From Armatimonadota bacterium (GTDB lineage Bacteria > Armatimonadota > Fimbriimonadia > Fimbriimonadales > Fimbriimonadaceae), in NCBI GenBank assembly GCA_016789105.1, contig JAEURN010000006.1, positions 1-64,000 of the forward strand: a stretch of DNA of 64,000 nucleotides, in the 5' to 3' direction. Positions within the stretch are counted from its first letter, which is position 1, and every line of letters begins with the position of its first letter. Positions 1 to 64,000 of the stretch are shown one piece after another. The translations under genes were made by a program, and so were the position numbers. The notes below the pieces were generated by a model. The model made no database searches. It worked only from the letters and a program-made list of their open reading frames with translations, and had not been told where the DNA came from.

Positions 1-398
<398 letters not shown>

Positions 399-484
399 TG
401 GTGGGCGAGGTGGGACTCGAACCCACACGGCTGTTAACCACTGGAACCTAAATCCAGTGCGTCTACCAATTCCGCCACTCGCCC
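399..484 (-). tRNA. tRNA-Leu (anticodon UAG), CCA encoded
   Basis: On the minus strand the acceptor arm GGGCGAG (484-478) pairs with CTCGCCC (409-403), followed by discriminator A and an encoded CCA (402-399). The anticodon stem CTGGA/TCCAG encloses TTTAGGT, giving anticodon TAG. The extra arm and the GGTTCGAGTCCC T-arm are those of a class II leucine tRNA. Length is 86 nt. Confidence 0.95.
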
Positions 485-566
485 CCGGGGAAGAAGCTTG
501 AGTGTACCGGGAGCCAGAGTCTGCTGGCCCGCCCCCACCCTTCAGAAATGGGGGCAGGGAAGGGCA

Positions 567-893
567 CTAAGGCAACTCCGCGTCGTATTGGGCGGCAAGT
601 CGGCCCAGCGCGGCTTGCCACTGACGGTCAATCTGGTCAAGCCATTCGCCGGTTCCGCGCAGAGGCTGCAGATTCAGTTCGCGATAAACAACCCGTCCAA
701 CCCGATGGCTCGTCACGAGTCCCGATGTCTCCAAGACCCCCAAGTGGCGGTTGGCCCCTTGACGAGTCATGGGCAGGCCCTCCAGCAAATCCCCGGTCCT
801 CATTCGACCGTGCCTTGCCAGCCGCGAAACCATTTCCCGACGGTGCCGGTCGGCGAGGGCGGCAAAAACGGAATCGGCGGATTCAAGATGCAT
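567..893 (-). CDS. ArsR-family winged-helix regulator
   Basis: A 108-residue ArsR/SmtB-type transcription factor. The N-terminal part (ADSVFAALADRHRREMVSRL) and the recognition region (TRQGANRHLGVLETSGLV) are those of the subfamily that pairs with SRPBCC/AHSA1 proteins. I chose the ATG at 893 because it overlaps the stop of the SRPBCC gene by 11 bases, implying translational coupling, and because the longer frame lacks family similarity. It probably represses its own operon through the palindrome at 1318-1337. The ligand is unknown. Confidence 0.8.
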   Translation of the reverse strand: MHLESADSVFAALADRHRREMVSRLARHGRMRTGDLLEGLPMTRQGANRHLGVLETSGLVTSHRVGRVVYRELNLQPLRGTGEWLDQIDRQWQAALGRLAAQYDAELP

Positions 894-1317
894 ATTGCTT
901 CGGCAGTTTGGCCAGTTCTTCTTCCCACCCACCGGTGTTTTGGCCAAGGGCCCACTCGCGCCGGTCTTCTGCGATGTTCGCAAAACCGCTTTCGACCATT
1001 GTGACTTTGGTGTTCGGGCCATCGGGCTCCAAAGTGAATTGGACGGTGGTCAATTGGTCTTCTGGATGAGCGTCGAGGGTAAAGGCGTCTCCGGGATGCC
1101 ACTGGTATGCCAAAACCCGGGGCGGGTCAAAGATGGTCATCCGGGCCTGGCTCCGGTGTTCGCCCCAAACCATTTCGAAGACGCCGCCATCGCCGTAGTC
1201 CCCTTCGATGCTTTGGGGGAACCAACTGGAAAGTGCCGCCGCAGAACCGAACGACCGTTCCCAAACGGTTGCCGGATCGGCGGGCAGCAGAAGGACATGG
1301 ATGATGCTGTCTCGCAT
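883..1317 (-). CDS. SRPBCC (AHSA1-like) domain protein
   Basis: A START/Bet v1-like (SRPBCC) protein of about 145 residues with the AHSA1 pattern: an N-terminal ...PADPATVWERSF helix, a central GGVFEMVWGEH strand region, and the C-terminal helix GWEEELAKL. Proteins of this family bind hydrophobic ligands in a deep pocket, and many are co-transcribed with an ArsR regulator as here. The ATG at 1317 immediately follows a palindrome. An in-frame ATG three codons upstream (1326) would lie inside it. Neither has a clear Shine-Dalgarno, so the start is uncertain by nine bases. Confidence 0.78.
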   Translation of the reverse strand: MRDSIIHVLLLPADPATVWERSFGSAAALSSWFPQSIEGDYGDGGVFEMVWGEHRSQARMTIFDPPRVLAYQWHPGDAFTLDAHPEDQLTTVQFTLEPDGPNTKVTMVESGFANIAEDRREWALGQNTGGWEEELAKLPKQYAS

Positions 1318-1337
1318 ATGCAACATTTTAGTTGCAT
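1318..1337. promoter_or_regulatory. Palindromic operator candidate (ArsR site)
   Basis: ATGCAAC and GTTGCAT form a perfect 7-base inverted repeat with a 6-base spacer directly at the start of the SRPBCC-ArsR operon. The 7-6-7 geometry is compatible with ArsR-family dimers. The position suggests autorepression. The assignment is inferred from position and symmetry only. Confidence 0.55.
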
Positions 1338-1391
1338 TTGTCCGGAATTGTCAAGATCCCCGAAACAAGATAGATCGAAAACTGCAGAGAG

Positions 1392-1407
1392 GTTACTATC
1401 TGGTAAC
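1392..1407. promoter_or_regulatory. Second palindromic operator candidate
   Basis: GTTAC (1392-1396) and GTAAC (1403-1407) form an inverted repeat with a 6-base spacer, nine bases upstream of the rightward ArsR gene. It has the same half-site spacing as the operator of the divergent pair but a different sequence, as expected if each ArsR protein recognises its own site. Confidence 0.45.
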
Positions 1408-1415
1408 ATAAAGCG

Positions 1416-1736
1416 GTGCACGACCAGGTCTGGAAGGCTCTCGCCGACCCAACACGGCGGGCAGTGCTCGACCAACTTGCCCAAGGGCCCAAAACCACCG
1501 GCGAGCTTTGCGAGGCATTCCCATCCATCGATCGTTGCACAGTGATGAAGCACTTGGAGGTGCTGGTGCGGGCCAATTTGGCCCTGACCGAACGGCGCGG
1601 AAGGAACCGCTACAACTTTATCAATCCCCTGCCGTTGCACCAAATCGTGGAACGGTGGGTGACGGGGCACACGGCGCGCTTGGCGCTATCGGCCCAACGC
1701 CTCAAGGAAATCAGCGAACAAACCAATGGAAATTAA
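1416..1736 (+). CDS. ArsR-family winged-helix regulator
   Basis: A 106-residue ArsR-type repressor with the typical start HDQVWKALADPTRRAVLDQL and the recognition segment SIDRCTVMKHLEVL. The start is GTG at 1416. The 3' end overlaps the following SRPBCC gene by 11 bases. It forms a rightward operon that mirrors the leftward SRPBCC-ArsR pair. The two operons share the region between 1318 and 1415, so the regulators may cross-talk. The inducer is unknown. Confidence 0.82.
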   Translation: MHDQVWKALADPTRRAVLDQLAQGPKTTGELCEAFPSIDRCTVMKHLEVLVRANLALTERRGRNRYNFINPLPLHQIVERWVTGHTARLALSAQRLKEISEQTNGN

Positions 1737-2172
1737 GATCCACGAAATCATTGTCGAACTCGATATCAACCAGACCCAACAAAACGTGTGGGACGCCATG
1801 CTCAACCGGTTGCCAGAATGGTGGCCGGCCGACTTCGTCGGGTTTCCTGGAAAGGGCAAAGTCAAATTCGAGCCGGTTGCCGGAGGGCGGCTCTATGAAG
1901 AGACCGAAGAAGGCGGACAGCTGATGTGGGGGAATGTTGTTGGCATCTATCCCGGCGAGGCGATTGAAATCTCCAGTATCGTCACCCCGGCATTCGGTGG
2001 GCCAAGCCTCAACTTCATCCGCATGGCCCTGCTTGGCGAAACCGGAGGTGTGACGAAGTTCCGGTTGAGTAACACGGTTATGGGCCACATGTCCGCCGAA
2101 GGGGAAGGCTCCGTCACCGAGGGCTGGCAATACCTGTTCGGCGGCTTGAAGACCTATTGCGAAGCCAATTGA
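1726..2172 (+). CDS. SRPBCC (AHSA1-like) domain protein
   Basis: A 148-residue SRPBCC protein. The N-terminal strand (IHEIIVELDINQTQQNVWDAM), the central GGRLYEE turn, and the C-terminal helix GWQYLFGGLKTYCE match the AHSA1-like group. It starts inside the end of the ArsR gene (ATGG overlapping its last codons), so the pair is co-translated. The function is likely small-ligand binding or lipid-like compound handling. Nothing in the sequence shows a catalytic site. Confidence 0.78.
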   Translation: MEIKIHEIIVELDINQTQQNVWDAMLNRLPEWWPADFVGFPGKGKVKFEPVAGGRLYEETEEGGQLMWGNVVGIYPGEAIEISSIVTPAFGGPSLNFIRMALLGETGGVTKFRLSNTVMGHMSAEGEGSVTEGWQYLFGGLKTYCEAN

Positions 2173-2193
2173 CGATGACCAGGGCGGGCTGCG

Positions 2194-4248
2194 CTAGCGG
2201 AGCGTTGCCCCCAAGGCTTGGAGCGCTGAAACCACCTGGTCCCTCAGCGCATTCGATTCGTCGTCGGTCAGGTTTGCGTTCATGCGCCGGAACTGCAAAG
2301 CCAGGGCCAGCGAGTGCAAGCCCTCCGGCACGCCCTGGCCTTCATAAACATCAAAAAGCCAAAACCGCTCCAGATCCGGGCCACCAGACCGGGCGACGGC
2401 GTCCGAAATCTCCGAATAGGGGACATCCTTCTTGATCAAAATGGCGATGTCGCGGCGGGATGCCGGGTTCCGGCTGATGGGGCGGTAATCCGGGATTCCG
2501 GCTGCGACTGAAGCCAGCGGGTCAAGAGTCAACTCTGCGAGCACGGTGCCGGGCGGCAATCCGCATGCTTCGGCAACTAGTGGGTGGATTTGGCCCATCA
2601 CCCCAAGCTCAGCACCTGCCATGACCACCCGGGTTTGACGGGTCGGGTGGAACCGGGGATCCGTCGTCGTCCGTCTAAATTGGGTGGCCAGACTGACCGC
2701 CTGCGCGACCGATTCGACAACGCCCTTGAGCGTGAAGAAGTCGGCCGTGCTGGAGTCGCTTGGGCGCCACCCAGGACCATCGAACCGGCCGGCGCTCATC
2801 AGGCCAAGTTGTGTGGATTCGACACCGGTGCCGTGGACGCGGCCGATTTCAAAAATGTGGAGGTCTTCCACGTTGTTGCGGCGTTGTGCATCGGCCAAGG
2901 AAGGAAGGATGGAGTTGCGCAAAAAGGCCATTTCCGGGCTATGCGGTTGGCGAACCCTCACCCTTGTGTTCTCGCCAGACCCACTGTCTGCCGGGAAATC
3001 CAGCGGATGAAGATCCCGCAGCGAATGGGAGATGGTTTGGTCGAACCCCGCCATCAAGACTGCCTCCCGAATCTTATCGGTCAATGCTTCGAATCCGTGC
3101 GGGCCACCGAGCGGTGTTGAACCGATCGGTAGCGCTTCCGGGATTTTTTCGTAGCCATGCACCCGTCCAAGCTCCTCGACCAAATCTTCTTCGCGCAAAA
3201 TGTCAGTTCGCCAGGAGGGGGGCACAACTTCAAGAGAATCAGGGGAAACGCCTAAAATCTCGAACCCCAAGCCCTTCAAATAGCGTTCAGCGTCGTCGGC
3301 GGAAATCGCCATCCCAAGCAAGCCGGAGGCCCGCTTGAGGAAGACAGTCAGGCTTTCCCGCTCCGTCCGTTCCGGATAGACGTCGATGACGCCGCCAACC
3401 GGTTTGCCGCCGGTGATTTCGGCATAAAGCTCTGCAAACCGGTTCAATGCTACAACGACGCCCTCTGGATCCACAGACCGTTCAAACCGGTAGCTGGCTT
3501 CGGTCGCGATCCCCAATTCTTTCCTTGTCCGGCGGACAGAAGTGTTTGAAAAGTGGGCCGCTTCGAGGAGGCATCGGGTGGTCGTACCGGTCACCTCGGT
3601 CTCTTCTCCCCCCATGACCCCGGCCAAACCGATGGCCTTCTGGGTGTCGGCAATCACCATGTGGTGGGGTTTCAATCGGTGTACGACCCCGTCCAACGTC
3701 TTGAGTGTTTCCCCTTCTTCGGCTTGGCGGACGATGATCCGCCCCCCAACCAACTGGTCCAAATCGTAGGCATGCAGAGGTTGGCCGACTTCGAACATCA
3801 CATAGTTGGTTAAATCAACGAGCAGCGAGATCGGTCGTTGGCCGATTTGGCGCAGCCGTTTTTTTAACCACTCTGGGGATTCCCCATTCTGGAGGTCTTC
3901 AAAAACCCGGCAGGCAAAACGGGTGCAACTGCTGGTTTGGATTTCGGCACTGGCCATCGCCCAGATGTCCCGGGAACCGGAGTCGGCGGCGGGGAAGCGC
4001 GAAGCGGCCCGTTGGTAAAGTTCGGTCGGTTCGGCATGGGGATCCTTGGCCAAAATCTCCCGGGAAAGACCCAACACCGATGCGCCGTCGCCTCGGTTCG
4101 CCATGATGTTGATGTCCAGGACGGATTCGCCCTCCGATTCAAAAATCTCCTCGAGCTCGAAGCCGGTCATGGTCAACAAGTCGGCAAGCTCAGGGGCGTC
4201 CAAAGGTGACTTCACGAAGTCGCGGAGCATCGATTCGGTGAGTTTCAT
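2194..4248 (-). CDS. pheT: Phenylalanyl-tRNA synthetase beta subunit, short form
   Basis: Beta chain of the heterotetrameric PheRS that charges tRNA-Phe, 684 residues. Visible parts: the B1 start; B3/B4 editing region (RPISLLVDLTNYVMFEVGQPLHAYDLD); B5 (LTVFLKRASGLLG onwards); the pseudo-catalytic core; and the C-terminal FDX-ACB anticodon-binding domain (YRPISRNPASRRDIAILI to the end). Typical bacterial PheT is about 790-800 residues. Here the GFELEEI segment near residue 30 runs almost directly into DINIMANRGDG, so the roughly 110-residue EMAP/OB-fold tRNA-binding domain is missing. It lies three bases after pheS and is the last gene of the rocD-pheS-pheT operon. Confidence 0.95.
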   Translation of the reverse strand: MKLTESMLRDFVKSPLDAPELADLLTMTGFELEEIFESEGESVLDINIMANRGDGASVLGLSREILAKDPHAEPTELYQRAASRFPAADSGSRDIWAMASAEIQTSSCTRFACRVFEDLQNGESPEWLKKRLRQIGQRPISLLVDLTNYVMFEVGQPLHAYDLDQLVGGRIIVRQAEEGETLKTLDGVVHRLKPHHMVIADTQKAIGLAGVMGGEETEVTGTTTRCLLEAAHFSNTSVRRTRKELGIATEASYRFERSVDPEGVVVALNRFAELYAEITGGKPVGGVIDVYPERTERESLTVFLKRASGLLGMAISADDAERYLKGLGFEILGVSPDSLEVVPPSWRTDILREEDLVEELGRVHGYEKIPEALPIGSTPLGGPHGFEALTDKIREAVLMAGFDQTISHSLRDLHPLDFPADSGSGENTRVRVRQPHSPEMAFLRNSILPSLADAQRRNNVEDLHIFEIGRVHGTGVESTQLGLMSAGRFDGPGWRPSDSSTADFFTLKGVVESVAQAVSLATQFRRTTTDPRFHPTRQTRVVMAGAELGVMGQIHPLVAEACGLPPGTVLAELTLDPLASVAAGIPDYRPISRNPASRRDIAILIKKDVPYSEISDAVARSGGPDLERFWLFDVYEGQGVPEGLHSLALALQFRRMNANLTDDESNALRDQVVSALQALGATLR

Positions 4249-4251
4249 GTG

Positions 4252-5247
4252 TTAGGCGAATTGAGAGAGGAAGCGGAAATCGTTGTCGAAGAAGTGTCGG
4301 AGGTCATCAACGCCGTAGGCCATCATCGGGATGCGCTCCACCCCGAGCCCAAAGGCGAATCCGCTGAATTCACGGGTATCGATGTCATACCGCTCCAAAA
4401 TATTGGGGTGGATCAGGCCGGCACCGCCGAGCTCAACCCACTTGCCCCCGAACAATTTGGGCGTCGAAATCGCATAGTCCACCCCTGGCTCGACAAAAGG
4501 GAAGAAGTCCGGACGGAACCGGATCTTGACCTCATCGCCGAACATCGCTCGGGCAAAAACCCCGAGCGTTCCTTTGAGGTGGTGCAAACCGATCCCACGG
4601 TCCACCATAAAGCAATCGACTTGGTGGAACGTGTGGTTGTGGGTGCGGTCGACCGCTTCATTCCGGAAGGTTCGGCCTACCGTAAACATGCGCAAGGGCG
4701 GTTTGACCGATTCGAAGACCCGGCCCTGTAGGGCCGTGCATTGGGTGCGCAGAACCATGTCGTCTGTGACATAAAACGTGTCCTGCTCATCCATTGCCGG
4801 ATGGTCGGGCGGGTAATTCAAAGCGTCGAAGTTGTACTTGAACTGTTCGAGTTCGGGTGATTCGGCATAAACGAACCCCATCGATCCCAAAACCCGCTTG
4901 ATCTTGTCTGTGGTGAGTTGCAGGACGTGGGCGCGGCCCACGCGCGGGGCCCGTCCGGGCATTGTCACGTCGATTTTTTCCGCTTCAAACTGCTTGGCGA
5001 GCTCTGCCGTCCGAAGCTCACGCAGCCGGGCGGCATGGGCGGCTTCCACGGCTGCTTTGGCAGCGTTCACCGCCTGGCCAAAAAGCGGTTTCTGATCGTT
5101 CGGTAACGCGCCGATCCCTTTCATCAGGTTGGCCAGGCGCCCATTTTTGCCCAAAAAGTCCAATTCCACCGCCCGGAGCGCCTCGGTGGTAGCAGCAAGC
5201 CGGATGGCTGCAACCGCCTCGTTTTGAACAAGTGCCACTTCTTCCAT
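4252..5247 (-). CDS. pheS: Phenylalanyl-tRNA synthetase alpha subunit
   Basis: The catalytic alpha chain of PheRS, 331 residues, normal for bacteria. An N-terminal coiled-coil region for tRNA binding (1-90) precedes the class II core. Motif 2 is seen in MFTVGRTFRNEAVDRTHNHTFHQVD, the phenylalanine pocket in GGKWVELGGAGLIHPNIL, and motif 3 in GFAFGLGVERIPMMAYGVDD. It starts four bases after the rocD stop, indicating co-transcription with rocD and pheT. No T-box or leader peptide is visible just upstream. Confidence 0.97.
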   Translation of the reverse strand: MEEVALVQNEAVAAIRLAATTEALRAVELDFLGKNGRLANLMKGIGALPNDQKPLFGQAVNAAKAAVEAAHAARLRELRTAELAKQFEAEKIDVTMPGRAPRVGRAHVLQLTTDKIKRVLGSMGFVYAESPELEQFKYNFDALNYPPDHPAMDEQDTFYVTDDMVLRTQCTALQGRVFESVKPPLRMFTVGRTFRNEAVDRTHNHTFHQVDCFMVDRGIGLHHLKGTLGVFARAMFGDEVKIRFRPDFFPFVEPGVDYAISTPKLFGGKWVELGGAGLIHPNILERYDIDTREFSGFAFGLGVERIPMMAYGVDDLRHFFDNDFRFLSQFA

Positions 5248-5251
5248 TGCG

Positions 5252-6526
5252 TTAGGCGATTGTGTCGATGGCAGTCAGCACGCGGTCGATGGCATCCATA
5301 AGCAGGTCTTCTTCGATCGTCAAGGGCGGCGTCAACCGGAACGTGCGTTTGCGGGTTTCTTTGGTGAGGACGCCGAGTTTGGTGAGCTCGGCGGAGACGG
5401 CTTTGCTGTCAACGTCGTCGTGAACTTCGATCCCGATCAAGAGCCCTCGGCCCCGAGTGTCCTTGATGGCCGGGTGGTTTGCCGCTTGGAGCTTGGCAAA
5501 GGCTTTTTCCCCGAGCTCGGTAACCCTAGTGCCGTAGCCCCCAGTTTCAAATTCGGCGAGGGCCGCCAGGGCTACGGCCGCGCCCAACGGGTTCCCCCCA
5601 AACGTCGAACCGTGGTCGCCAGGCTGGAACAGCTTCATCACATGGTCTTTGCCAACGGCGGCAGAGACCGGCAAGATCCCGCCTCCGAGCGGTTTGCCGA
5701 CGGCGAGCATGTCGGGTTGGGCCTCTTCAAATTGGTAAGCGAACTTTTTGCCGGTTCGGTAAAAGCCCACCTGGATTTCATCCCAAATCAAGAGTGTGTT
5801 AGTTTCATCGCATAACTGCCTGACTCCGGCCATCCAACCGTCCGGAGGCATGATGATCCCACCCTCGGCTTGGATCGGTTCGGCGAGGATGGCGACCGTG
5901 TTGGGGGTGATCGCCGCTTTCAGGGCGGCCAAGTCGCCAAATGGGATGATCTTGAATCCCGGGGTGAACGGTCCGAAATTCTCCTTGTATCCCGGTTCCG
6001 AACTGAAACCGACGATCGTCGTCGTCCGGCCGTGGAAATTGTCTTGGAAGACGATGATTTCAGCCTGGTCTTTTGCGACTCCTTTGACCGTGTAGCCCCA
6101 TTTCCGCGCAAGCTTGATGCACGTCTCGATGGCTTCTGCCCCTGTGTTCATAGGGCAAACCCGGTCCAACCCGCAAAATTCTGCGAGGCCTTTGAGGAAC
6201 AATCCCACCCCGGCGTTGTTGAAGGCCCGGGAGACGACCGCGATCTCATCGAGTTGGTCTCGCATGGCCTGAACGATTGCCGGGTTCAAGTGGCCGTGCG
6301 CCATGGCTGAATAAGCCCCGATGCAATCGATGTATTCGCGACCGGCGTTATCCCAAACCCGCGCATTCCTTCCCCGGACAATGTTCACCGGCAACGGTTT
6401 GTAGTTGAGCGTCCCGTAGTCGGCGCTCATCGTTGCGGCTTCGTCATCCGAGATCCCATGGATCGCCTCCATCAATCCCCCATTGGAGATCTGATCCCAA
6501 AGGCCCGGGCTGTGCGTGGTCGCCAT
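5252..6526 (-). CDS. rocD: Ornithine aminotransferase (class III PLP aminotransferase)
   Basis: A PLP-dependent class III aminotransferase, most like ornithine-5-aminotransferase, which converts ornithine and 2-oxoglutarate to glutamate semialdehyde and glutamate. Landmarks: NTGAEAIETCIKLARKWGY (PLP phosphate binding), DNFHGRT, the DEIQVGFYRTGK segment with the PLP-binding Asp, and LAVGKPLGGGILPVSA with the Schiff-base lysine. The ATG at 6526 gives 424 residues; an ATG at 6568 is also open. A different omega-aminotransferase specificity cannot be excluded. It is the first gene of the pheST operon and is divergent from fliL. Confidence 0.82.
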   Translation of the reverse strand: MATTHSPGLWDQISNGGLMEAIHGISDDEAATMSADYGTLNYKPLPVNIVRGRNARVWDNAGREYIDCIGAYSAMAHGHLNPAIVQAMRDQLDEIAVVSRAFNNAGVGLFLKGLAEFCGLDRVCPMNTGAEAIETCIKLARKWGYTVKGVAKDQAEIIVFQDNFHGRTTTIVGFSSEPGYKENFGPFTPGFKIIPFGDLAALKAAITPNTVAILAEPIQAEGGIIMPPDGWMAGVRQLCDETNTLLIWDEIQVGFYRTGKKFAYQFEEAQPDMLAVGKPLGGGILPVSAAVGKDHVMKLFQPGDHGSTFGGNPLGAAVALAALAEFETGGYGTRVTELGEKAFAKLQAANHPAIKDTRGRGLLIGIEVHDDVDSKAVSAELTKLGVLTKETRKRTFRLTPPLTIEEDLLMDAIDRVLTAIDTIA

Positions 6527-6650
6527 CTGACTATTGTGAGGGATCGGGCCGCCCGCTGTGAACCCCACTAGGCCAGGGGGCGCGGGGACAGTCTGGGACG
6601 CATGTGAAATTGCGGGGGCGATGTGGAAGAACTAGCCTGGGAATAGGACA

Positions 6651-7253
6651 ATGGCAGAAAAGGCAAAAAAGAAGGGCGGAAAGCTTCCAATCATCCTGGT
6701 CGCCGTGCTGGTGGTGGCCGGAGGCGGGTTCTTTGCCATGGGCAAAAAAGAAGCTCCGAAGAAGAAAGAAGAACCAGAAGTCAAGCTGGGGGCCGTCCAA
6801 AGCCTCGGCGGGGAGTTCCTCATCAACCTGAAGGACGGTAGCACCTTCCTCAACGCGGAAATCAGCGTCCAGCTCGACGCCAAAGGGCATATCACCGACC
6901 CTGTCGCCGGGGGCGAAGGCGGCGGGGAACACGGTGGGAAAACCGAAGCCACCTTCTCAATCGCCCGCGACGCCGTGAACATGGTCCTCGCTGGCAAGAG
7001 CATCGAAGACCTCACAAAGCCCGGTGGGCTCAAGATCTTGAAACACGAAATTGCCGCGGCAATCAACCATGCCGTGCACCCGCCCGAAGAGCCGACTGCC
7101 GAAGAGAAAAAGAAGCAAGAGCACGAAGCCAAGAACGGAAAGGGCCACGAAGAAGGCATCGACCACGAATGGCTGAATGAACTCGGGCGGGATAGCGAAA
7201 AGGGACCGGTACTCAAGGTCTTCTTCGACAAGTTCATGTACAGCCGGGTCTAA
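6651..7253 (+). CDS. fliL: FliL-like flagellar basal-body protein
   Basis: A 200-residue single-pass membrane protein with a basic N-terminus, one TM segment (about residues 12-30), a Lys/Glu-rich linker, and a C-terminal FliL domain ending in the family-typical VLKVFFDKFMYSRV. FliL surrounds the stator and supports motor torque. The middle contains a Gly/Glu-rich segment and a charged insertion (EEKKKQEHEAKNGKGHEEG). No other motor genes are adjacent; the flagellin lies 9 kb away. The 3' end overlaps the convergent glycosyltransferase gene by four bases. Confidence 0.75.
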   Translation: MAEKAKKKGGKLPIILVAVLVVAGGGFFAMGKKEAPKKKEEPEVKLGAVQSLGGEFLINLKDGSTFLNAEISVQLDAKGHITDPVAGGEGGGEHGGKTEATFSIARDAVNMVLAGKSIEDLTKPGGLKILKHEIAAAINHAVHPPEEPTAEEKKKQEHEAKNGKGHEEGIDHEWLNELGRDSEKGPVLKVFFDKFMYSRV

Positions 7254-8539
7254 CCGAGTCCGTTGTAACCATAGCGATCCGGATCGGGAGGCGTGAGTTT
7301 CCCAGCCCATTCGGCTACCGATGCCAACCCCGCCACAGCCAGCAACGCCTGGAAGGGGATCGTGGGCAGGGCAAACCGGCCGTTCCCAAAAAACAATGCG
7401 GCCACGAACGCCGTCAAAACAATCTGCGGCAAGGCAACCACGATCAGCCGACGGCCGCTTGGGGTCAACACTCCCGCCAATAATCCCAATCCCGCCCCGA
7501 TCAGCAACCCGACGTTGAATACGGTGGAAGCCGACCGGACAGCCAGAAAGAGATCCCGTTGCCGATCCATACCCGGCACGACGACTTTGCCTGGAGTGGT
7601 CTGGAACGCCCAATAGGGCACATCGCTTGGCGAGGCAAATGTGGCCGCGATTTTGGCCGGGACCAAGCGGAACGAGTGGCCTGGATCCTCGCGGATCGCC
7701 TGGAGAGCCGCTTGCCGGGATTCGCGCTCGTTGGCAACCTCGCCAGCCGGCGTATCCGGTTTGCCTGGCGGGGTTTGGTACCGGCCGGTTGCCGACGCGT
7801 TGTGGCCGATCCAGAGGTTGTCACCGCCGTTGAGGGAAACGAATGCCACCACACCGTGCGACCGCCAAGTCCGCACGACCCAAGGGGTCACCGTGGTCAG
7901 GGCCACCATCAGGCACAGGACGACCGCTGCCCACCGTTTAGGTTTTCGGTGTTCGGCTTGCGGCCCAGGGGCGGCAGCCAAGGCCAGCGGGACGAGGATC
8001 GCCTGTGGACGCACCAGAGTGGCCAACCCAGCCAAAAACCCCGCATACCCCCACCTCGGGTACCCCTGCGCCCACAGGACCAGATAAACCGACCCCAAAA
8101 TCAAACACGTGTAGAGGGGCTCCGATGCGATGACCCCGCTGTAGGCCACCATCCCCGGGCTCAAAACGGTCACCAGTCCCGCGGCAAACCCCAGCCACCG
8201 GCTCCCCGTCAACCGAAAGCCAACCGCCGAGCACAAAACCCCGCAAAGCAGGGTCAACAAGGCATTTGCCGCCTTGGCGGCAAGGAGAGACGGGCCAAAA
8301 ACACGGAAAACCAACGACAGGAACAAAGGAAATCCCGGTGGCCAATAGGCCGTGTGGCCGAGCGGTGTGGTGTACCCCATCCCTTGCGCCAGCCCCACGG
8401 CACGGTCAAAGTACCAGCCGAAATCGGTCACCGGCTGCGTATCCACCGTGGCTAGCCACCAAAGGCGGACAGTTCCGCCTACAAGGGCCAGCACCAGCCA
8501 CGGCCAGTTCCTCGCCCACCAATTCGACCGTGCCGCCAT
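7250..8539 (-). CDS. GT39/ArnT-like membrane glycosyltransferase
   Basis: A 429-residue polytopic membrane protein with about nine to eleven TM segments. The first periplasmic loop contains the acidic DFGWYFDRA motif and the AYWPPGFPLFLSL segment characteristic of GT-C lipid-linked sugar transferases of the PMT/ArnT family. These move a sugar from a polyprenyl phosphate to an acceptor outside the membrane. A large soluble loop follows around residue 230 (GGDNLWIGHNASATGRYQ). The substrate is unknown. Confidence 0.75.
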   Translation of the reverse strand: MAARSNWWARNWPWLVLALVGGTVRLWWLATVDTQPVTDFGWYFDRAVGLAQGMGYTTPLGHTAYWPPGFPLFLSLVFRVFGPSLLAAKAANALLTLLCGVLCSAVGFRLTGSRWLGFAAGLVTVLSPGMVAYSGVIASEPLYTCLILGSVYLVLWAQGYPRWGYAGFLAGLATLVRPQAILVPLALAAAPGPQAEHRKPKRWAAVVLCLMVALTTVTPWVVRTWRSHGVVAFVSLNGGDNLWIGHNASATGRYQTPPGKPDTPAGEVANERESRQAALQAIREDPGHSFRLVPAKIAATFASPSDVPYWAFQTTPGKVVVPGMDRQRDLFLAVRSASTVFNVGLLIGAGLGLLAGVLTPSGRRLIVVALPQIVLTAFVAALFFGNGRFALPTIPFQALLAVAGLASVAEWAGKLTPPDPDRYGYNGLG

Positions 8540-8569
8540 GGTCCTATTGTGGTGGCATCGTCATCCACA

Positions 8570-9586
8570 TCACCGGTTGACCAAGGGAGTGAAGGAAACG
8601 CCGTACTGGCCGGTTACCTTCCACCCATCCCACGTGCCTTCCCAACGCCCAAAAACCCAATCTTGGCTTTGGAATGAGCGCGTTTGACTGTCAAGGTGGA
8701 CAAAATTGTAGTGCTTGGACACATGGTCGCCGTTTGCAACTCCCAGGAAGGGTTTGAGTTCTAACCCCCTTTCATTGGAATCTGGTCCAGTGGCCGAGGC
8801 TTCGATGGGGATCCATCCGATGCCTTCGCCCCAGAATTCGGCCGCCACATGGTAGCTGTTGGTGGTTTCGGGGCCCCAAGCCACATTCGTCCCGGCATTC
8901 CGGCCCTGGCGGAGCCGGGCAGGGATGCCGTTCAACCGCAAAATGTCGACAGCCAGGGCGTTGAGCTCGCCGCAGGCCCCGAACCCGTTGCGAACGCACG
9001 CGGGAACCCCCCGTTCGCCATTCTCGATGAACTTGTATCGGAAACCCTTCTGGATGTGTTCCAGAACCCGTTTGGCGAAGACGACGTCGCGCTCGCCATC
9101 GATTCGGCGGAGACCCCGGCTCTGAATCCATTTTTGGGCTACTGCAGCATCTTCAGGTTCGTCGATCCTCAGCCAGGAAGAGCGGTTCGGTAAAGTCGGC
9201 TCCTTTTCAGGGGGGCCCTCCTTGAGGATCCGGCGGTTGAGGGTCAGGGTGGCTTTGAACCGTATCGTGAGCGTAGTCCGCGTCCGGTCGTTGGCCGGGG
9301 CTTCGAGCAGCCAATATTGGCTGCCGTACTGGTCGAAAATCTTCCTGACCCCGTATCGCACGCCATATGCTGAAATCTCAAGGTCGTCCAAAGTCTGGCC
9401 TTCGTCCGATGGGCACGTGCCAAACCCAACGCCCCAGGTGATCATCCATATATTTGGTGCCGCCATCGTGTGTTCCTCGGTAATCACGACGGAATTCGCT
9501 TTGGTCGTTTCCATATGAAGCGGCCCCGCGAGGTCCACGTCTCCGAGATTGGTGAGGTTGATTCCTAGGGCAACGGCGAGCAACAC
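8570..9586 (-). CDS. Transglutaminase-like domain protein, exported
   Basis: A 338-residue protein with a short hydrophobic N-terminus and a transglutaminase-like papain-fold domain in the middle. The catalytic Cys is in GFGACGELN (about residue 205) and the His in NSYHVAAEFW (about 246). The third triad position, normally Asp in a VPVD-type motif, reads GWIPIEAS (Glu about 262). Most bacterial members are proteases or of unknown role. It lies 30 bases downstream of the glycosyltransferase start on the same strand, so it is a separate unit or only loosely linked. Confidence 0.72.
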   Translation of the reverse strand: MLLAVALGINLTNLGDVDLAGPLHMETTKANSVVITEEHTMAAPNIWMITWGVGFGTCPSDEGQTLDDLEISAYGVRYGVRKIFDQYGSQYWLLEAPANDRTRTTLTIRFKATLTLNRRILKEGPPEKEPTLPNRSSWLRIDEPEDAAVAQKWIQSRGLRRIDGERDVVFAKRVLEHIQKGFRYKFIENGERGVPACVRNGFGACGELNALAVDILRLNGIPARLRQGRNAGTNVAWGPETTNSYHVAAEFWGEGIGWIPIEASATGPDSNERGLELKPFLGVANGDHVSKHYNFVHLDSQTRSFQSQDWVFGRWEGTWDGWKVTGQYGVSFTPLVNR

Positions 9587-9612
9587 ACAAAAATTCTATC
9601 CGAATACGCGGA

Positions 9613-10302
9613 TCAAGCGTCATCAAGGATTTCGGGGTCGATCCGGCGTTCGCCGCCATGGTCGACCCAGTATGCGGCCGATTGCGGGTTGACCGAAAGC
9701 ACTTTGACGAATTCCCTTCCCGAAAACAGGCATCCGGCCCCCCCATCGCAGGCCAGGGTTTGCCCCATCGACCCATTGGCCACCATGGCCGCCAAACTCG
9801 GTCGCCTTTCCGGCTCCTCGTCGTAATGGGGGCAAAAGTCGAGGGGGATCCAGCCGAGCCCATCCATGGGAGACAACTCTCCATGGAACGAATCCGTGCT
9901 GCACCGCCGGAACCAACAGTTCGCCCCTGCCGAGGTACCGGCAAGCGGAATGCCTTGCTCCCACGCGGCTTTCAGAATCGAATCGAGATTCCAAGCCCGC
10001 CAAAGCGCAAGCATGTTGTATGTCGAGCCCCCACTCACATAGATCACGTCTTGGTTCAGGATGAAATCTTCGAGGTCGCGGCTTGGTGGTCGGAAGAGTT
10101 CGCAGGTGGTGGGGCGGCAGGCTAACCCTTCAACCGATTTGTTGAAGCGAGCGATGCGCGTCAAGGAATCGCCCGATGCCGTCGGGATCAGGCAAATTTT
10201 GGGATTTGGGCGGGAAGCCAACCCCAAAACGTACCGATCCAGGGCCGCCCGGTGCGGCTGGTCGGAATCGAAAGCCCCTCCGCCAATCGCAAAGATCGTC
10301 AT
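9613..10302 (-). CDS. Peptidase S51 family protein (dipeptidase E / cyanophycinase-like)
   Basis: A 229-residue class I glutamine amidotransferase-like serine peptidase. The nucleophile elbow is AGTSAGANCW with Ser at about residue 124. The preceding strand motif VIYVSGGSTYNMLALW is typical of S51, and His in DFCPHYDEE (about 159) is the likely base. The family includes Asp-specific dipeptidase E and cyanophycinase. The short length favours a PepE-like enzyme. There is no signal peptide, so it is cytoplasmic. Confidence 0.82.
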   Translation of the reverse strand: MTIFAIGGGAFDSDQPHRAALDRYVLGLASRPNPKICLIPTASGDSLTRIARFNKSVEGLACRPTTCELFRPPSRDLEDFILNQDVIYVSGGSTYNMLALWRAWNLDSILKAAWEQGIPLAGTSAGANCWFRRCSTDSFHGELSPMDGLGWIPLDFCPHYDEEPERRPSLAAMVANGSMGQTLACDGGAGCLFSGREFVKVLSVNPQSAAYWVDHGGERRIDPEILDDA

Positions 10303-10345
10303 GGACAGAGGTTACTCCCCGGCTCCTCCCCAGTAAACTAGCGGG

Positions 10346-10975
10346 GTGGGTTTGGAGCGGAAACCGGGGAAGACGAAGAAAAAACGCCGGGCCCGATGGG
10401 GCCGGATCACCCTTGTGGCTGCCTTCCTCGCCCTCGCGGCTTACGGTTGGTCGTGTTGGGATGTGTACGCCTACTCCAAATCGACCTCCTCAAAAAAGGC
10501 GGATGCCGCCATCGTTTTGGGCGCGGCGGCGTGGGGCCCCAAACCGAGCCCGGTTTTCGCCGCCCGGCTAGACCATGCGGCGGAACTTTACAAATCAGGG
10601 CAAGTGAAAAAAATCGTCGTGACGGGCGGGGTGGGGCGCCTAGGCGGTCCGAGCGAGGCATCGGTCGGGGCCGATTACCTGGCCAAACACGGGGTTGCCA
10701 AACGCGACATCATCCAAGAAGACATCTCCCGCCGCACCTACGACAACCTCCGTAATGCCCAAAAACTGATGGTGTGCAACGGATTGCAATCTGCCCTTGT
10801 CGTCAGCGACCCGCTGCACATGCGGCGGGCCATCGTGTCTTGCGGTGCTTTGGGGTTGCCGGCCGAACCGTCGCCAACCCCCACATCGGCCTACAAAACC
10901 TGGGAGTCCAAACTCAAATTCCTCTTGCGAGAGGGCTCCAACATGCTCGGCGTCCGGTTGGGACTGGTTCAGTGA
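10346..10975 (+). CDS. DUF218 / SanA-like membrane-anchored protein
   Basis: A 209-residue protein with a very basic N-terminus, one TM helix (about 20-40) and a DUF218 domain: ADAAIVLGAAAWG, VFAARLDHAAELYKSG, KIVVTGGVG, and EDISRRTYDNLRNA. This pattern is shared by SanA/YdcF-type envelope proteins. The start is GTG at 10346. Family members affect envelope permeability. The reaction is unsettled. Confidence 0.8.
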   Translation: MGLERKPGKTKKKRRARWGRITLVAAFLALAAYGWSCWDVYAYSKSTSSKKADAAIVLGAAAWGPKPSPVFAARLDHAAELYKSGQVKKIVVTGGVGRLGGPSEASVGADYLAKHGVAKRDIIQEDISRRTYDNLRNAQKLMVCNGLQSALVVSDPLHMRRAIVSCGALGLPAEPSPTPTSAYKTWESKLKFLLREGSNMLGVRLGLVQ

Positions 10976-12175
10976 TCATTTCTTGATCTCGAACGAGTCA
11001 TAGAGCTCGCCGGTGGCCAAGCGGGCCTCGTATTTGATCGTATCCGGGGCCACGCGAATCACCTGGTAAAGCTGCTTGTACTCCCCGAGTTTGGTCATAC
11101 GGTCTTTGGCGTCGTCGCCCACGTTGTACTGTTTAGGGCCGCTGACCGAAACAACCAGGTAGGTCGTGCCTTTTTTGGTGCTGACCCCGCTGGGGAGGTT
11201 CATTCGTCCATAGCTGTGGTCGTGCCCTTGCAGAACCAAATCGACCTTGTGTTTGAGCAGGATCGGCAGCCACAGTTCGCGCAGGGCCTTGTTGTCGCGC
11301 CCGTTGGCCGTGCTGTACATCGGGTGGTGGAACGTCACAATCACCCAATTGGCCTTGGTGGCATCGAGGGTTTTGTCCAGCCAAACCGCTTGCTCGGCCG
11401 TCTTTTCGTTCGAATTCAAACTGATGATCCGAGCGCCTTGGTAATCAAAATAGTAGTTTGTGTCTTCCAGCCCCGCGACCCCGTTGTGCGGGTAATGGAA
11501 TTGTGGCCGCCACAGTTTGCTCAGCCCGTTTTTGTATTCGTGGTTGCCCGGCGTCGCGATGCTGGGCACGGTCGCGTGCAACCATCCGCCCGCATAAAAC
11601 CACTCCGCCCATTCGTGATCGGCTTCGGCCACGTTGATCAGATCGCCCGCATGCAGCATAAAATCGGCATAAGGCGCATCTTTGGCCGATTGCCGGACAA
11701 CCCGGCTCCACATCGACTTGATATCGTTTTGCGCGTCGCCGAAATAGACGAAGGTGAACGGCTTGGGTTGGGAACTCGCCGTTTTAAAGTCGTACCACTC
11801 GCTCCACTTGACCCCGTCGCCAACCCGGTAGGAATACCTGGTGTCGGGTTTGAGGCCCGTCAGACTAGCCGTGTGGTAGTAGGCCGACCCACCTTCGGCC
11901 AAGTCGACATTTTGGGAAACCGCCTTTGCGCTTGACGTGTTGGATACAAACCGAGGATCGGCGGAGGCGACGGCATACTGCAATTCAGCCCCACCTGAAA
12001 CCGCTTCGGTGCGCCAGGTGACCACGGCCGTCGTCGCAGGATCGTTGCCCCAAGTGAGCAAAACCCGGCTGGGCGTCGTGTCCTCGGCGGCGGGAACGGT
12101 CGATTTGGGCATGGCGACCGCAAAGTAAGTTGCGATGCTGAACAGAGCGATGCCAGATGCGAAAATCGGTTTCAC
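10976..12175 (-). CDS. Purple-acid-phosphatase-like metallophosphoesterase, secreted
   Basis: A 399-residue exported phosphoesterase. A signal peptide (1 to about 25) is followed by an N-terminal fibronectin-III-like PAP domain (SRVLLTWGNDPATTAVVTW) and a calcineurin-like metal centre: YFGDAQND, HAGDLINVAEADHEWAEW, TPGNHEY, VTFHHPMYS and LQGHDHSYGR. These supply the usual Asp/His/Asn ligands of a dinuclear centre. The start is GTG at 12175. A 6-base inverted repeat sits 15 bases upstream. Confidence 0.85.
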   Translation of the reverse strand: MKPIFASGIALFSIATYFAVAMPKSTVPAAEDTTPSRVLLTWGNDPATTAVVTWRTEAVSGGAELQYAVASADPRFVSNTSSAKAVSQNVDLAEGGSAYYHTASLTGLKPDTRYSYRVGDGVKWSEWYDFKTASSQPKPFTFVYFGDAQNDIKSMWSRVVRQSAKDAPYADFMLHAGDLINVAEADHEWAEWFYAGGWLHATVPSIATPGNHEYKNGLSKLWRPQFHYPHNGVAGLEDTNYYFDYQGARIISLNSNEKTAEQAVWLDKTLDATKANWVIVTFHHPMYSTANGRDNKALRELWLPILLKHKVDLVLQGHDHSYGRMNLPSGVSTKKGTTYLVVSVSGPKQYNVGDDAKDRMTKLGEYKQLYQVIRVAPDTIKYEARLATGELYDSFEIKK

Positions 12176-12189
12176 AAGGGGAATTTTGG

Positions 12190-12205
12190 CTTAACAAATG
12201 TTAAG
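12190..12205. promoter_or_regulatory. Inverted repeat upstream of the phosphatase gene
   Basis: CTTAAC and GTTAAG form a perfect 6-base inverted repeat with a 4-base spacer, about 15 bases before the start codon. It could be a repressor site or a phosphate-response element. There is no second copy in the window to support either reading. Confidence 0.3.
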
Positions 12206-12289
12206 GCAGGGTTTTGGCCTGGGGTCCGGCTGGGCCTTCCACGGGAGGATGCGCGGAGTCGGGTCGGGGACAGATGGCCAGGCCGCCCT

Positions 12290-13144
12290 TTAGAGGGAGA
12301 CTCCCAGCACATCCAGGATCCGCTGCAAATCCTCGTCGCTGTAAAACGAAATGGTCATCTTCCCGCCGACCTTGTCGGCCGCGAGTTGCACCGGAGTGCC
12401 GAAGTATTCGCTCAGCCCCTGCTCCAGGGCCAGCCAGTTCGGGTCTGAATGGGCTGGTGCGGAGACGCTCCGGGGTTTTTGGCCACCAAGTCGCGGCGAT
12501 TCGACCGATCGGGCCAGCTTTTCGGCTTCGCGGACGCTGAGCCCCTCCCGGATGATCCTTTCGAACAGGGCGGCCTGGCGGACGGGCGATTCCACCATCA
12601 GCAAGGCCCGGGCGTGGCCTTCGCTCAGTTCGCCCGAATATATCGCCTGAGTGATCCGCTCCGGAAGCTTGAGGAGCCGCATGGTGTTGGAAATCGCAAC
12701 CCGAGACTTGCCGACCCTCTGGGCGATCTGTTCCTGGCTGAGCCCGAACTCATCGGCAAGCTTGCGGTAGGCCAGGGCGCATTCCATCGGCGTGATGTCC
12801 TCCCGCTGGACATTTTCAATCAAGGCGATTTCCAGCGAGGCCTGGGCGCTTGCCGCCCGCACGATGACCGGCACTTCGGCCAAGCCGGCGAGTTTGGAAG
12901 CGCGGAGCCGCCGCTCACCGGCAATCAATTCGTACTCGCCTTCTGCCAGAGGACGGACGATAAGGGGTTGCAAGACCCCGAATTCGCGGATGGAGGCGGC
13001 GAGCTCGGCGATTTTTTCGTCGTCGAACTGCGTCCGGGGTTGGCGGGAGTTCGTTTTGATCGAACCTACCGGGAGCACATTGGCCGATTCTTCAGCCTGT
13101 TCGCCTAAGAGTTGCGAAAGTCCCTTACCAAGTGCACGCCTCAT
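12290..13144 (-). CDS. parB: ParB/Spo0J chromosome-partitioning CTPase
   Basis: A 284-residue ParB. The N-terminal domain has the SIKTNSRQPRTQFDDEKIAELAASI start and the CTP-binding GERRLRA motif. The central HTH (SQEQIAQRVGKSRVAISNTMRLLKLP) binds parS. The C-terminal 50 residues are the dimerisation domain. The ATG overlaps the ParA stop by four bases, so the two are translationally coupled. I found no match to the classical parS consensus in this window. Confidence 0.95.
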   Translation of the reverse strand: MRRALGKGLSQLLGEQAEESANVLPVGSIKTNSRQPRTQFDDEKIAELAASIREFGVLQPLIVRPLAEGEYELIAGERRLRASKLAGLAEVPVIVRAASAQASLEIALIENVQREDITPMECALAYRKLADEFGLSQEQIAQRVGKSRVAISNTMRLLKLPERITQAIYSGELSEGHARALLMVESPVRQAALFERIIREGLSVREAEKLARSVESPRLGGQKPRSVSAPAHSDPNWLALEQGLSEYFGTPVQLAADKVGGKMTISFYSDEDLQRILDVLGVSL

Positions 13145-13917
13145 TTTTTACTCAAAATCTCGTCGGCCAGTTCGAAGTAGGCCAGCGCCCCTTTCGAATC
13201 CGGGAACAGGCAGACCGCCGGTTCCCCGAAACCGGGGGCTTCCCCCAAACGGACGTTGCGCGGCACCTGGACGCCGGACACTTTTTCCCCAAAATAGGAC
13301 TTGACGTCTTCGGCCACCTGTTGGCTGAGCTTGTTGCGGCTGTCCACCATCGTCAGGACAACCTTGGCGATTTGGATCCCTGGGTTGATGCGCTTGCGCA
13401 CGATCTCCACTGTTTTGGAGAGCTGGCTCAACCCTTCTAGGGCGTAAAACTCGCTTTGCAACGGCACGACCACCCCATCGCAAGCGGCGAGGATGTTGAT
13501 CGTTAGGATCCCCAGGCTGGGCGGCGCATCGATCAGGATGAAATCGTAATGGCTTTTGATTGGTTCTAACGCATCGCGCAGGATCATCTCTTTGCCAACG
13601 GCGTTGAGCAGAACCGGCTCTGCCCCGGCAAGGTCGAGGGTCGCGGGGATCATGTCCAACCGATTGACCTTGGTTGGGATCACCGCCGCTTGGACAGCTC
13701 CGTCGCCTGAATCTTCCACGACCGCCGAAAACACATCGAACAACGTGGCCTGCACCGTGTTTTTTTCGATTCCGAGCCCGGTGGTCGCATTGCCTTGGGG
13801 GTCGGCGTCCACCAGCAGCACCCGCTTCCCGCGCAGGGCCAGGGCCGCCGACAAGTTCACCGATGTGGTGGTTTTGCCGACCCCTCCTTTCTGGTTGACG
13901 ACGCCGTAAATAGGCAT
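13141..13917 (-). CDS. parA: ParA/Soj chromosome-partitioning ATPase
   Basis: A 258-residue Walker-type ATPase with the deviant Walker A NQKGGVGKTTTSVNL at residues 8-22, including both signature lysines, switch I (VDADPQGNATTGLG) and Walker B-like LIDAPPSLG. It drives origin segregation with ParB, encoded immediately downstream. It is divergent from carB2 with only about 40 bases between starts. Confidence 0.96.
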   Translation of the reverse strand: MPIYGVVNQKGGVGKTTTSVNLSAALALRGKRVLLVDADPQGNATTGLGIEKNTVQATLFDVFSAVVEDSGDGAVQAAVIPTKVNRLDMIPATLDLAGAEPVLLNAVGKEMILRDALEPIKSHYDFILIDAPPSLGILTINILAACDGVVVPLQSEFYALEGLSQLSKTVEIVRKRINPGIQIAKVVLTMVDSRNKLSQQVAEDVKSYFGEKVSGVQVPRNVRLGEAPGFGEPAVCLFPDSKGALAYFELADEILSKK

Positions 13918-13959
13918 TGGAAGGGCCCATTATGGCAGGGCAGGTAAGGTGGCTTTTTA

Positions 13960-15633
13960 GTGAAAGGGACGGTTGTCGTGCTGGGATCCGGGCCGATCCG
14001 GATCGGCCAAGGGATCGAATTCGATTACAGCTGTGTCCACTGCGTGTGGACCCTGCAAAAGATGGGGTACCGCGCTGCCATCGTCAACAACAACCCGGAA
14101 ACGGTTAGCACCGATTTCGATACGGGAGACGGCCTGTATTTTGAACCTGTGGCGCTAGAAGAAGTCGCCGACGTGTGCCGCCATGAACAGGCCATTGGTG
14201 CCGTCTGCCAGTTCGGCGGCCAAACCGCGATCAACCTCGCCGAATCGCTGGACCAAGCAGGAATCCAAGTCCTCGGAACCCCGCCGGACGCCATCGCCGC
14301 GGCCGAAGACCGCGACCGCTTTGAAAAGCTTCTCAACCGGCTCGGCATTCCCAAACCGGAAGGCCGCGCCGTCAACAACCTAACCGAAGCCCTCGTCGTC
14401 GCCGATGAGGTCGGCTACCCCGTGCTCGTTCGGCCCAGTTTCGTCCTTGGGGGCCGGGCCATGGCCATCATCCACGACGCGGATCACCTGCGTTCTTTTT
14501 ATCAAGAGGCGGAAGACGCCAACCCCGGTCAACCCGTCCTTGTCGACAAATATTTTGTGGGCAGGGAAGCCGAAGTGGACGTCATCAGCGACGGAACCGA
14601 CACCCTTGTTCCGGGGATTATGGAGCACATTGAACGCGCCGGAATCCACAGCGGCGATTCCATGGCCGTTTATCCCCCGGTTTCGATCCCGGCCCCACTG
14701 CAAGCCAAGATGGTCGGATATGCCGGGCTCATCGCCCGAGAACTGGGCGTCAAAGGGATGATGAACATCCAATTCGTCTTGGTGGGCGACGAGGCGTTTG
14801 TCATCGAAGTCAACCCCCGGGCCAGCCGCACCGTGCCCTACCTGAGCAAGGTCACCGGTGTGCCGATGGTCCAGCTGGCAACGCGATGCATGATGGGGCA
14901 AACCCTGGCGGAACTTGGGTACGCATCCGGGCTTTGGGAACCGGGCTCATCTGACGGCCATGTGGTTTCTGGCGGGCAAGAACCCCCCCGGACCGACGGG
15001 TCGATTCGAACTGCTGCTCAAGTCTCCGCCGGGACGGCGACTCCGCGACTGTTTGCCGTGAAGGCGCCGGTGTTCAGTTTCCAAAAACTGGCGATGGTGG
15101 AGCCCAGCCTGGGGCCGGAAATGAAATCGACCGGGGAAGTTTTGGGAATCGACAGCAATTTCGAATCGGCCCTGTTCAAAGCACTCATCGCCAGCGGGAT
15201 CACGTTCAAACCCAAAGGCCAAGTCATCTTGACCGTCACCGACGAAGACAAGGGCGATGCGGTGGAAATCGCCCGGGCTCTCAGTCAGAGAGGCTATCAG
15301 CTCGGGGCCACGGGCGGAACCTGCGAAGCCATTCGCGCTGCAGGGGTCGAATGCGACCGGCTTGCGAAAATCCAAGAAGGAAGCCCAAATCTTCTCGACC
15401 GGCTTTATGCCGGGGAAGTCAGCCTCATGGTCAACACGCCGGGAAAAAGCCAAGCCATGGGATCCCAGGCGAGCCGTATCCGCCGCGCCTGCATCGAAAC
15501 CGGTGTGGCCTGCGTCACAAGCATCGACACGGCCAAAGCGCTGGCCCGCGCACTGGCCGTTTTCGAAGACCAATCGCTGGCCACCTGCCGGACCATTGAC
15601 GAGCACGTCGCCGGTCCCCAGATGGTAACCTGA
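13960..15633 (+). CDS. carB: Carbamoyl-phosphate synthase large subunit, C-terminal half (split CarB)
   Basis: 557 residues matching only the second half of bacterial CarB, which forms carbamoyl phosphate from carbamate for arginine and pyrimidine synthesis. It starts at the GSGPIRIGQGIEFDY loop of the second ATP-grasp unit and continues through NNNPETVSTDFDTGD, QFGGQTAINLA, VLVRPSFVLGGRAM and VIEVNPRASRTVPYLSK. It ends with an MGS-like allosteric domain (ATGGTCEAIRAAG). The GTG start has an AAGGTGG Shine-Dalgarno, so this is a genuine start and not a truncation. The N-terminal half must be encoded elsewhere. About 40 extra residues (about 321-362) rich in Gly/Ser/Pro lie between MGQTLAELG and FAVKAPVFSFQKL. 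Confidence 0.9.
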   Translation: MKGTVVVLGSGPIRIGQGIEFDYSCVHCVWTLQKMGYRAAIVNNNPETVSTDFDTGDGLYFEPVALEEVADVCRHEQAIGAVCQFGGQTAINLAESLDQAGIQVLGTPPDAIAAAEDRDRFEKLLNRLGIPKPEGRAVNNLTEALVVADEVGYPVLVRPSFVLGGRAMAIIHDADHLRSFYQEAEDANPGQPVLVDKYFVGREAEVDVISDGTDTLVPGIMEHIERAGIHSGDSMAVYPPVSIPAPLQAKMVGYAGLIARELGVKGMMNIQFVLVGDEAFVIEVNPRASRTVPYLSKVTGVPMVQLATRCMMGQTLAELGYASGLWEPGSSDGHVVSGGQEPPRTDGSIRTAAQVSAGTATPRLFAVKAPVFSFQKLAMVEPSLGPEMKSTGEVLGIDSNFESALFKALIASGITFKPKGQVILTVTDEDKGDAVEIARALSQRGYQLGATGGTCEAIRAAGVECDRLAKIQEGSPNLLDRLYAGEVSLMVNTPGKSQAMGSQASRIRRACIETGVACVTSIDTAKALARALAVFEDQSLATCRTIDEHVAGPQMVT

Positions 15634-15638
15634 ATCCG

Positions 15639-16136
15639 ATGTCGGAAGAGAGCCGCGAACCGGAAGACCTTGGCCAACCGCCTTCGTTCTTCCCGTACGA
15701 AGAGTCCGACGAACTCGATGCGATTGTCGATTTCGGCAATCCGGTTGAAGTTAAAGTCGAGGCAGTTTTTGCCGCCCAATCGCAAGAAACCGTTCAACGG
15801 TTCGTCCTGCTCAGCGATGGGCAACGCAAGCTTCCGATTGTGATCGGAGGGTTCGAAGCGATGGCCATAAGCCTGCAACTCGACTCCCACCAGCCCGACC
15901 GGCCGATGACCCACGACCTCCTCAACAAGGTCATCGAAAAATTGGACGGCCAGGTCAACCGCATTTTCATCGACGACTTTGTCGGCAGCACCTACTACGC
16001 CAAGATCGTCTTGGAGAACTCCGACGGGGAAGAACTCATCGTCGATTCGCGGCCCAGCGACGCCATTGCGCTCGCCGTCCGGGTTGATGCCCCGATCTTC
16101 ATCGCCGAAGGCATCCTCAACCAGCACGGGCACTAA
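15639..16136 (+). CDS. Bifunctional nuclease family protein (BFN / DUF151)
   Basis: A 165-residue protein with an acidic N-terminus and a BFN domain: RKLPIVIGGFEAMAISLQL, RPMTHDLL, and SRPSDAIALAVRVDAPIFIAE. Plant members are RNase/DNase enzymes; bacterial members are poorly characterised. It starts five bases after carB2, so it is probably co-transcribed. Confidence 0.88.
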   Translation: MSEESREPEDLGQPPSFFPYEESDELDAIVDFGNPVEVKVEAVFAAQSQETVQRFVLLSDGQRKLPIVIGGFEAMAISLQLDSHQPDRPMTHDLLNKVIEKLDGQVNRIFIDDFVGSTYYAKIVLENSDGEELIVDSRPSDAIALAVRVDAPIFIAEGILNQHGH

Positions 16137-16138
16137 CG

Positions 16139-17590
16139 CTAGCCACCGCGCAACAGTTGCAGAATGTTCTGCGGCGCTTGGGAGGCCTGCGCCAGAACCG
16201 ACATCCCGCTTTGCCGCAGGATGTTCAACTTGGTGTATTCGGTCATCTCCTCGGCCATGTCGGCATCGCGGATAGTGCTTTCCGAAGACGTCAAGTTTTC
16301 CTGGGCAATCCCCAGCGAGCGCATGTTGGAATCGAGGAAGTTGGCCTGGAAAGAGCCGATGTCGCCGCGGATGAGGCCGAGCTGTTTGATGGCCGCGTCC
16401 ACAATCTGGATTGCTTCGGTGGCACCCGATTCGGACGTCACGTCAACGGTGTCAATGCTCTTGCCGCTAAACACATTGGTGCCCAGATCTTTGGCGAACA
16501 CGCTGGGAAGTGAGAAGCTTGCGAATTGGTTGGCCCCGGCGCCGATCTGGAACCGGACCGCTCCGACCGTGACCGAACCGATGGTCGTTGGTGCCGAAAC
16601 GAGGTTGCCGGCCGGAGTCAGGTTCAGACGGTTCCCGCTCGGGGACTGCAGGTCCAACCCGCTCACCCCAGGGCCAAGGCCGCCGGTGAACCGTTCGGTC
16701 GCCGTGTTCGGGGACGGTTCCACAGGGACGGTGACATCATAGACGCCGTCTGAGCCAAGGGTGCCCGTCGCGCCCGAGCCGCCATTGAGGATGTTGCTCG
16801 TTTCTGTGTATTGGATCGGGAACCGGCTCCCGAATTCGATTGAAGTCAACACCACGTTCGAGCCGTTGAAGCTGGCCAACACCCCGGTCAACCCTGATTT
16901 GGCGTTGAGCTTGGAGATGAACGAGGTCACCGTTTCGCCGGGTTCGCTTGAGAACGAAACCCCGTTCACCGCGATCACGCCTTGTCCGACGGGGGCGTTT
17001 GAGTTGGCAAATGATGTGGCCAGCGCACCCGTGGTCGTGTTGGTTGCCGCCGTGATGCGGGTCATGGAAATTGAACCGGATCGCACCGTTTCGCCGCTGA
17101 ACGAACTGCCGATGTACATGCTGTTGACATCGTTGATGTCGGTGATGTTGGCAATGGTGCCGCTGGCGCCGTTGAGGAGCTTTTTGTCGCCCCAGCTGGT
17201 TTGCTCGGCAACCCGGTTCAGCGAAGCCACGATGTTGCGGATTTGGCTTTGGTTGGCTTGCAACTGGGCCGCATCGACAACTGCCGTGTTGGCGCTGCTA
17301 ACCGCGAGGGAGCGCATCGAAAGGAGGAGTTGGCTGACCTCGTCGAGGGCGCCTTCTGCCGTCTTGTTCATGTTGACGGCGTCTTGCGAATTGCGGATCG
17401 CTTGCTTGATCCCCCGAATTTGGGAACGTAGACCTTCCGAAATGATCATCCCGGCCGGGTCGTCCCCGGCGGTGTTGATGCGCAGGCCCGTGCTGAGCCG
17501 CGTCACCGAACCGGTGATCCGGTCTTCATTCAGCGATAGTTGGCGCATGGCCGTCATCGCGGGGATGTTGGTGTTAATCCTAAGGCTCAC
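16139..17590 (-). CDS. fliC: Flagellin
   Basis: The 483-residue filament subunit. The conserved D0/D1 N-terminus is LRINTNIPAMTAMRQLSLNEDRI with RLSTGLRINTAGDDPAGM, and the C-terminus is TKLNILRQSGMSVLAQASQAPQNILQLL. A variable D2-like centre lies between about 190 and 390. The true start is GTG at 17590, preceded by a CGGAG Shine-Dalgarno. The frame is open further upstream, but that part overlaps the promoter. A sigma-28-type promoter lies about 55 bases upstream. Confidence 0.95.
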   Translation of the reverse strand: MSLRINTNIPAMTAMRQLSLNEDRITGSVTRLSTGLRINTAGDDPAGMIISEGLRSQIRGIKQAIRNSQDAVNMNKTAEGALDEVSQLLLSMRSLAVSSANTAVVDAAQLQANQSQIRNIVASLNRVAEQTSWGDKKLLNGASGTIANITDINDVNSMYIGSSFSGETVRSGSISMTRITAATNTTTGALATSFANSNAPVGQGVIAVNGVSFSSEPGETVTSFISKLNAKSGLTGVLASFNGSNVVLTSIEFGSRFPIQYTETSNILNGGSGATGTLGSDGVYDVTVPVEPSPNTATERFTGGLGPGVSGLDLQSPSGNRLNLTPAGNLVSAPTTIGSVTVGAVRFQIGAGANQFASFSLPSVFAKDLGTNVFSGKSIDTVDVTSESGATEAIQIVDAAIKQLGLIRGDIGSFQANFLDSNMRSLGIAQENLTSSESTIRDADMAEEMTEYTKLNILRQSGMSVLAQASQAPQNILQLLRGG

Positions 17591-17643
17591 TCTTGTCCAC
17601 TCCGTGGTTCTTCTGGCCCTTTTCGGGCCATCGTTGTGTGAGA

Positions 17644-17671
17644 TTTTTGGCGGGATGTGGAACAAACTTTA
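17644..17671 (-). promoter_or_regulatory. Sigma-28 (FliA)-type promoter of flagellin
   Basis: On the minus strand TAAAGTTT (17671-17664) is followed after 12 bases by GCCAAAAA (17651-17644). The first box matches the flagellar sigma-28 -35 element exactly and the second matches six of eight positions of GCCGATAA. The position gives a leader of roughly 45 nt with the Shine-Dalgarno in place. Confidence 0.7.
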
Positions 17672-17686
17672 GCCGGATTCAAAACG

Positions 17687-17726
17687 GCCCCATAACCGGG
17701 CCCGTCTGCGGGCTCGGTTATGGGGC
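17687..17726 (-). terminator. Strong stem-loop terminator
   Basis: GCCCCATAACC pairs with GGTTATGGGGC, extended by a further seven pairs (one G-T) around a TCTG loop: an 18-bp stem. On the minus strand it is followed by CGTTTTG. It lies between the stop of the TadZ-like gene and the flagellin promoter, separating the two units. Confidence 0.75.
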
Positions 17727-17751
17727 TTAGGTGCGGGGTGGCTTGGTGGGC

Positions 17752-18885
17752 TCAGGCTGTGGCAACGTGCGCCGGGTGAACCGTTGCTTCTGCCGTCCGC
17801 AAATCGGGGAAGTACCGTTCGGCCAGCGACTTGATGGCCTTGGAGGCAGCATCGCCCGGCTTCCACCGGGCCAAGGGGGTTCGGCAGGCCCACGCTTTGT
17901 CGCTCCACTTGCTATCGGGAATGGCCCCTCCATACTGCACGGCATCAGATTCCATGTGGGCCCGGAACTTGAGAAACGCGGACTTGGCTTCTCGGTCAGA
18001 ACGGCACCGGTTGTACACCAGTCGGATGTTCGAAGCCGGGTGTTGGGCCAAGTATGCCTGGGCCCAGACCATTGCATTATGCTGGTCGGCCGGCTCCAAG
18101 GTGGTCACCAGCAGGATCTGATTTGCCCGGGCGGCCAGGCTGAACGTGTTCTGGCTCGCGGTGCCGGGCAGGTCGATCAGATAGTGGTCGAAATGGCTTG
18201 AGAGCTGTTCTGGGGCGACGCCGAATGCCGAGAGTTCCGCATAGCCGTAGCTGGCGCATTCGCTGGCACCGGGCTCGCCGGCGATCAGGCGAACCCCGCC
18301 GCTCGCTGTTGTCATCGCGTCCCAAGCCCCAACCCGCTTGCGGGCCAAATCACGGATGGTGTGCGATGGCCGCGACCCCAAGGCGATGTGGGCGGCTGGG
18401 CGGCTGAACTGCGCGTCCAACAGGGCCACCATGTGGTTGCGGCATCCCAGGAGGGCGGCCAGATTGGCGGCCACCGTTGTTGCCCCAACCCCGCCGGATG
18501 CCCCGACGATGGCCGTGACCTTGCAACTTTGGCGGGCCCATTCAAGCGTGTTGCCGTTGGGTTCGCCGCGCAGTTCGGGCGGTTCGGGGCATAAGGAATC
18601 CAAGAACGATCCGGCTAGGGGAACCTCCCGGGTTCCGTACTGCTTTTCAAACGCCTCAGAAAAAATCGGCTCCGGCACCCGGACCACGGTCAAGTGCCGT
18701 TGCAACCGGAACTGCAAGCGCGTCAGGAAATCGATGTCCAAGTTGCCAGAACCGGCGCAGACGACTTGCCGGTCGTTGGCGGTGAGAGGGAGGAGCCGGT
18801 GGGCCGAGGCAATGGCCGATGGGATCAAGGCCAAGGCGTTGGGTTGAGGCACCAGCCGGGCAGATTGCGGTTGGGAAACTGACAT
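17752..18885 (-). CDS. TadZ/CpaE-like atypical P-loop ATPase
   Basis: A 377-residue protein. An N-terminal region (30-85; FLTRLQFRLQRHLTVVRVPEPIF) resembles the GspE/PilB N-terminal fold. It is followed by a MinD/ParA-type domain beginning VTAIVGASGGVGATTVAANLAALLG (about 123-147). The signature lysine and the P-loop lysine are both replaced (ASGGVGATT), a feature of TadZ/CpaE localisation proteins of type IV pilus systems. Walker B-like VALLDAQF and HYLIDLPG follow. It may position a pilus or flagellar apparatus. No tad genes are adjacent. Confidence 0.65.
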   Translation of the reverse strand: MSVSQPQSARLVPQPNALALIPSAIASAHRLLPLTANDRQVVCAGSGNLDIDFLTRLQFRLQRHLTVVRVPEPIFSEAFEKQYGTREVPLAGSFLDSLCPEPPELRGEPNGNTLEWARQSCKVTAIVGASGGVGATTVAANLAALLGCRNHMVALLDAQFSRPAAHIALGSRPSHTIRDLARKRVGAWDAMTTASGGVRLIAGEPGASECASYGYAELSAFGVAPEQLSSHFDHYLIDLPGTASQNTFSLAARANQILLVTTLEPADQHNAMVWAQAYLAQHPASNIRLVYNRCRSDREAKSAFLKFRAHMESDAVQYGGAIPDSKWSDKAWACRTPLARWKPGDAASKAIKSLAERYFPDLRTAEATVHPAHVATA

Positions 18886-18970
18886 GGTAAAGCCACTCCA
18901 GACAGTTCCTTCTTTCCTTGGAAATGTCGGGAATGGCTCAGGCTAATTGCTGGTTTTGCCGCAAGAAGCT

Positions 18971-19423
18971 CTATCGTTCAACGACTTCGTCCAGCGCAAC
19001 GTTGGCGGCCCGGAGCCGGGCCGTCAGGATCCGCGAAATGTTGAGGAGGATCGTTTTGGCAATCTCGGGCTCGCTATCCATAAGCTTCCAGAGGTCGGTG
19101 TTGCTGATGGCGGCCGCCCGCACCGGTCCGGCGGCGATCACGGTGGCTGACCGCGGCTTGTCGTCGATCAGCGACATTTCGCCGATCACCGAACCGGGGC
19201 CGGCCTGGGCAATTTCTTCACCCGAAAACGTTTTGATTTTTGCGGTGCCATCCAAAATGATCAACAGATCCGCATCCTTGGCGAACTGGCGAACCAGCGT
19301 GTCGCCCCCGTTGAAGTCCTTGGTCGTCGCGATCTGCGAGATCAGCGAGATCTGGGCGACGTTCAGCCCCTGCATCACATAGTTGTTTTGGAGGGCGCTG
19401 TTCAGATCCATGGCCATCGACAT
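18971..19423 (-). CDS. Cyclic-nucleotide-binding domain protein
   Basis: About 150 residues consisting of a single cNMP-binding (CRP-type) beta-roll: GDTLVRQFAKDADLLIILDGTAKI, GSVIGEMSLIDDKPRSATVIAAG and a terminal helix. There is no C-terminal HTH, so it is not a CRP-type transcription factor. It may be a sensor or a partner protein. I chose the ATG at 19423 because the upstream open frame (to 19579) runs into the groESL control region. Confidence 0.75.
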   Translation of the reverse strand: MSMAMDLNSALQNNYVMQGLNVAQISLISQIATTKDFNGGDTLVRQFAKDADLLIILDGTAKIKTFSGEEIAQAGPGSVIGEMSLIDDKPRSATVIAAGPVRAAAISNTDLWKLMDSEPEIAKTILLNISRILTARLRAANVALDEVVER

Positions 19424-19498
19424 GGGATCAGTATGCCTGGCAAAAGGGCAGCGGTGCAAGCAAAATATCATCGGATCAACTAATTTGTCGCCGGGACG

Positions 19499-19579
19499 TT
19501 GGCACTCTAGTCCCATCTCTGCCAACGAAAGGGCGTCTCCATAAGTACAATGTTGGCAATCGGGCGACGAGAGTGCCAA
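19499..19579. promoter_or_regulatory. Widely spaced CIRCE-like half-sites before groESL
   Basis: TTGGCACTC (19499-19507) and its exact complement GAGTGCCAA (19571-19579) flank 63 bases. The half-sites are one base off the HrcA/CIRCE consensus TTAGCACTC, but CIRCE normally has a 9-base spacer. An inner pair TGCCAA (19520-19525) and TTGGCA (19553-19558) is nested inside. The groES start is 37 bases downstream. Confidence 0.5.
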
Positions 19580-19615
19580 ACCTGGTCGCCCCGCACAACT
19601 ACGGAGAACAACACT

Positions 19616-21561
<1,946 letters not shown>

Positions 21562-21585
21562 CCGCCTGAGAGCAGGTCATTTCAG

Positions 21586-21622
21586 CTCCCCTGGGTTCTG
21601 CGGAACCCGGGGGAGTTTTTTT
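21586..21622 (+). terminator. Rho-independent terminator of groESL
   Basis: CTCCCCTGGGTTC (21586-21598) pairs with GAACCCGGGGGAG (21603-21615) around a short loop, with one mismatch-prone position, followed directly by seven T residues. Confidence 0.92.
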
Positions 21623-21697
21623 GCGGGGTTCAGCCAAATTCCAACCGCCTGTCTCTCGCCTCCGGCATCGGCGGGGCCGATCCAGCTACCATGAGGC

Positions 21698-22087
21698 ATG
21701 GAACCCCTCGACCGCATTCGGGCCCTCTACCTGGCACACCCAGAAGTTGAAGAACGGCTTTCGCACGGGTCGCCTGCCTGGTTCTGGAAAGGCAAGCGGT
21801 GCCTGGGAATGTTTGCCGACTACCACCACGGGGTGGATTGGGTTGCCTTGTGGGTGCCCTGCCCGCCGGGGGTTGCGGCGGCACTGGTGTCCGGAGAGCC
21901 TCCCGCCCCAAGTCTGGGGCAAGGGAGGGGAGGGAGTGAGGGTTCGGCTCCAATTGGTGGCCAGAGCCCTTTTTTCATTCCGCCGTATGTCGGCCCCAAA
22001 GGGTGGGTTGGCATCAAACTGGGACCGGAAACGGATTGGGATGACGTCGCGGGGTTGGTCGAAGGGGCGGTAGGGTCTGTATTCTGA
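21698..22087 (+). CDS. YjbR/MmcQ-family protein with in-frame insertion
   Basis: A 129-residue protein of the CyaY-like YjbR fold: HPEVEERLSHGSPAWFWKGKRCLGMFADYHHG, then FIPPYVGPKGWVGIKL and a terminal helix. The usual family continuity between ALVSGEP and PFFIPPYVG is broken by about 22 extra residues (PAPSLGQGRGGSEGSAPIGG). These are encoded by a GC-rich hairpin sequence that looks like an inserted repeat kept in frame. The function of the family is unclear. Confidence 0.75.
   Translation: MEPLDRIRALYLAHPEVEERLSHGSPAWFWKGKRCLGMFADYHHGVDWVALWVPCPPGVAAALVSGEPPAPSLGQGRGGSEGSAPIGGQSPFFIPPYVGPKGWVGIKLGPETDWDDVAGLVEGAVGSVF
21899..21928 (+). repeat. Hairpin-forming insertion inside the YjbR-like gene
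   Basis: CCTCCC-GCCCCA-AGTC-TGGGGC-AA-GGGAGG folds into a 12-bp hairpin with a two-base bulge. It is followed by a purine-rich GGAGGGAGTGAGGG stretch. It lies exactly where the protein has non-family residues. This suggests a REP-like palindromic element inserted in the gene. Confidence 0.55.
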
Positions 22088-22101
22088 GTAATATTAGAGG
22101 G

Positions 22102-23142
22102 TTGAAAGACCCAGATATCATCTCAAATCACCCTGTCGTTTCTCGCCTGGAAATGCTTGTTCGCTCCAATGCAAGCAATCCAATGGTGATTCGCGACTTG
22201 CCATTTAGTGCAGTGCCATTTATTATTGAAGATTTTTATGTAAGAAAGTATGGTAATAAAATCGGACAATACCCTGCAAGACTATATCATTATACTTCGT
22301 ACGAATCTGCCCTTGGTCTGCTGTTAGGTGATGTAAGTGGCACTACCATTTCCCCGGAGGGCCATAATCGAAGTGGCGCGCTGTGGATGCGAAGCGCAAC
22401 TTGGCTAAATGATAGGAATGAGCTTAAAAGTGGCGTCCGAGAGACCCAAAAATTCCTGAAGACAAAGTGTAATGACTTTTCACAGCATTTTAAGCACAAT
22501 ATTTTAGCCAAGTCCTCATCTATTTTTTCATTAAGTGGTTCAAAGGACAGCATTTTCATGTGGGAGGCTTATGGGAGAAAAGGAGCCGGTTGCATGCTCG
22601 TGGTCAATACTCGGTTGTTAATGGAGATAGATCCAAGCGCGGCAATTCTTGCAAGAGTGACTTATAATGCTGCTGTCTTTAGGGAATTGCTAGATTATGT
22701 ATTCCTTGTTTACACACGGTTGTGCGGAACAGCCGGATGGGAGCAATATCAAGAAAAATTGATTGAAATTGTGTTCCCGGCACTGTCTGCATTTCTTAAG
22801 GATCGAGATTTTGAACATGAGATGGAATTCAGATTGTACTGCAAAGAATCATCAAATCAAGTCCAATATGGTCGCCCGCCGGCCTTCTCCTTTTATGCTT
22901 TTGATATCGCAAATCATATCGCAAATGGGAATCATGCTATGAAAGTAGTGAAAAGAAAGGAGTATTTTGGTGGAAATCACTTAATTCAAAATGAATTTGA
23001 GAATCCCAGCGTCAGCTGGCTCGAGCAGATAGTTTGCGGGCCGAATATGCCAACAAGTGCACAAGAGACTTTGTCGGTAGCCGTATGCCACTCACCGTTG
23101 AGCCCGATTGTCTCGCGGTCGAAAAGTCGTCTTAGGTTATGA
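22102..23142 (+). CDS. DUF2971-like protein, AT-rich
   Basis: A 346-residue protein with the DUF2971 pattern: ARLYHYTSYESALGLLL, LWMRSATWLNDRNEL, then SLSGSKDSIFMWEAYGRKGAGCMLVV. The family is common near mobile DNA and has no established function. The start may be TTG at 22102. Base and codon use (many ATT, AAT and AAA codons) is far more AT-rich than the genes on either side, indicating acquisition by transfer. It lies outside the att-bounded island, between the YjbR gene and tRNA-fMet. Confidence 0.65.
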   Translation: MKDPDIISNHPVVSRLEMLVRSNASNPMVIRDLPFSAVPFIIEDFYVRKYGNKIGQYPARLYHYTSYESALGLLLGDVSGTTISPEGHNRSGALWMRSATWLNDRNELKSGVRETQKFLKTKCNDFSQHFKHNILAKSSSIFSLSGSKDSIFMWEAYGRKGAGCMLVVNTRLLMEIDPSAAILARVTYNAAVFRELLDYVFLVYTRLCGTAGWEQYQEKLIEIVFPALSAFLKDRDFEHEMEFRLYCKESSNQVQYGRPPAFSFYAFDIANHIANGNHAMKVVKRKEYFGGNHLIQNEFENPSVSWLEQIVCGPNMPTSAQETLSVAVCHSPLSPIVSRSKSRLRL

Positions 23143-23202
23143 TCTGCATATTCAACGGAAATAGTCCCAAGTTAAGGCGCGTTAACAGGGCATAATCTCT
23201 CC

Positions 23203-24774
<1,572 letters not shown>

Positions 24775-24782
24775 AGTTGCCT

Positions 24783-25046
24783 TCAGTTGATGTTAGTGCC
24801 TTGGATCGGGGCAGCCGAGCTCTTCGACTTCTTGGAAATTTCAACAAGCACTCTTGTGGCCTGAAGCCACGGATCGGTCTGAGTAGCAGCGCCGCCGCCA
24901 CTCGTCTCCAACAGGAGAGCTAGCCGTCTCTTTCGGGTGGATGAAACTGCTGATCGTTTCGCTCGCATCCCAAACGTAGGAAGAAGGCTCTTCCGAGCCA
25001 GGGGGAAACTTTTTGATTTAAGGAGACTGACGTCTGCATGCGGCAA
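24783..25046 (-). CDS. Small basic protein upstream of the recombinase
   Basis: An 87-codon frame ending eight bases before the recombinase ATG, rich in Lys/Arg/Ser in its first half (RKSLLPTFGMRAKRSAVSSTRKRRLALLLE). An internal ATG at MRAKRSAV could be the real start. I recognise no family. Its position, size and charge would suit a recombination directionality factor or a DNA-binding accessory protein, but this is only contextual. Confidence 0.4.
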   Translation of the reverse strand: MPHADVSLLKSKSFPLARKSLLPTFGMRAKRSAVSSTRKRRLALLLETSGGGAATQTDPWLQATRVLVEISKKSKSSAAPIQGTNIN

Positions 25047-25100
25047 ACGCTAGCGCGCATTCTAAGTTCAAAAGATATGTAGACAGACGAGTCACACGAG

Positions 25101-25610
25101 GTGAGATGCGAAAAGTTTCCCTCTGATTTGCGGCACACATCCGACTCATATGAGGAGATGAACAGACAAACTGCGTCAATCGACGAAAATCCGACCACGG
25201 CCTTCACGCTGCCCGATCTGCCCCGAATGGTCCAAGCGCCATCCGAGGAGTTGTCCTGCGGGCTGTATTCATTTCTCGCCGTAAACTCGGACGGCGAGTG
25301 GCACCCCATCCTGGGTCACCGCAACGGTGCACGAACTGACGGATTTTTCGAGGGCCTCTTGGAAGGAGAAGAATCGTACTGGGAGGAAATCGAGGAAGAG
25401 ATGTTTGTCGGTCGCTCCGAGTTCATGGATCGCCAGCTAGACGTGGCAATCTTCACCGTCCATCGAGACGGACTATTCACCGTGGACGCAACTACGGATT
25501 CCATTCTGCCTGTACCCACTCGAAGAGAGGTTCGAGAATGGCTCAGCGACTTCGGAGTTTATGAACGCTGGCCAGCCGATCCTAATCGGAAGTCGCCAAC
25601 AACTTTCTGA
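25101..25610 (+). CDS. Hypothetical acidic protein
   Basis: A 169-residue frame with GTG at 25101, or about 150 residues from the ATG at 25158. It is acidic, with an EGEESYWEEIEEEM stretch, and ends near SDFGVYERWPADPN. No known domain is recognised. It reads opposite to the recombinase and the OLD nuclease genes and is followed by a terminator-like hairpin, so it is probably a single-gene unit. Confidence 0.5.
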   Translation: MRCEKFPSDLRHTSDSYEEMNRQTASIDENPTTAFTLPDLPRMVQAPSEELSCGLYSFLAVNSDGEWHPILGHRNGARTDGFFEGLLEGEESYWEEIEEEMFVGRSEFMDRQLDVAIFTVHRDGLFTVDATTDSILPVPTRREVREWLSDFGVYERWPADPNRKSPTTF

Positions 25611-25634
25611 GTGCGGACATATCGATAAAAGCGA

Positions 25635-25674
25635 CAACCCCCTCGGCAATCCAATGATCGACCGAAGGGGGTTG
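25635..25674 (+). terminator. Stem-loop after the acidic protein gene
   Basis: CAACCCCCT-CGG (25635-25646) pairs with CCG-A-AGGGGGTTG (25662-25674) around a 15-base loop. It ends the rightward gene. The remaining gap to 25992 holds no gene I can support. A second GC-rich hairpin (GGCGGCGGGAA / TTCCCGCCGCC, 25959-25982) lies just beyond the stop of the leftward OLD gene and may terminate that operon. Confidence 0.55.
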
Positions 25675-25992
25675 CATCTATCAAAACACCACACCTTTTT
25701 AGGTTCTTACATATCTCTTTCGAGCATCGACACGTGTAAGACGTTTCTCTTATCACAGCTCCCTTGATGGGAGTGGGCTATTTAAGTGCGCAGCTCTTGA
25801 CTGCCCCTCATTAGTGTCCGTTGTGATCGTAAGTCGCTTGCCTTGTTCTACGCCAAGTGAATGTTCGAATCAGCATGGCGCACTAGATTTTCTGAAGGCC
25901 CTGTGGTGCGAGGTCGCGGACTTGTGCATTGGAACCATGCCGTTCATACGGATGGAGGGGCGGCGGGAAACTTCCCGCCGCCACTCAGATGC

Positions 25993-28077
25993 CTATACCT
26001 TCAGCGCTTTGAAGATCAGGGACCAGCGCTCGACCAGTTCGTCGTTCTTGAGGAACTCGTCGGCCTTCAGGAAGAGTCGCTGCTTAACGAGAGTGGCCAC
26101 TTGAACCTTCCAACCGAGTTCGAGTTTGATCTCATTCTCCTCGGCATAGGCTTCGACCTGAGGGAGGATAGGCGCTCCTGCCTCCACAATCTGATCGAAG
26201 TCTTCTGAATCAGTTCGTGGCAGGAGTCGAGTCACAACGTTCGCGACCGTCTCCTGAGGAAGCACATCCTCGATCTCTGCGCGAGCCATGTCGATGATGT
26301 CGCCGATCAGGAGCACCCTCTCTGGGTTCGAGGCATACAGCCCAGACTTAAGCGCCTTGGCCGTGCTGACACCAATCGTGTCCGAGTCCAAGAGCACGAA
26401 CGGGAGTTCGTGCTCCTTGCCCATTACGATGGCGGCCACCGTGCTCGCTCCTTTTGCCCCTCCGCAAGGGATGAAGACAAGTTCACGCTTCGGCGCGAGC
26501 TTCTTCTTCCGAATCAGAAGCGTCTTCAGGGCGCTCAGATAGACCTGATCGGAAACACCCTCGACGAGAATGGGCTGGCAGCCCTCAAGCAAAGTCTCGC
26601 TGACGCTCAATCCCAGGGCCGCATGCACGGGGTAGATCGAGTTCGTCGTCTGCTTCGGATTGGTCCCTGCGCGGAGGTCCGCCGAGACGCAAGTTGCTCC
26701 ATCGTCGCCCACGAACACCGCGCGAACGAAGTCGAGGTGATCGGGGTTCACCAAGAACGGTGAATGAGTGGTGTAGACGATCTGATTCGTTTCGGCCAGA
26801 TTGCCAAAGAATCGGAACAGGTCTCGTTGACCAAGAGGATGGAGCGAGTGGCCTGGCTCGTCGAGAAGGATCACCGCATTCGAGTGGCTCTCCTTGCGCT
26901 CCACCAGGAAGATCAGGAAGAACGAGAGGAACCACTGCAGTCCAGTGCTGCGACCCTCAAGCTCAACGGGGTCTGGGCGCTTCGAGTCTGACACCCAGAC
27001 CTTAAAGAAGCTCCCGTCCGCTTGGAGATCAAAGACGTACTCGCCCTGCTTCCACCAGTCTTTAAACTCCTTGGTCAGTCGCGCGGACGCAGACTTAAGC
27101 AGGATTTCTCGCTCGGTCTTGTTTGCCGCGATCTCTTCGAGCTGTTCAGATGAGTACTGGCTGTAGTTGGCTCCTGGATCGACTCCCAACTCCATGATCT
27201 CCTCTGGGCTGAGCTGCACGAAGTCGAAGAGCACCTTGAGAGTCCTCGTGCGAGCCTGCTCTTTGGGTCCCAGATTCGTCCGCTTCATGTCCTCGATCAC
27301 GCGAGGAAGCAGAATCTCACTATCAAGGTTGCCGTAGTTCGAATAGTACGTGAACCGAGGCATTGCCTTACGGATCGTTTCGACCACGCCGTTGACCTCA
27401 CCAGGCTCGCGAGAGAGGTTTGCTGCCCTGGCCTTCAGTCGAGTAACGGCGTTTGAAGCAGGCTTTCCGATTGCCGTAGCCAGTTCCTCAGTGGTGATCG
27501 CGGAGGTGATCGCAGAGCAGATTTCAAGCAACTCGTCCGCACCGTGGTCACCCTTAGGAACCTTGCTAAGGGCTTCGGCAATGGCCCCATCGACCCTAGT
27601 CTTGAGCATGCGTTGGTCTTCATCCGCCGCGACAAGCTTTCCAAGCTCCTGTCGCGCCAATGAGAGAGTCAAGGTCGTCCAAGCATGGGTCTGGCACCTG
27701 GCGCTGGTCAAGTTCGGGAACTCGACGCAATACTCCCCTTCGAAGTCCCGAGACACTTCGACAATGCAGAGTTCGGCTGGCTTCGCTCCAACGTCACGAG
27801 CGATCTGGCTCGCCAAATCTTCGGGAACTTCAAAGTGCGCACGGATGAAGACGGGCTTCTCGTCGGCGTCTTTGATTTCCGCATAGCGGCTTCGCGGATA
27901 GTCCGCGATGGGGTCGATCTCGCCATCCTGGGCGGGGTTCAGCTTCCACAAGGGAAGAAGCAAGTTGGTCTTGCCCGACTCGTTCGTGCCGATCAGCGAA
28001 GTGACGGCTCCTACATCGATCCATCCGCTGTCCTTGACTGAGCGGAAGTCTGTTACTCTGAATTGGATTAGCTTCAT
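25993..28077 (-). CDS. OLD-family ATPase with TOPRIM nuclease domain
   Basis: A 694-residue ABC/SMC-like ATPase fused to a TOPRIM nuclease. Walker A is GTNESGKT (30-37). The signature-like region is EGRSTGLQWFLSF (374-386), Walker B is VILLDEPG (402-409), and the H-loop is TTHSPF (about 437). The TOPRIM part has the conserved Glu in ILVEGVSDQVYL (about 506) and DxD in VLLDSDT (about 564-566). This is the architecture of OLD nucleases and of GajA. It is the last gene of the hsd operon. It follows the PD-(D/E)xK-like gene by three bases, and there is no UvrD-type helicase partner as in Gabija. Confidence 0.88.
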   Translation of the reverse strand: MKLIQFRVTDFRSVKDSGWIDVGAVTSLIGTNESGKTNLLLPLWKLNPAQDGEIDPIADYPRSRYAEIKDADEKPVFIRAHFEVPEDLASQIARDVGAKPAELCIVEVSRDFEGEYCVEFPNLTSARCQTHAWTTLTLSLARQELGKLVAADEDQRMLKTRVDGAIAEALSKVPKGDHGADELLEICSAITSAITTEELATAIGKPASNAVTRLKARAANLSREPGEVNGVVETIRKAMPRFTYYSNYGNLDSEILLPRVIEDMKRTNLGPKEQARTRTLKVLFDFVQLSPEEIMELGVDPGANYSQYSSEQLEEIAANKTEREILLKSASARLTKEFKDWWKQGEYVFDLQADGSFFKVWVSDSKRPDPVELEGRSTGLQWFLSFFLIFLVERKESHSNAVILLDEPGHSLHPLGQRDLFRFFGNLAETNQIVYTTHSPFLVNPDHLDFVRAVFVGDDGATCVSADLRAGTNPKQTTNSIYPVHAALGLSVSETLLEGCQPILVEGVSDQVYLSALKTLLIRKKKLAPKRELVFIPCGGAKGASTVAAIVMGKEHELPFVLLDSDTIGVSTAKALKSGLYASNPERVLLIGDIIDMARAEIEDVLPQETVANVVTRLLPRTDSEDFDQIVEAGAPILPQVEAYAEENEIKLELGWKVQVATLVKQRLFLKADEFLKNDELVERWSLIFKALKV

Positions 28078-28080
28078 AGC

Positions 28081-29499
28081 TCACATGGCATCCCCCTCCT
28101 GTTCCAATGCTTGTGTCTCTTCTTCATCGGCACCTGGAACATCCGCTATCGCCGAGCCGAGATCAACAATCCCATTCGTCTCCCATAGGAGTTGCCAGAA
28201 ACGGTCTCGGTCGAGCAAACCTTGCAAGTCCTTCAGATGAGCCACGAGAAGATCAAATCCAGTTAGCACCGCGAACCCTGAAAGTTCCGCTTTCTTCCGA
28301 AAGTTGTCGCTAAAGGGCAGTTTCCGATCCTGTAGCGGCTTGTTACGCGCAGCCGTTCCGATCAGCAGTCCCTTTGGGCGAATCTCTCGCTCCAAGATGC
28401 CCTTTTGCACCCAGTGGGGAAGCTGTTTCAATCCTTCTTCCCCAAGATGGTCGCCTGCGACACCTTTGACCTCCAGAACAAAGTGCCGCACCTCGTCGCC
28501 ATTCTGAACGCTCACCCAGCCGTCCTCCTCCCCCTTTCCATCTGGCTTGGATACGTGTCCGCCTAACCCAGCCAGAACTTCGAGAACGACGTCTTCAAGG
28601 GATTCGCCAGAGTCGTAAATCAGTCGAAGCGGCCTTCGTGCCGCCGCACATGCAGCCTCAAGATCGGACTGTTGAGCTTGCAGTTGAACGATCTCCTCCT
28701 TGACGAGAGCAAGAGACTTCCTTAACTCTTCTTCATGCGGCAAGATCACCTCGGCGAGCCAACCTGGCTCTTCGTCTCCGAGACTCATGCTGTAGAAGTC
28801 TGAGAGGATTAGTCTGAGCGTCTCCTCTGGGGTCTCACTGATTTCGGGAAACAGCCAGAGGGAGCCGTGCGAGGACGACTTCCTCCACGAACCTTGGTAT
28901 CCGAACTCGCTTATGTAAACTTCGAACGTCAAGACCAGCTTGAGTACAAGGGCATGGTCCGAGCGGCTCCAGGCAAAGACCTCCTCATCGAACCGCACTC
29001 TGTCATCTCCTTTTCGCACCCTCTCTTCATCCCTTTGAGAAAAGTGTTCGGAGGACCTGTACGACCATGTGTAGCGTTGGAGTCTTTGGAGATAACGAGA
29101 CGCAAATCTATGTCCGTAATAATCCGACCTGCGGATGTTCTTTCCCTCGTCGTTCTCAAAGTCGAAGTCAAACCCAGTCCAAGCGAGGAAAGGCCGTGTA
29201 TTCTGCATACCATCGGGGACAGGAATAGAAAGCCTCGGATCGCCGATGACAACGAACTGGCCACCTGGCAGCACCACCTTGCGAAACGAATCGACGTCGA
29301 ACTTGGTCAAGAAAGCACCCCAGTTGACATCTTCCTGGGCGCTGGGAAGCGTAAGCAGGTCAATCACAACCACATCAAAATCAGCAATGTCGGGCAGATT
29401 AAGCAAGTTCTCCCAAGCGCAGCAGGAGATGATCGGGTTCGAAACGGCCAGCTTCTTGTGACCCACAACCAACACCCGATTAATGCTTGATCGCCCCAT
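28081..29499 (-). CDS. Hypothetical protein with C-terminal PD-(D/E)xK-like nuclease domain
   Basis: 472 residues. The N-terminal 100 residues look alpha/beta (VLVVGHKKLAVSNP, FDVVVIDLLTL, KVVLPGGQFVVIGDPR). A coiled coil spans about 255-288 (HEEELRKSLALVKEEIVQLQAQQSDLEAA). The C-terminal domain has a restriction-endonuclease-like order: Glu in LEDVVLEVL (about 302), Asp in EEDGWVSV (about 326), then FVLEVKG with E-x-K at 343-345, followed by LLIGTAARNKP. I recognise no named family for the whole protein. It is placed two bases after hsdR and three before the OLD gene, so it is probably a functional partner of the OLD nuclease. Confidence 0.6.
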   Translation of the reverse strand: MGRSSINRVLVVGHKKLAVSNPIISCCAWENLLNLPDIADFDVVVIDLLTLPSAQEDVNWGAFLTKFDVDSFRKVVLPGGQFVVIGDPRLSIPVPDGMQNTRPFLAWTGFDFDFENDEGKNIRRSDYYGHRFASRYLQRLQRYTWSYRSSEHFSQRDEERVRKGDDRVRFDEEVFAWSRSDHALVLKLVLTFEVYISEFGYQGSWRKSSSHGSLWLFPEISETPEETLRLILSDFYSMSLGDEEPGWLAEVILPHEEELRKSLALVKEEIVQLQAQQSDLEAACAAARRPLRLIYDSGESLEDVVLEVLAGLGGHVSKPDGKGEEDGWVSVQNGDEVRHFVLEVKGVAGDHLGEEGLKQLPHWVQKGILEREIRPKGLLIGTAARNKPLQDRKLPFSDNFRKKAELSGFAVLTGFDLLVAHLKDLQGLLDRDRFWQLLWETNGIVDLGSAIADVPGADEEETQALEQEGDAM

Positions 29500-29501
29500 G
29501 G

Positions 29502-32477
29502 TTAGATCGCGTAGTAAGTCTTCACGTAGTCGTAGGCCTTGTCAAAAAGCTCGTTGTCGTGGTGGAGTTGGTACTTCAAGAGCGCCCGCCGCAGCGACTG
29601 CTTCACCTGCCGCTCGCCTGCATTGGTCGCTTGCCAGCCAGGGAATCGAACCTGCCGCACAATCTCGTCGATGTCGTTGACAACTCGCTCGACGATCACG
29701 GGCGTCTGCTCGGTCTTCACGCTCTGGAACAGGTCGGTCAGAGCGGCTTTGCCTTGAACCGTTGGATCAATGGCAGCCTCTTCCTTCTCAGCGTTGACGA
29801 CTTCCTGGGCAATCTGCAGCAGCTCCTTCAGGAACTGAATGCTGTGCATCAAACCCTTTTCGAACTTCTCCTTGAGGTCTTCCAGCCGTTGCCCAAGCGC
29901 GATGAACTTCGGGTGGTTGCCATGCTTGCGCAGGCGCTCAACGATCTGAATCTCGATCTCCTTGCGCTTCTTTGGATCGTCCTGAAGCAGGATGCTTTCA
30001 AGGACTTCCTGATCGAGAACAAGCTCTTCGAGGTCCGTTCGGACGGCATCGACGTGGATGTTCCGATGGATCAGCTCCAACGTCTTCGCGCCCAGGCGGT
30101 GCCAAACCAGCTTGCCATTGCCGCTTGGCGGTTGCACGGACTCGTACACCTTCGCCAACCACTCATAGTCAGCCGTGAACTCCGCGAGGAACGGATCAGG
30201 CGAGAGAGCTTCCCAGCACTGAGAGAGCGCCGAGAAAGCCGCCGCGAAGGCGTCGCGTACTTCGTTGTTGGGAAGGCATTGCTGAGCGGACACGAGGCCC
30301 TCATATCCAGCGACCGTCCGATCAACGCCTTCAAAGAACCCGAGGCACTTGGCCATGAATCCAGGCAGCTTCGCCTTCAGCTCTGAGATGTTGCTGACAA
30401 CCGTCTGAACGGACTTGTCGTCGAAGTCCAAGGCGGCTTGGATATCGTCGAAGACGCCGATGTAGTCCACGATCAGGCCGTGCGACTTGCCAGGATACGT
30501 TCGGTTGGTGCGGCAGATCGCCTGGAGCAGCGTGTGTTCCTTCAGGAGCTTGTCCAGATACTGGACTTGCAGGATCGGAGCATCGAAGCCCGTGAGAAGC
30601 TTCGCCGTGACGATGATCAGCTTGAGCGGGTCCTGCGGATCGCGGAAGCGGTCGAGAATCTGTTCTTCCTGATCGCGGTCTCGGCGGTACTTCGTCAGCC
30701 GAGGATCGGCCTCTCCAGCGCCAACCGAAATGACAACCTCGCTCCACTCAGGCGGGAGCAACTCGTCGAGTGCCTCCTTCATGAGCAGGCACGACTCTTG
30801 GTCGTAGACCACGACTTGCGCCTTAAATCCGTTCGGCTCGACCTTCTCCTGGTAGTGCCTCGCAATGTCGGCGGCAATCGCTTTCACGCGATTTGGAGCC
30901 TTCATCAGGTGCGCCATCCGCCCTGCCTGCTTGCTCAGGTTGGCGAGGTCAGATTCCGAGAGATCGCTCCCAATGGTCTTGAACTCTTCGTCAATCGTCT
31001 TGCGGTCGATTCGGAGGTCGATCAGTCGAGGCTCGAAGTGAAGTTTGAGCGTCGCGCCGTCTCGGATCGACTCATCAAAGCGATACCTCGACATGTAGCC
31101 GCTCTCGTCTTCCTCAGAGCCAAACGCCCAGAAGGTATTGCGGTCCCGCTTGTTGATCGGGGTGCCCGTCAGGCCGAACAGGAACGCGTTCGGCAACGCC
31201 TGCCGCATCTTGCGCCCAAGGTCTCCCTCCTGGGTTCGGTGGCACTCGTCCACCATACAGATAATGTTCCCGCGGTCGTTCAGGACCCCATCTGCCTCAC
31301 CAAACTTGTGGATTGTCGTGATGATCACCTTGCGGGTGTCGGCCTTCAGAAGCTCCATCAGTTTCGACCTGCTTTCGGCAGGCTCGACGTTCGGGACATC
31401 CGTTGCGTTGAACGTGGCCGTGATCTGAGCATCGAGGTCGATGCGGTCCACCACGATCATGACCGTAGGAGCACCCAGGCTGGGCTGCTTCCGCAGCTTC
31501 TGCGCGGCGAACACCATGAGCAGCGACTTGCCCGATCCCTGGAAGTGCCAAATGAGACCTTTGCGGACGCGGCCTTGGACAACGCGATCCACGATGCCGT
31601 TGACGGCGTGATACTGCTGGAAGCGACAGATCATCTTGATCTTCTGCTTCTTCTTGCCCGTCGCGAAAAGCGTGAAGTGCTCCAGAATGTCGAGCACCGT
31701 CTCTGGCCGTAGCATCGACTCGACAGCCTCTTGGACCTCGTTCAGTCCTGTCTTGATGTCGGAGCCATCTTCGCGCCAGGGTGCCCAGTGCTCCAGCGGG
31801 AGGCCGATGGAGCCATAGCGGTAGGTCTTGCCCTCGGTGCCGAAGCTGAAGACGTTTGGGACGAAGAAGGCGGAAACCGTCTTCTCATAGTCGTTGTGGA
31901 CGTCGTCCGCCGCATCCACCCAGCTCACAGCGGGACGGGTTGGTGACTTGCACTCACCAACAACCAGAGGAAAGCCGTTCACAAAGAGGACCAGGTCGAA
32001 CCGCTTCTCTACCCCTTGAACGAAGGTGACTTGGGTCGAAGCCACGAGATGATTGCTTGCGGGATTCTCGAAGTCGATGAGGCGGATGGAGACGTGCTCT
32101 TGGTTGGCACCAAACGGCATCGACATCTCGCCCCGAAGCCAGCTTATGAACTTCTCGTTTGAGCGAACGAGGCCATCATCTCGGACCGACTGGACGATGG
32201 CGCGGAGCCGATAAATGACTTCGTCAGCATAATCGGGGTTTTGGCCGATTTCAGGGTTGAGTCGGATCAGCGCCGCTTTCACATCGGCCTCGACCATCAC
32301 ATCGGTGGTCTGGCGGGCGAGTTGAGGGCCTGGTACGAAGTGCCAGCCCATGCCGCGAGCCGCTCTCGTGATGGGTTGTCCGCCATAGCTTGCTTGTCCC
32401 TCCGCAACTCCTTGGATCGGCCTACCCGCGAGGAGGTCACGGATATAGTCTTCGACACTATTTTGTTCATTGAACAT
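29502..32477 (-). CDS. hsdR: Type I restriction enzyme R subunit
   Basis: 991 residues from the ATG at 32477. The N-terminal PD-(D/E)xK nuclease is FDLVLFVNGFPLVVGECKSP. A superfamily 2 motor follows: Walker A HFQGSGKSLLMVF, MIVVDRIDLDAQ, DEAD-box-like CMVDECHRTQ, LTGTPI and later helicase motifs (LIIVTAKLLTGFDAP, QAICRTNRTYPGK). It translocates DNA and cuts unmethylated DNA in complex with HsdM and HsdS. An in-frame start at 32498 would overlap the hsdS stop. The 32477 ATG sits five bases after it. Confidence 0.95.
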   Translation of the reverse strand: MFNEQNSVEDYIRDLLAGRPIQGVAEGQASYGGQPITRAARGMGWHFVPGPQLARQTTDVMVEADVKAALIRLNPEIGQNPDYADEVIYRLRAIVQSVRDDGLVRSNEKFISWLRGEMSMPFGANQEHVSIRLIDFENPASNHLVASTQVTFVQGVEKRFDLVLFVNGFPLVVGECKSPTRPAVSWVDAADDVHNDYEKTVSAFFVPNVFSFGTEGKTYRYGSIGLPLEHWAPWREDGSDIKTGLNEVQEAVESMLRPETVLDILEHFTLFATGKKKQKIKMICRFQQYHAVNGIVDRVVQGRVRKGLIWHFQGSGKSLLMVFAAQKLRKQPSLGAPTVMIVVDRIDLDAQITATFNATDVPNVEPAESRSKLMELLKADTRKVIITTIHKFGEADGVLNDRGNIICMVDECHRTQEGDLGRKMRQALPNAFLFGLTGTPINKRDRNTFWAFGSEEDESGYMSRYRFDESIRDGATLKLHFEPRLIDLRIDRKTIDEEFKTIGSDLSESDLANLSKQAGRMAHLMKAPNRVKAIAADIARHYQEKVEPNGFKAQVVVYDQESCLLMKEALDELLPPEWSEVVISVGAGEADPRLTKYRRDRDQEEQILDRFRDPQDPLKLIIVTAKLLTGFDAPILQVQYLDKLLKEHTLLQAICRTNRTYPGKSHGLIVDYIGVFDDIQAALDFDDKSVQTVVSNISELKAKLPGFMAKCLGFFEGVDRTVAGYEGLVSAQQCLPNNEVRDAFAAAFSALSQCWEALSPDPFLAEFTADYEWLAKVYESVQPPSGNGKLVWHRLGAKTLELIHRNIHVDAVRTDLEELVLDQEVLESILLQDDPKKRKEIEIQIVERLRKHGNHPKFIALGQRLEDLKEKFEKGLMHSIQFLKELLQIAQEVVNAEKEEAAIDPTVQGKAALTDLFQSVKTEQTPVIVERVVNDIDEIVRQVRFPGWQATNAGERQVKQSLRRALLKYQLHHDNELFDKAYDYVKTYYAI

Positions 32478-32482
32478 ATTCA

Positions 32483-33652
32483 CTATCCACACACCCAACT
32501 AAGAATCGCACCTCTTACCCTTTGGAGATAGTCTGTGTGGTCCTCCAATTGCTGACTCTGATTGTCAAGTAACGTGATTACTCGAACGATCTCGGCCTGT
32601 TCCGCGACTGGCACATTGGGGATGCGGAGTTGCCGAAGCTTCTCAGCAGTCAAGTGGGCAATCGTGGAATGGCCCGTTAGCTTTGAAAGGTCACCGCTTT
32701 GTGCGAAGAACTTCAGAAGTTCACGCAAGAACTCGTTCAGGTAACAGTCGCTACGCGGTCGCAACCTATGGAGGGCCTTTTGATAGTAGCAATCAGCGAG
32801 TTCACCGTTCCAGATGGCTGCACGTCCGACTTCACCACCTTCGCATACCAAGAGATCGCCTTTTTGAAGCTTAAACTTGTCACGCTCCCTTTCATCAAAG
32901 TGCATGGTCCGTACATCATGAAGATCGAGATGACCCCACTGAATATTCGTATTTGTCAAATATGGATACTGATCTGCAACCTGACGTGCTTTGGGTGATA
33001 GCATTTTGCCAAGTTGGACTTCGAAAACGTCACCCAATGGAACGCTTTTGTAGGAATGTCCCCTGAACTTTGACAGTAGGATGAGTTTCCTGACCATCGC
33101 AAGACTCGCGATGGCTTGGGCAACTTTGTAACGGCAATCCTCGATGCTCCAGAGTAGGGCAGCGATGCGGTGCTGGTCGGCGAAACTGGGCACGAGAAAC
33201 TCGTATTCAGCCAGTTCTTTCCACTTTGTCCGCGGCGAAAGTGAGCCTGCCGAAGTCCCGATGGCGTGATCAAAGAAGGATGAGGAAGCAATTACGAACG
33301 GCAGCAGTGCTGGGGAGAATCGGCTAGAGTCAGCTTCGAAAACGAGAATGTCGCCTGAGCAGATGCCGTCAAAGTCCGCAACTGCTGCCTTCCTCTGATA
33401 GGCTCTACGCTTTCCAAAGAGCACTTGCCCCGCTCTGAAGGTGCGGGTAAAGCTGGTTCCGTCGGCAACGTCCGCCCAACGGGTGATCTTCAACTCACCT
33501 GGATCGAGGTGTTCCAGTCCGACGACCCGCGTCAGTCCCTCCGCTTGCGGGTCTCGACAGGTCTTGTCCACGCAACGAACGACATCGCCAAAGCGAACTC
33601 GCTTCCACTTCGACCGATCCATCGGCGGCAAGGCTTCCAGCTCCTTGATCAA
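32483..33652 (-). CDS. hsdS: Type I restriction specificity subunit
   Basis: 389 residues with two target-recognition domains. The first follows WKRVRFGDVVRCVDKTCRDP and ends with VPSFADQHRIAALLWSIEDCRYKVAQAI (conserved spacer helix). The second begins SVPLGDVFEVQLGKMLSPK and ends with IPNVPVAEQAEIVRVITLLDNQ. The full-length two-TRD layout implies an asymmetric bipartite target. It overlaps the HEPN-like gene upstream by four bases (ATGA). Confidence 0.93.
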   Translation of the reverse strand: MIKELEALPPMDRSKWKRVRFGDVVRCVDKTCRDPQAEGLTRVVGLEHLDPGELKITRWADVADGTSFTRTFRAGQVLFGKRRAYQRKAAVADFDGICSGDILVFEADSSRFSPALLPFVIASSSFFDHAIGTSAGSLSPRTKWKELAEYEFLVPSFADQHRIAALLWSIEDCRYKVAQAIASLAMVRKLILLSKFRGHSYKSVPLGDVFEVQLGKMLSPKARQVADQYPYLTNTNIQWGHLDLHDVRTMHFDERERDKFKLQKGDLLVCEGGEVGRAAIWNGELADCYYQKALHRLRPRSDCYLNEFLRELLKFFAQSGDLSKLTGHSTIAHLTAEKLRQLRIPNVPVAEQAEIVRVITLLDNQSQQLEDHTDYLQRVRGAILSWVCG

Positions 33653-34485
33653 GGCTTCACCTTAGCCGCATGGCCGCTTAATCTCGCAAGAAGTTCGCTA
33701 ATGATCGCAAAGTTTGTCTGGAGGCCTTCGACGGTGAGGGGTTCGCTCTTCATGCTGACGTTCGGATGAATGTAGTTCCGCTCTTCACGAATCTGGTCGG
33801 TAAGCTCGGGGACCCCAGCGCGGAACTTGACTTCCGCGACCACCGCTTCAACAAGCTTGAACAGTTTCCAACGGTCTGAGTCCGCGCCGAGCTTGTACTT
33901 GTCTCGCACCGTCTGGTCCGCAACAAACTCGAAGTAATAGACCAGCGCTCCCTCAAGAACGCTACCCAGAACGGCACTTGCCGAGAGTAACAGACCCAGA
34001 CTGGTGCACTGCCATGCCTCATTCCATCTCTCGACGAGCATGCTTTGGACGGTTCGGTCTTCGATGAACGCCAGTGAAATCCTCGGGGGTTGTTGCGCCG
34101 CGGAACTCTTGTCGTGGACAGGTTCGCAAAAAGACAGAGCCTCCAATAACTCTCGTTTGATATCCCGCTTGAAGCGGTATGTCAGAACAGTGTCAGCCTG
34201 CTCCCCTAACTCCTGCGATTTGAAATATGCGTATTCAAGTTCGCCGTCCTCGTTGTAGTCATAGTCGATCATCGGATCGAATTCAAGTTTCTTGATTCGA
34301 GCTATGATTTCATCCCGCTTTTGATCGGGCAAAGAGGCAGACCGCAATCGGCTGACTGCGAAGGCGACTGCAGTTTCACGGCGCGAATCGTTAACACACT
34401 CATCGACAGGCATGGACTCAAACAACTGGATGAGCTGAACGATTTCCTGATAACCTGGCAGCGATGTAAAGTCAATTGGTTTCAT
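33649..34485 (-). CDS. Hypothetical protein with HEPN/DUF4145-like C-terminal domain
   Basis: 278 residues. The C-terminal half (about 150-270) is helical with VERWNEAWQCTSLGLLLSASAVLGSVLEGALVYYF, resembling DUF4145/HEPN proteins, and contains REERNYIH, an R-x6-H arrangement (R233, H240) as in HEPN ribonucleases. The N-terminal half is unrecognised. It is wedged between the higA-ImmA gene (14-base overlap) and hsdS (4-base overlap), so it is co-translated with the restriction operon. A toxin or RNase role is an inference from the motif and from HEPN proteins in type I loci such as RloC/PrrC. Confidence 0.5.
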   Translation of the reverse strand: MKPIDFTSLPGYQEIVQLIQLFESMPVDECVNDSRRETAVAFAVSRLRSASLPDQKRDEIIARIKKLEFDPMIDYDYNEDGELEYAYFKSQELGEQADTVLTYRFKRDIKRELLEALSFCEPVHDKSSAAQQPPRISLAFIEDRTVQSMLVERWNEAWQCTSLGLLLSASAVLGSVLEGALVYYFEFVADQTVRDKYKLGADSDRWKLFKLVEAVVAEVKFRAGVPELTDQIREERNYIHPNVSMKSEPLTVEGLQTNFAIISELLARLSGHAAKVKP

Positions 34486-35611
34486 TAGCGCTCCTCAAGC
34501 CTTGTGCGCGGCCACTCCAGTGGAAAGTGACCTTCAACTCATTGGCAAATCGGGTGTCAACTACTCCCAACGCTTGAAGTCGTCCAACGACCACACCCTC
34601 ATGGAGATTGATGCGGGCGGCAAAGCGCTGAATGTCCTCGACGATGGGTCTCGGATGGTCCACAAGGAACCGACTGAGTTGTTCTGGCTTGATCAGAGTC
34701 TCACTGGCAAAGAGGTCTGCCTCGCGCTCGATCTCTCCTGACCCGCTGCCATCCTCAGGCGAATCGATGAACGAGGCCTTTTTGCTGTGGAGCAGGATGT
34801 GGCCGATCTCATGGAAGAAGCTGAACCAGAGCTGATCGTTCGTCATGTCTCTGAGTGAGAGCTGGACAAGCGCCTTCGTTGGAGTGAGCCATCGAGCCGC
34901 ACCGTAGAGATGCGTCCCTGACAGCTCTGGCACGAACACTAGGGCAACTCCACAATCGGCGCAGAGCTTCACCAGGTCACTCTGAATCGCATCGGCTTTT
35001 CGCACGGTGAGGTCGCGCATCTTGCTGATCGAAGCTCGGAGCTTCGAGGCGCTATACGGCTTGGTCTCGATTCCTTTCGCGATCCACTCGCCCTGCCGAA
35101 GCCAGGCGTGAATAGCATGGGGATCGGCCTCAAACGCCGCGGATCGATAGCGCCCTTCTGCAACGGCCAACATCGGTTGATATTGCTTGAACGACGCGAT
35201 CCCAAAGAATCGGAGCACTTCTTCTCGAAGCCCCAGTTCCGACTCTCTCAGGGGAATCATCTTGGCCTTGATCATCGCCTCGATCACGGTTCGAAGCGGC
35301 TTGGAGTTCCAGATCGAGCGTTCATCATCGAGCTTCTCAGCCTCTTCTTGTCGGAGGAGAAAGTCGCGATAGGCCGCCTCATATCGATTCCAGAACGTCG
35401 CGGCGATGCCCAGCACACGCTCAAGTCCAAGAGCGGTCTCGGGAAGGATCGGTGCCTTTCCATTGATGATCTTGTTCACCGTTGGAAGCGACATGCCGAG
35501 ACGGGCAGCCAGCTCGCCCTGGCTGATGCCCAGGGCATCGATAGTCTCCGCAATCGTCAGCCCTGGGGGCACGACGACGGACGGATTGTATTCGTGGCGC
35601 GAGTTAATCAT
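34472..35611 (-). CDS. HigA-like antitoxin: XRE HTH plus ImmA/IrrE metallopeptidase
   Basis: 379 residues. The N-terminal HTH (PPGLTIAETIDALGISQGELAARLGMSLPTVNKIINGKAPI, about 16-55) is followed by an ImmA/IrrE domain with the zinc motif FFHEIGHILLH (HEIGH at 267-271) and a downstream EREADLFA Glu. The ATG at 35611 overlaps the higB stop by eight bases. HTH-ImmA proteins act as antitoxins or as proteases that relieve repression under stress. It lies inside the hsd operon between hsdM1 and hsdS. Confidence 0.82.
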   Translation of the reverse strand: MINSRHEYNPSVVVPPGLTIAETIDALGISQGELAARLGMSLPTVNKIINGKAPILPETALGLERVLGIAATFWNRYEAAYRDFLLRQEEAEKLDDERSIWNSKPLRTVIEAMIKAKMIPLRESELGLREEVLRFFGIASFKQYQPMLAVAEGRYRSAAFEADPHAIHAWLRQGEWIAKGIETKPYSASKLRASISKMRDLTVRKADAIQSDLVKLCADCGVALVFVPELSGTHLYGAARWLTPTKALVQLSLRDMTNDQLWFSFFHEIGHILLHSKKASFIDSPEDGSGSGEIEREADLFASETLIKPEQLSRFLVDHPRPIVEDIQRFAARINLHEGVVVGRLQALGVVDTRFANELKVTFHWSGRAQGLRSANETN

Positions 35612-35945
35612 GGTAGTCAACGATCTCGATGATCTTGATGGCCGTAACCTGCTCCCAGTCGAGGCTCCCGTCCTCCTTGGTTGGACGAGGCTCATGAGCG
35701 GGTTCAAAGACGATTCTGAATTTGTTGTCCACCCAGACGGCGAGCTGGCCCTTCCTTCCGCCATGGAGCAGCGGATGGCATCGGGCTTGCGGGAACTGGT
35801 TCATCTGGGCGAGGTTTTCGACGTGCGTCAGTTGCAGCAATCGAGCCGCGGCAAACTCGGCGCGCTTACGCTGCAGCTTCTTCTCCAGCAACTTGTGATC
35901 GTTGCAGAGCTTCCTGATCTGGGCGTTGTCGAACTGGATTTCCAA
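35604..35945 (-). CDS. HigB/RelE-superfamily toxin
   Basis: 113 residues from a TTG start at 35945 with GAGAGGA upstream. The order EIQFDNAQIRKLCND, KLQRKRAEFAAARLLQLTHVENL, RCHPLLHGGRKGQLAVWVDNKFRIVFEP and the terminal IIEIVDYH is that of HigB-type mRNA interferases acting at the ribosome. The 8-base overlap with the HTH-ImmA gene is typical toxin-first HigBA organisation. It lies 87 bases after hsdM1. Confidence 0.8.
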   Translation of the reverse strand: MEIQFDNAQIRKLCNDHKLLEKKLQRKRAEFAAARLLQLTHVENLAQMNQFPQARCHPLLHGGRKGQLAVWVDNKFRIVFEPAHEPRPTKEDGSLDWEQVTAIKIIEIVDYHD

Positions 35946-36032
35946 GCAGTCGAATCCTCTCTCGATAGATATTATAGCCCATCGCGATAAGAAAACCAAG
36001 ACCTGTCACGAAAGTTTCTTTTAACCAGCACG

Positions 36033-37520
36033 CTATAAAGAACGCTCCAGCGTTTCGAGGAGTTCCGCCATCGACACCCGAAGGTCAGCCGAGGATTCGC
36101 TCCAAGACGCGATGGCGTCGTCCAAGCTCCCCTCGCTCTGGCTCAGGGTCTGATGCTTGCCCGCACGAACGTAGAGCGGAAGATTCAGGCTGAAACTGCG
36201 TTCGGAGATATCGCCCAGGGTCGCAACTTTGGATAACCCGTCCACCTCTTTGAACTCGTGGTATGCCTCGGCGATCCGCTCGATGTGCTCAGGCTTCAAG
36301 AACGAGGTGGCTCTCTCGCGCGTCACCTGATCGACGGCGTTGATGAAGAGCACTTTCTGCCTCTGATCTGGTCGCTTCTTCGTTCGGCAGATGACGATGC
36401 AGGCTTCCATCGGACTGTTGTAGAACAGGTTTGGCCCCAGCCCGATGACGCACTCGATCAAGTCGGCCTTCACGATGCTCTCACGCATGGTGCGCTCTTC
36501 GTCGCGAAAGAGAACGCCGTGCGGAAACAGGATGGCGCAGCGTCCCGATTCGGGCTTCATGCTGGCCAGAATGTGCTGCCAAAAGGCGTAATCGGCTCGC
36601 CCCTGAGGCGGGGTGCCATGGTTGTTCCGTCCGTAGGGATCGCTCGACCATCGACTCCGATCCCATTGTTTGATGGAATAGGGAGGATTCGCCAGGACGA
36701 CATCGAACTGCCGCAGACGATCTCCTTTGAGCAGCTTTGGCTCGGCAAGGGTGTCACCGCGCGCGATCTCGAAGTCCTCGAACCCGTGAAGGAAGAGGTT
36801 GATTCGAGCGATGCCCGAGGTGAGCAGATTTCGCTCTTGGCCGTATAGACGGAGCGTTCGCCAGTCCTTCTTTTGACCCTTCAAATGCACGGCGCATGAG
36901 AGAAGCATGCCGCCCGACCCGCAAGTGGGGTCATAGATCGATTCTCCTTCCTCGGGAAGGAGAAGTTCCGTCATGAGCTGCACGACGGTTCGATTCGTGT
37001 AGAACTCGGCAGCCGTGTGTCCGCTGTCATCCGCGAATTTCTTAATTAAGAACTCGTAGGCGATGCCCAGCTCATCCTCGGGCACGTTCCCGAGGGTCAG
37101 CCTATGCTTGCTGAAGTGTTCGATCAGGTCGCGAAGCGTTGAGTCGGACAACCGCTCCTTGTTGGTCCACTGCGCGTCGCCGAAGATGCCCGTGAGGAGG
37201 TCGGGATTCGCTTTCTCGATTGCCCGCATCGCATTCTGGATCGCGGTGCCAAGGTTGGCAGTGGTTGAACGAAGATCGGACCAGTGGGCACCTTGAGGAA
37301 TCTGAAAGCGATGGTTCTCAGGAAACTGAGCGAACGTTTCATCCCCTCCAGACTCTTCAAGCGCCTGCTCATACTCTTCGTCGTAAACGTCGGAAACCCG
37401 CTTGAGGAAGAGCAACGGGAATATAAACTGCTTGTAGTCCCCTGCGTCGATGAGTCCTCTTAAGAGGGTTGCGGCTCCCCAGAGATAGCTTTCCAGGGCC
37501 GACTGCGTCAGCTTGCTCAC
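36033..37520 (-). CDS. hsdM: Type I DNA methyltransferase subunit, copy 1
   Basis: 495 residues. The N-terminal HsdM domain has LESYLWGAATLLRGLIDAGDYKQFIFPLLFLKRVSDVYDEEYEQALEESGG. The SAM-binding motif I region is DPTCGSGGMLL, and catalytic motif IV is LANPPYSIKQW, so it is an intact N6-adenine methylase. It overlaps the second hsdM by four bases (ATGA). The two share order and many blocks but are clearly diverged, so this is not a recent duplication. Confidence 0.93.
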   Translation of the reverse strand: MSKLTQSALESYLWGAATLLRGLIDAGDYKQFIFPLLFLKRVSDVYDEEYEQALEESGGDETFAQFPENHRFQIPQGAHWSDLRSTTANLGTAIQNAMRAIEKANPDLLTGIFGDAQWTNKERLSDSTLRDLIEHFSKHRLTLGNVPEDELGIAYEFLIKKFADDSGHTAAEFYTNRTVVQLMTELLLPEEGESIYDPTCGSGGMLLSCAVHLKGQKKDWRTLRLYGQERNLLTSGIARINLFLHGFEDFEIARGDTLAEPKLLKGDRLRQFDVVLANPPYSIKQWDRSRWSSDPYGRNNHGTPPQGRADYAFWQHILASMKPESGRCAILFPHGVLFRDEERTMRESIVKADLIECVIGLGPNLFYNSPMEACIVICRTKKRPDQRQKVLFINAVDQVTRERATSFLKPEHIERIAEAYHEFKEVDGLSKVATLGDISERSFSLNLPLYVRAGKHQTLSQSEGSLDDAIASWSESSADLRVSMAELLETLERSL

Positions 37521-39034
37521 TTGAGGAGGCCCTCCCTGACCAAAAGCTCTCGCAGCCGATCTTCGGCCCCATAAGCTGCTTCGAGACTGTCCTTCAGGTT
37601 CTTGATTGCCTCTTCGACGGTGATCTCCACCGTCTCGACCTTCTTCTCAACATATCGAGTGATGTTCAGGTTGAACCCATGGGCCTCGAACTCACTGAGA
37701 TCGACAACCCTCGCAACCCCTTCAACGTCCTGGAACTCTTCGTACCACTTGACGATCTGCTGAGCCTGCTGATCGAGGAGGACGTTTTGCGCCTTCTGTT
37801 TCTTGAAGAGATGTGAGGCGTCGATGATAATGGTCTTGCCCTTGCGCTCAGGTGACTTCTTCGCACGGAAGACAAGCACACAGGCGGCCAAGCCCGCCCC
37901 GTAAAAGAGGTTGGGTGCAAGGCCGATGACTGCTTCGAGCTGGTCGGTCTTGAGGATAGCCTCTCGAATTCGGCCCTCGACTCCCATCCGAAAGAGAACG
38001 CCATGGGGCACGACGACTGTCATGCGTCCAGACTTCGGGTGCATCGAGGCCAGCATGTGCTGAACCCATGCAAAGTCTGCCGTTCCATTCGGCGGGACAC
38101 CTGTCTTGTTTCGCCCAAAGGGGTCACTCGACCAGGATTCTGCTCCCCAACTCTCAAGAGAGAACGGCGGGTTGGCAATGACACAATCGAACTGGGCCAA
38201 TCGATCACCATCGAAGAAGGCGGGGTCTCGAAGTGTGTCACCCCGCGCGATTCTGAAGTCCTCGTTGCCGTGGAGGATGAGGTTTATTCGAGCAATCGCG
38301 CTTGTGGTCAGGTTCTTTTCCTGGCCGAAGAGCTTGCCGTAGAGCCGCTTGATGTCCAAGCCCTTCTCTTGGGCATGCTGGATCACGCCGAGCAACATGC
38401 CGCCCGTGCCGCAGGCAGGGTCGTAGGCCGTCTCGCCTTCCTGCGGGTCAAGGACCTCGACCATCATACGAACAACACTGCGTGGCGTGTAAAACTCTCC
38501 AGCTTTCTTGTTTTGAGCGTCGGCGAACTTTTTAATCAAATACTCGTAGGCGTCGCCCAATAGGTCTGATGTAACGTTCTCGTTGCCAAGACTCAGCTTC
38601 GAAAAGTGCTCTAGTAAGTCTCGAATCAACGCATCGGAGAGGCGCTCCTTGTTCGACCACTGAGCATCACCGAAGATGCCGAAAAGGGTGTCGGGATTGG
38701 CCTGCTCAATCGCCCGAAATGCAGACTGCAGTGCCTGGCCGAGATTGGCGGTTCGCTCCCGAACGTCTTTCCAATGCGCTCCTTCTGGAATCTGGAATCG
38801 GTGATTCTCAGCGAAGAGAGCGAACTGGATATCGCCGCTCGATTCTTCAAGGGCCGCCTCGTACTCTTCGTCGAATACGTCACAGATTCTCTTGAAGAAC
38901 AGGAGCGGGAAGATGAACGTCTTGAAGTCGCTGGCATCCACAGGACCCCGCAAAATGTTCGCGGCTGCCCACAGATGGGATTCCAGTCGATCAAGAGTGA
39001 CCACGCGACTATTTTGCCGCATGGGTTGAGCCAT
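37517..39034 (-). CDS. hsdM: Type I DNA methyltransferase subunit, copy 2
   Basis: 505 residues from the ATG at 39034 (the frame is open to 39136, but the extra part overlaps the NADAR gene). The N-terminal HsdM domain has LESHLWAAANILRGPVDASDFKTFIFPLLFFKRICDVFDEEYEAALEES. Motif I is DPACGTGGMLL and motif IV IANPPFSLESWG, the F variant against Y in the other copy. The C-terminus carries a helical extension (VEEAIKNLKDSLEAAYGAEDRLRELL). Both copies look catalytically complete. Confidence 0.92.
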   Translation of the reverse strand: MAQPMRQNSRVVTLDRLESHLWAAANILRGPVDASDFKTFIFPLLFFKRICDVFDEEYEAALEESSGDIQFALFAENHRFQIPEGAHWKDVRERTANLGQALQSAFRAIEQANPDTLFGIFGDAQWSNKERLSDALIRDLLEHFSKLSLGNENVTSDLLGDAYEYLIKKFADAQNKKAGEFYTPRSVVRMMVEVLDPQEGETAYDPACGTGGMLLGVIQHAQEKGLDIKRLYGKLFGQEKNLTTSAIARINLILHGNEDFRIARGDTLRDPAFFDGDRLAQFDCVIANPPFSLESWGAESWSSDPFGRNKTGVPPNGTADFAWVQHMLASMHPKSGRMTVVVPHGVLFRMGVEGRIREAILKTDQLEAVIGLAPNLFYGAGLAACVLVFRAKKSPERKGKTIIIDASHLFKKQKAQNVLLDQQAQQIVKWYEEFQDVEGVARVVDLSEFEAHGFNLNITRYVEKKVETVEITVEEAIKNLKDSLEAAYGAEDRLRELLVREGLLK

Positions 39035-39515
39035 AAGTTCGATTCTGGGCAGCTTCTCGAAGTTCTGATCGAACTTGCATGAGAATCTCTCCAAGCCAGT
39101 TCTTGCCTCTCCAAGAGCCGTCTTTGGCTTGGACACATCCCCAGCGTCGGTCTCCCCAGGTGTTGCCCTCGATCAAGAGCCGATCTCCAGTGGCCAAGAG
39201 TCTCTGCGCCATCTCGTGCGAGCTGAATTTCGCTCGAATGATCTCAAGCATGATGTCAAATCGTCGCTCGGCGTGGCCGTCGAGTCGGTGCTGACCACCG
39301 AGGCGTCTCGCCAGCCATTTCGCCGATTTCGGGGTGTTGGCCCCTTTCACCCGATCCCGAAACTCTCCAGCACGAAACTTCGCGCACTGGTAAGCGTGCT
39401 CAGAAGTGGCGAAGTTCTCACCCCACACGACCAGTGGGCATGGAAACATGTTGCTGAGAAAGAAGTGCTCGTCGCGGAAGGAGACGATGGCGTCGGCAGG
39501 CGCGTGGATTTTCAT
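39009..39515 (-). CDS. NADAR (YbiA-like) domain protein
   Basis: 168 residues: VSFRDEHFFLSNMFPCPLVVWG, SEHAYQCAKF (conserved Glu39), and LIEGNTWGDRRWGCVQ near 115-129 match the NADAR/YbiA fold. Known NADAR proteins act as glycosidases on damaged riboflavin intermediates or remove ADP-ribose from guanine in DNA as antitoxins to DarT-type transferases. No ADP-ribosyltransferase is visible nearby. The 3' end overlaps the hsdM2 start by 26 bases, placing it at the head of the restriction operon. Confidence 0.85.
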   Translation of the reverse strand: MKIHAPADAIVSFRDEHFFLSNMFPCPLVVWGENFATSEHAYQCAKFRAGEFRDRVKGANTPKSAKWLARRLGGQHRLDGHAERRFDIMLEIIRAKFSSHEMAQRLLATGDRLLIEGNTWGDRRWGCVQAKDGSWRGKNWLGEILMQVRSELREAAQNRTYGSTHAAK

Positions 39516-39589
39516 TTCGAATCCACATAGGACTCGCGCGAAGGAAATTAGGGAGAAAGTTTTGGGAGTGCTTCTAAGCCAGTTCAGAT

Positions 39590-39805
39590 TCAAAACGAGC
39601 CACGAAGTGCTTTCAAGAGGTCCAACCGTAGGTCTCGTAGACGGTTTCTCGCAGCCAGCCACTTTGACTTCAGATCGGGATTCGCGGCGATCTCAAGCTC
39701 TCGTTGCAATCGCTGAATGGATCGTTCTTCGGCCTTGATCAGGCGCTCGATTCGGGCGATCTGGCAACTTTGGACGTTGATTTGGAGGTCGTTGGAGAAT
39801 CGCAT
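39590..39805 (-). CDS. Small coiled-coil protein
   Basis: 71 residues from the ATG at 39805, mostly helical and charged (IARIERLIKAEERSIQRLQRELEIAANPDLKSKWLAARNRLRDLRLDLLKALRG). No family is recognised. It lies 75 bases upstream of the NADAR gene on the same strand and could be the first gene of that operon. The 200 bases between it and the primase stop show no gene. Confidence 0.5.
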   Translation of the reverse strand: MRFSNDLQINVQSCQIARIERLIKAEERSIQRLQRELEIAANPDLKSKWLAARNRLRDLRLDLLKALRGSF

Positions 39806-40019
39806 GACTCTCAGTTTCAAAGTGGCCGAAGCCTAGACCTGCTCGGTGACTCTGCCAGTCGCTGACTGATTTCAATCACGAAGTCTAGACGATTGAATGC
39901 CCCTTGTCGAAAATTGAACTCAGGCGGGCTTGATTTGAGTGTGAGCGAGCCGTAGACCACGTGTTCGAGGTCCGTGGGCGACGTGTACCCACTCCCTCAC
40001 TGAACCGTTACACCTTATA

Positions 40020-41999
40020 TTAAGGGTTTTGTGGCTCTATCACGAGTTCGTCGAATGAGAGTGACACTGGCTCAGGAGCTTCTGCGAAGCTCTCATCAGG
40101 ATGATCATCCTCAATCTCAAACTCCGCTTCCTTGGCTTCTAGCCAGCTCTGATATCGAGCCTTGCTCTGTCTGTACAGAGCTGAGTTCTTAAACATCGCA
40201 GCGAGCGCATACTCGTCGGAGATCGACTTCCAGCTCTGTCCACGATAGCGATGGAAGGCTCGAACAAGCGACTGGTCCGCAAACGTGATGCGAGGGATCA
40301 TTTCGGAAACTCGCTGACGATTGCAGTTCGAGCCTGGCCACTTTTGGTTGATTGAATTGGAGATGGAGCCAAAGCTGATCCTAAGGCGGCCATTCTCCGA
40401 ATCTCGAATTCCGATCAACAGCACGGTGACTACCTTTCGGGCAAGGTCCCAGCTCCATCGGGGCTTTGCCTGAACTTCAAGCATTCGACCTAGAACAGTG
40501 TTGACCATTTGCTCGATGTCCTCGTCCGAGTCTCCGAGCACCAGGGCCGACTTCTCAGAAGCTGTCTTTGTTGGTCTGAAATGCTCCTTCAGTTCGAACG
40601 ATCTCCACAATGCGCGGATCGTATGCTCACGCGCTCGTAGCTCGGACTCAGTGATTGCTCCGATCCTCTTTGAGAGATCGAGAAGCGCTTGCTCACCACC
40701 GTCTTCCCCGAATAGGATCGCTGCCGCAAGAATTCCTCGCTTGCCAGCCATGTTGATCCACTCCCAGTGTCCGCCAGGCTCGTAGGCTTTGTCCCACACC
40801 AACCTTGCCCATTCGATGGTGCCCGCGGGATGATCGGATTGTTCAGCCATCGCAGACTCCTGATCCGCAGCGGCCTCTTCGCTGATCAGCTCATCCGATT
40901 CAGTCTGACCAAGCAACTCGGACATGAACCTCTCATGTTCAACCTCAATCTCACGGCGAACGCGTTTCCCCTCCTCGATGGATCGCAGGATCGCTGCCGC
41001 GATCTCATTCGCTGAGTGCTTCTCGATGATCGTGAGCGCCAGGTCACTCTCCACTAGGCGATGAAGATCGTAGCCTCGGCCCCTCATCTGTCTGATCAGG
41101 TCGTTAGCCGCCCTGGTGAACTCTTGGTTCGACATTGCAGACGAATCTCGCTCGGACCATGTCAAGCCCGATTTCATTAGTGAGATTTGCTCTTGTAGCG
41201 AGTGAAGCTCTCCAGCATCAACGTCGATCCACAAGCCCAGATCACCTGTTTTCGCATGGACGCCACCAGGCAGCCTGAGCAGCCCGTGCAAGTTGTCCTT
41301 GTCAACCCCAACGAACGATGATCCTCTGGCCGCTAGTGCGAGCTTAAGTCCCTCGCTGATCAGCGAAGCAAGGCTTGGGGGGACTGAGAGAGGGAGCGGA
41401 ATCACCACCTGAACTCCTCGTGATCCTGTTCGAAACACGCGGTAGGGGAGTCCAGAGGCCTCAATCACTCGCTTCTGGGATCGGAGTTCTCTGAGCAGCC
41501 GATCCGAGTTGTAGTTGCGGAACACTCGATCCAGGTCGATATCGAACCGAAGCGCAGGCACGAAGTTGGGGACCATAGTCCCGTCGGCCCGAGGGTGATA
41601 ATTCGCAATTGGTTTATCGGTGGTTCCCCTTGCAAACCAGCTCCTGCCCGTCAGATGCTTAAGCACATCCTGCAGCTTGATTCGTTGCCCTCGCCGAAAA
41701 CCGTGCCTGGTCCGAATCTCAGACCCTTCAGATTCGAAGGTCCACCGATCTGGACTGATCTGTACACCCCAATCGCGGCGCTGGTGAATCTGCGCGAAGA
41801 GACCCTGGGCGATCTCGAAAGTTGTGGGCACGAGACGCTGATAGTCGGGCAGTCGGGGAGCGCGGAGGCGATGGATTTCTTCGAATCCGTCGGGGTCCGT
41901 ATAGTAGGCGAATGGTCCGTCGCAATAGAAGAACAACCCCTGACCCAAATCTTGGCGCTCGGCATCGGGATCGATCCACATGAGGTGATTTTGTATCAC
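40020..41999 (-). CDS. Archaeo-eukaryotic primase (AEP)-like replication protein
   Basis: 659 residues. The AEP core is seen in ALRFDIDLDRVF (D153, D155), GLPYRVFRTGSRGVQVVIPLP (190-203; the SGxRGxH motif with Gln replacing His), and GVDKDNLHGLLRLPGGVHAKTG (231-252). The C-terminal part (about 400-620) is helical and may bind DNA or a helicase. It is probably the island's replication priming enzyme, as in plasmid and phage-satellite primases. It overlaps the small coiled-coil gene by four bases. Confidence 0.68.
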   Translation of the reverse strand: MIQNHLMWIDPDAERQDLGQGLFFYCDGPFAYYTDPDGFEEIHRLRAPRLPDYQRLVPTTFEIAQGLFAQIHQRRDWGVQISPDRWTFESEGSEIRTRHGFRRGQRIKLQDVLKHLTGRSWFARGTTDKPIANYHPRADGTMVPNFVPALRFDIDLDRVFRNYNSDRLLRELRSQKRVIEASGLPYRVFRTGSRGVQVVIPLPLSVPPSLASLISEGLKLALAARGSSFVGVDKDNLHGLLRLPGGVHAKTGDLGLWIDVDAGELHSLQEQISLMKSGLTWSERDSSAMSNQEFTRAANDLIRQMRGRGYDLHRLVESDLALTIIEKHSANEIAAAILRSIEEGKRVRREIEVEHERFMSELLGQTESDELISEEAAADQESAMAEQSDHPAGTIEWARLVWDKAYEPGGHWEWINMAGKRGILAAAILFGEDGGEQALLDLSKRIGAITESELRAREHTIRALWRSFELKEHFRPTKTASEKSALVLGDSDEDIEQMVNTVLGRMLEVQAKPRWSWDLARKVVTVLLIGIRDSENGRLRISFGSISNSINQKWPGSNCNRQRVSEMIPRITFADQSLVRAFHRYRGQSWKSISDEYALAAMFKNSALYRQSKARYQSWLEAKEAEFEIEDDHPDESFAEAPEPVSLSFDELVIEPQNP

Positions 42000-42229
42000 C
42001 AGTTGTCATCTTCGAAAGCCTCGCCTTCGGCGATCCGCTCGACGAGGGAATCACGGTTTTCGACGGCGACTAGATACTCGCGGCGAGCAGCTTCTATTCT
42101 TTGACGGTTTCTGTTCGTTGGACTCTCGACATACGCAAATCGAGCTGCTTCTAGGTTGTCATTGGCAAGTCGCACCTGTTCGGTGACTTCGGCGAACTGT
42201 TCGTGCAGTGCCTTGTCCTGATTCATCAT
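41996..42229 (-). CDS. Small coiled-coil protein coupled to the primase
   Basis: 77 residues from the ATG at 42229, preceded by AGGAG at good spacing. It is helical and acidic/basic (LHEQFAEVTEQVRLANDNLEAARFAYVESPTNRNRQRIEAARREYLVAVENR) with the terminal FEDDNW. The stop overlaps the primase ATG (ATGA). No family is recognised. It may be a primase accessory protein. Confidence 0.6.
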   Translation of the reverse strand: MMNQDKALHEQFAEVTEQVRLANDNLEAARFAYVESPTNRNRQRIEAARREYLVAVENRDSLVERIAEGEAFEDDNW

Positions 42230-42436
42230 CTCCATCTCCTGAAATGGAGCGGGCCGCTGCGAGCTGGGGACTCGACAGCAGCCCGTGGAGGTGATCTTGG
42301 GTCGCCAAGTTTTGATCAGATTGTCTGCCCCAGCAGCGTCGCGTGCCCGCTCCGCCTCAGGCTTATTGTTCTGGCTGTCAGGCGGGGACACCTCGTTGAA
42401 GTAAGAAAGTTGTTAGGCGTACGCCTAGCCTTCAAG

Positions 42437-42631
42437 TCATGACACTTCTGATTCGGTTCGTAGAACAAATGCTGTTTTGCGAACGAGGTCGATGATGTCT
42501 TCACTTCGTGCACCTGCTCGCAGGATGATGTCGATCCCTGCGAAGACCAGCATCCCAGCCAGTTCTGGATCGTCTGCCATTGCAGAGGCCATTGTCTCGT
42601 ATTGTGATCGTAGTTCGGCTTCGGTTTTCAT
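42437..42631 (-). CDS. Small hypothetical protein
   Basis: 64 residues from the ATG at 42631, with AAGGAG nine bases upstream. It is helical (AELRSQYETMASAMADDPELAGMLVFAGIDIILRAGARSEDIIDLVRKTAFVL). No family is recognised. It is in the same direction as the primase unit. Confidence 0.55.
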   Translation of the reverse strand: MKTEAELRSQYETMASAMADDPELAGMLVFAGIDIILRAGARSEDIIDLVRKTAFVLRTESEVS

Positions 42632-42805
42632 TTCTATTTTTCTCCTTCGATTCAATCTGAGGCTAAGTCCAGCATCAGATGAAGTACCTGTTCTACGCCA
42701 AGCCTCTTAACTTCGCGGCCAGCGCCTAACCATCCGTAATCATCATTTGGGTTCTGAACGAACCGACGCGTATGGGGCCTGGCAAGAGGATGTACAAGAA
42801 GGGAC

Positions 42806-43015
42806 GTGCGCAACGAAAATGTGAACGATCTAGCGGCACTAACCGTCGGACATGTCATCCATCGCGGCTTCTGCGACTTAATCATTGGTGTCAGCCATGC
42901 TGGCTCAAACATGTCTGTCAGGCTGAGCCTTGAGGACGCTGAACGACTCGCTGAGCGCCTTCATGGCCTCGTTGAGCAATTGCGATCAGTGCCTGACTCT
43001 GCCTCTCCAAACTGA
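42806..43015 (+). CDS. Possible small protein
   Basis: A 69-codon frame with a GTG start. The sequence NDLAALTVGHVIHRGFCDLIIGVSHAGSNMSVRLSLEDAERLAERLHGLVEQL looks protein-like with an amphipathic terminal helix. It overlaps a possible membrane peptide frame on the other strand, so only one of the two may be real. Confidence 0.35.
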   Translation: MRNENVNDLAALTVGHVIHRGFCDLIIGVSHAGSNMSVRLSLEDAERLAERLHGLVEQLRSVPDSASPN

Positions 43016-43128
43016 GAAGGCACATGGTCCCCGTGAGCAGGGTTCACGAACTGGGCAATCCATGCGATCATGACAGTTACGGCGGAAAGAGCGCCGAGGA
43101 GCCAAACTGCTATGAGAAGCACGATCAA
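42961..43128 (-). CDS. Possible small membrane protein
   Basis: A 55-codon frame starting at a TTG that overlaps the stop of the upstream membrane protein gene (TTGA). One TM helix (LIVLLIAVWLLGALSAVTVMIAWIAQFV) is followed by a polar tail. The coupling to the previous gene supports it. The non-ATG start and the conflict with the opposite frame weaken it. Confidence 0.35.
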   Translation of the reverse strand: MIVLLIAVWLLGALSAVTVMIAWIAQFVNPAHGDHVPSQFGEAESGTDRNCSTRP

Positions 43129-43382
43129 CGTGATCTCCAGAGTGCGATCCCGATGATCAGATGAAACGCAATCACCGCAACCGCGCACTCGATTGGGCGC
43201 TGGGTTATCGCCGATAGCAATATCCAAGCGGTGAATGCTTCGAAAATCACGATGCCCGTCGCGACCAGCGCGAAGGTTAGCCCCAATGGAATCAGAACCC
43301 ACTCCTTTCGACTTTCGGGTAGAAGCGCGTAGGTGAGCCAGATGATAAACAGCGAGCAGAGCAAGAGGCTGAAAACCGTCAT
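43125..43382 (-). CDS. Small membrane protein
   Basis: 85 residues with three predicted TM segments (FSLLLCSLFIIWLTYALL, WVLIPLGLTFALVATGIVIFEAFTAWILL, CAVAVIAFHLIIGIALW). The ATG overlaps the resolvase stop by four bases, so it is translationally coupled. No family is recognised. Confidence 0.6.
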   Translation of the reverse strand: MTVFSLLLCSLFIIWLTYALLPESRKEWVLIPLGLTFALVATGIVIFEAFTAWILLSAITQRPIECAVAVIAFHLIIGIALWRSR

Positions 43383-43960
43383 TGCGCACCCCGCCGCTGC
43401 TTGCGCTCCTCTTCATCTTTGTAAAACCGAAACAACGTCGCGCGGCTGATCTGGGCAGATTCGAGAATCTCGCTGGTGGTCATGCCCTGCGCCCGCATGG
43501 CTCGGATCGAGCGAGCCTTGGCAGCGTCAACGACTTTCGGGCGTCCGCCGATTCTGCCCCGCTTTCGAGCCGCTGCAAGTCCTGCGTTGACTCGCTCGCG
43601 AATGAGGGTTCTCTCATAGTCCGCGAGGCAAGCGAGAATGCTGTAAACAAGCTTCCCACTGGACGTGTTTGTATCGATCTGCTCTGTTAGAGACTTGAGT
43701 TCCACTCCTCTGCGTTGAAGTTGCTCGACGACAGAGATGAGATGAGAGAGGCTTCGCCCCAAGCGGTCGAGTCTCCATACAACAAGCGTATCTCCCTCCC
43801 GCACGTAGTCGAGCGCTTGCTGGAGGCCTGGCCTGTCGTGCCGTGCTCCACTCATTTGGTCAGAGAAGAGCTTGGAGCAACCAGCAGCACGAAGTGCATC
43901 AGTTTGCAGGTCGGTGGATTGATCCGAGGTCGATATGCGCGCGTATCCGATGATAGCCAT
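43379..43960 (-). CDS. Small serine recombinase (resolvase/invertase)
   Basis: 193 residues of the Pin/Hin/Tn3-resolvase family: catalytic Ser10 in GYARISTSDQ, the SGARHDRPGLQQAL region, VVWRLDRLGRSL, and a C-terminal HTH of Hin type (GRPKVVDAAKARSIRAMRAQGMTTSEILESAQISRATLFRFYK). It may resolve multimers of the excised island or invert DNA. I found no flanking inverted sites. Confidence 0.93.
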   Translation of the reverse strand: MAIIGYARISTSDQSTDLQTDALRAAGCSKLFSDQMSGARHDRPGLQQALDYVREGDTLVVWRLDRLGRSLSHLISVVEQLQRRGVELKSLTEQIDTNTSSGKLVYSILACLADYERTLIRERVNAGLAAARKRGRIGGRPKVVDAAKARSIRAMRAQGMTTSEILESAQISRATLFRFYKDEEERKQRRGAQ

Positions 43961-44116
43961 GGTAATTGTTGTTTGGGAGTATCAAAAACCCCTTAAGTGG
44001 AGTTCATTGGGTGGTTGCAAGAGAGACTAGGTATTGAGATTCGGAGGCCCACGCGTTGTTTTTTCAATGGGTCTCAGCAAGCCCCTGTATCCAAAACTGA
44101 TGTTTTCTATACTTGG

Positions 44117-44500
44117 CTAGCCGCCCCGAAGAGAAGACAGGACAGATTCGGACATGATCTCCGCGAAGGCGGCGATGGAGTAAGCATCGTCAATGTCGAT
44201 GTCGCTCTGATCGTTGATCAGCGACTCGTTTTGCGCGGCCAGCTTCCAGAATTCGAGGTCGAACGGATCGTCTGTTCCAATCAGCTCGTGAGATGGGAGT
44301 CGCTCCCTTAGCTCGGCGAGAAACCCTCTTTTGTCCAAGAGGTTCATCACCGCATCACGGGTGGTGGAACGTACAAAGCTCTCGATCCACGCTTGGCTGG
44401 CGTCATTTCTGCGCGAAATCGCTCGTCGAACGAGGTGCTCGTGATAGGTGCAGATTGCGTCGAGCAGAGTTCGCTCTGGCAGGATGTCAGAGGTTTTCAC
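44117..44500 (-). CDS. Hypothetical protein
   Basis: 127 residues, soluble and mainly helical with an acidic C-terminal region (NDQSDIDIDDAYSIAAFAEIMSESVLSSL). No family is recognised. It lies downstream of the Cys-rich membrane pseudogene and lipoproteins on the same strand, about 50 bases after that unit. Confidence 0.5.
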   Translation of the reverse strand: MKTSDILPERTLLDAICTYHEHLVRRAISRRNDASQAWIESFVRSTTRDAVMNLLDKRGFLAELRERLPSHELIGTDDPFDLEFWKLAAQNESLINDQSDIDIDDAYSIAAFAEIMSESVLSSLRGG

Positions 44501-44552
44501 ATCCCATGTAGGGATTGTCTCAAATGAAGTTGGGGGGAATCTTTTGAGCCAA

Positions 44553-44839
44553 CTACCTCTTGAAGAAGGGGGCGAAAACTAGTGCCACGACGAATGCACA
44601 GATTGCCATCAGGGCAACTAAGGGGAAGACAGGCAAGAGCCACGGTCTAACCATGACGAGGTGGCCAGCAATGGCGACGGTCCAGAGACACCCTTTACCT
44701 GCGCAACCTGCCGCGCTCCTTGTGTCCTCCCACTTCCATCGGTCTCGGTCGGCCTGCTTGGCGCGTTCACGCTCTGCCTCGATGCGCTTCTGGTTTTGGC
44801 ATTCACCCCACAGCTAGCGCACGGTTCACCTTCGATCAT
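44553..44839 (-). pseudogene. Cys-rich membrane protein with a one-base frameshift
   Basis: The frame begins MIEGEPCASCG at 44839, then must shift at the C4 run at 44806-44809 (G run on the coding strand) to continue as ECQNQKRIEAERERAKQADRDRWKWED, then TM segments (LWTVAIAGHLVMV, WLLPVFPLVALMAICAFVVALVFAPFF) to a stop at 44553. Adding one G restores a 95-residue protein with a C-x2-C-x3-C start and two TM helices. It overlaps the end of the upstream lipoprotein gene by 14 bases. The shift may be a homopolymer sequencing error or a real disruption. Confidence 0.6.
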
Positions 44840-45140
44840 TGGCTGGCAATTCCCACCTGAAGTCGCTCGGACCGAGGCTCTCTTCAAAGTCCAACATGCG
44901 ACGGATGGAAGAGAGGTCAATCGTTTCCTGTTGCGTTTGGGAGGATTTTGTAGATATCTCATCCGCCCTCCGAGCCTTTCCAATCCATTCCTCCTTGTCT
45001 TGAGGGGTCAGGCTGTTGTATCGGGGCGACTTCATGAGATTCTCCATTCTCGTCTCGTACGGCCCCTTGATTTTCTGGCAGCCTAAAGAGAGAAGCGCAG
45101 CAAAGGTCATTAGCACCGCAAGGCCATGTACGATCTTCAT
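44826..45140 (-). CDS. Lipoprotein
   Basis: 104 residues with a signal peptide and lipobox LSLGC (Cys about 21), followed by a charged helical domain (SPRYNSLTPQDKEEWIGKARRADEIS). The ATG overlaps the stop of the preceding lipoprotein by one base (TGATG). No family is recognised. Mobile-element lipoproteins often act in surface or entry exclusion, but nothing here proves it. Confidence 0.65.
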   Translation of the reverse strand: MKIVHGLAVLMTFAALLSLGCQKIKGPYETRMENLMKSPRYNSLTPQDKEEWIGKARRADEISTKSSQTQQETIDLSSIRRMLDFEESLGPSDFRWELPANDRR

Positions 45141-45427
45141 CAGCGGCAGCCGCCCCGTTCCATGTTTTCAAGAACTCCGCGGTTGTATTCGCGAACCCTG
45201 ACACAGTACATGTCATTTGCTGCACATGGCTTGCCTGAATCCAAATCTCGTCCCATGGCGATAAGTGAGCGCTTTTGCTCAACGCTCATGTGCCAACCGT
45301 AGGATGAGTTCACGCAGCCGACAGCGATGGACTCGTAGCGTCCTGGACCTTGTTTGCATCCACTGGCAAGGCTGCCGACCACTAGAGTCAGCAGCACAGC
45401 ATACGCGGGGATGTGCCTCATGGTCAC
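45140..45427 (-). CDS. Lipoprotein, Cys-rich
   Basis: 95 residues with a signal peptide ending in SLASGC, then a small domain with further cysteines (VGCVNSSYGWHMSVEQKRSLIAMGRDL, KPCAANDMYCVRVREYN, RGGCR) that could form disulfides. It is the first gene of a three-gene unit with the second lipoprotein and the Cys-rich membrane protein, and is divergent from the XRE regulator at 45478. Confidence 0.65.
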   Translation of the reverse strand: MTMRHIPAYAVLLTLVVGSLASGCKQGPGRYESIAVGCVNSSYGWHMSVEQKRSLIAMGRDLDSGKPCAANDMYCVRVREYNRGVLENMERGGCR

Positions 45428-45477
45428 CAGTTTATCGGCTGTAGACTATATGATGCAACCTCCTCCAGCATCTACGC

Positions 45478-45747
45478 ATGCCAGCGGAGAGCCTCGCCCA
45501 AGTTTTCGGACAAGTGGTCAGAGACTGGCGAGTCGAGCGAGGCTATTCTCAGGAGGAGTTCGCCTATCGATGCGGAATCCACAGAACGTACATGACTCAT
45601 GTGGAGCGCGGATCGAAGAACCCAACTTTGGCCGTCGTGGCGAAAATCGCGCGCGGACTCGGAGTCGAGTTGAGCACGATCTGGATCGAAGTGGAACGAC
45701 GAGGCGGGATAGTTTCCAAGGTTACAGACCCTCCAATTCCTCGTTGA
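45478..45747 (+). CDS. XRE-family HTH regulator
   Basis: 89 residues, a single Cro/CI-type HTH: LAQVFGQVVRDWRVERGYSQEEFAYRCGIHRTYMTHVERGSKNPTLAVVAKIARGLGVELSTIW. It is divergent from the lipoprotein operon with 50 bases between starts, so it probably controls it. Its 3' end overlaps the convergent coiled-coil gene by 26 bases. Confidence 0.88.
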   Translation: MPAESLAQVFGQVVRDWRVERGYSQEEFAYRCGIHRTYMTHVERGSKNPTLAVVAKIARGLGVELSTIWIEVERRGGIVSKVTDPPIPR

Positions 45748-46111
45748 CGAGTTCTTCGAGCAGTTGGATGAGGCGCTCGATCTCCTCTTCTCTTTGGCGA
45801 AGCGAGCGCAGTAGGGTCTCCACCGAATCTAACTCTGCCTGGAAATCTCTCCAGGCGCTAATCTCCCCTCGCAAGTGTTCGGCGCGAGATCGAGCTTGTT
45901 GGTAGGCCACCACAGCACTTTCCATTGACTGAATCATGGACTCGGCGGCGCTCAACTCGCGGCGAAGATCACCGATATCTCGGAGTCCAGCTCGGCGGTG
46001 CATAACAGAAGCAAGGCGCTCCTCGGCATCGACGAATGCGCGGCGAATATCCTGGCGCTGAGACTGTGCCGCGTGCAATGCGTAGCGAAGTTCTTGTTGC
46101 TTGCGTTTCAT
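45722..46111 (-). CDS. Coiled-coil hypothetical protein
   Basis: 129 residues, almost entirely predicted coiled coil with alternating charge (LRRELSAAESMIQSMESAVVAYQQ, VETLLRSLRQREEEIERLIQLLEELVNEELEG). It is located 12 bases after the ArdC gene on the same strand and is probably co-transcribed with it. No family is recognised. Confidence 0.6.
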   Translation of the reverse strand: MKRKQQELRYALHAAQSQRQDIRRAFVDAEERLASVMHRRAGLRDIGDLRRELSAAESMIQSMESAVVAYQQARSRAEHLRGEISAWRDFQAELDSVETLLRSLRQREEEIERLIQLLEELVNEELEGL

Positions 46112-46123
46112 TTGCGCCTCCTT

Positions 46124-46954
46124 TCAGGCCACCGACCCAGCCATGGGGGCGAGGATGAAGTCCACGGCAGCTTGAGCGGAGCTGGCGGCCTTGATAATGA
46201 GCGACTTGTCATTCTTAAGTGCCTTGAGCCAACCAGCGACATACGAGGCGCTCTGTTCGACGTCGCTGTGGATTCCTAGGTCGGCAGTAAGGAATGCGGC
46301 TCCCAATTCGGCCACCAACTCTTCACGGGCATAAGGGTCTGATCCGAACTGAATCGGATCGCATACCTCCTTTCGAGCGAGCCGACTGGAGTGCCCCGTG
46401 GCGTGAACCAATTCGTGAGCAAGGGTCTGCTCGTAGGCTTCGGCAGAATCGAATAGTTCAGCACGAGGCATTACGACCACGTCCTCAGGTGGAGAGTAGT
46501 AGGCGGCAGTTCCTTTCCGATGGACGTCCACACTTGGGCACATGATCTCAGCGAGGGACGCGACCGACGAGCATGCGGACTCGTCAAGCCCCTCTGTAAG
46601 CGGTTCTAGGTTCAAGCCCTCTGTTTGCTGGACGTTGAAGACATAGTAATAGCGGGCCACCATTCGCTTCTGCGTTTCGCTGCCGCGCTCTTCCTCGACT
46701 TCGTTCCAGAACATGATTGGGGTGCCGTGCTCGCCTCGTCGCACATGCCCTCCCAACTCGGACACTTGTTTGAACGTCACCCAGCGAGGATCGGCATAGG
46801 GCTGAATCGACAGGACAAGTCGGTTGATGCCACGATAGTTGTTGCCCCGAAGGTTTCGGGGGGATTCGGCGCGCCATGGCTTTCGCCAAGGGAGAAGACC
46901 CTCGGTCTCGATGGCGCGAATGATGCGGTCGGTGATGTGCTGATACGCTTTCAC
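46124..46954 (-). CDS. ardC: ArdC-like antirestriction protein
   Basis: 276 residues from a GTG at 46954. The N-terminal ssDNA-binding domain (VKAYQHITDRIIRAIETEGLLPWRKPWR, NNYRGINRLVL, WVTFKQVSELGGHVRRGEHGTPIMFW) precedes a zincin-like metallopeptidase with AHELVHATGHSSRL (HExxH) and downstream YAREELVAELGAAFL. ArdC proteins protect incoming mobile DNA from host restriction. The open frame reaches 47026, but that part overlaps an inverted repeat and lacks family similarity, so I prefer the internal GTG. Confidence 0.85.
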   Translation of the reverse strand: MKAYQHITDRIIRAIETEGLLPWRKPWRAESPRNLRGNNYRGINRLVLSIQPYADPRWVTFKQVSELGGHVRRGEHGTPIMFWNEVEEERGSETQKRMVARYYYVFNVQQTEGLNLEPLTEGLDESACSSVASLAEIMCPSVDVHRKGTAAYYSPPEDVVVMPRAELFDSAEAYEQTLAHELVHATGHSSRLARKEVCDPIQFGSDPYAREELVAELGAAFLTADLGIHSDVEQSASYVAGWLKALKNDKSLIIKAASSAQAAVDFILAPMAGSVA

Positions 46955-47010
46955 ACCGCATATAGCTTTTTCCCGCTCGAAGTCAGGGGGAAAGTTCTGC
47001 CAGCGTGTTG

Positions 47011-47060
47011 AGGTTAGAAAATGCACTCCTCAGGGGCGATATGTATGCAATTTCTAACCT
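47011..47060. promoter_or_regulatory. Long inverted repeat between ardC and abiEi
   Basis: AGGTTAGAAAATGCA (47011-47025) and TGCAATTTCTAACCT (47046-47060) form 15-base arms with one mismatch and a 20-base spacer. AbiEi antitoxins are known to repress their own promoters by binding inverted repeats, so this is a good operator candidate for the abiE operon, 112 bases upstream of abiEi, and may also control ardC. Confidence 0.55.
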
Positions 47061-47171
47061 GGTCTACCGCGGAGTGCGGGCCTAATCACAGTCTGTTCTC
47101 GCACGCTGCCGCCTCGTTCACCTCAGTTAAGATTTACGCGGAGTGTTCCGAAACGTAGATAGTGAAGTACA

Positions 47172-47789
47172 ATGATCGACAAAATGGAACACGAGAGGAA
47201 TACCGAGGCGCTGGTGAAGTTCGTGACAGAGCGTGGAGTAGCCCGAACTCGGGACATCGTCGATGCAGGCTTTCCGAGAGTGATGCTAACTCGACTTGTC
47301 AGAAATGGAGAGCTTCAGCGTCTTGGACGAGGGCTGTACGCGACTGCGGATCACCCCCTGACCGAGTGGCATGATCTCGCCGAGGTTGCTAAGGCCATCC
47401 CATCAGCAGTAGTGTCTCTGATCTCAGCGCTTGCGTTCCACGAAATCGGCACACAGGTTCCGCATGAGATTTGGATAGCCCTGCCAGACGGGGCAAGGAA
47501 ACCAACGTATCACCACAAGCTCCGCGTTACGCGACTCTCGGAACCTTACCTGTCTGCTGGAGTAGAAGTGCATCAAATCGAAGGCGTCCCAGTTCGGGTC
47601 TTCGGCGCGGCCAAGACCGTCGCTGACTGCTTTCGCATGCGGTCCAAGGTGGGATACGATGTGGCCGTCGAGGCCCTAAGAGAAGGCTGGCGGCTTCGAA
47701 AGTTCACGCTCGACGAACTAGCCCACTTCGGAAAGCTCAACCGAGTTGATCGGATCATGCGTCCCTACATTGAAGCGATTACCGCATGA
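47172..47789 (+). CDS. abiEi: AbiEi-family antitoxin
   Basis: 205 residues. The N-terminal winged helix (LVKFVTERGVARTRDIVDAGFPRVMLTRLVRNGELQRLGRGLYA) is followed by the AbiEi domain (SLISALAFHEIGTQVPHEIWIALP, VFGAAKTVADCFRMRSKVGYDVAVEALREGW). It represses the operon and neutralises AbiEii. The stop overlaps the toxin ATG by four bases. Confidence 0.9.
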   Translation: MIDKMEHERNTEALVKFVTERGVARTRDIVDAGFPRVMLTRLVRNGELQRLGRGLYATADHPLTEWHDLAEVAKAIPSAVVSLISALAFHEIGTQVPHEIWIALPDGARKPTYHHKLRVTRLSEPYLSAGVEVHQIEGVPVRVFGAAKTVADCFRMRSKVGYDVAVEALREGWRLRKFTLDELAHFGKLNRVDRIMRPYIEAITA

Positions 47790-48649
47790 AACCAGCTCCG
47801 TCAAACGTCTCTGCCTCAATCCTTTCACGACTCAAGAACGAGGCCGCGAAGAACTCCGAGCCGTTCAACCCACTGCTCGCGAGATATGTCGGGTTTCGGC
47901 TGCTTTACAGACTGTCGATCTCACCGTATCGCGATCAGTTTCTTATCAAGGGCGCAACGATGTTCCTGTTCTGGACAGGCTCTGCGCATCGTCCCACACG
48001 CGATCTCGACCTCCTGTCCCTCACGAATTCTGACCTTGACGAGCTTCGAGACCTCTTTGTCAGTATCTGCGAAATTGAGTGTGCTGAGGACGGAGTCGTC
48101 TTTGATTCAGATTCGGTTACTTCCGAGTTGATTCGCGAAGAGCAGGCATACGGAGGGTCGAGAATCAAGTTGGTTGGCTACCTGGGAACCGCCCGCATTC
48201 CGCTTCAAATTGACGTTGGCCTTGGCGACGCTGTGACTCCTGGTCCAGTCGAGATTATCATCCCAGGAATTGTCTCTGCGGTGCCTGAGGCAAGGATTCG
48301 CGGCTACCCCGTCGAGACAGCCATTGCGGAGAAGTTCCACGCGATGGTGGTGCTTGGATTGAACAACAGCCGCATGAAGGACTACTTCGACGTAGCCATG
48401 CTGGCTTACTCCATGTTCATTGACGCAGACACTCTACGAAGGGCTGTCGAGGCAACATTTCGCCGCCGCAAGACCGAACTTCCCGTCGAGGTGCCGATCT
48501 GCTTCAAGAAAGAGTTCGCAAACGATCCTCAAGTGAGCACTCGATGGCGCGCGTTCGTCCGCAAGAACGACATCACCACCCCATTCGACGATCTTGAATT
48601 CGTTCAATCAAAGCTTCGTGGATTGCTGCTGCCAACCATTGACCATTGA
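47786..48649 (+). CDS. abiEii: AbiEii/AbiGii nucleotidyltransferase toxin
   Basis: 287 residues with a minimal nucleotidyltransferase core: FLIKGATMFLFW (KGA at 55-57), RPTRDLDLLSL (D73, D75), IPLQIDVGLGDAV, and YPVETAIAEKFHAMVVLGLNNSRMKDYFD. AbiEii toxins modify tRNAs or otherwise arrest growth as a phage defence. The antitoxin gene directly precedes it. Confidence 0.92.
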   Translation: MKPAPSNVSASILSRLKNEAAKNSEPFNPLLARYVGFRLLYRLSISPYRDQFLIKGATMFLFWTGSAHRPTRDLDLLSLTNSDLDELRDLFVSICEIECAEDGVVFDSDSVTSELIREEQAYGGSRIKLVGYLGTARIPLQIDVGLGDAVTPGPVEIIIPGIVSAVPEARIRGYPVETAIAEKFHAMVVLGLNNSRMKDYFDVAMLAYSMFIDADTLRRAVEATFRRRKTELPVEVPICFKKEFANDPQVSTRWRAFVRKNDITTPFDDLEFVQSKLRGLLLPTIDH

Positions 48650-48715
48650 GAGTCGGTTCAAGCTCAGGCGTCCCCAAAAGCCAACGGTCTGCAATCGGCT
48701 CGGTCAAGGTGAGTA

Positions 48716-48840
48716 TCATTCATGTCGTCGAATTCGGTTGCTTCGATGGCCCCGCAAACGCCTCTCGTCACCGAACCTCGGAATTTGAACCTCCAGCACG
48801 ATGGGGCGAAAGTTCGGAACAGGTGATGTCCCCGCACCCA
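48716..48840. other. attR and hidden alternative recombinase tail
   Basis: The right boundary ends with GTTCGGAACA (48812-48821), nine bases, then the core CCCGCACCCA (48831-48840). Read on the minus strand from the core, the frame used by the recombinase continues for 37 codons (TSPVPNFRPIVLEVQIPRFG... NRIRRHE) to a stop at 48716. This segment is joined to the recombinase gene only in the circular element. Between abiEii and 48716 I see no gene. Confidence 0.72.
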
Positions 48841-48880
48841 AAATCCCCCGTTCCTTAGGATCGGGGGATTTGCTTTTTAG
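48841..48880 (+). terminator. Displaced tRNA-fMet terminator
   Basis: AAATCCCCCG (48841-48850) pairs with CGGGGGATTT (48862-48871) and is followed by GCTTTTTAG. It begins immediately after the attR core. Without the island it would follow the tRNA-fMet CCA end directly, so the insertion separated the tRNA gene from its terminator. Confidence 0.8.
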
Positions 48881-48909
48881 CCCCCATCTCTCCCGGGCCA
48901 GAGTCTGAA

Positions 48910-49368
48910 TCAAGGGGATGGCGGCAACCGCTTTAGGGAGAACAGCATCCGGTCGGTTTCGGGGAACGACCCGCACCCTCGGGCTTGGCACAGGCCGCGC
49001 AGGTGCCCCCGGTGGTAGGTGCCGTGGTTGGCTACGTGCAGCGCGATCTCCCCAAACGGCAGCGATTGCGCCTCTCCGTTGAGCCGGCGATAGGGGATGA
49101 TGTGATCCCACGCATGGGTTTCAATCAAGCCAATCCACAGCGAGTGGTTGGTTTGCAGTGCCTCCGTCGTGAGGGGGATGATCGGTATGGCGCTTGGCGA
49201 ATCCCCGTTCACTCGGCTGGCCCACAGGGAGCCGGCCATCAGGATGTGGCCAAAGACCTCCTTTTCGCCGTCGGTGCCCTCGGCCTGCAAGAACTCGAGC
49301 CATTTCAAGTTGGCCCACAGGTCGTAGTCAAAGTTTGCGGCCAGCACAGGTCGGTCGTCGGTGTTCAT
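48910..49368 (-). CDS. DinB-like four-helix protein
   Basis: 152 residues from the ATG at 49368: NFDYDLWANLKWLEFL, KEVFGHILMAGSLWASRV and HVANHGTYHRGHLRGLC, with His residues at the three helix positions of the DinB/YfiT metal-dependent fold. The function is unknown; family members are thiol transferases or stress-induced proteins. The ATG overlaps the PII stop by four bases. Confidence 0.8.
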   Translation of the reverse strand: MNTDDRPVLAANFDYDLWANLKWLEFLQAEGTDGEKEVFGHILMAGSLWASRVNGDSPSAIPIIPLTTEALQTNHSLWIGLIETHAWDHIIPYRRLNGEAQSLPFGEIALHVANHGTYHRGHLRGLCQARGCGSFPETDRMLFSLKRLPPSP

Positions 49369-49703
49369 AAGGCGTCTTCCCCCCGTTCGCCGGTGCGGAT
49401 CCGCACGGCTTCCAAGACTTCCGTCACAAAGATCTTGCCATCGCCGAGCTCGCCGGTGTGGGCAGCCCCGGTAATGGCTTCCAAGCAGTCGTCTAGCTGG
49501 TTGTCGCGGATCACAATGTCCAGTTTGACTTTCGGCACAAGGTTCAGGGCGTAGTTCGATCCTCGGAATGTGCTTGTTTGGCCTTGCTGGCGTCCAAACC
49601 CCCGGATTTCCATAACGGTGAGCCCCAAAATGCCGCGGTCGGCCAGGGCATCTTGGATTGGCTCCAGCTTGTTCAGCCGCACGTAGGCTTGGACACGCTT
49701 CAT
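49365..49703 (-). CDS. glnB: PII nitrogen regulatory protein
   Basis: 112 residues: MKRVQAYVRLNKLEPIQDALADRGILGLTVMEIRGFGRQQG, the T-loop STFRGSNYALNLVPKVKLDIVI, and TGELGDGKIFVTEVLEAVRIRTGERGEDAL. The T-loop Tyr used for uridylylation is present (SNY), while the other loop Tyr is Phe. It senses 2-oxoglutarate and ATP/ADP. No amtB is adjacent. Confidence 0.92.
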   Translation of the reverse strand: MKRVQAYVRLNKLEPIQDALADRGILGLTVMEIRGFGRQQGQTSTFRGSNYALNLVPKVKLDIVIRDNQLDDCLEAITGAAHTGELGDGKIFVTEVLEAVRIRTGERGEDAL

Positions 49704-49816
49704 TCCCACCCATTCTGGCGCAAACCTCCCGGAATCGGCACTCTCAGGGGTTCCCGTTGACAGTCTGCATGGGCAGGTTTCAGGCGGCAAGGTGATCCCA
49801 GGTATAAGAAGTCCTG

Positions 49817-51067
49817 GTGAAGTGGCTCCCTTACGCGCCGGTGTTTTGGATCCTGGCCCTGGGGGCCGGAGCCCTGGCCGCCCTTTCGCCCGATTCCCGG
49901 ATTCTGGGGCTCGTCGCCATGGCCGGATTCGGCATCGCCGCCTTGGCCGGGTGGTTTGAAACAAACCGGCAAATTGAGAGAGCCCAAGAGGAGAAGGCCG
50001 CGCTCGAAAGCGAGATCGAGTCGCTGGAATCCCAAGTGGTTCGCCATCGCGACGCCCTGGATGACCTTGCCGAGGGCATCGATGCCTCAATATTCTTGCT
50101 GGATCCCGCCTTGAAGATCCTTTACTTCAACTCTCAGGCTGATGAGTTCTTCCGGATCGGCGACCGCGAAGGCGAACCGCTCGGATCGGTCACCCTCAGC
50201 AACGAACTGGCCGAATTGGCGGAAACCGTCGTCCAGACTGGCAAACCACAGGAACGGGAAGTTGCCTTGCACCACCCCCGCCAAAGGATCGTGCAAGCCC
50301 GGTGCTGGGCCGAAGAGTATGGCGAAGACCGCCTTTTCCTCAAGCTTAGGGATGTCACAGAACTCCGGCACCTGGAAACTGTCCGCCGCGATTTTGTCGC
50401 CAATGTCAGCCATGAACTCCGCACGCCCATGACAACCATAAGGGCCATGGCCGAAACCCTGGAAGAACCGGATTGCGACGAGGATCTTCAAAAAAAGTAC
50501 CTGGACCGTATCATCCGCGAAGTCGACCGGCTCACCAGGATCACCGATGACCTCCTTACCCTCAGCATCGCCGAAAGCGGCACCGTGCAGCGCACCAAGT
50601 GCGACTTTGCCGAAATCGTCGGGACGGTAGCCCAACAGTTGGAGAAAAAAGCCGCCGCCAAGGGCCTTGCCATGGAGACCGAGCGCCCGAAATCGCTCAG
50701 CCTTTTCGCCAACGAAACCCAGTTGGCGCAGATCGCCTTCAACCTGATCGACAACGCCATCAACTATACGGTGGAAGGCAAGGTCGCCGTGCACCTGGCT
50801 GATGTCGGCGGCCAAGCCGTCCTCACGGTCTCCGACAGCGGCTTGGGGATATCCAGCGAGCACTTGAACCGAATCTTCGAACGTTTTTACCGTGTTGACA
50901 AAGGCCGATCCCGCGCCAGCGGGGGCACGGGGCTGGGTCTCGCCATCGTCAAACACCTGGCCGAACTCCATGGCGGCACGGTGAAAGTCGAGAGCCTGCT
51001 CAACCGCGGTTCGACGTTTTCGGTCCTGTTGCCTTTGCCGAAAGGCGATACCCATCCACCGCTTTGA
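49817..51067 (+). CDS. PhoR-like sensor histidine kinase
   Basis: 416 residues with two N-terminal TM helices (8-25, 29-46), a coiled coil, and a PAS domain (DALDDLAEGIDASIFLLDPALKILYFNSQADEFF). The HisKA box is RRDFVANVSHELRTPMTTIRA (His199). The ATPase has an N-box NLIDNAINYT, G1 DSGLGI and G2 GGTGLGLAIVKHLAELHGG. The layout matches PhoR. No response regulator is adjacent, so it is an orphan here. The start is GTG. The last 68 bases overlap the convergent GHL10 gene. Confidence 0.88.
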   Translation: MKWLPYAPVFWILALGAGALAALSPDSRILGLVAMAGFGIAALAGWFETNRQIERAQEEKAALESEIESLESQVVRHRDALDDLAEGIDASIFLLDPALKILYFNSQADEFFRIGDREGEPLGSVTLSNELAELAETVVQTGKPQEREVALHHPRQRIVQARCWAEEYGEDRLFLKLRDVTELRHLETVRRDFVANVSHELRTPMTTIRAMAETLEEPDCDEDLQKKYLDRIIREVDRLTRITDDLLTLSIAESGTVQRTKCDFAEIVGTVAQQLEKKAAAKGLAMETERPKSLSLFANETQLAQIAFNLIDNAINYTVEGKVAVHLADVGGQAVLTVSDSGLGISSEHLNRIFERFYRVDKGRSRASGGTGLGLAIVKHLAELHGGTVKVESLLNRGSTFSVLLPLPKGDTHPPL

Positions 51068-52481
51068 ACGGCCCGAGCTTGCCCGTCCGATCCATAATGC
51101 GCAGGAACACGGTTTGGCCGGGGGCGTTGGCCAACTGGACGGCACCGGGCTCACCCGTCGTCACTACCGCCCCATTCGAATCTTGCAGGACGAACAGGCT
51201 CACCCCCTTTTGATTCGGAGCCGAGAAGTGCAGGCTCGGCGGGCTCTTTTTGTCCAGAATCACATCGGGCGCGCCCGGGTTGGGCGATTTCATCCAAGGG
51301 GATTCTGGAACCAGGGCCGGCTCCCGGTATGCGGTGGCCAAGGCATCGGCGACGCCGTTCCAGTTGGATTGGATCGCCTTCATGCTGAAGTGGACTGTCC
51401 CGTCTGCCCCCTGGCTTTTGCGAACCAAGTTGATTTGGTCGGTGACTTCGCTTGCCTTCCAATTACCGCCCTTGGGATCAGTCCGGCTGGTGAACTGCCC
51501 CGGCCACAAGTGGATTTTGGCCCGGTTGTTGGCAACCCACCAATTAAGCAGGGTGGGGAAGGCCTGGGCGGTTTGGGCGATCGGCCAATACAGTTGAGGG
51601 GTGTAGTAGTCGCACCACCCTTGCTGGTACCACTTGAGCGCGTCGGCATAGAGCTCGTCATATTGGTCGATCCCCGCCTTGATTCCCTCCGGCTGGCCGG
51701 GGCGGTAGATGCCAAAAGGCGAAATCCCGAACTTCACCCAGGGGGTCTGCTTTTTCAGTCCTTCGTGAACTCTCAGAATGAAGTCGTCGACGCCCTTGCG
51801 CCGCCAGTCGCCAAGGCTGAGTTGCCCGCCAGACTGCAAGTAGTTCTTGTAGAGCTGGTCATCGGGAAATGGCACTTTGGCTCCGTCTTTTTCAACCGGA
51901 TAGGGATAGAAATAGTCGTCGATGTGGACTCCGTCCACATCGTATTTGGTGGCGACCTCCATAAATACATTGTATGAGCGGTCCTGGACATCCTTGGCGG
52001 TCGGGATCATCCACTTCAAGTTGCCGTAATCCACAACCAGGTCTGGCCGGGCATTGGAGATCTGGTCTGGGGAGATCGGCCCCTTTTGGGCGGGGTGGTT
52101 GGCCCGGTAGGGGTTGAACCACGCATGGACTTCGATGCCCCGCTTATGGGCTTCCGAGACAGTGAATGCGAGCGGATCGAAACCCCCATCAGGTGCCTTA
52201 CCCTGTTTCCCGGTCAAATAGTAACTCCAGGGTTCGTAGCTTGATTTGTACAGGGCGTCTGCGTGCGGCCTGACTTGGAACACGATGGCATTCATGTTCA
52301 GCTCCTTGCACTTGTCCAAAATGGCCAGCATCTCGGCTTTCATTTGCTCGACCGGGAGCCCAGGCTTGCTGGGGTAGTCGATGTTGTCCACCGTCGCCAC
52401 CCATGCGGCGCGGAATTCGCGTTTGATTTCAGGTGGGGCAGAACTCTGCATCGGGATGAGTCCGAGGAGCATTGGGATCAT
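51000..52481 (-). CDS. GHL10-type glycoside hydrolase-like protein, secreted
   Basis: 493 residues from the ATG at 52481. A signal peptide is followed by a TIM barrel of the DUF187/YngK (GHL10) family: EFRAAWVATVDNIDYPSKPGLP, NAIVFQVRPHADALYKS, VHAWFNPYRA, VDGVHIDDYFYPYP (Asp-Asp catalytic region), KFGISPFGIYRP and WCDYYTPQLYWPI. A C-terminal beta domain follows. It probably acts on cell-wall or extracellular glycans. Confidence 0.86.
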   Translation of the reverse strand: MIPMLLGLIPMQSSAPPEIKREFRAAWVATVDNIDYPSKPGLPVEQMKAEMLAILDKCKELNMNAIVFQVRPHADALYKSSYEPWSYYLTGKQGKAPDGGFDPLAFTVSEAHKRGIEVHAWFNPYRANHPAQKGPISPDQISNARPDLVVDYGNLKWMIPTAKDVQDRSYNVFMEVATKYDVDGVHIDDYFYPYPVEKDGAKVPFPDDQLYKNYLQSGGQLSLGDWRRKGVDDFILRVHEGLKKQTPWVKFGISPFGIYRPGQPEGIKAGIDQYDELYADALKWYQQGWCDYYTPQLYWPIAQTAQAFPTLLNWWVANNRAKIHLWPGQFTSRTDPKGGNWKASEVTDQINLVRKSQGADGTVHFSMKAIQSNWNGVADALATAYREPALVPESPWMKSPNPGAPDVILDKKSPPSLHFSAPNQKGVSLFVLQDSNGAVVTTGEPGAVQLANAPGQTVFLRIMDRTGKLGPFKAVDGYRLSAKATGPKTSNRG

Positions 52482-52581
52482 TGCTTTGGAATTTACTCCG
52501 TCTAGGGTATGACGGGCAATCATCCAGGGGGGCACAGTAGGCCCCGCAACCTGGGTGATCGCCCAAGGGTAGAGTTCTGGC

Positions 52582-53097
52582 GTGAAGGGCCTAAAAGTCG
52601 GAGCGGTGAAAGCCCGATTCGAGCAGATTGAGCTGGACTTTGGATTGGTTGTCGAAAGCTTCGAAGTCTCCGGTCAAGAGGCGGATTGCTCGGCCGACCC
52701 GTTTCACATCAGGCTGTCCCAGCCCGGAAAAGCCCGCGCCGTCGTCACAGAAGGTGCGGTCGCCCAGTTGCTGGCTGCCAAGGCCCCCAACTCCATCAAA
52801 GACTTCCAAGTCCAAATCTCCGACGGGTTGATCTATGTGGAAGCAAAGGCCCAAATCGTTGTCACGATCCCGGTCAAAGCCGCTTGCTCGCTGGAAATCC
52901 AAGAAGGGAAGCGGCTGATAGTGCGCATCGAATCCGTGGACGTTATGGGCGGTGCGGCCAAAAACCTCGTCGAATCGCAGATCGCCAAAATCAACCCGAT
53001 CTTCGATGCGTCCGACCTACCAATCGACATCCGATTGGATACAGTGGATGCCGACGCCGGAAAGATCGTCGTCGATGGAACCGTCTTGGCTATTTAG
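52582..53097 (+). CDS. DUF2993 (LmeA-like) lipid-binding protein
   Basis: 171 residues with GTG start. The beta-rich pattern VESFEVSGQEADCSADPFHIRLSQPGKARAVVTEGAVAQLLAAKAP, then LVESQIAKINPIFDASDLPIDIRLDTVDADAGKIVVDG is typical of DUF2993. Mycobacterial LmeA is a periplasmic phospholipid/mannan-elongation factor. No signal peptide is visible here, so it may be cytoplasmic. Confidence 0.75.
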   Translation: MKGLKVGAVKARFEQIELDFGLVVESFEVSGQEADCSADPFHIRLSQPGKARAVVTEGAVAQLLAAKAPNSIKDFQVQISDGLIYVEAKAQIVVTIPVKAACSLEIQEGKRLIVRIESVDVMGGAAKNLVESQIAKINPIFDASDLPIDIRLDTVDADAGKIVVDGTVLAI

Positions 53098-54121
53098 CGC
53101 GGGACCACAGCTCAGCAACTGCTAGGGCCCGGATTGCGGCCGCTTGGTGCAGCATTTGGGATTTTGAACCTGCTCGCTGCCCCCAACGGGTGCCGAACAA
53201 GCCCTCGTTGTTTCGAGAGGCAGCCAGGGTTGCGGCGTACTGCCGGTAATCGAAAGAGCCTGGATCCAGGTTTTCGAACAGCAGATGGGCAAACTGGGTT
53301 TCGTCGTCGATCACTCCGGCGGGTTTGAGCCATTTCGCCATGGCCGCCCGCTGCATCACCGCCGCGTCCTCCCCAAATCGGCTTTGGCCGGTTGCCTGGG
53401 CCAATCCCTTTGCCGCCCGGATCATGAGGGCGGTGTTGTAGCTCCAAAAAGTCTTGTCGACCGAGCCGTCCTGCCGCATGTTGTCCCAGAACAGGTGAGT
53501 TTTGGGATCTTGCAGGTTTTTCTTTGTCCAAGCGTAGATGTCTTGGGCGGCGGCGAGCAGCCGTGGTTCTTTGGTATGGCGGTAAACGGCCAGGCAGGCG
53601 GCGGCCGTCGGCCCGTTGGAACACGTGTTCTTGGATTCTTTGTGGTTTTCACGCCAGTAGATGCCGCCGCCAAGGGATCTGTCCAAACCGCTCAGGCAAT
53701 AGTCGATGGCCTTGCCAGCAAGTTCCAGGCAATGGCGGTCACCCGTGACTTCGTAGCTCTCAACCAACGTCATTGCCATCCAGGCGTTGTCATCGTAGTA
53801 GCGGTCTTCCGGAAACGGAGGGCCTGGGTTGACATCGAACCCGGGAACCGGGCCCTGAGGGTTCCAGTAAGTTTCAGCCATCGATATCACTGAGACAAGC
53901 CGCGGCTTGCGGGAGGGATCTAATCTGGCCAAGGCGTTTTCCGCCGAAAGCACAACGCCCAGCCCCCAGTTAAACATCACGGCGTCTGGGTCGGAGCCGC
54001 TCCCAATTGACTCCCGGAAGTAGCCCGTCCGATGCGAGGCGAACTGACGGCAGATCACCTCGTACATTTCGGTGGGATCTGGCGGAGGCGGTGCGAATGC
54101 AGTCAAGAGAAAGGAGACCAT
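53090..54121 (-). CDS. GH76-like alpha-1,6-mannanase family protein, secreted
   Basis: 343 residues from the ATG at 54121. A short hydrophobic N-terminus is followed by an (alpha/alpha)6 barrel: RYYDDNAWMAMTLVESYEVTGD with the paired Asp seen in GH76, GGIYWRENHKESKNTCSNGPTAAACLAVYRHT, and FWSYNTALMIRAAKGL. The end overlaps the DUF2993 gene by eight bases. Confidence 0.78.
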   Translation of the reverse strand: MVSFLLTAFAPPPPDPTEMYEVICRQFASHRTGYFRESIGSGSDPDAVMFNWGLGVVLSAENALARLDPSRKPRLVSVISMAETYWNPQGPVPGFDVNPGPPFPEDRYYDDNAWMAMTLVESYEVTGDRHCLELAGKAIDYCLSGLDRSLGGGIYWRENHKESKNTCSNGPTAAACLAVYRHTKEPRLLAAAQDIYAWTKKNLQDPKTHLFWDNMRQDGSVDKTFWSYNTALMIRAAKGLAQATGQSRFGEDAAVMQRAAMAKWLKPAGVIDDETQFAHLLFENLDPGSFDYRQYAATLAASRNNEGLFGTRWGQRAGSKSQMLHQAAAIRALAVAELWSRAK

Positions 54122-54140
54122 GTCATGGGGATCCTGCCTG

Positions 54141-54797
54141 CTATTGTGCCCCGTCGGGTTCTGGGGAGGCGTGGCGGGCGGGGGAACCCGGTAGCCAGCC
54201 CCGGTTGACCCACAAAAGGTAGACGGCAGACGTGCAGAGTCCCGCCAATGCCGCCCCGCCCACGACATCTCCGGGATAGTGCACGCCGATGTACACCCGG
54301 CTGAACCCCACAAGAGTGGCCCACAGGCAGGCCACCCAGCCGATCCAACCGTTCTCCGTCCTGTACACCAGCCATGCCGCCATGAACGCGATGGCAAAGC
54401 TGGTCGTCGAATGTCCGCTGGGAAAACTGGAATCCCCAAACGGCACCACGTCAAACGTGCGGCTAAGCCACCCATCGGCCCCCCCGGGCAAGCCGCCAGG
54501 CCACGTCAACGGGCGCGACCACTCAAAATTGGTGGGCCGAGGCCGGGAAACCCAATCCTTGACGAGCAACCGCAAGCCGCCCGAGAGGAGGTAGCCCGCT
54601 GCCAACGCGTAGCCGGCGCGGCGGGTTTTGGGCCAAGCAACCAATCCAAGCAGCACCGGAATCTGGATGTGTCCGTCGCCCGTGTAGGTGAGCAAGAGCA
54701 TCAACCGGTCCAGGAACTCGCGGTGCAGGCCGATGTGGATCGCCCGGTAAAGATTCTGGTCGGCCGCCCAAAAGGAGACCCAGCTAGGGATCCACAT
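54141..54797 (-). CDS. PAP2-family membrane phosphatase
   Basis: 218 residues, about five TM segments, with the three PAP2 motifs KDWVSRPRP, SSFPSGHSTTSF, and GFSRVYIGVHYPGDVVGG. These supply the catalytic His residues and substrate-binding Arg/Lys. Likely substrates are undecaprenyl pyrophosphate or phosphatidic-acid-type lipids. The start overlaps the end of the RqcH gene by 14 bases. Confidence 0.93.
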   Translation of the reverse strand: MWIPSWVSFWAADQNLYRAIHIGLHREFLDRLMLLLTYTGDGHIQIPVLLGLVAWPKTRRAGYALAAGYLLSGGLRLLVKDWVSRPRPTNFEWSRPLTWPGGLPGGADGWLSRTFDVVPFGDSSFPSGHSTTSFAIAFMAAWLVYRTENGWIGWVACLWATLVGFSRVYIGVHYPGDVVGGAALAGLCTSAVYLLWVNRGWLPGSPARHASPEPDGAQ

Positions 54798-56376
54798 GGA
54801 TCGTCTTCTCCCTTTCGTAGACGGCGAGCCCGGGTGCCGAACCGCGCGGCTTCCGGACGTACTTCTTCAACGTGTAATCGACCGGCACAAACGATCCGTG
54901 CTTGGCCACGCTGTTCCGCACGGTGACGAGCGCGGCAAACTCGATATCTGGCCGCTGGACTTTGTCGGGTTGATTGTGGGTCTGCAACACCACATGGGCC
55001 GAAGTCTGGCCCCGGACGTGGAACCACCAATCATTGCCTTTGGCGACCCGGTTGGTCAAAAAGTCGTTGCTGGTGGCGGTTGTCCCATAAAGGACTTTGA
55101 ACCCACCAGGGCTGAGCAATTCCCGGATCGGGTTGCCTTCATAGGGCCGGTCTTCTTTGGCCTTGGGGGCGGCCGCATGGTGGAGATACTTGCGCTTGTC
55201 GGCCTCTGCGCGTACGGATCCGAGTTCAGAAAGCGTTGCGGCCCCTTCGATTTGGATCAGCAACGACTCGACCGTGGTCAGGTCTTGGCGCAGGCGATCA
55301 CCTTGGGCTTCAACCTCGTCGCGGCGTTCTTTGGCGTGTTTGGCTTTTGCGAACAAGCGATTGGCGTTTTCGACGGCTGTCATTTCCGGATCGAGCTTGA
55401 TCTGAACCGGCTCGCCTTGGAAATCCCAAGCATCCAATTGCTTTTGCCCTGGCCGGATCGAGCCTTGGTAAGCCAAGATCAATTCGGCCTGGGCTTGGAT
55501 TTCGGCCGCGCGGTCAGCCAGTTCTATCGCTTCCTCGATACCTCGAAGGGCCGCCCTTCGGGCATCGGCAACCCTTTGCAATTGCGTGGCAAGTTGGCTC
55601 CTTTGACCGGCAAGCGCGTCGCGGAGCCCACGATCCACATAGGCAGACTCTAGGGCAGTGTTGAGGTTGGGTTTGGGGATGGCCGATTGATCCAGAATCG
55701 AAAAATCAAGCGGATAGGCGCCAGCTGAGTTACTCAAACAGGGATCCCAATCGTTTTCCCGGATCCGACGTTGCACATCGGACAGGGAAACCCCGGCCGA
55801 TATCAGTTTGGTCAAAAACGGCGAGACCCCTTCAAACCCGCCCAATTCGTCGCCCTCGTGGGCGAGCAGAAGGGAAGGTTTGGCGTCGAACGGGGGCGGC
55901 TCATAACCCTGCCCAATTCTGATTGGCCGCTTGGAGAGCCGCAAGGGCACCGTTTTTCCGGCCGCCAAAATCCGCCGGTTGCCATCGACCAAAACAGCGT
56001 TGCTGTGCCGTCCCATCAGTTCGACGGCCATCTGGAAATCTCCATGGGCCGAGGCAAAGCCGAAATCCGCCACACGGTCCAATCCGCGTTGTCGGATGAA
56101 CTCCAAACGGCCGCCGACAAGGTATTTCCGCAGCGCCATACAGAGCGCAGGAGGCTCGCCCAAAGCCGTCGGCCGGTTAGCCAGCAAGTGGATGCGAAAC
56201 AGCTCGGGATGCCAGCTCACCAACAATTGGTGCTCTTGGCCTTTGGTGTAAAGCCCAAACACCAAGGTGGAATCGTCCAATTGGACGATCCGCTGCACTT
56301 TGGCCCCCGCCAAGAACGCCGTTTCGTGCAAAACGGCGGCCAAGGTCAGGCTATCGAACGGGGTGCGTAAACTCAC
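54784..56376 (-). CDS. rqcH: RqcH/NFACT ribosome quality-control protein
   Basis: 530 residues from a GTG at 56376. The NFACT-N domain begins VSLRTPFDSLTLAAVLHETAFLAGAKVQRIVQLDDSTLVFGLY. HhH-like and coiled-coil parts follow (about 280-430). The NFACT-R domain is PIRELLSPGGFKVLYGTTATSNDFLTNRVAKGNDWWFHVRGQTSAHVV. Bacterial RqcH adds Ala tails to stalled nascent chains on 50S subunits. The start overlaps the upstream small membrane gene by four bases (GTGA). Confidence 0.9.
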   Translation of the reverse strand: MSLRTPFDSLTLAAVLHETAFLAGAKVQRIVQLDDSTLVFGLYTKGQEHQLLVSWHPELFRIHLLANRPTALGEPPALCMALRKYLVGGRLEFIRQRGLDRVADFGFASAHGDFQMAVELMGRHSNAVLVDGNRRILAAGKTVPLRLSKRPIRIGQGYEPPPFDAKPSLLLAHEGDELGGFEGVSPFLTKLISAGVSLSDVQRRIRENDWDPCLSNSAGAYPLDFSILDQSAIPKPNLNTALESAYVDRGLRDALAGQRSQLATQLQRVADARRAALRGIEEAIELADRAAEIQAQAELILAYQGSIRPGQKQLDAWDFQGEPVQIKLDPEMTAVENANRLFAKAKHAKERRDEVEAQGDRLRQDLTTVESLLIQIEGAATLSELGSVRAEADKRKYLHHAAAPKAKEDRPYEGNPIRELLSPGGFKVLYGTTATSNDFLTNRVAKGNDWWFHVRGQTSAHVVLQTHNQPDKVQRPDIEFAALVTVRNSVAKHGSFVPVDYTLKKYVRKPRGSAPGLAVYEREKTIHVDP

Positions 56377-56546
56377 CTCTTCTTCCGGGCGTTGGCAATC
56401 ACCAACACCGCCACAATATAGTCGAATGCGCCCACCGCCGCAAGAACAAGGCCCAGCCTTCCGGTGACGACGTGAAACAACACCAGCAGTGTGCAAACGA
56501 CCCCGGCAAAAAAGCAGGCGGTTCCGGCGGCGATCTGCCCAGGCAT
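56373..56546 (-). CDS. Small membrane protein
   Basis: 57 residues from the ATG at 56546, or 81 from 56618. The longer form would overlap the start of the divergent gene. Two TM segments (TACFFAGVVCTLLVLFHVVTG, LGLVLAAVGAFDYIVAVLVIANA) end in a basic tail. It is coupled to rqcH by a GTGA overlap. No family is recognised. Confidence 0.6.
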   Translation of the reverse strand: MPGQIAAGTACFFAGVVCTLLVLFHVVTGRLGLVLAAVGAFDYIVAVLVIANARKKR

Positions 56547-56589
56547 GGCAACAGCCCAGAATGGCACATCCGGGGTAACTTCTTGCCCG

Positions 56590-57006
56590 ATGAAACCCGA
56601 GACGGTCGTGCTGGTCAACCGGGTTTACTGCTATTGCCGGGTCGTTTTTTGGATGCTCACCGGCCTCGGGTGTTTTTGGGCGCGGGGGAACACGCACACC
56701 GTGTATGTCAACAGCCAGGCGATGTTCGAATCCCTAGGGTATTCGGAGCAGATGCTGGTCGGCCTCTATTCAATGGTGGGGATCCTCGCGTTTATCTTGG
56801 CGGTCCTCAATGTCGGCCTGGCGAATGCCCCTCAAACCCGGAAGTGGTGGACGGCCCATGTGGTCAACCAAATCATGGGCACGTTGGAATGTTGCTGTCT
56901 GCCGCTCGGCTTACCATTGGCGATCATGTTCATGAGCCCTGCGGTCAAAGCCCTCTTCCCGGTTGAACCCGGCCGCGCCAGCGGTCCCGATTCCACGCAG
57001 GGATAG
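56590..57006 (+). CDS. Hypothetical membrane protein
   Basis: 138 residues from the ATG at 56590 with three predicted TM segments (VVFWMLTGLGCFWA, LVGLYSMVGILAFILAVLNVGLA, CCCLPLGLPLAIMFMSPAVKALF) and several Cys residues (YCYC, ECCC). No family is recognised. It is divergent from the rqcH unit and precedes mrp by 32 bases. Confidence 0.6.
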   Translation: MKPETVVLVNRVYCYCRVVFWMLTGLGCFWARGNTHTVYVNSQAMFESLGYSEQMLVGLYSMVGILAFILAVLNVGLANAPQTRKWWTAHVVNQIMGTLECCCLPLGLPLAIMFMSPAVKALFPVEPGRASGPDSTQG

Positions 57007-57038
57007 GGTTTGCAAACTAGGTAGCCTCTTTTGAACCA

Positions 57039-58139
57039 ATGGCCGTCACCGAGTCCCAGGTTCTCGACGCTTTGCGCGCTGTCCAAGACCCCGACCTGCA
57101 CCAGGATATCGTGACCCTCGGATTCGTCAAAGATGTCCGGATCGAAGGCGGAACTGTCGGTTTCACCGTCCAGCTCACGACCCCGGCCTGCCCGGTCAAA
57201 GAGATCCTGGAAGAACAAGCCCGCGAAGCCGTGGCGGCGATCCCGGGAGTCGAGGCTGTCCACGTTGAAATGACCGCGCAAGTTCGCGAACGGCCCAATC
57301 CGGCCGATATGCTGCCCACCGTCCGGCAAATCATTGCGGTGGCATCGGGCAAAGGCGGCGTGGGCAAGAGCACCGTTACCGTCAATTTGGCGGTCGCTTT
57401 GGCCATGCAAGGGGCCAAAGTCGGGCTCATGGATGCCGATGTCTATGGTCCCAGCATCCCGATGATGACGGGAACCAATGGTCAATACCCCCTGACCCAG
57501 GATGCGAAGATCATTCCCATCGAGCGGTACGGGATCCGGTTGATGAGCCTCGGCTACCTTTTGGAGGAGGGTCAAACCCCGCTTTGGCGCGGTCCCATGG
57601 TCGCATCGACCGTCAAGCAACTACTCAGCGATGTCAAGTGGGGCACCTTGGATTACCTCATCGTCGACTTACCGCCTGGAACCGGGGATGCCCCGATGAC
57701 CCTGGCGCAACAGGTGCCACTAACCGGGGCCGTGATCGTCACCACCCCGCACAATGTCGCAGCCAACATCGCCGGGAGCTGCGCCGCCCTTTTCCGCCGG
57801 TTAAACACCCCGGTTCTTGGCGTGGTTGAAAACATGGGTGCCATGACGTTGCCCAACGGGGAGACCGTCCGGGTTTTTGCCGGAAAAGGCGGCGAAGAGC
57901 TTGCGCAGGATCTCGGCGTGCCCTACCTGGGATCGATCCCGCTCGACCCGGAAGTCAGCTTTGCCGGGGATTCCGGTGAACCGGTTTTGACGACGCACCC
58001 GCATTCGCCGGCATCTGCGGCATTCAAATCGGTTGCGGGAGAAGTGGCCCGGCAAGCCAGCGTGATCGCCCTGTCAAGAGACCCCCACCCTTCTGGAGGG
58101 GATCCTGGCCCGCTCCAGTTCCAGCCGAGCCAGGGTTGA
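57039..58139 (+). CDS. mrp: Mrp/ApbC-family iron-sulfur carrier ATPase
   Basis: 366 residues. The N-terminal MIP18/DUF59 domain (VLDALRAVQDPDLHQDIVTLGFV, TTPACPVKEIL with Cys about 51) is fused to a P-loop ATPase with ASGKGGVGKSTVTVNLA (102-118), DADVYGPSIPMM, and VDLPPGTGDAPMTLAQ. The usual C-terminal CxxC for Fe-S binding is absent: the equivalent segment reads ENMGAMTLPNGETVRVF. The C-terminus (SRDPHPSGGDPGPLQ) is atypical and overlaps the M48 gene by 116 bases. Confidence 0.9.
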   Translation: MAVTESQVLDALRAVQDPDLHQDIVTLGFVKDVRIEGGTVGFTVQLTTPACPVKEILEEQAREAVAAIPGVEAVHVEMTAQVRERPNPADMLPTVRQIIAVASGKGGVGKSTVTVNLAVALAMQGAKVGLMDADVYGPSIPMMTGTNGQYPLTQDAKIIPIERYGIRLMSLGYLLEEGQTPLWRGPMVASTVKQLLSDVKWGTLDYLIVDLPPGTGDAPMTLAQQVPLTGAVIVTTPHNVAANIAGSCAALFRRLNTPVLGVVENMGAMTLPNGETVRVFAGKGGEELAQDLGVPYLGSIPLDPEVSFAGDSGEPVLTTHPHSPASAAFKSVAGEVARQASVIALSRDPHPSGGDPGPLQFQPSQG

Positions 58140-58965
58140 TCGGCCCTAGGTTTGGCCATCCGCCAACCCATGAGACATCCAAGTTGGGCCCGCTGGCCAA
58201 TTTGGATTTCCTCGGTTTGAGGGCGGGGAACGACCGGCTGTCTTTCTTCATCCGATCTTTGATCGAGTCGATCCGTTTTTGCGTGTCGGGGTGATCCGAG
58301 ATAAATTCCGGCTGCTTGGATCCCCCTTGATCCAGCAGGATTTGGAACAAGTCGACCATCCCTTGGGGGTTGTATCCTGATTCGGTCATCAGGTCGTAGC
58401 CCACGGTGTCGGCTTCTGATTCGTGTTTGCGCGAGTACTTCAGCCCGATCAAGATGTCGTCGAGCATGTCGGTCGCATTCAAAATGTCTTGGTTTGCCCC
58501 GATGACGGTGAGGACGACAATGATCCCGAGTTTGCGCTTGAGGTTGTCGGCGTATTGGCTGGCCCAGTGCTGGTTGCGGACATGGGTCATTTCGTGCCCC
58601 ATGACCGCCGCCACTTCGTCCTCGGTCTTCATTTTGTCCAAGAGCCCGGTGTAGAAAAAGATCGGGCCACCCGGCAGGGCAAAGGCGTTGACATCTTTGG
58701 AATCAATAACGTCGAAGCTGAATTCCCAGGGACGATCCTTGAGTTCCTTGGCCGGGATTTTGGCTCGGAGCTTGTCGCCGATCCGGCGCAATTCAATGAC
58801 CCTCGGGTCACTTGCGGGCAAGACCTTTTCTTCCTTTCGAATTTGTTCGGCTGCCTTTTTGCCCAGGTCGATTTGTTGGAGGACGCTTGGGCGGAACGGG
58901 TCGGCCCACCCGGTGGCGGCCAGGGCGGCGGCCGCGACGAATACCATTGTCCAACGAACCATCAT
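58024..58965 (-). CDS. M48-family metallopeptidase, exported
   Basis: 313 residues. Signal peptide (1 to about 21), then a Ste24/HtpX-like catalytic domain: NAFALPGGPIFFYTGLL, VMGHEMTHVRNQH (HExxH, 124-128), RKHESEADTVGYDLM (third ligand Glu), and DHPDTQKRIDSI. It is periplasmic or outer-membrane associated, like BepA/LoiP, with a role in protein quality control. The last 116 bases lie antisense to the end of mrp, giving a Gly/Pro-rich tail. Confidence 0.88.
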   Translation of the reverse strand: MMVRWTMVFVAAAALAATGWADPFRPSVLQQIDLGKKAAEQIRKEEKVLPASDPRVIELRRIGDKLRAKIPAKELKDRPWEFSFDVIDSKDVNAFALPGGPIFFYTGLLDKMKTEDEVAAVMGHEMTHVRNQHWASQYADNLKRKLGIIVVLTVIGANQDILNATDMLDDILIGLKYSRKHESEADTVGYDLMTESGYNPQGMVDLFQILLDQGGSKQPEFISDHPDTQKRIDSIKDRMKKDSRSFPALKPRKSKLASGPNLDVSWVGGWPNLGPINPGSAGTGAGQDPLQKGGGLLTGRSRWLAGPLLPQPI

Positions 58966-59123
58966 ATTAGGTTAGACGATCTGCCGCTTTTGAGAATGCG
59001 ACCCCCCACGGCTCAAATCCCGTATTTTTGCTTTCTGATTCCGGGCGGTCATTGCGGAACGAGTTAGTTGGCGGTTTACACCCTGGGCAACTGGTGCTGT
59101 CAACCGGAGGATTTGAGAGAACT

Positions 59124-59507
59124 ATGAAAACTAAGACAGGCGGTTTCACCCTCGTTGAAATCATGATCGTCGTCCTGATCATCGGCATCTTGCTGGCGAT
59201 TGCAGTCCCCAACTTTGTCAAGGCCCGGCAAAACAGCCGCGTCCAAACGGTTGTCGGAAACCTGAAGCAAATCGAATCGGCCAAGGAGCAATGGGCGATG
59301 GACACCGGGGCAGCCAGCACGGCAACCCCGACGAGCGCTGACCTCACCCCGACCTACCTGAAGAAATGGCCGGTCGGCCCGGTTGGCGCCGGCACCGACT
59401 ATGTTGCCAACGACATGGCCACCTTGCCGACCTTCAAAGGCAAGAACTCCAACGACTTCCAAGATGCGGCAACCAAGGCTGCTGCCATCGCTGCCGCCGG
59501 ACTCTAA
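59124..59507 (+). CDS. Type IV pilin/pseudopilin, copy 1
   Basis: 127 residues. Leader KTKTGG then FTLVEIMIVVLIIGILLAIAVPNFVKARQ, with cleavage after Gly and the essential Glu5. The rest is a short major-pseudopilin-like globular domain (NLKQIESAKEQWAMDTG, TPTYLKKWPVGPVGAGTDYV). It is nearly identical to the gene 588 bases downstream. It is followed by its own terminator, so it is expressed as a single-gene unit. Confidence 0.92.
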   Translation: MKTKTGGFTLVEIMIVVLIIGILLAIAVPNFVKARQNSRVQTVVGNLKQIESAKEQWAMDTGAASTATPTSADLTPTYLKKWPVGPVGAGTDYVANDMATLPTFKGKNSNDFQDAATKAAAIAAAGL

Positions 59508-59530
59508 GCCTCGGCCAACAATCAGAAGCA

Positions 59531-59569
59531 GTTGCGCCCCAGACGAGGTCTGGGGCGCAACTTTTCGTT
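59531..59569 (+). terminator. Terminator between the two pilin copies
   Basis: GTTGCGCCCCAGAC (59531-59544) pairs perfectly with GTCTGGGGCGCAAC (59548-59561) around a GAG loop, followed by TTTTCGTTT. It is a 14-bp stem. Confidence 0.9.
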
Positions 59570-59711
59570 TAGGCGGGAGTCCGGTGATGATTGGGAAATC
59601 ATTGTTTTCCTCAAGAACCATACAAATACGGGGGGAATGCGGTGGGGTTTGAGGCACAAGCACACTTGGCAGGCCCTCAACAGGGCTGAACGCACGAGGA
59701 ACGAGAGAACT

Positions 59712-60095
59712 ATGAAAAGCAAGACAGGCGGTTTCACCCTAGTTGAAATCATGATCGTCGTCCTGATCATCGGCATCCTGCTGGCGATTGCGGTCCCCAA
59801 CTTTGTCAAGGCCCGGCAAAACAGCCGCGTCCAAACGGTTGTCGGGAACCTGAAGCAAATCGAATCGGCCAAGGAGCAATGGGCGATGGACACCGGGGCA
59901 GCCAGCACGGCAACCCCAACGAGCGCTGACCTCACCCCGACCTACCTGAAGAAATGGCCGGTCGGCCCGGTTGGCGCCGGCACCGACTATGTCGCCAACG
60001 ACATGGCCACCTTGCCGACCTTCAAAGGCAAGAATTCCGACGACTTCCAAGATGCGGCTACCAAGGCTGCCGCCATCGCCGCCGCCGGACTCTAA
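59712..60095 (+). CDS. Type IV pilin/pseudopilin, copy 2
   Basis: 127 residues, the same as copy 1 except for a few positions (KSK for KTK at the start, NSDD for NSND near the end). DNA identity is very high across the whole gene and falls off just outside it. This copy lacks a strong terminator and leads into the minor pilin genes, so it may be the one co-expressed with the assembly cluster. Confidence 0.92.
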   Translation: MKSKTGGFTLVEIMIVVLIIGILLAIAVPNFVKARQNSRVQTVVGNLKQIESAKEQWAMDTGAASTATPTSADLTPTYLKKWPVGPVGAGTDYVANDMATLPTFKGKNSDDFQDAATKAAAIAAAGL

Positions 60096-60213
60096 GCCCC
60101 CAAAAGGGCACAAATCCTCCGACCTTGGCCCGCATCGCAGCAGATGTGGGCCAGTCGGCATTTGGAACCGATGGAATTTTTCCGAAATGTTTACTAGGGG
60201 TTTTGCCACACCG

Positions 60214-60744
60214 ATGAGGAACAACACCCCAGGGGAGACCATCCCCAGGCACCGCCTTATGCAACGAGCCCAAAGACGCCTACGAGCCCACACCTTGATC
60301 GAAGCCATGTTTGCCTCGTTCTTGGCCTTGGCTTGCGCGTTGATCTTTTCGGCCACGATCCCGGTTGCCAACCTCACCCGGGGCAAGGCGGACAACATGA
60401 ATGCGGCAACAAGTCTCGCCCAAAAAATGATCGAACGGGTGCGGCACGACGGCTACCCCAACGCGTCCAATGCGCAGTTCGTTGTGAACGGTTTGGCCGA
60501 TTCCTCTGCCCTTTCTTCAACTGCCACTTACGGATGCGGACCGGCCGGTGAACAAGCCCTGGAGTTCACCAATGTCGATTCCGGGCTCGTTGATAGCCCG
60601 GCCAAAGTCCTCCCCGGCGGCAAAGGCTACATCTATGCCACCCAAACCGGGATCGATATGCGCCAGGTCACGGTCGTTGTGGCTTGGAAAGAAAAGAGCG
60701 TCACCAAATCTGTTCGTTTGACCACGTTGGTCGCCAACCTTTAA
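60214..60744 (+). CDS. PilV-like minor pseudopilin
   Basis: 176 residues from the ATG at 60214; an ATG at 60259 would give a shorter leader. A basic leader ends RRLRA before HTLIEAMFASFLALACALIFSATI, a prepilin N-terminus with Glu5 and His at +1 instead of Phe/Met. The globular part (SLAQKMIERVRHDGYPNASNAQF) is PilV/GspI-like. It is probably a tip or priming pilin. Confidence 0.75.
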   Translation: MRNNTPGETIPRHRLMQRAQRRLRAHTLIEAMFASFLALACALIFSATIPVANLTRGKADNMNAATSLAQKMIERVRHDGYPNASNAQFVVNGLADSSALSSTATYGCGPAGEQALEFTNVDSGLVDSPAKVLPGGKGYIYATQTGIDMRQVTVVVAWKEKSVTKSVRLTTLVANL

Positions 60745-60751
60745 CCCTCCC

Positions 60752-61378
60752 ATGACCCACCCCCGCCACCGAAGAAATAAAGGATTTACACTCGCCGAGG
60801 TCGTCGTCGGATCGGTGATCTCGACAATCGTAATTACGGCGGCCGTCACCATGTTCATCGGCGTCGCGGCTGCCTGGGCCCGCGGAGAAGGCATGATTGA
60901 TGGCGATTCCTATACCCGGCAAGCCGTCTCCATCGCCGCCGACGAATTGCGAGAGGCGATCTACGTGAACGTCGATGCGGATGGGATGGGAGTCACTTAC
61001 CGCAAACCAAAAAAGGATGCCAGCGGAAACTTTGAAGTCCCTATTGTTTGGGACGGGATCGACCGGAGGCTTTTTGTGAGCGGCGGAAAGCTCAAGCTGA
61101 ACGACGGCACCAACACGCGGACGATCGCCAAAAACGTGCTCACTAAGGATCCGTTTATGCTCCATTCAACGGTTTACGGATCCCAGCGATACAACACGTC
61201 TTATGGCGAAGAAGAAGCGCCCGCCTACCGGGTTTTTGTCCCGAACGCCGGCGGGCTTGTGAGTGAGGTCACGGTGACCGTCGTCACGGGCAGCAAGGGG
61301 GGCAAACCGGGCGAAACCGTCAGGTCGAGAAAAAGGGAACGGGTCGTTTTGCGAAACGTGCCGGAACTGATCAAGTGA
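60752..61378 (+). CDS. GspJ/PilW-like minor pseudopilin
   Basis: 208 residues. Leader THPRHRRNKG then FTLAEVVVGSVISTIVITAAVTMFIGVAAAWA, with Glu5. The globular part contains YTRQAVSIAADELREAIYVNVDADG, typical of GspJ/PilW. It starts seven bases after the PilV-like stop. The stop overlaps the GTG region before the PilX-like gene. Confidence 0.8.
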   Translation: MTHPRHRRNKGFTLAEVVVGSVISTIVITAAVTMFIGVAAAWARGEGMIDGDSYTRQAVSIAADELREAIYVNVDADGMGVTYRKPKKDASGNFEVPIVWDGIDRRLFVSGGKLKLNDGTNTRTIAKNVLTKDPFMLHSTVYGSQRYNTSYGEEEAPAYRVFVPNAGGLVSEVTVTVVTGSKGGKPGETVRSRKRERVVLRNVPELIK

Positions 61379-61392
61379 GGGGGAATACGACG

Positions 61393-63360
61393 ATGAAACG
61401 CACACGAAGAAAGAACCGAAAAGAACGCGGCGTCGCCCTGATGGTGACATTCGGACTCATGATGGTGATCACCGTCGCGGCAACCAGTTACATCGACCGG
61501 GCAACCGTCTCGATCCGGTTAGCCCGCCGCAATACGCTTGAAGCCCAGACCACCCAACTGTGCGATGCCGGCATCCAGTCCGTGCTCCTCTCGCTCTGGA
61601 GGCCTTTCAAGCAATCCCAGATGTTCACTGACCTGGACACCCAGCTCGCCGGGGCCACCGAACTGGCCCCCAAATCGGCGCAATCGTCCGAGCTGACAGG
61701 AGTCGGGAAGTTTGCCGCCGGAGTTATCAAATACTGGCAACCGGCGGGTGACAACTATGGACGAATGGTCGTGATCCGCGTGATCGGGTGGGTGGATCGC
61801 AACGGCAACAATATCGCCGACGCCGACGAGCCCCGGAAGACCGTGGACGTCGTCTCCGAATTCCGATTGGCCCGCAGCCGCGTGTTTGACTACACCTACT
61901 TCATCAACAACTTCGGTTGGATGGAAGGGTTCAACCAAAACAACTTGATCGTCAATGGCGACATGCGCTCCAACGGCAACTTCTCGTTCATCAGCGGAAC
62001 CGGTACCGTCAACGGATCGGTCGTCGCATCCGTCAACGATAAACTCGTCCCGGGTGCGGCGGGGATCATCAACACAACCCCATACAAACAGTCTAACGCC
62101 TCTTACACGACGACCTACAACAACGGGTCGACCCCATTCCGGACCCGGATGCGCCAGGTTTACGACCCGGCAAAACATGGGGCGGTAGGCAGCGCCCAAT
62201 TCAATGAATGGCGCGATTACCTGTTCCAAAGCGATGCTTCGATTGCCGGGAACCGGATCTTCGGTGCCGCGTTGGAAGACTCCAGCGGATCGAAAGCCTG
62301 GGTGAACACGGGTGGCACGCCGACCACGACCATGCTCGACCCGAGGCCGACCGATGAGATCGTCATGCCTGACCTTCGCGATTTTGGCAGCGTCGGCGAT
62401 TCGCCTGACCCCGCCGGTAAACGGTTTGCCCGGACCAAGGCCTACACAGACGACAAGCCGACATTCTTGGATGGGTCGGCCAACCCCAACTACAGTGGCA
62501 ACGCCGGATCGCAAAATAATCTCAATGCCGATGGCTCTCCCAATGTCGATTACAAAGGGGCCTACCTCGATGTCTGGGATTCCACGCTTAACAGTGGTGC
62601 CGGCGGATACAAGCGGGTCACCGTCGATGGGGTTTCCACAGGCAGCCAACTGCTGGTCGGGACCGACTCGCGTCCGATCCGGATTCACGGGCCGGTCGCC
62701 ATCAATGGCGATGTCGCGATCGCCGGGACGATTCAGGGACAGGGGACAATCTACACATCGAGGAACGTGCACATCATCGCCTCGGTCAAGTACAAAAACC
62801 CGCCCGACTTCACCGGAAACGACATCAACGCAACCATGCAGGCCGCTGAAAAGAAGGACTTTCTTGGTCTTGCCGCCAGCGGTTCGGTGATCATGGGGAA
62901 TACCACGACGTTCGGCTTCTATCCGCTGAACTATATGTCCCCACCGTTCACCAAGCCCCGCCTGGATGAAAACGGCAACACGATCCCGGCCTTCAACGCC
63001 TACGATACCGATGCCTGGGGGATCAAGAAATATCAATCCCTTCTGGAATTCGACCCGGCCACCAAAGCCGCCTATAAGTCAGTCGCGGCCAGTGGGGTCA
63101 ACCAGGTCGATGCGATCCTCTACACCAACTTCGTCGGAGGAGGGAACGTCGGCACCTCTGGCGGCGGAATGACCCTCAACGGCACGATCATCAGCCGCGA
63201 CGAAGCCATCGTCACGTGGTCGCTCCCCATCCGCATGAACTACGACGTCCGGGTTCGTGAGCGCGAAGTCACCCAACAGCCGCTCATCGACCTCGACCTG
63301 CCCCGCAGCCCCACGATCCTCAAGAGTTCGTGGCAAGACAAAGGATTCTACGGCAACTGA
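61393..63360 (+). CDS. PilX-like large minor-pilin cluster protein
   Basis: 655 residues from the ATG at 61393, preceded by GAGGGGG. The N-terminus (RKNRKERGVALMVTFGLMMVITVAATSYIDRA) is PilX-like: a basic segment then one hydrophobic helix, with Ala replacing the pilin Phe. The long exported domain contains beta-rich, Gly/Asn-rich stretches (SGTGTVNGSVVAS, AINGDVAIAGTIQGQGTIYTSRNV). It resembles polymer-forming or adhesin-like repeats in which each strand shields a surface. It probably sits at the pilus tip or on the cell surface. Confidence 0.72.
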   Translation: MKRTRRKNRKERGVALMVTFGLMMVITVAATSYIDRATVSIRLARRNTLEAQTTQLCDAGIQSVLLSLWRPFKQSQMFTDLDTQLAGATELAPKSAQSSELTGVGKFAAGVIKYWQPAGDNYGRMVVIRVIGWVDRNGNNIADADEPRKTVDVVSEFRLARSRVFDYTYFINNFGWMEGFNQNNLIVNGDMRSNGNFSFISGTGTVNGSVVASVNDKLVPGAAGIINTTPYKQSNASYTTTYNNGSTPFRTRMRQVYDPAKHGAVGSAQFNEWRDYLFQSDASIAGNRIFGAALEDSSGSKAWVNTGGTPTTTMLDPRPTDEIVMPDLRDFGSVGDSPDPAGKRFARTKAYTDDKPTFLDGSANPNYSGNAGSQNNLNADGSPNVDYKGAYLDVWDSTLNSGAGGYKRVTVDGVSTGSQLLVGTDSRPIRIHGPVAINGDVAIAGTIQGQGTIYTSRNVHIIASVKYKNPPDFTGNDINATMQAAEKKDFLGLAASGSVIMGNTTTFGFYPLNYMSPPFTKPRLDENGNTIPAFNAYDTDAWGIKKYQSLLEFDPATKAAYKSVAASGVNQVDAILYTNFVGGGNVGTSGGGMTLNGTIISRDEAIVTWSLPIRMNYDVRVREREVTQQPLIDLDLPRSPTILKSSWQDKGFYGN

Positions 63361-63362
63361 CC

Positions 63363-63797
63363 ATGAAGAACCACATCCGATTCGCCGCCCTCGCCCTCGC
63401 CGTCTCCTTCGCCGGGCTCTGTTTTGCCCCGATTGAAGGCATGCCCCAAGGTGAAAAATTCCACCCGGAATTGAACGACCAGCAACTGGGGCAATACCAA
63501 GGTGGCAATGCCGCTGCCTCCCACGATCCGATGGCATCCCCTTCCCACGAAGACAGTGGGCAAGTCCCAGCTGGGAGCGCCGAGGCGGCCAAGAACTTGG
63601 CCCAAGCCCAAAGCAATGCCGATATGGCCGCCAAGAGCCTGGCCCAAGCCGAAAGAGACCAGAAGTCCAAATCCAATTCAGGCGGCCCCAACCTCGCCAT
63701 GGCCGGCGCCTTCGTGCTGATCGGCCTGGCCTGCGCCGTCGGATTCAAAACCTACATGGACAAAACCGTCCCAGAAGCCCCGGGGCGCAAAAAGTAG
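63363..63797 (+). CDS. Exported single-pass membrane protein of the pilin cluster
   Basis: 144 residues. A signal peptide (1 to about 22) is followed by an Ala/Gln-rich helical region (AEAAKNLAQAQSNADMAAKSLAQAERDQ), a TM segment (LAMAGAFVLIGLACAVGFKTYM) and a short basic tail. It starts two bases after the PilX-like stop, so it belongs to the same operon. No family is recognised. Confidence 0.65.
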   Translation: MKNHIRFAALALAVSFAGLCFAPIEGMPQGEKFHPELNDQQLGQYQGGNAAASHDPMASPSHEDSGQVPAGSAEAAKNLAQAQSNADMAAKSLAQAERDQKSKSNSGGPNLAMAGAFVLIGLACAVGFKTYMDKTVPEAPGRKK

Positions 63798-63835
63798 ACG
63801 CAGTCGGATTTGCCTGGGTGCCGTAGAATGGTTTG

Positions 63836-64000
63836 ATGGCACAACCTTCGGCCCCAGGCCGCTTTGGAGACTACGGCGGGCGTTACGTCCCCGAAACCCT
63901 GGTGCCGGCCCTGGATGAGCTGGATGCCGCCTTTAGGGAAGCGTGGGTTCAACCCGATTTCCGTGCCGAATTTGAGGGGTTCCTCCGCGACTATGTCGGC
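63836..64000 (+). CDS. trpB: Tryptophan synthase beta chain (5' part)
   Basis: The first 55 codons only; the gene runs off the window. The sequence GRFGDYGGRYVPETLVPALDELDAAFREAW matches the conserved TrpB N-terminus. The PLP lysine lies beyond the window. It starts 38 bases after the pilin-cluster gene. Confidence 0.93.
   Translation, partial: MAQPSAPGRFGDYGGRYVPETLVPALDELDAAFREAWVQPDFRAEFEGFLRDYVG

Follow-up and report, generated by a model that had tools for sequence, protein, structure and literature searches.

Organization of the Locus

The window analyzed here, a whole stretch of 64,000 nucleotides of contig JAEURN010000006.1 from an Armatimonadota bacterium, contains an ordered series of co-directional genes on its minus strand, with short or overlapping junctions. 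Most of the series is a type I restriction-modification (R-M) operon, hsd, and its last two genes, gene X and an OLD gene, are the subject of this analysis. Starting from the upstream end, the genes are as follows.

37517-39136, minus strand: hsdM, upstream copy, with N6_Mtase and HsdM_N domains
36033-37520, minus strand: hsdM, second copy, with N6_Mtase and HsdM_N domains
35604-35999, minus strand: HigB-like small ORF inside the hsd operon
34472-35764, minus strand: HigA-like protein with HTH and M78-peptidase parts, inside the hsd operon (PADLOC PD-Lambda-2_B, 3.4e-26)
33649-34485, minus strand: gene of 278 aa between the HigA-like gene and hsdS
32483-33652, minus strand: hsdS (Methylase_S; Specificity_I)
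29502-32498, minus strand: hsdR (SWI2_SNF2, HSDR_N; REase_I)
28081-29499, minus strand: gene X, a candidate nuclease of 472 aa; intact ORF with ATG start
25993-28077, minus strand: OLD gene, 694 aa, with ABC-type ATPase and TOPRIM nuclease in one chain; intact ORF with ATG start

Gene X starts 2 bp past the hsdR stop. The OLD gene follows X after a gap of 3 bp as the final gene of the hsd operon, and its neighbors are X, hsdR and a serine recombinase. The original prediction, which placed two genes three base pairs apart at the end of the hsd operon, is borne out by the intact ORFs and exact coordinates. The start of hsdR is probably the ATG at 32477.

Several further features surround these genes. 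The tandem hsdM copies (36033-39136) belong to the same type I operon and are 54% identical. Scans of the 278-aa gene (33649-34485) against Pfam and PADLOC gave no match; judged by eye, its C-terminal end, REERNYIHP, is HEPN-motif-like. A NADAR-domain protein (39009-39662) lies directly upstream of hsdM and overlaps the long hsdM ORF, while a DUF2971 protein (22102-23142) and the large serine recombinase (23236-24774) are found on the groEL side of the locus. The window also encodes an ArdC anti-restriction protein and an AbiEi/AbiEii pair at 46124-48649. In the five congeners examined, the region downstream of groEL showed no hsd locus.

The OLD Protein

The 694-aa protein was originally described as an OLD-TOPRIM ATPase, and this assignment is firm. 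Its residues 1-443 match Pfam AAA_15 (E 4.6e-20), and a search of the PDB returns the OLD protein of Thermus scotoductus (6p74, E 1e-10) in an alignment that extends to residue 567 and spans the TOPRIM motif. In PADLOC the protein matches the Old, AriA and GajA models. Two sets of active-site residues stand out when 29 sequences spanning many phyla are aligned.

27967-27990, minus strand: Walker A motif GTNESGKT (K36); G35 and K36 invariant in 29/29 sequences
26269-26562, minus strand: TOPRIM metal ligands E506, D510, D564, D566, E601 and E603, near-invariant (n=29)

Walker B D406/E407, H413 and H438 are kept in the same alignment. The six TOPRIM residues correspond to E377, D381, D431, D433, S478 and E480 of Thermus OLD, whose metal ligands have been mapped (PMC7049728), with Glu replacing Ser478. 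Because both the ATPase and the TOPRIM residues are kept, the protein should be an active ATPase-nuclease of the Class 1 kind (PMC10568477, PMC12796447).

As in the Class 1 proteins P2 Old and Thermus scotoductus OLD, an ABC ATPase and a C-terminal TOPRIM share a single chain and the metal ligands are the same. Close relatives mostly stand alone and have no conserved partner, which is also typical of the class; this OLD gene instead ends an hsd operon, and its product is longer (694 aa vs 528 in the 6p74 chain). The OLD gene is thus of a known kind. The phylum of the host also includes Abditibacterium: the OLD row of a same-phylum genome (L020) is identical to that of an Abditibacterium contig (L036). 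In a congener (G154), OLD stands alone, flanked by genes for ribosomal proteins (L023:8141-9850).

Gene X Encodes a Candidate FokI-Type Nuclease

Gene X has no family match in Pfam, NCBIfam, PADLOC or PHROGs, and no match among PDB sequences. A structure model built from six sequences has a low overall pLDDT of 42.6, and the following parts can be distinguished.

28765-29499, minus strand: alpha/beta region, residues 1-245; GATase1-like fold suggested by way of a relative
28615-28740, minus strand: coiled coil, residues 254-295; a single long helix in the model, with weak coiled-coil matches
28159-28641, minus strand: PD-(D/E)XK domain, residues 287-447; closest in structure search, the FokI cleavage domain
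28465-28524, minus strand: candidate catalytic motif D326...E343-V-K345 with D-x16-[DE]-x-K spacing

Residues 301-425 are modeled as helix-strand-strand-strand-helix-strand-helix-strand, and the alpha-beta-beta-beta-alpha-beta core of PD-(D/E)XK enzymes is present at a moderate domain pLDDT of about 45-75. Residues 287-447 align with the FokI cleavage domain with a VIA Z of 12.9 and an rmsd of 3.0 over 147 residues (Foldseek E 4e-5); the next structural matches are the nickase Nt.BspD6I, AF1548 (Z 11.0) and HindIII (Z 9.4). The catalytic residues of FokI are D450, D467 and K469. The D326-x16-E343-x-K345 spacing of X is that of D450-x16-D467-x-K469 in the FokI sequence, which was checked against 1fok, and in both proteins a helix precedes the domain. 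X differs from FokI in having E in place of D467, in an alpha/beta N-terminus and in that no FokI recognition domain is recognized. By sequence, hhalign detects no similarity between the two (probability 0.1%), so that the likeness lies in fold and motif spacing only. On the same ground, X is not placed in the FokI family proper.

Conservation of the motif was scored over 17 aligned members of the X family. D326 and Q359 each persist in 14 of them and E343 in 15. K345 occurs in nine, all of which belong to the X-like lineage; members of the prophage-type lineage show E-x-E-G-K or a similar sequence. X itself retains D326, E343, K345 and Q359 in an intact frame. E302 varies among family members and is therefore probably not catalytic. 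Of the PD-(D/E)xK domain that had been proposed from the sequence, the fold and the residues D326, E343 and K345 hold on structure and motif, and E302 drops out.

The alpha/beta N-terminus proposed for the same protein is plausible, although the model of X is not confident over residues 1-245 (pLDDT <50). A relative encoded in a prophage (L134) was modeled with an overall pLDDT of 76, and mostly 75-93 in its N-terminal domain. This domain resembles class I glutamine amidotransferases (Z about 9-11), and the C-terminal domain of the relative is again closest to FokI (Z 11.3). The X-like and prophage-type lineages are joined by profile comparison (97.8%), chiefly through the coiled coil and the nuclease domain. 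The sequence link between the N-terminus of X and those of the prophage relatives is not significant, and so for X itself we infer the GATase1-like fold from the modeled relative. The N-terminal half of the prophage-type relatives has no invariant cysteine, so this domain is probably not a working amidotransferase in that lineage. X is best read as a candidate FokI-type nuclease in which a coiled coil precedes the cleavage domain and a putative GATase1-like domain stands in front of both.

Relatives of X and Their Surroundings

The X family is thinly spread and unannotated, and this family, not the pair, is the newer element. Its relatives are few and distant: among 291 same-phylum genomes, two were found in the first search and four by profile, and 343 genomes of the phylum of a Phycisphaerales genome (that of L042) yielded nine. 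Others come from some Enterobacter plasmids, reached through L028, and from seven viral contigs. Single-protein scans with X over genome contigs and viral contigs gave no relative, tblastn with X against plasmids and phages gave none, and the searched collections hold no close orthologue.

The relatives are single genes, several of them in prophage defense spots. For instance, the gene in L134 occupies the interval between portal and gpA, and an adjacent gene matches HEC-08. P2 carries old and tin at this portal-gpA site, where E. coli P2-like phages keep defense genes (PMC9122126). Another example is found in a prophage cluster (L133:969-7097), in which the X relative is near PtuA/PtuB (Septu) and a PifA-like gene that is broken into two ORFs. 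A third relative is 154 bp from the hsdR of a type I hsd operon, in divergent orientation (L155), and a fourth precedes a split DNA methylase by about 50 bp (L124). Three others lie amid ordinary or housekeeping genes (L125, L150, L152), and in L157 and L158 the motif is lost. These surroundings suggest a defense role for the family through guilt by association, which is not proof.

Distribution of the Two Families

The OLD set numbers about 90 loci. Close OLD relatives recovered across many phyla by an alignment-based scan account for 80 of them; the rest are viral (four), plasmid (four) or same-phylum (several). No X relative was found beside OLD in any of the roughly 90, and a profile search found X nowhere in 46 OLD-bearing genomes. 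This search was not blind, since the same profile finds distant relatives of X in same-phylum genomes. Conversely, none of 21 loci with X relatives has an OLD-TOPRIM gene nearby; the single match to the OLD profile across them is the PtuA gene in L133. No conserved gene partner of the OLD clade recurs among the OLD loci. These separate distributions, drawn from collections in which many contigs are short, indicate that the two families normally occur separately. The original prediction of a distinct two-nuclease defense module had taken co-occurrence of the genes elsewhere as its test; the outcome goes against the module wherever it was searched for, and the module is not supported.

The prediction had also set the pair apart from Gabija (GajA and GajB), correctly: there is no adjacent helicase gene, and the pair is therefore not Gabija. 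An OLD nuclease adjoins a second protein in both, but here the partner has a nuclease fold rather than being a UvrD-like helicase, and the pairing is not conserved. Readings of X as a GajB-like partner, and of the locus as PARIS or GmrSD, were dropped on domain content; in contrast to PARIS (Class 4 OLD), ATPase and TOPRIM are not on separate genes but share one 694-aa chain. Retron OLDs (Class 3) adjoin a reverse transcriptase gene and a non-coding RNA; no reverse transcriptase was found here among the Pfam-scanned neighbors.

Type I R-M genes are near OLD in about 6 of the 90 loci, and in about three OLD is directly beside hsdS or hsdR. The order hsdM-hsdS-OLD-hsdR occurs in two loci (L022, L039), and hsdR or hsdM is near OLD in four (L042, L058, L063, L068). 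On the OLD tree, which has long branches, the R-M-linked members are dispersed, with 7 label changes for 7 rows. A single R-M-linked clade was rejected on these counts, and the scatter points to repeated independent recruitment.

Interpretation of the Locus

The most economical reading is one of stacking, in which an R-M operon has gained two separately acting nucleases. X and OLD would both be anti-phage nucleases, independent of each other, with the 3′ end of the type I R-M operon carrying them as co-expressed cargo; the probability of this reading is put at roughly 0.6. From sequence, fold and neighborhood, we infer how each might work. In OLD, the ABC-ATPase would gate the TOPRIM nuclease, which would degrade or nick DNA upon an infection cue, as in single-gene OLDs. 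X may be a one-protein effector: its N-terminal alpha/beta (GATase1-like) domain would sense a cue, the coiled coil would dimerize the protein, and the FokI-type domains, each inactive by itself, would then cut double-stranded DNA. Together the two proteins could serve as a backup to restriction against phages that evade or inhibit HsdRMS. There is a precedent in TgvAB, a functional two-gene defense housed in a type I R-M cluster (PMC11411939), which resembles this locus in its two extra genes; unlike X and OLD, in which no such domain was found, TgvAB is related to the type IV restriction system GmrSD.

Some observations weigh against this reading. The 2- and 3-bp spacings would suit a complex of the two proteins equally well, and X is without a close orthologue, so that a recent, lineage-specific partnership of X with OLD would lie beyond the evidence of conservation. 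The GATase1-like N-terminus was modeled on a relative and not on X, and the family includes the members amid ordinary genes and those that have lost the motif.

An alternative that deserves some weight, though it is unlikely, makes X, OLD or both accessory subunits of the type I R-M complex; OLD, for example, might resect the ends left by HsdR or sense anti-restriction proteins as a backup. This would fit the hsd-linked OLD loci described above, the X relative beside hsdR in L155 and the presence of an ArdC gene in the window, and a backup-effector role around BREX has been proposed for OLD ATPases partnered by TOPRIM or PD-(D/E)XK proteins (PMC12839542). However, such neighborhoods make up a small and phylogenetically scattered fraction of the OLD loci, and defense genes gather in islands anyway.

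It is improbable that X and OLD form one two-component system, in which OLD gates X or takes the DNA ends that X makes, in a manner similar to GajA/GajB. The 3-bp gap and the shared operon end speak for such a system, as do published cases, near BREX and R-M-like systems, in which an OLD-ABC ATPase is accompanied by a PD-(D/E)XK nuclease (PMC12839542). In those cases both protein types are also found beside a restriction system, but the alternative nuclease replaces TOPRIM, whereas the OLD protein here keeps its own. The pair was found nowhere else in the searched loci and genomes, close relatives of OLD have no conserved partner, and the relatives of X are single genes. Also improbable is a lineage-specific two-nuclease relay, in which the amidotransferase-like domain of X senses a cue, X cuts in the manner of FokI and OLD degrades from the ends, with both tied to the co-transcribed R-M complex. 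That X is an ordinary enzyme of DNA metabolism or a decaying gene, in its operon by accident, is very improbable: housekeeping surroundings or a lost motif in some relatives would agree with it, but X keeps its motif residues and frame intact and several relatives sit among known defense genes.

The locus strengthens the case that type I R-M operons accumulate additional defense genes. The X family combines a FokI-type nuclease with a coiled coil and, as modeled in a relative, an amidotransferase-like domain. If X defends its host, it would be a single-gene anti-phage nuclease with an unusual sensor.
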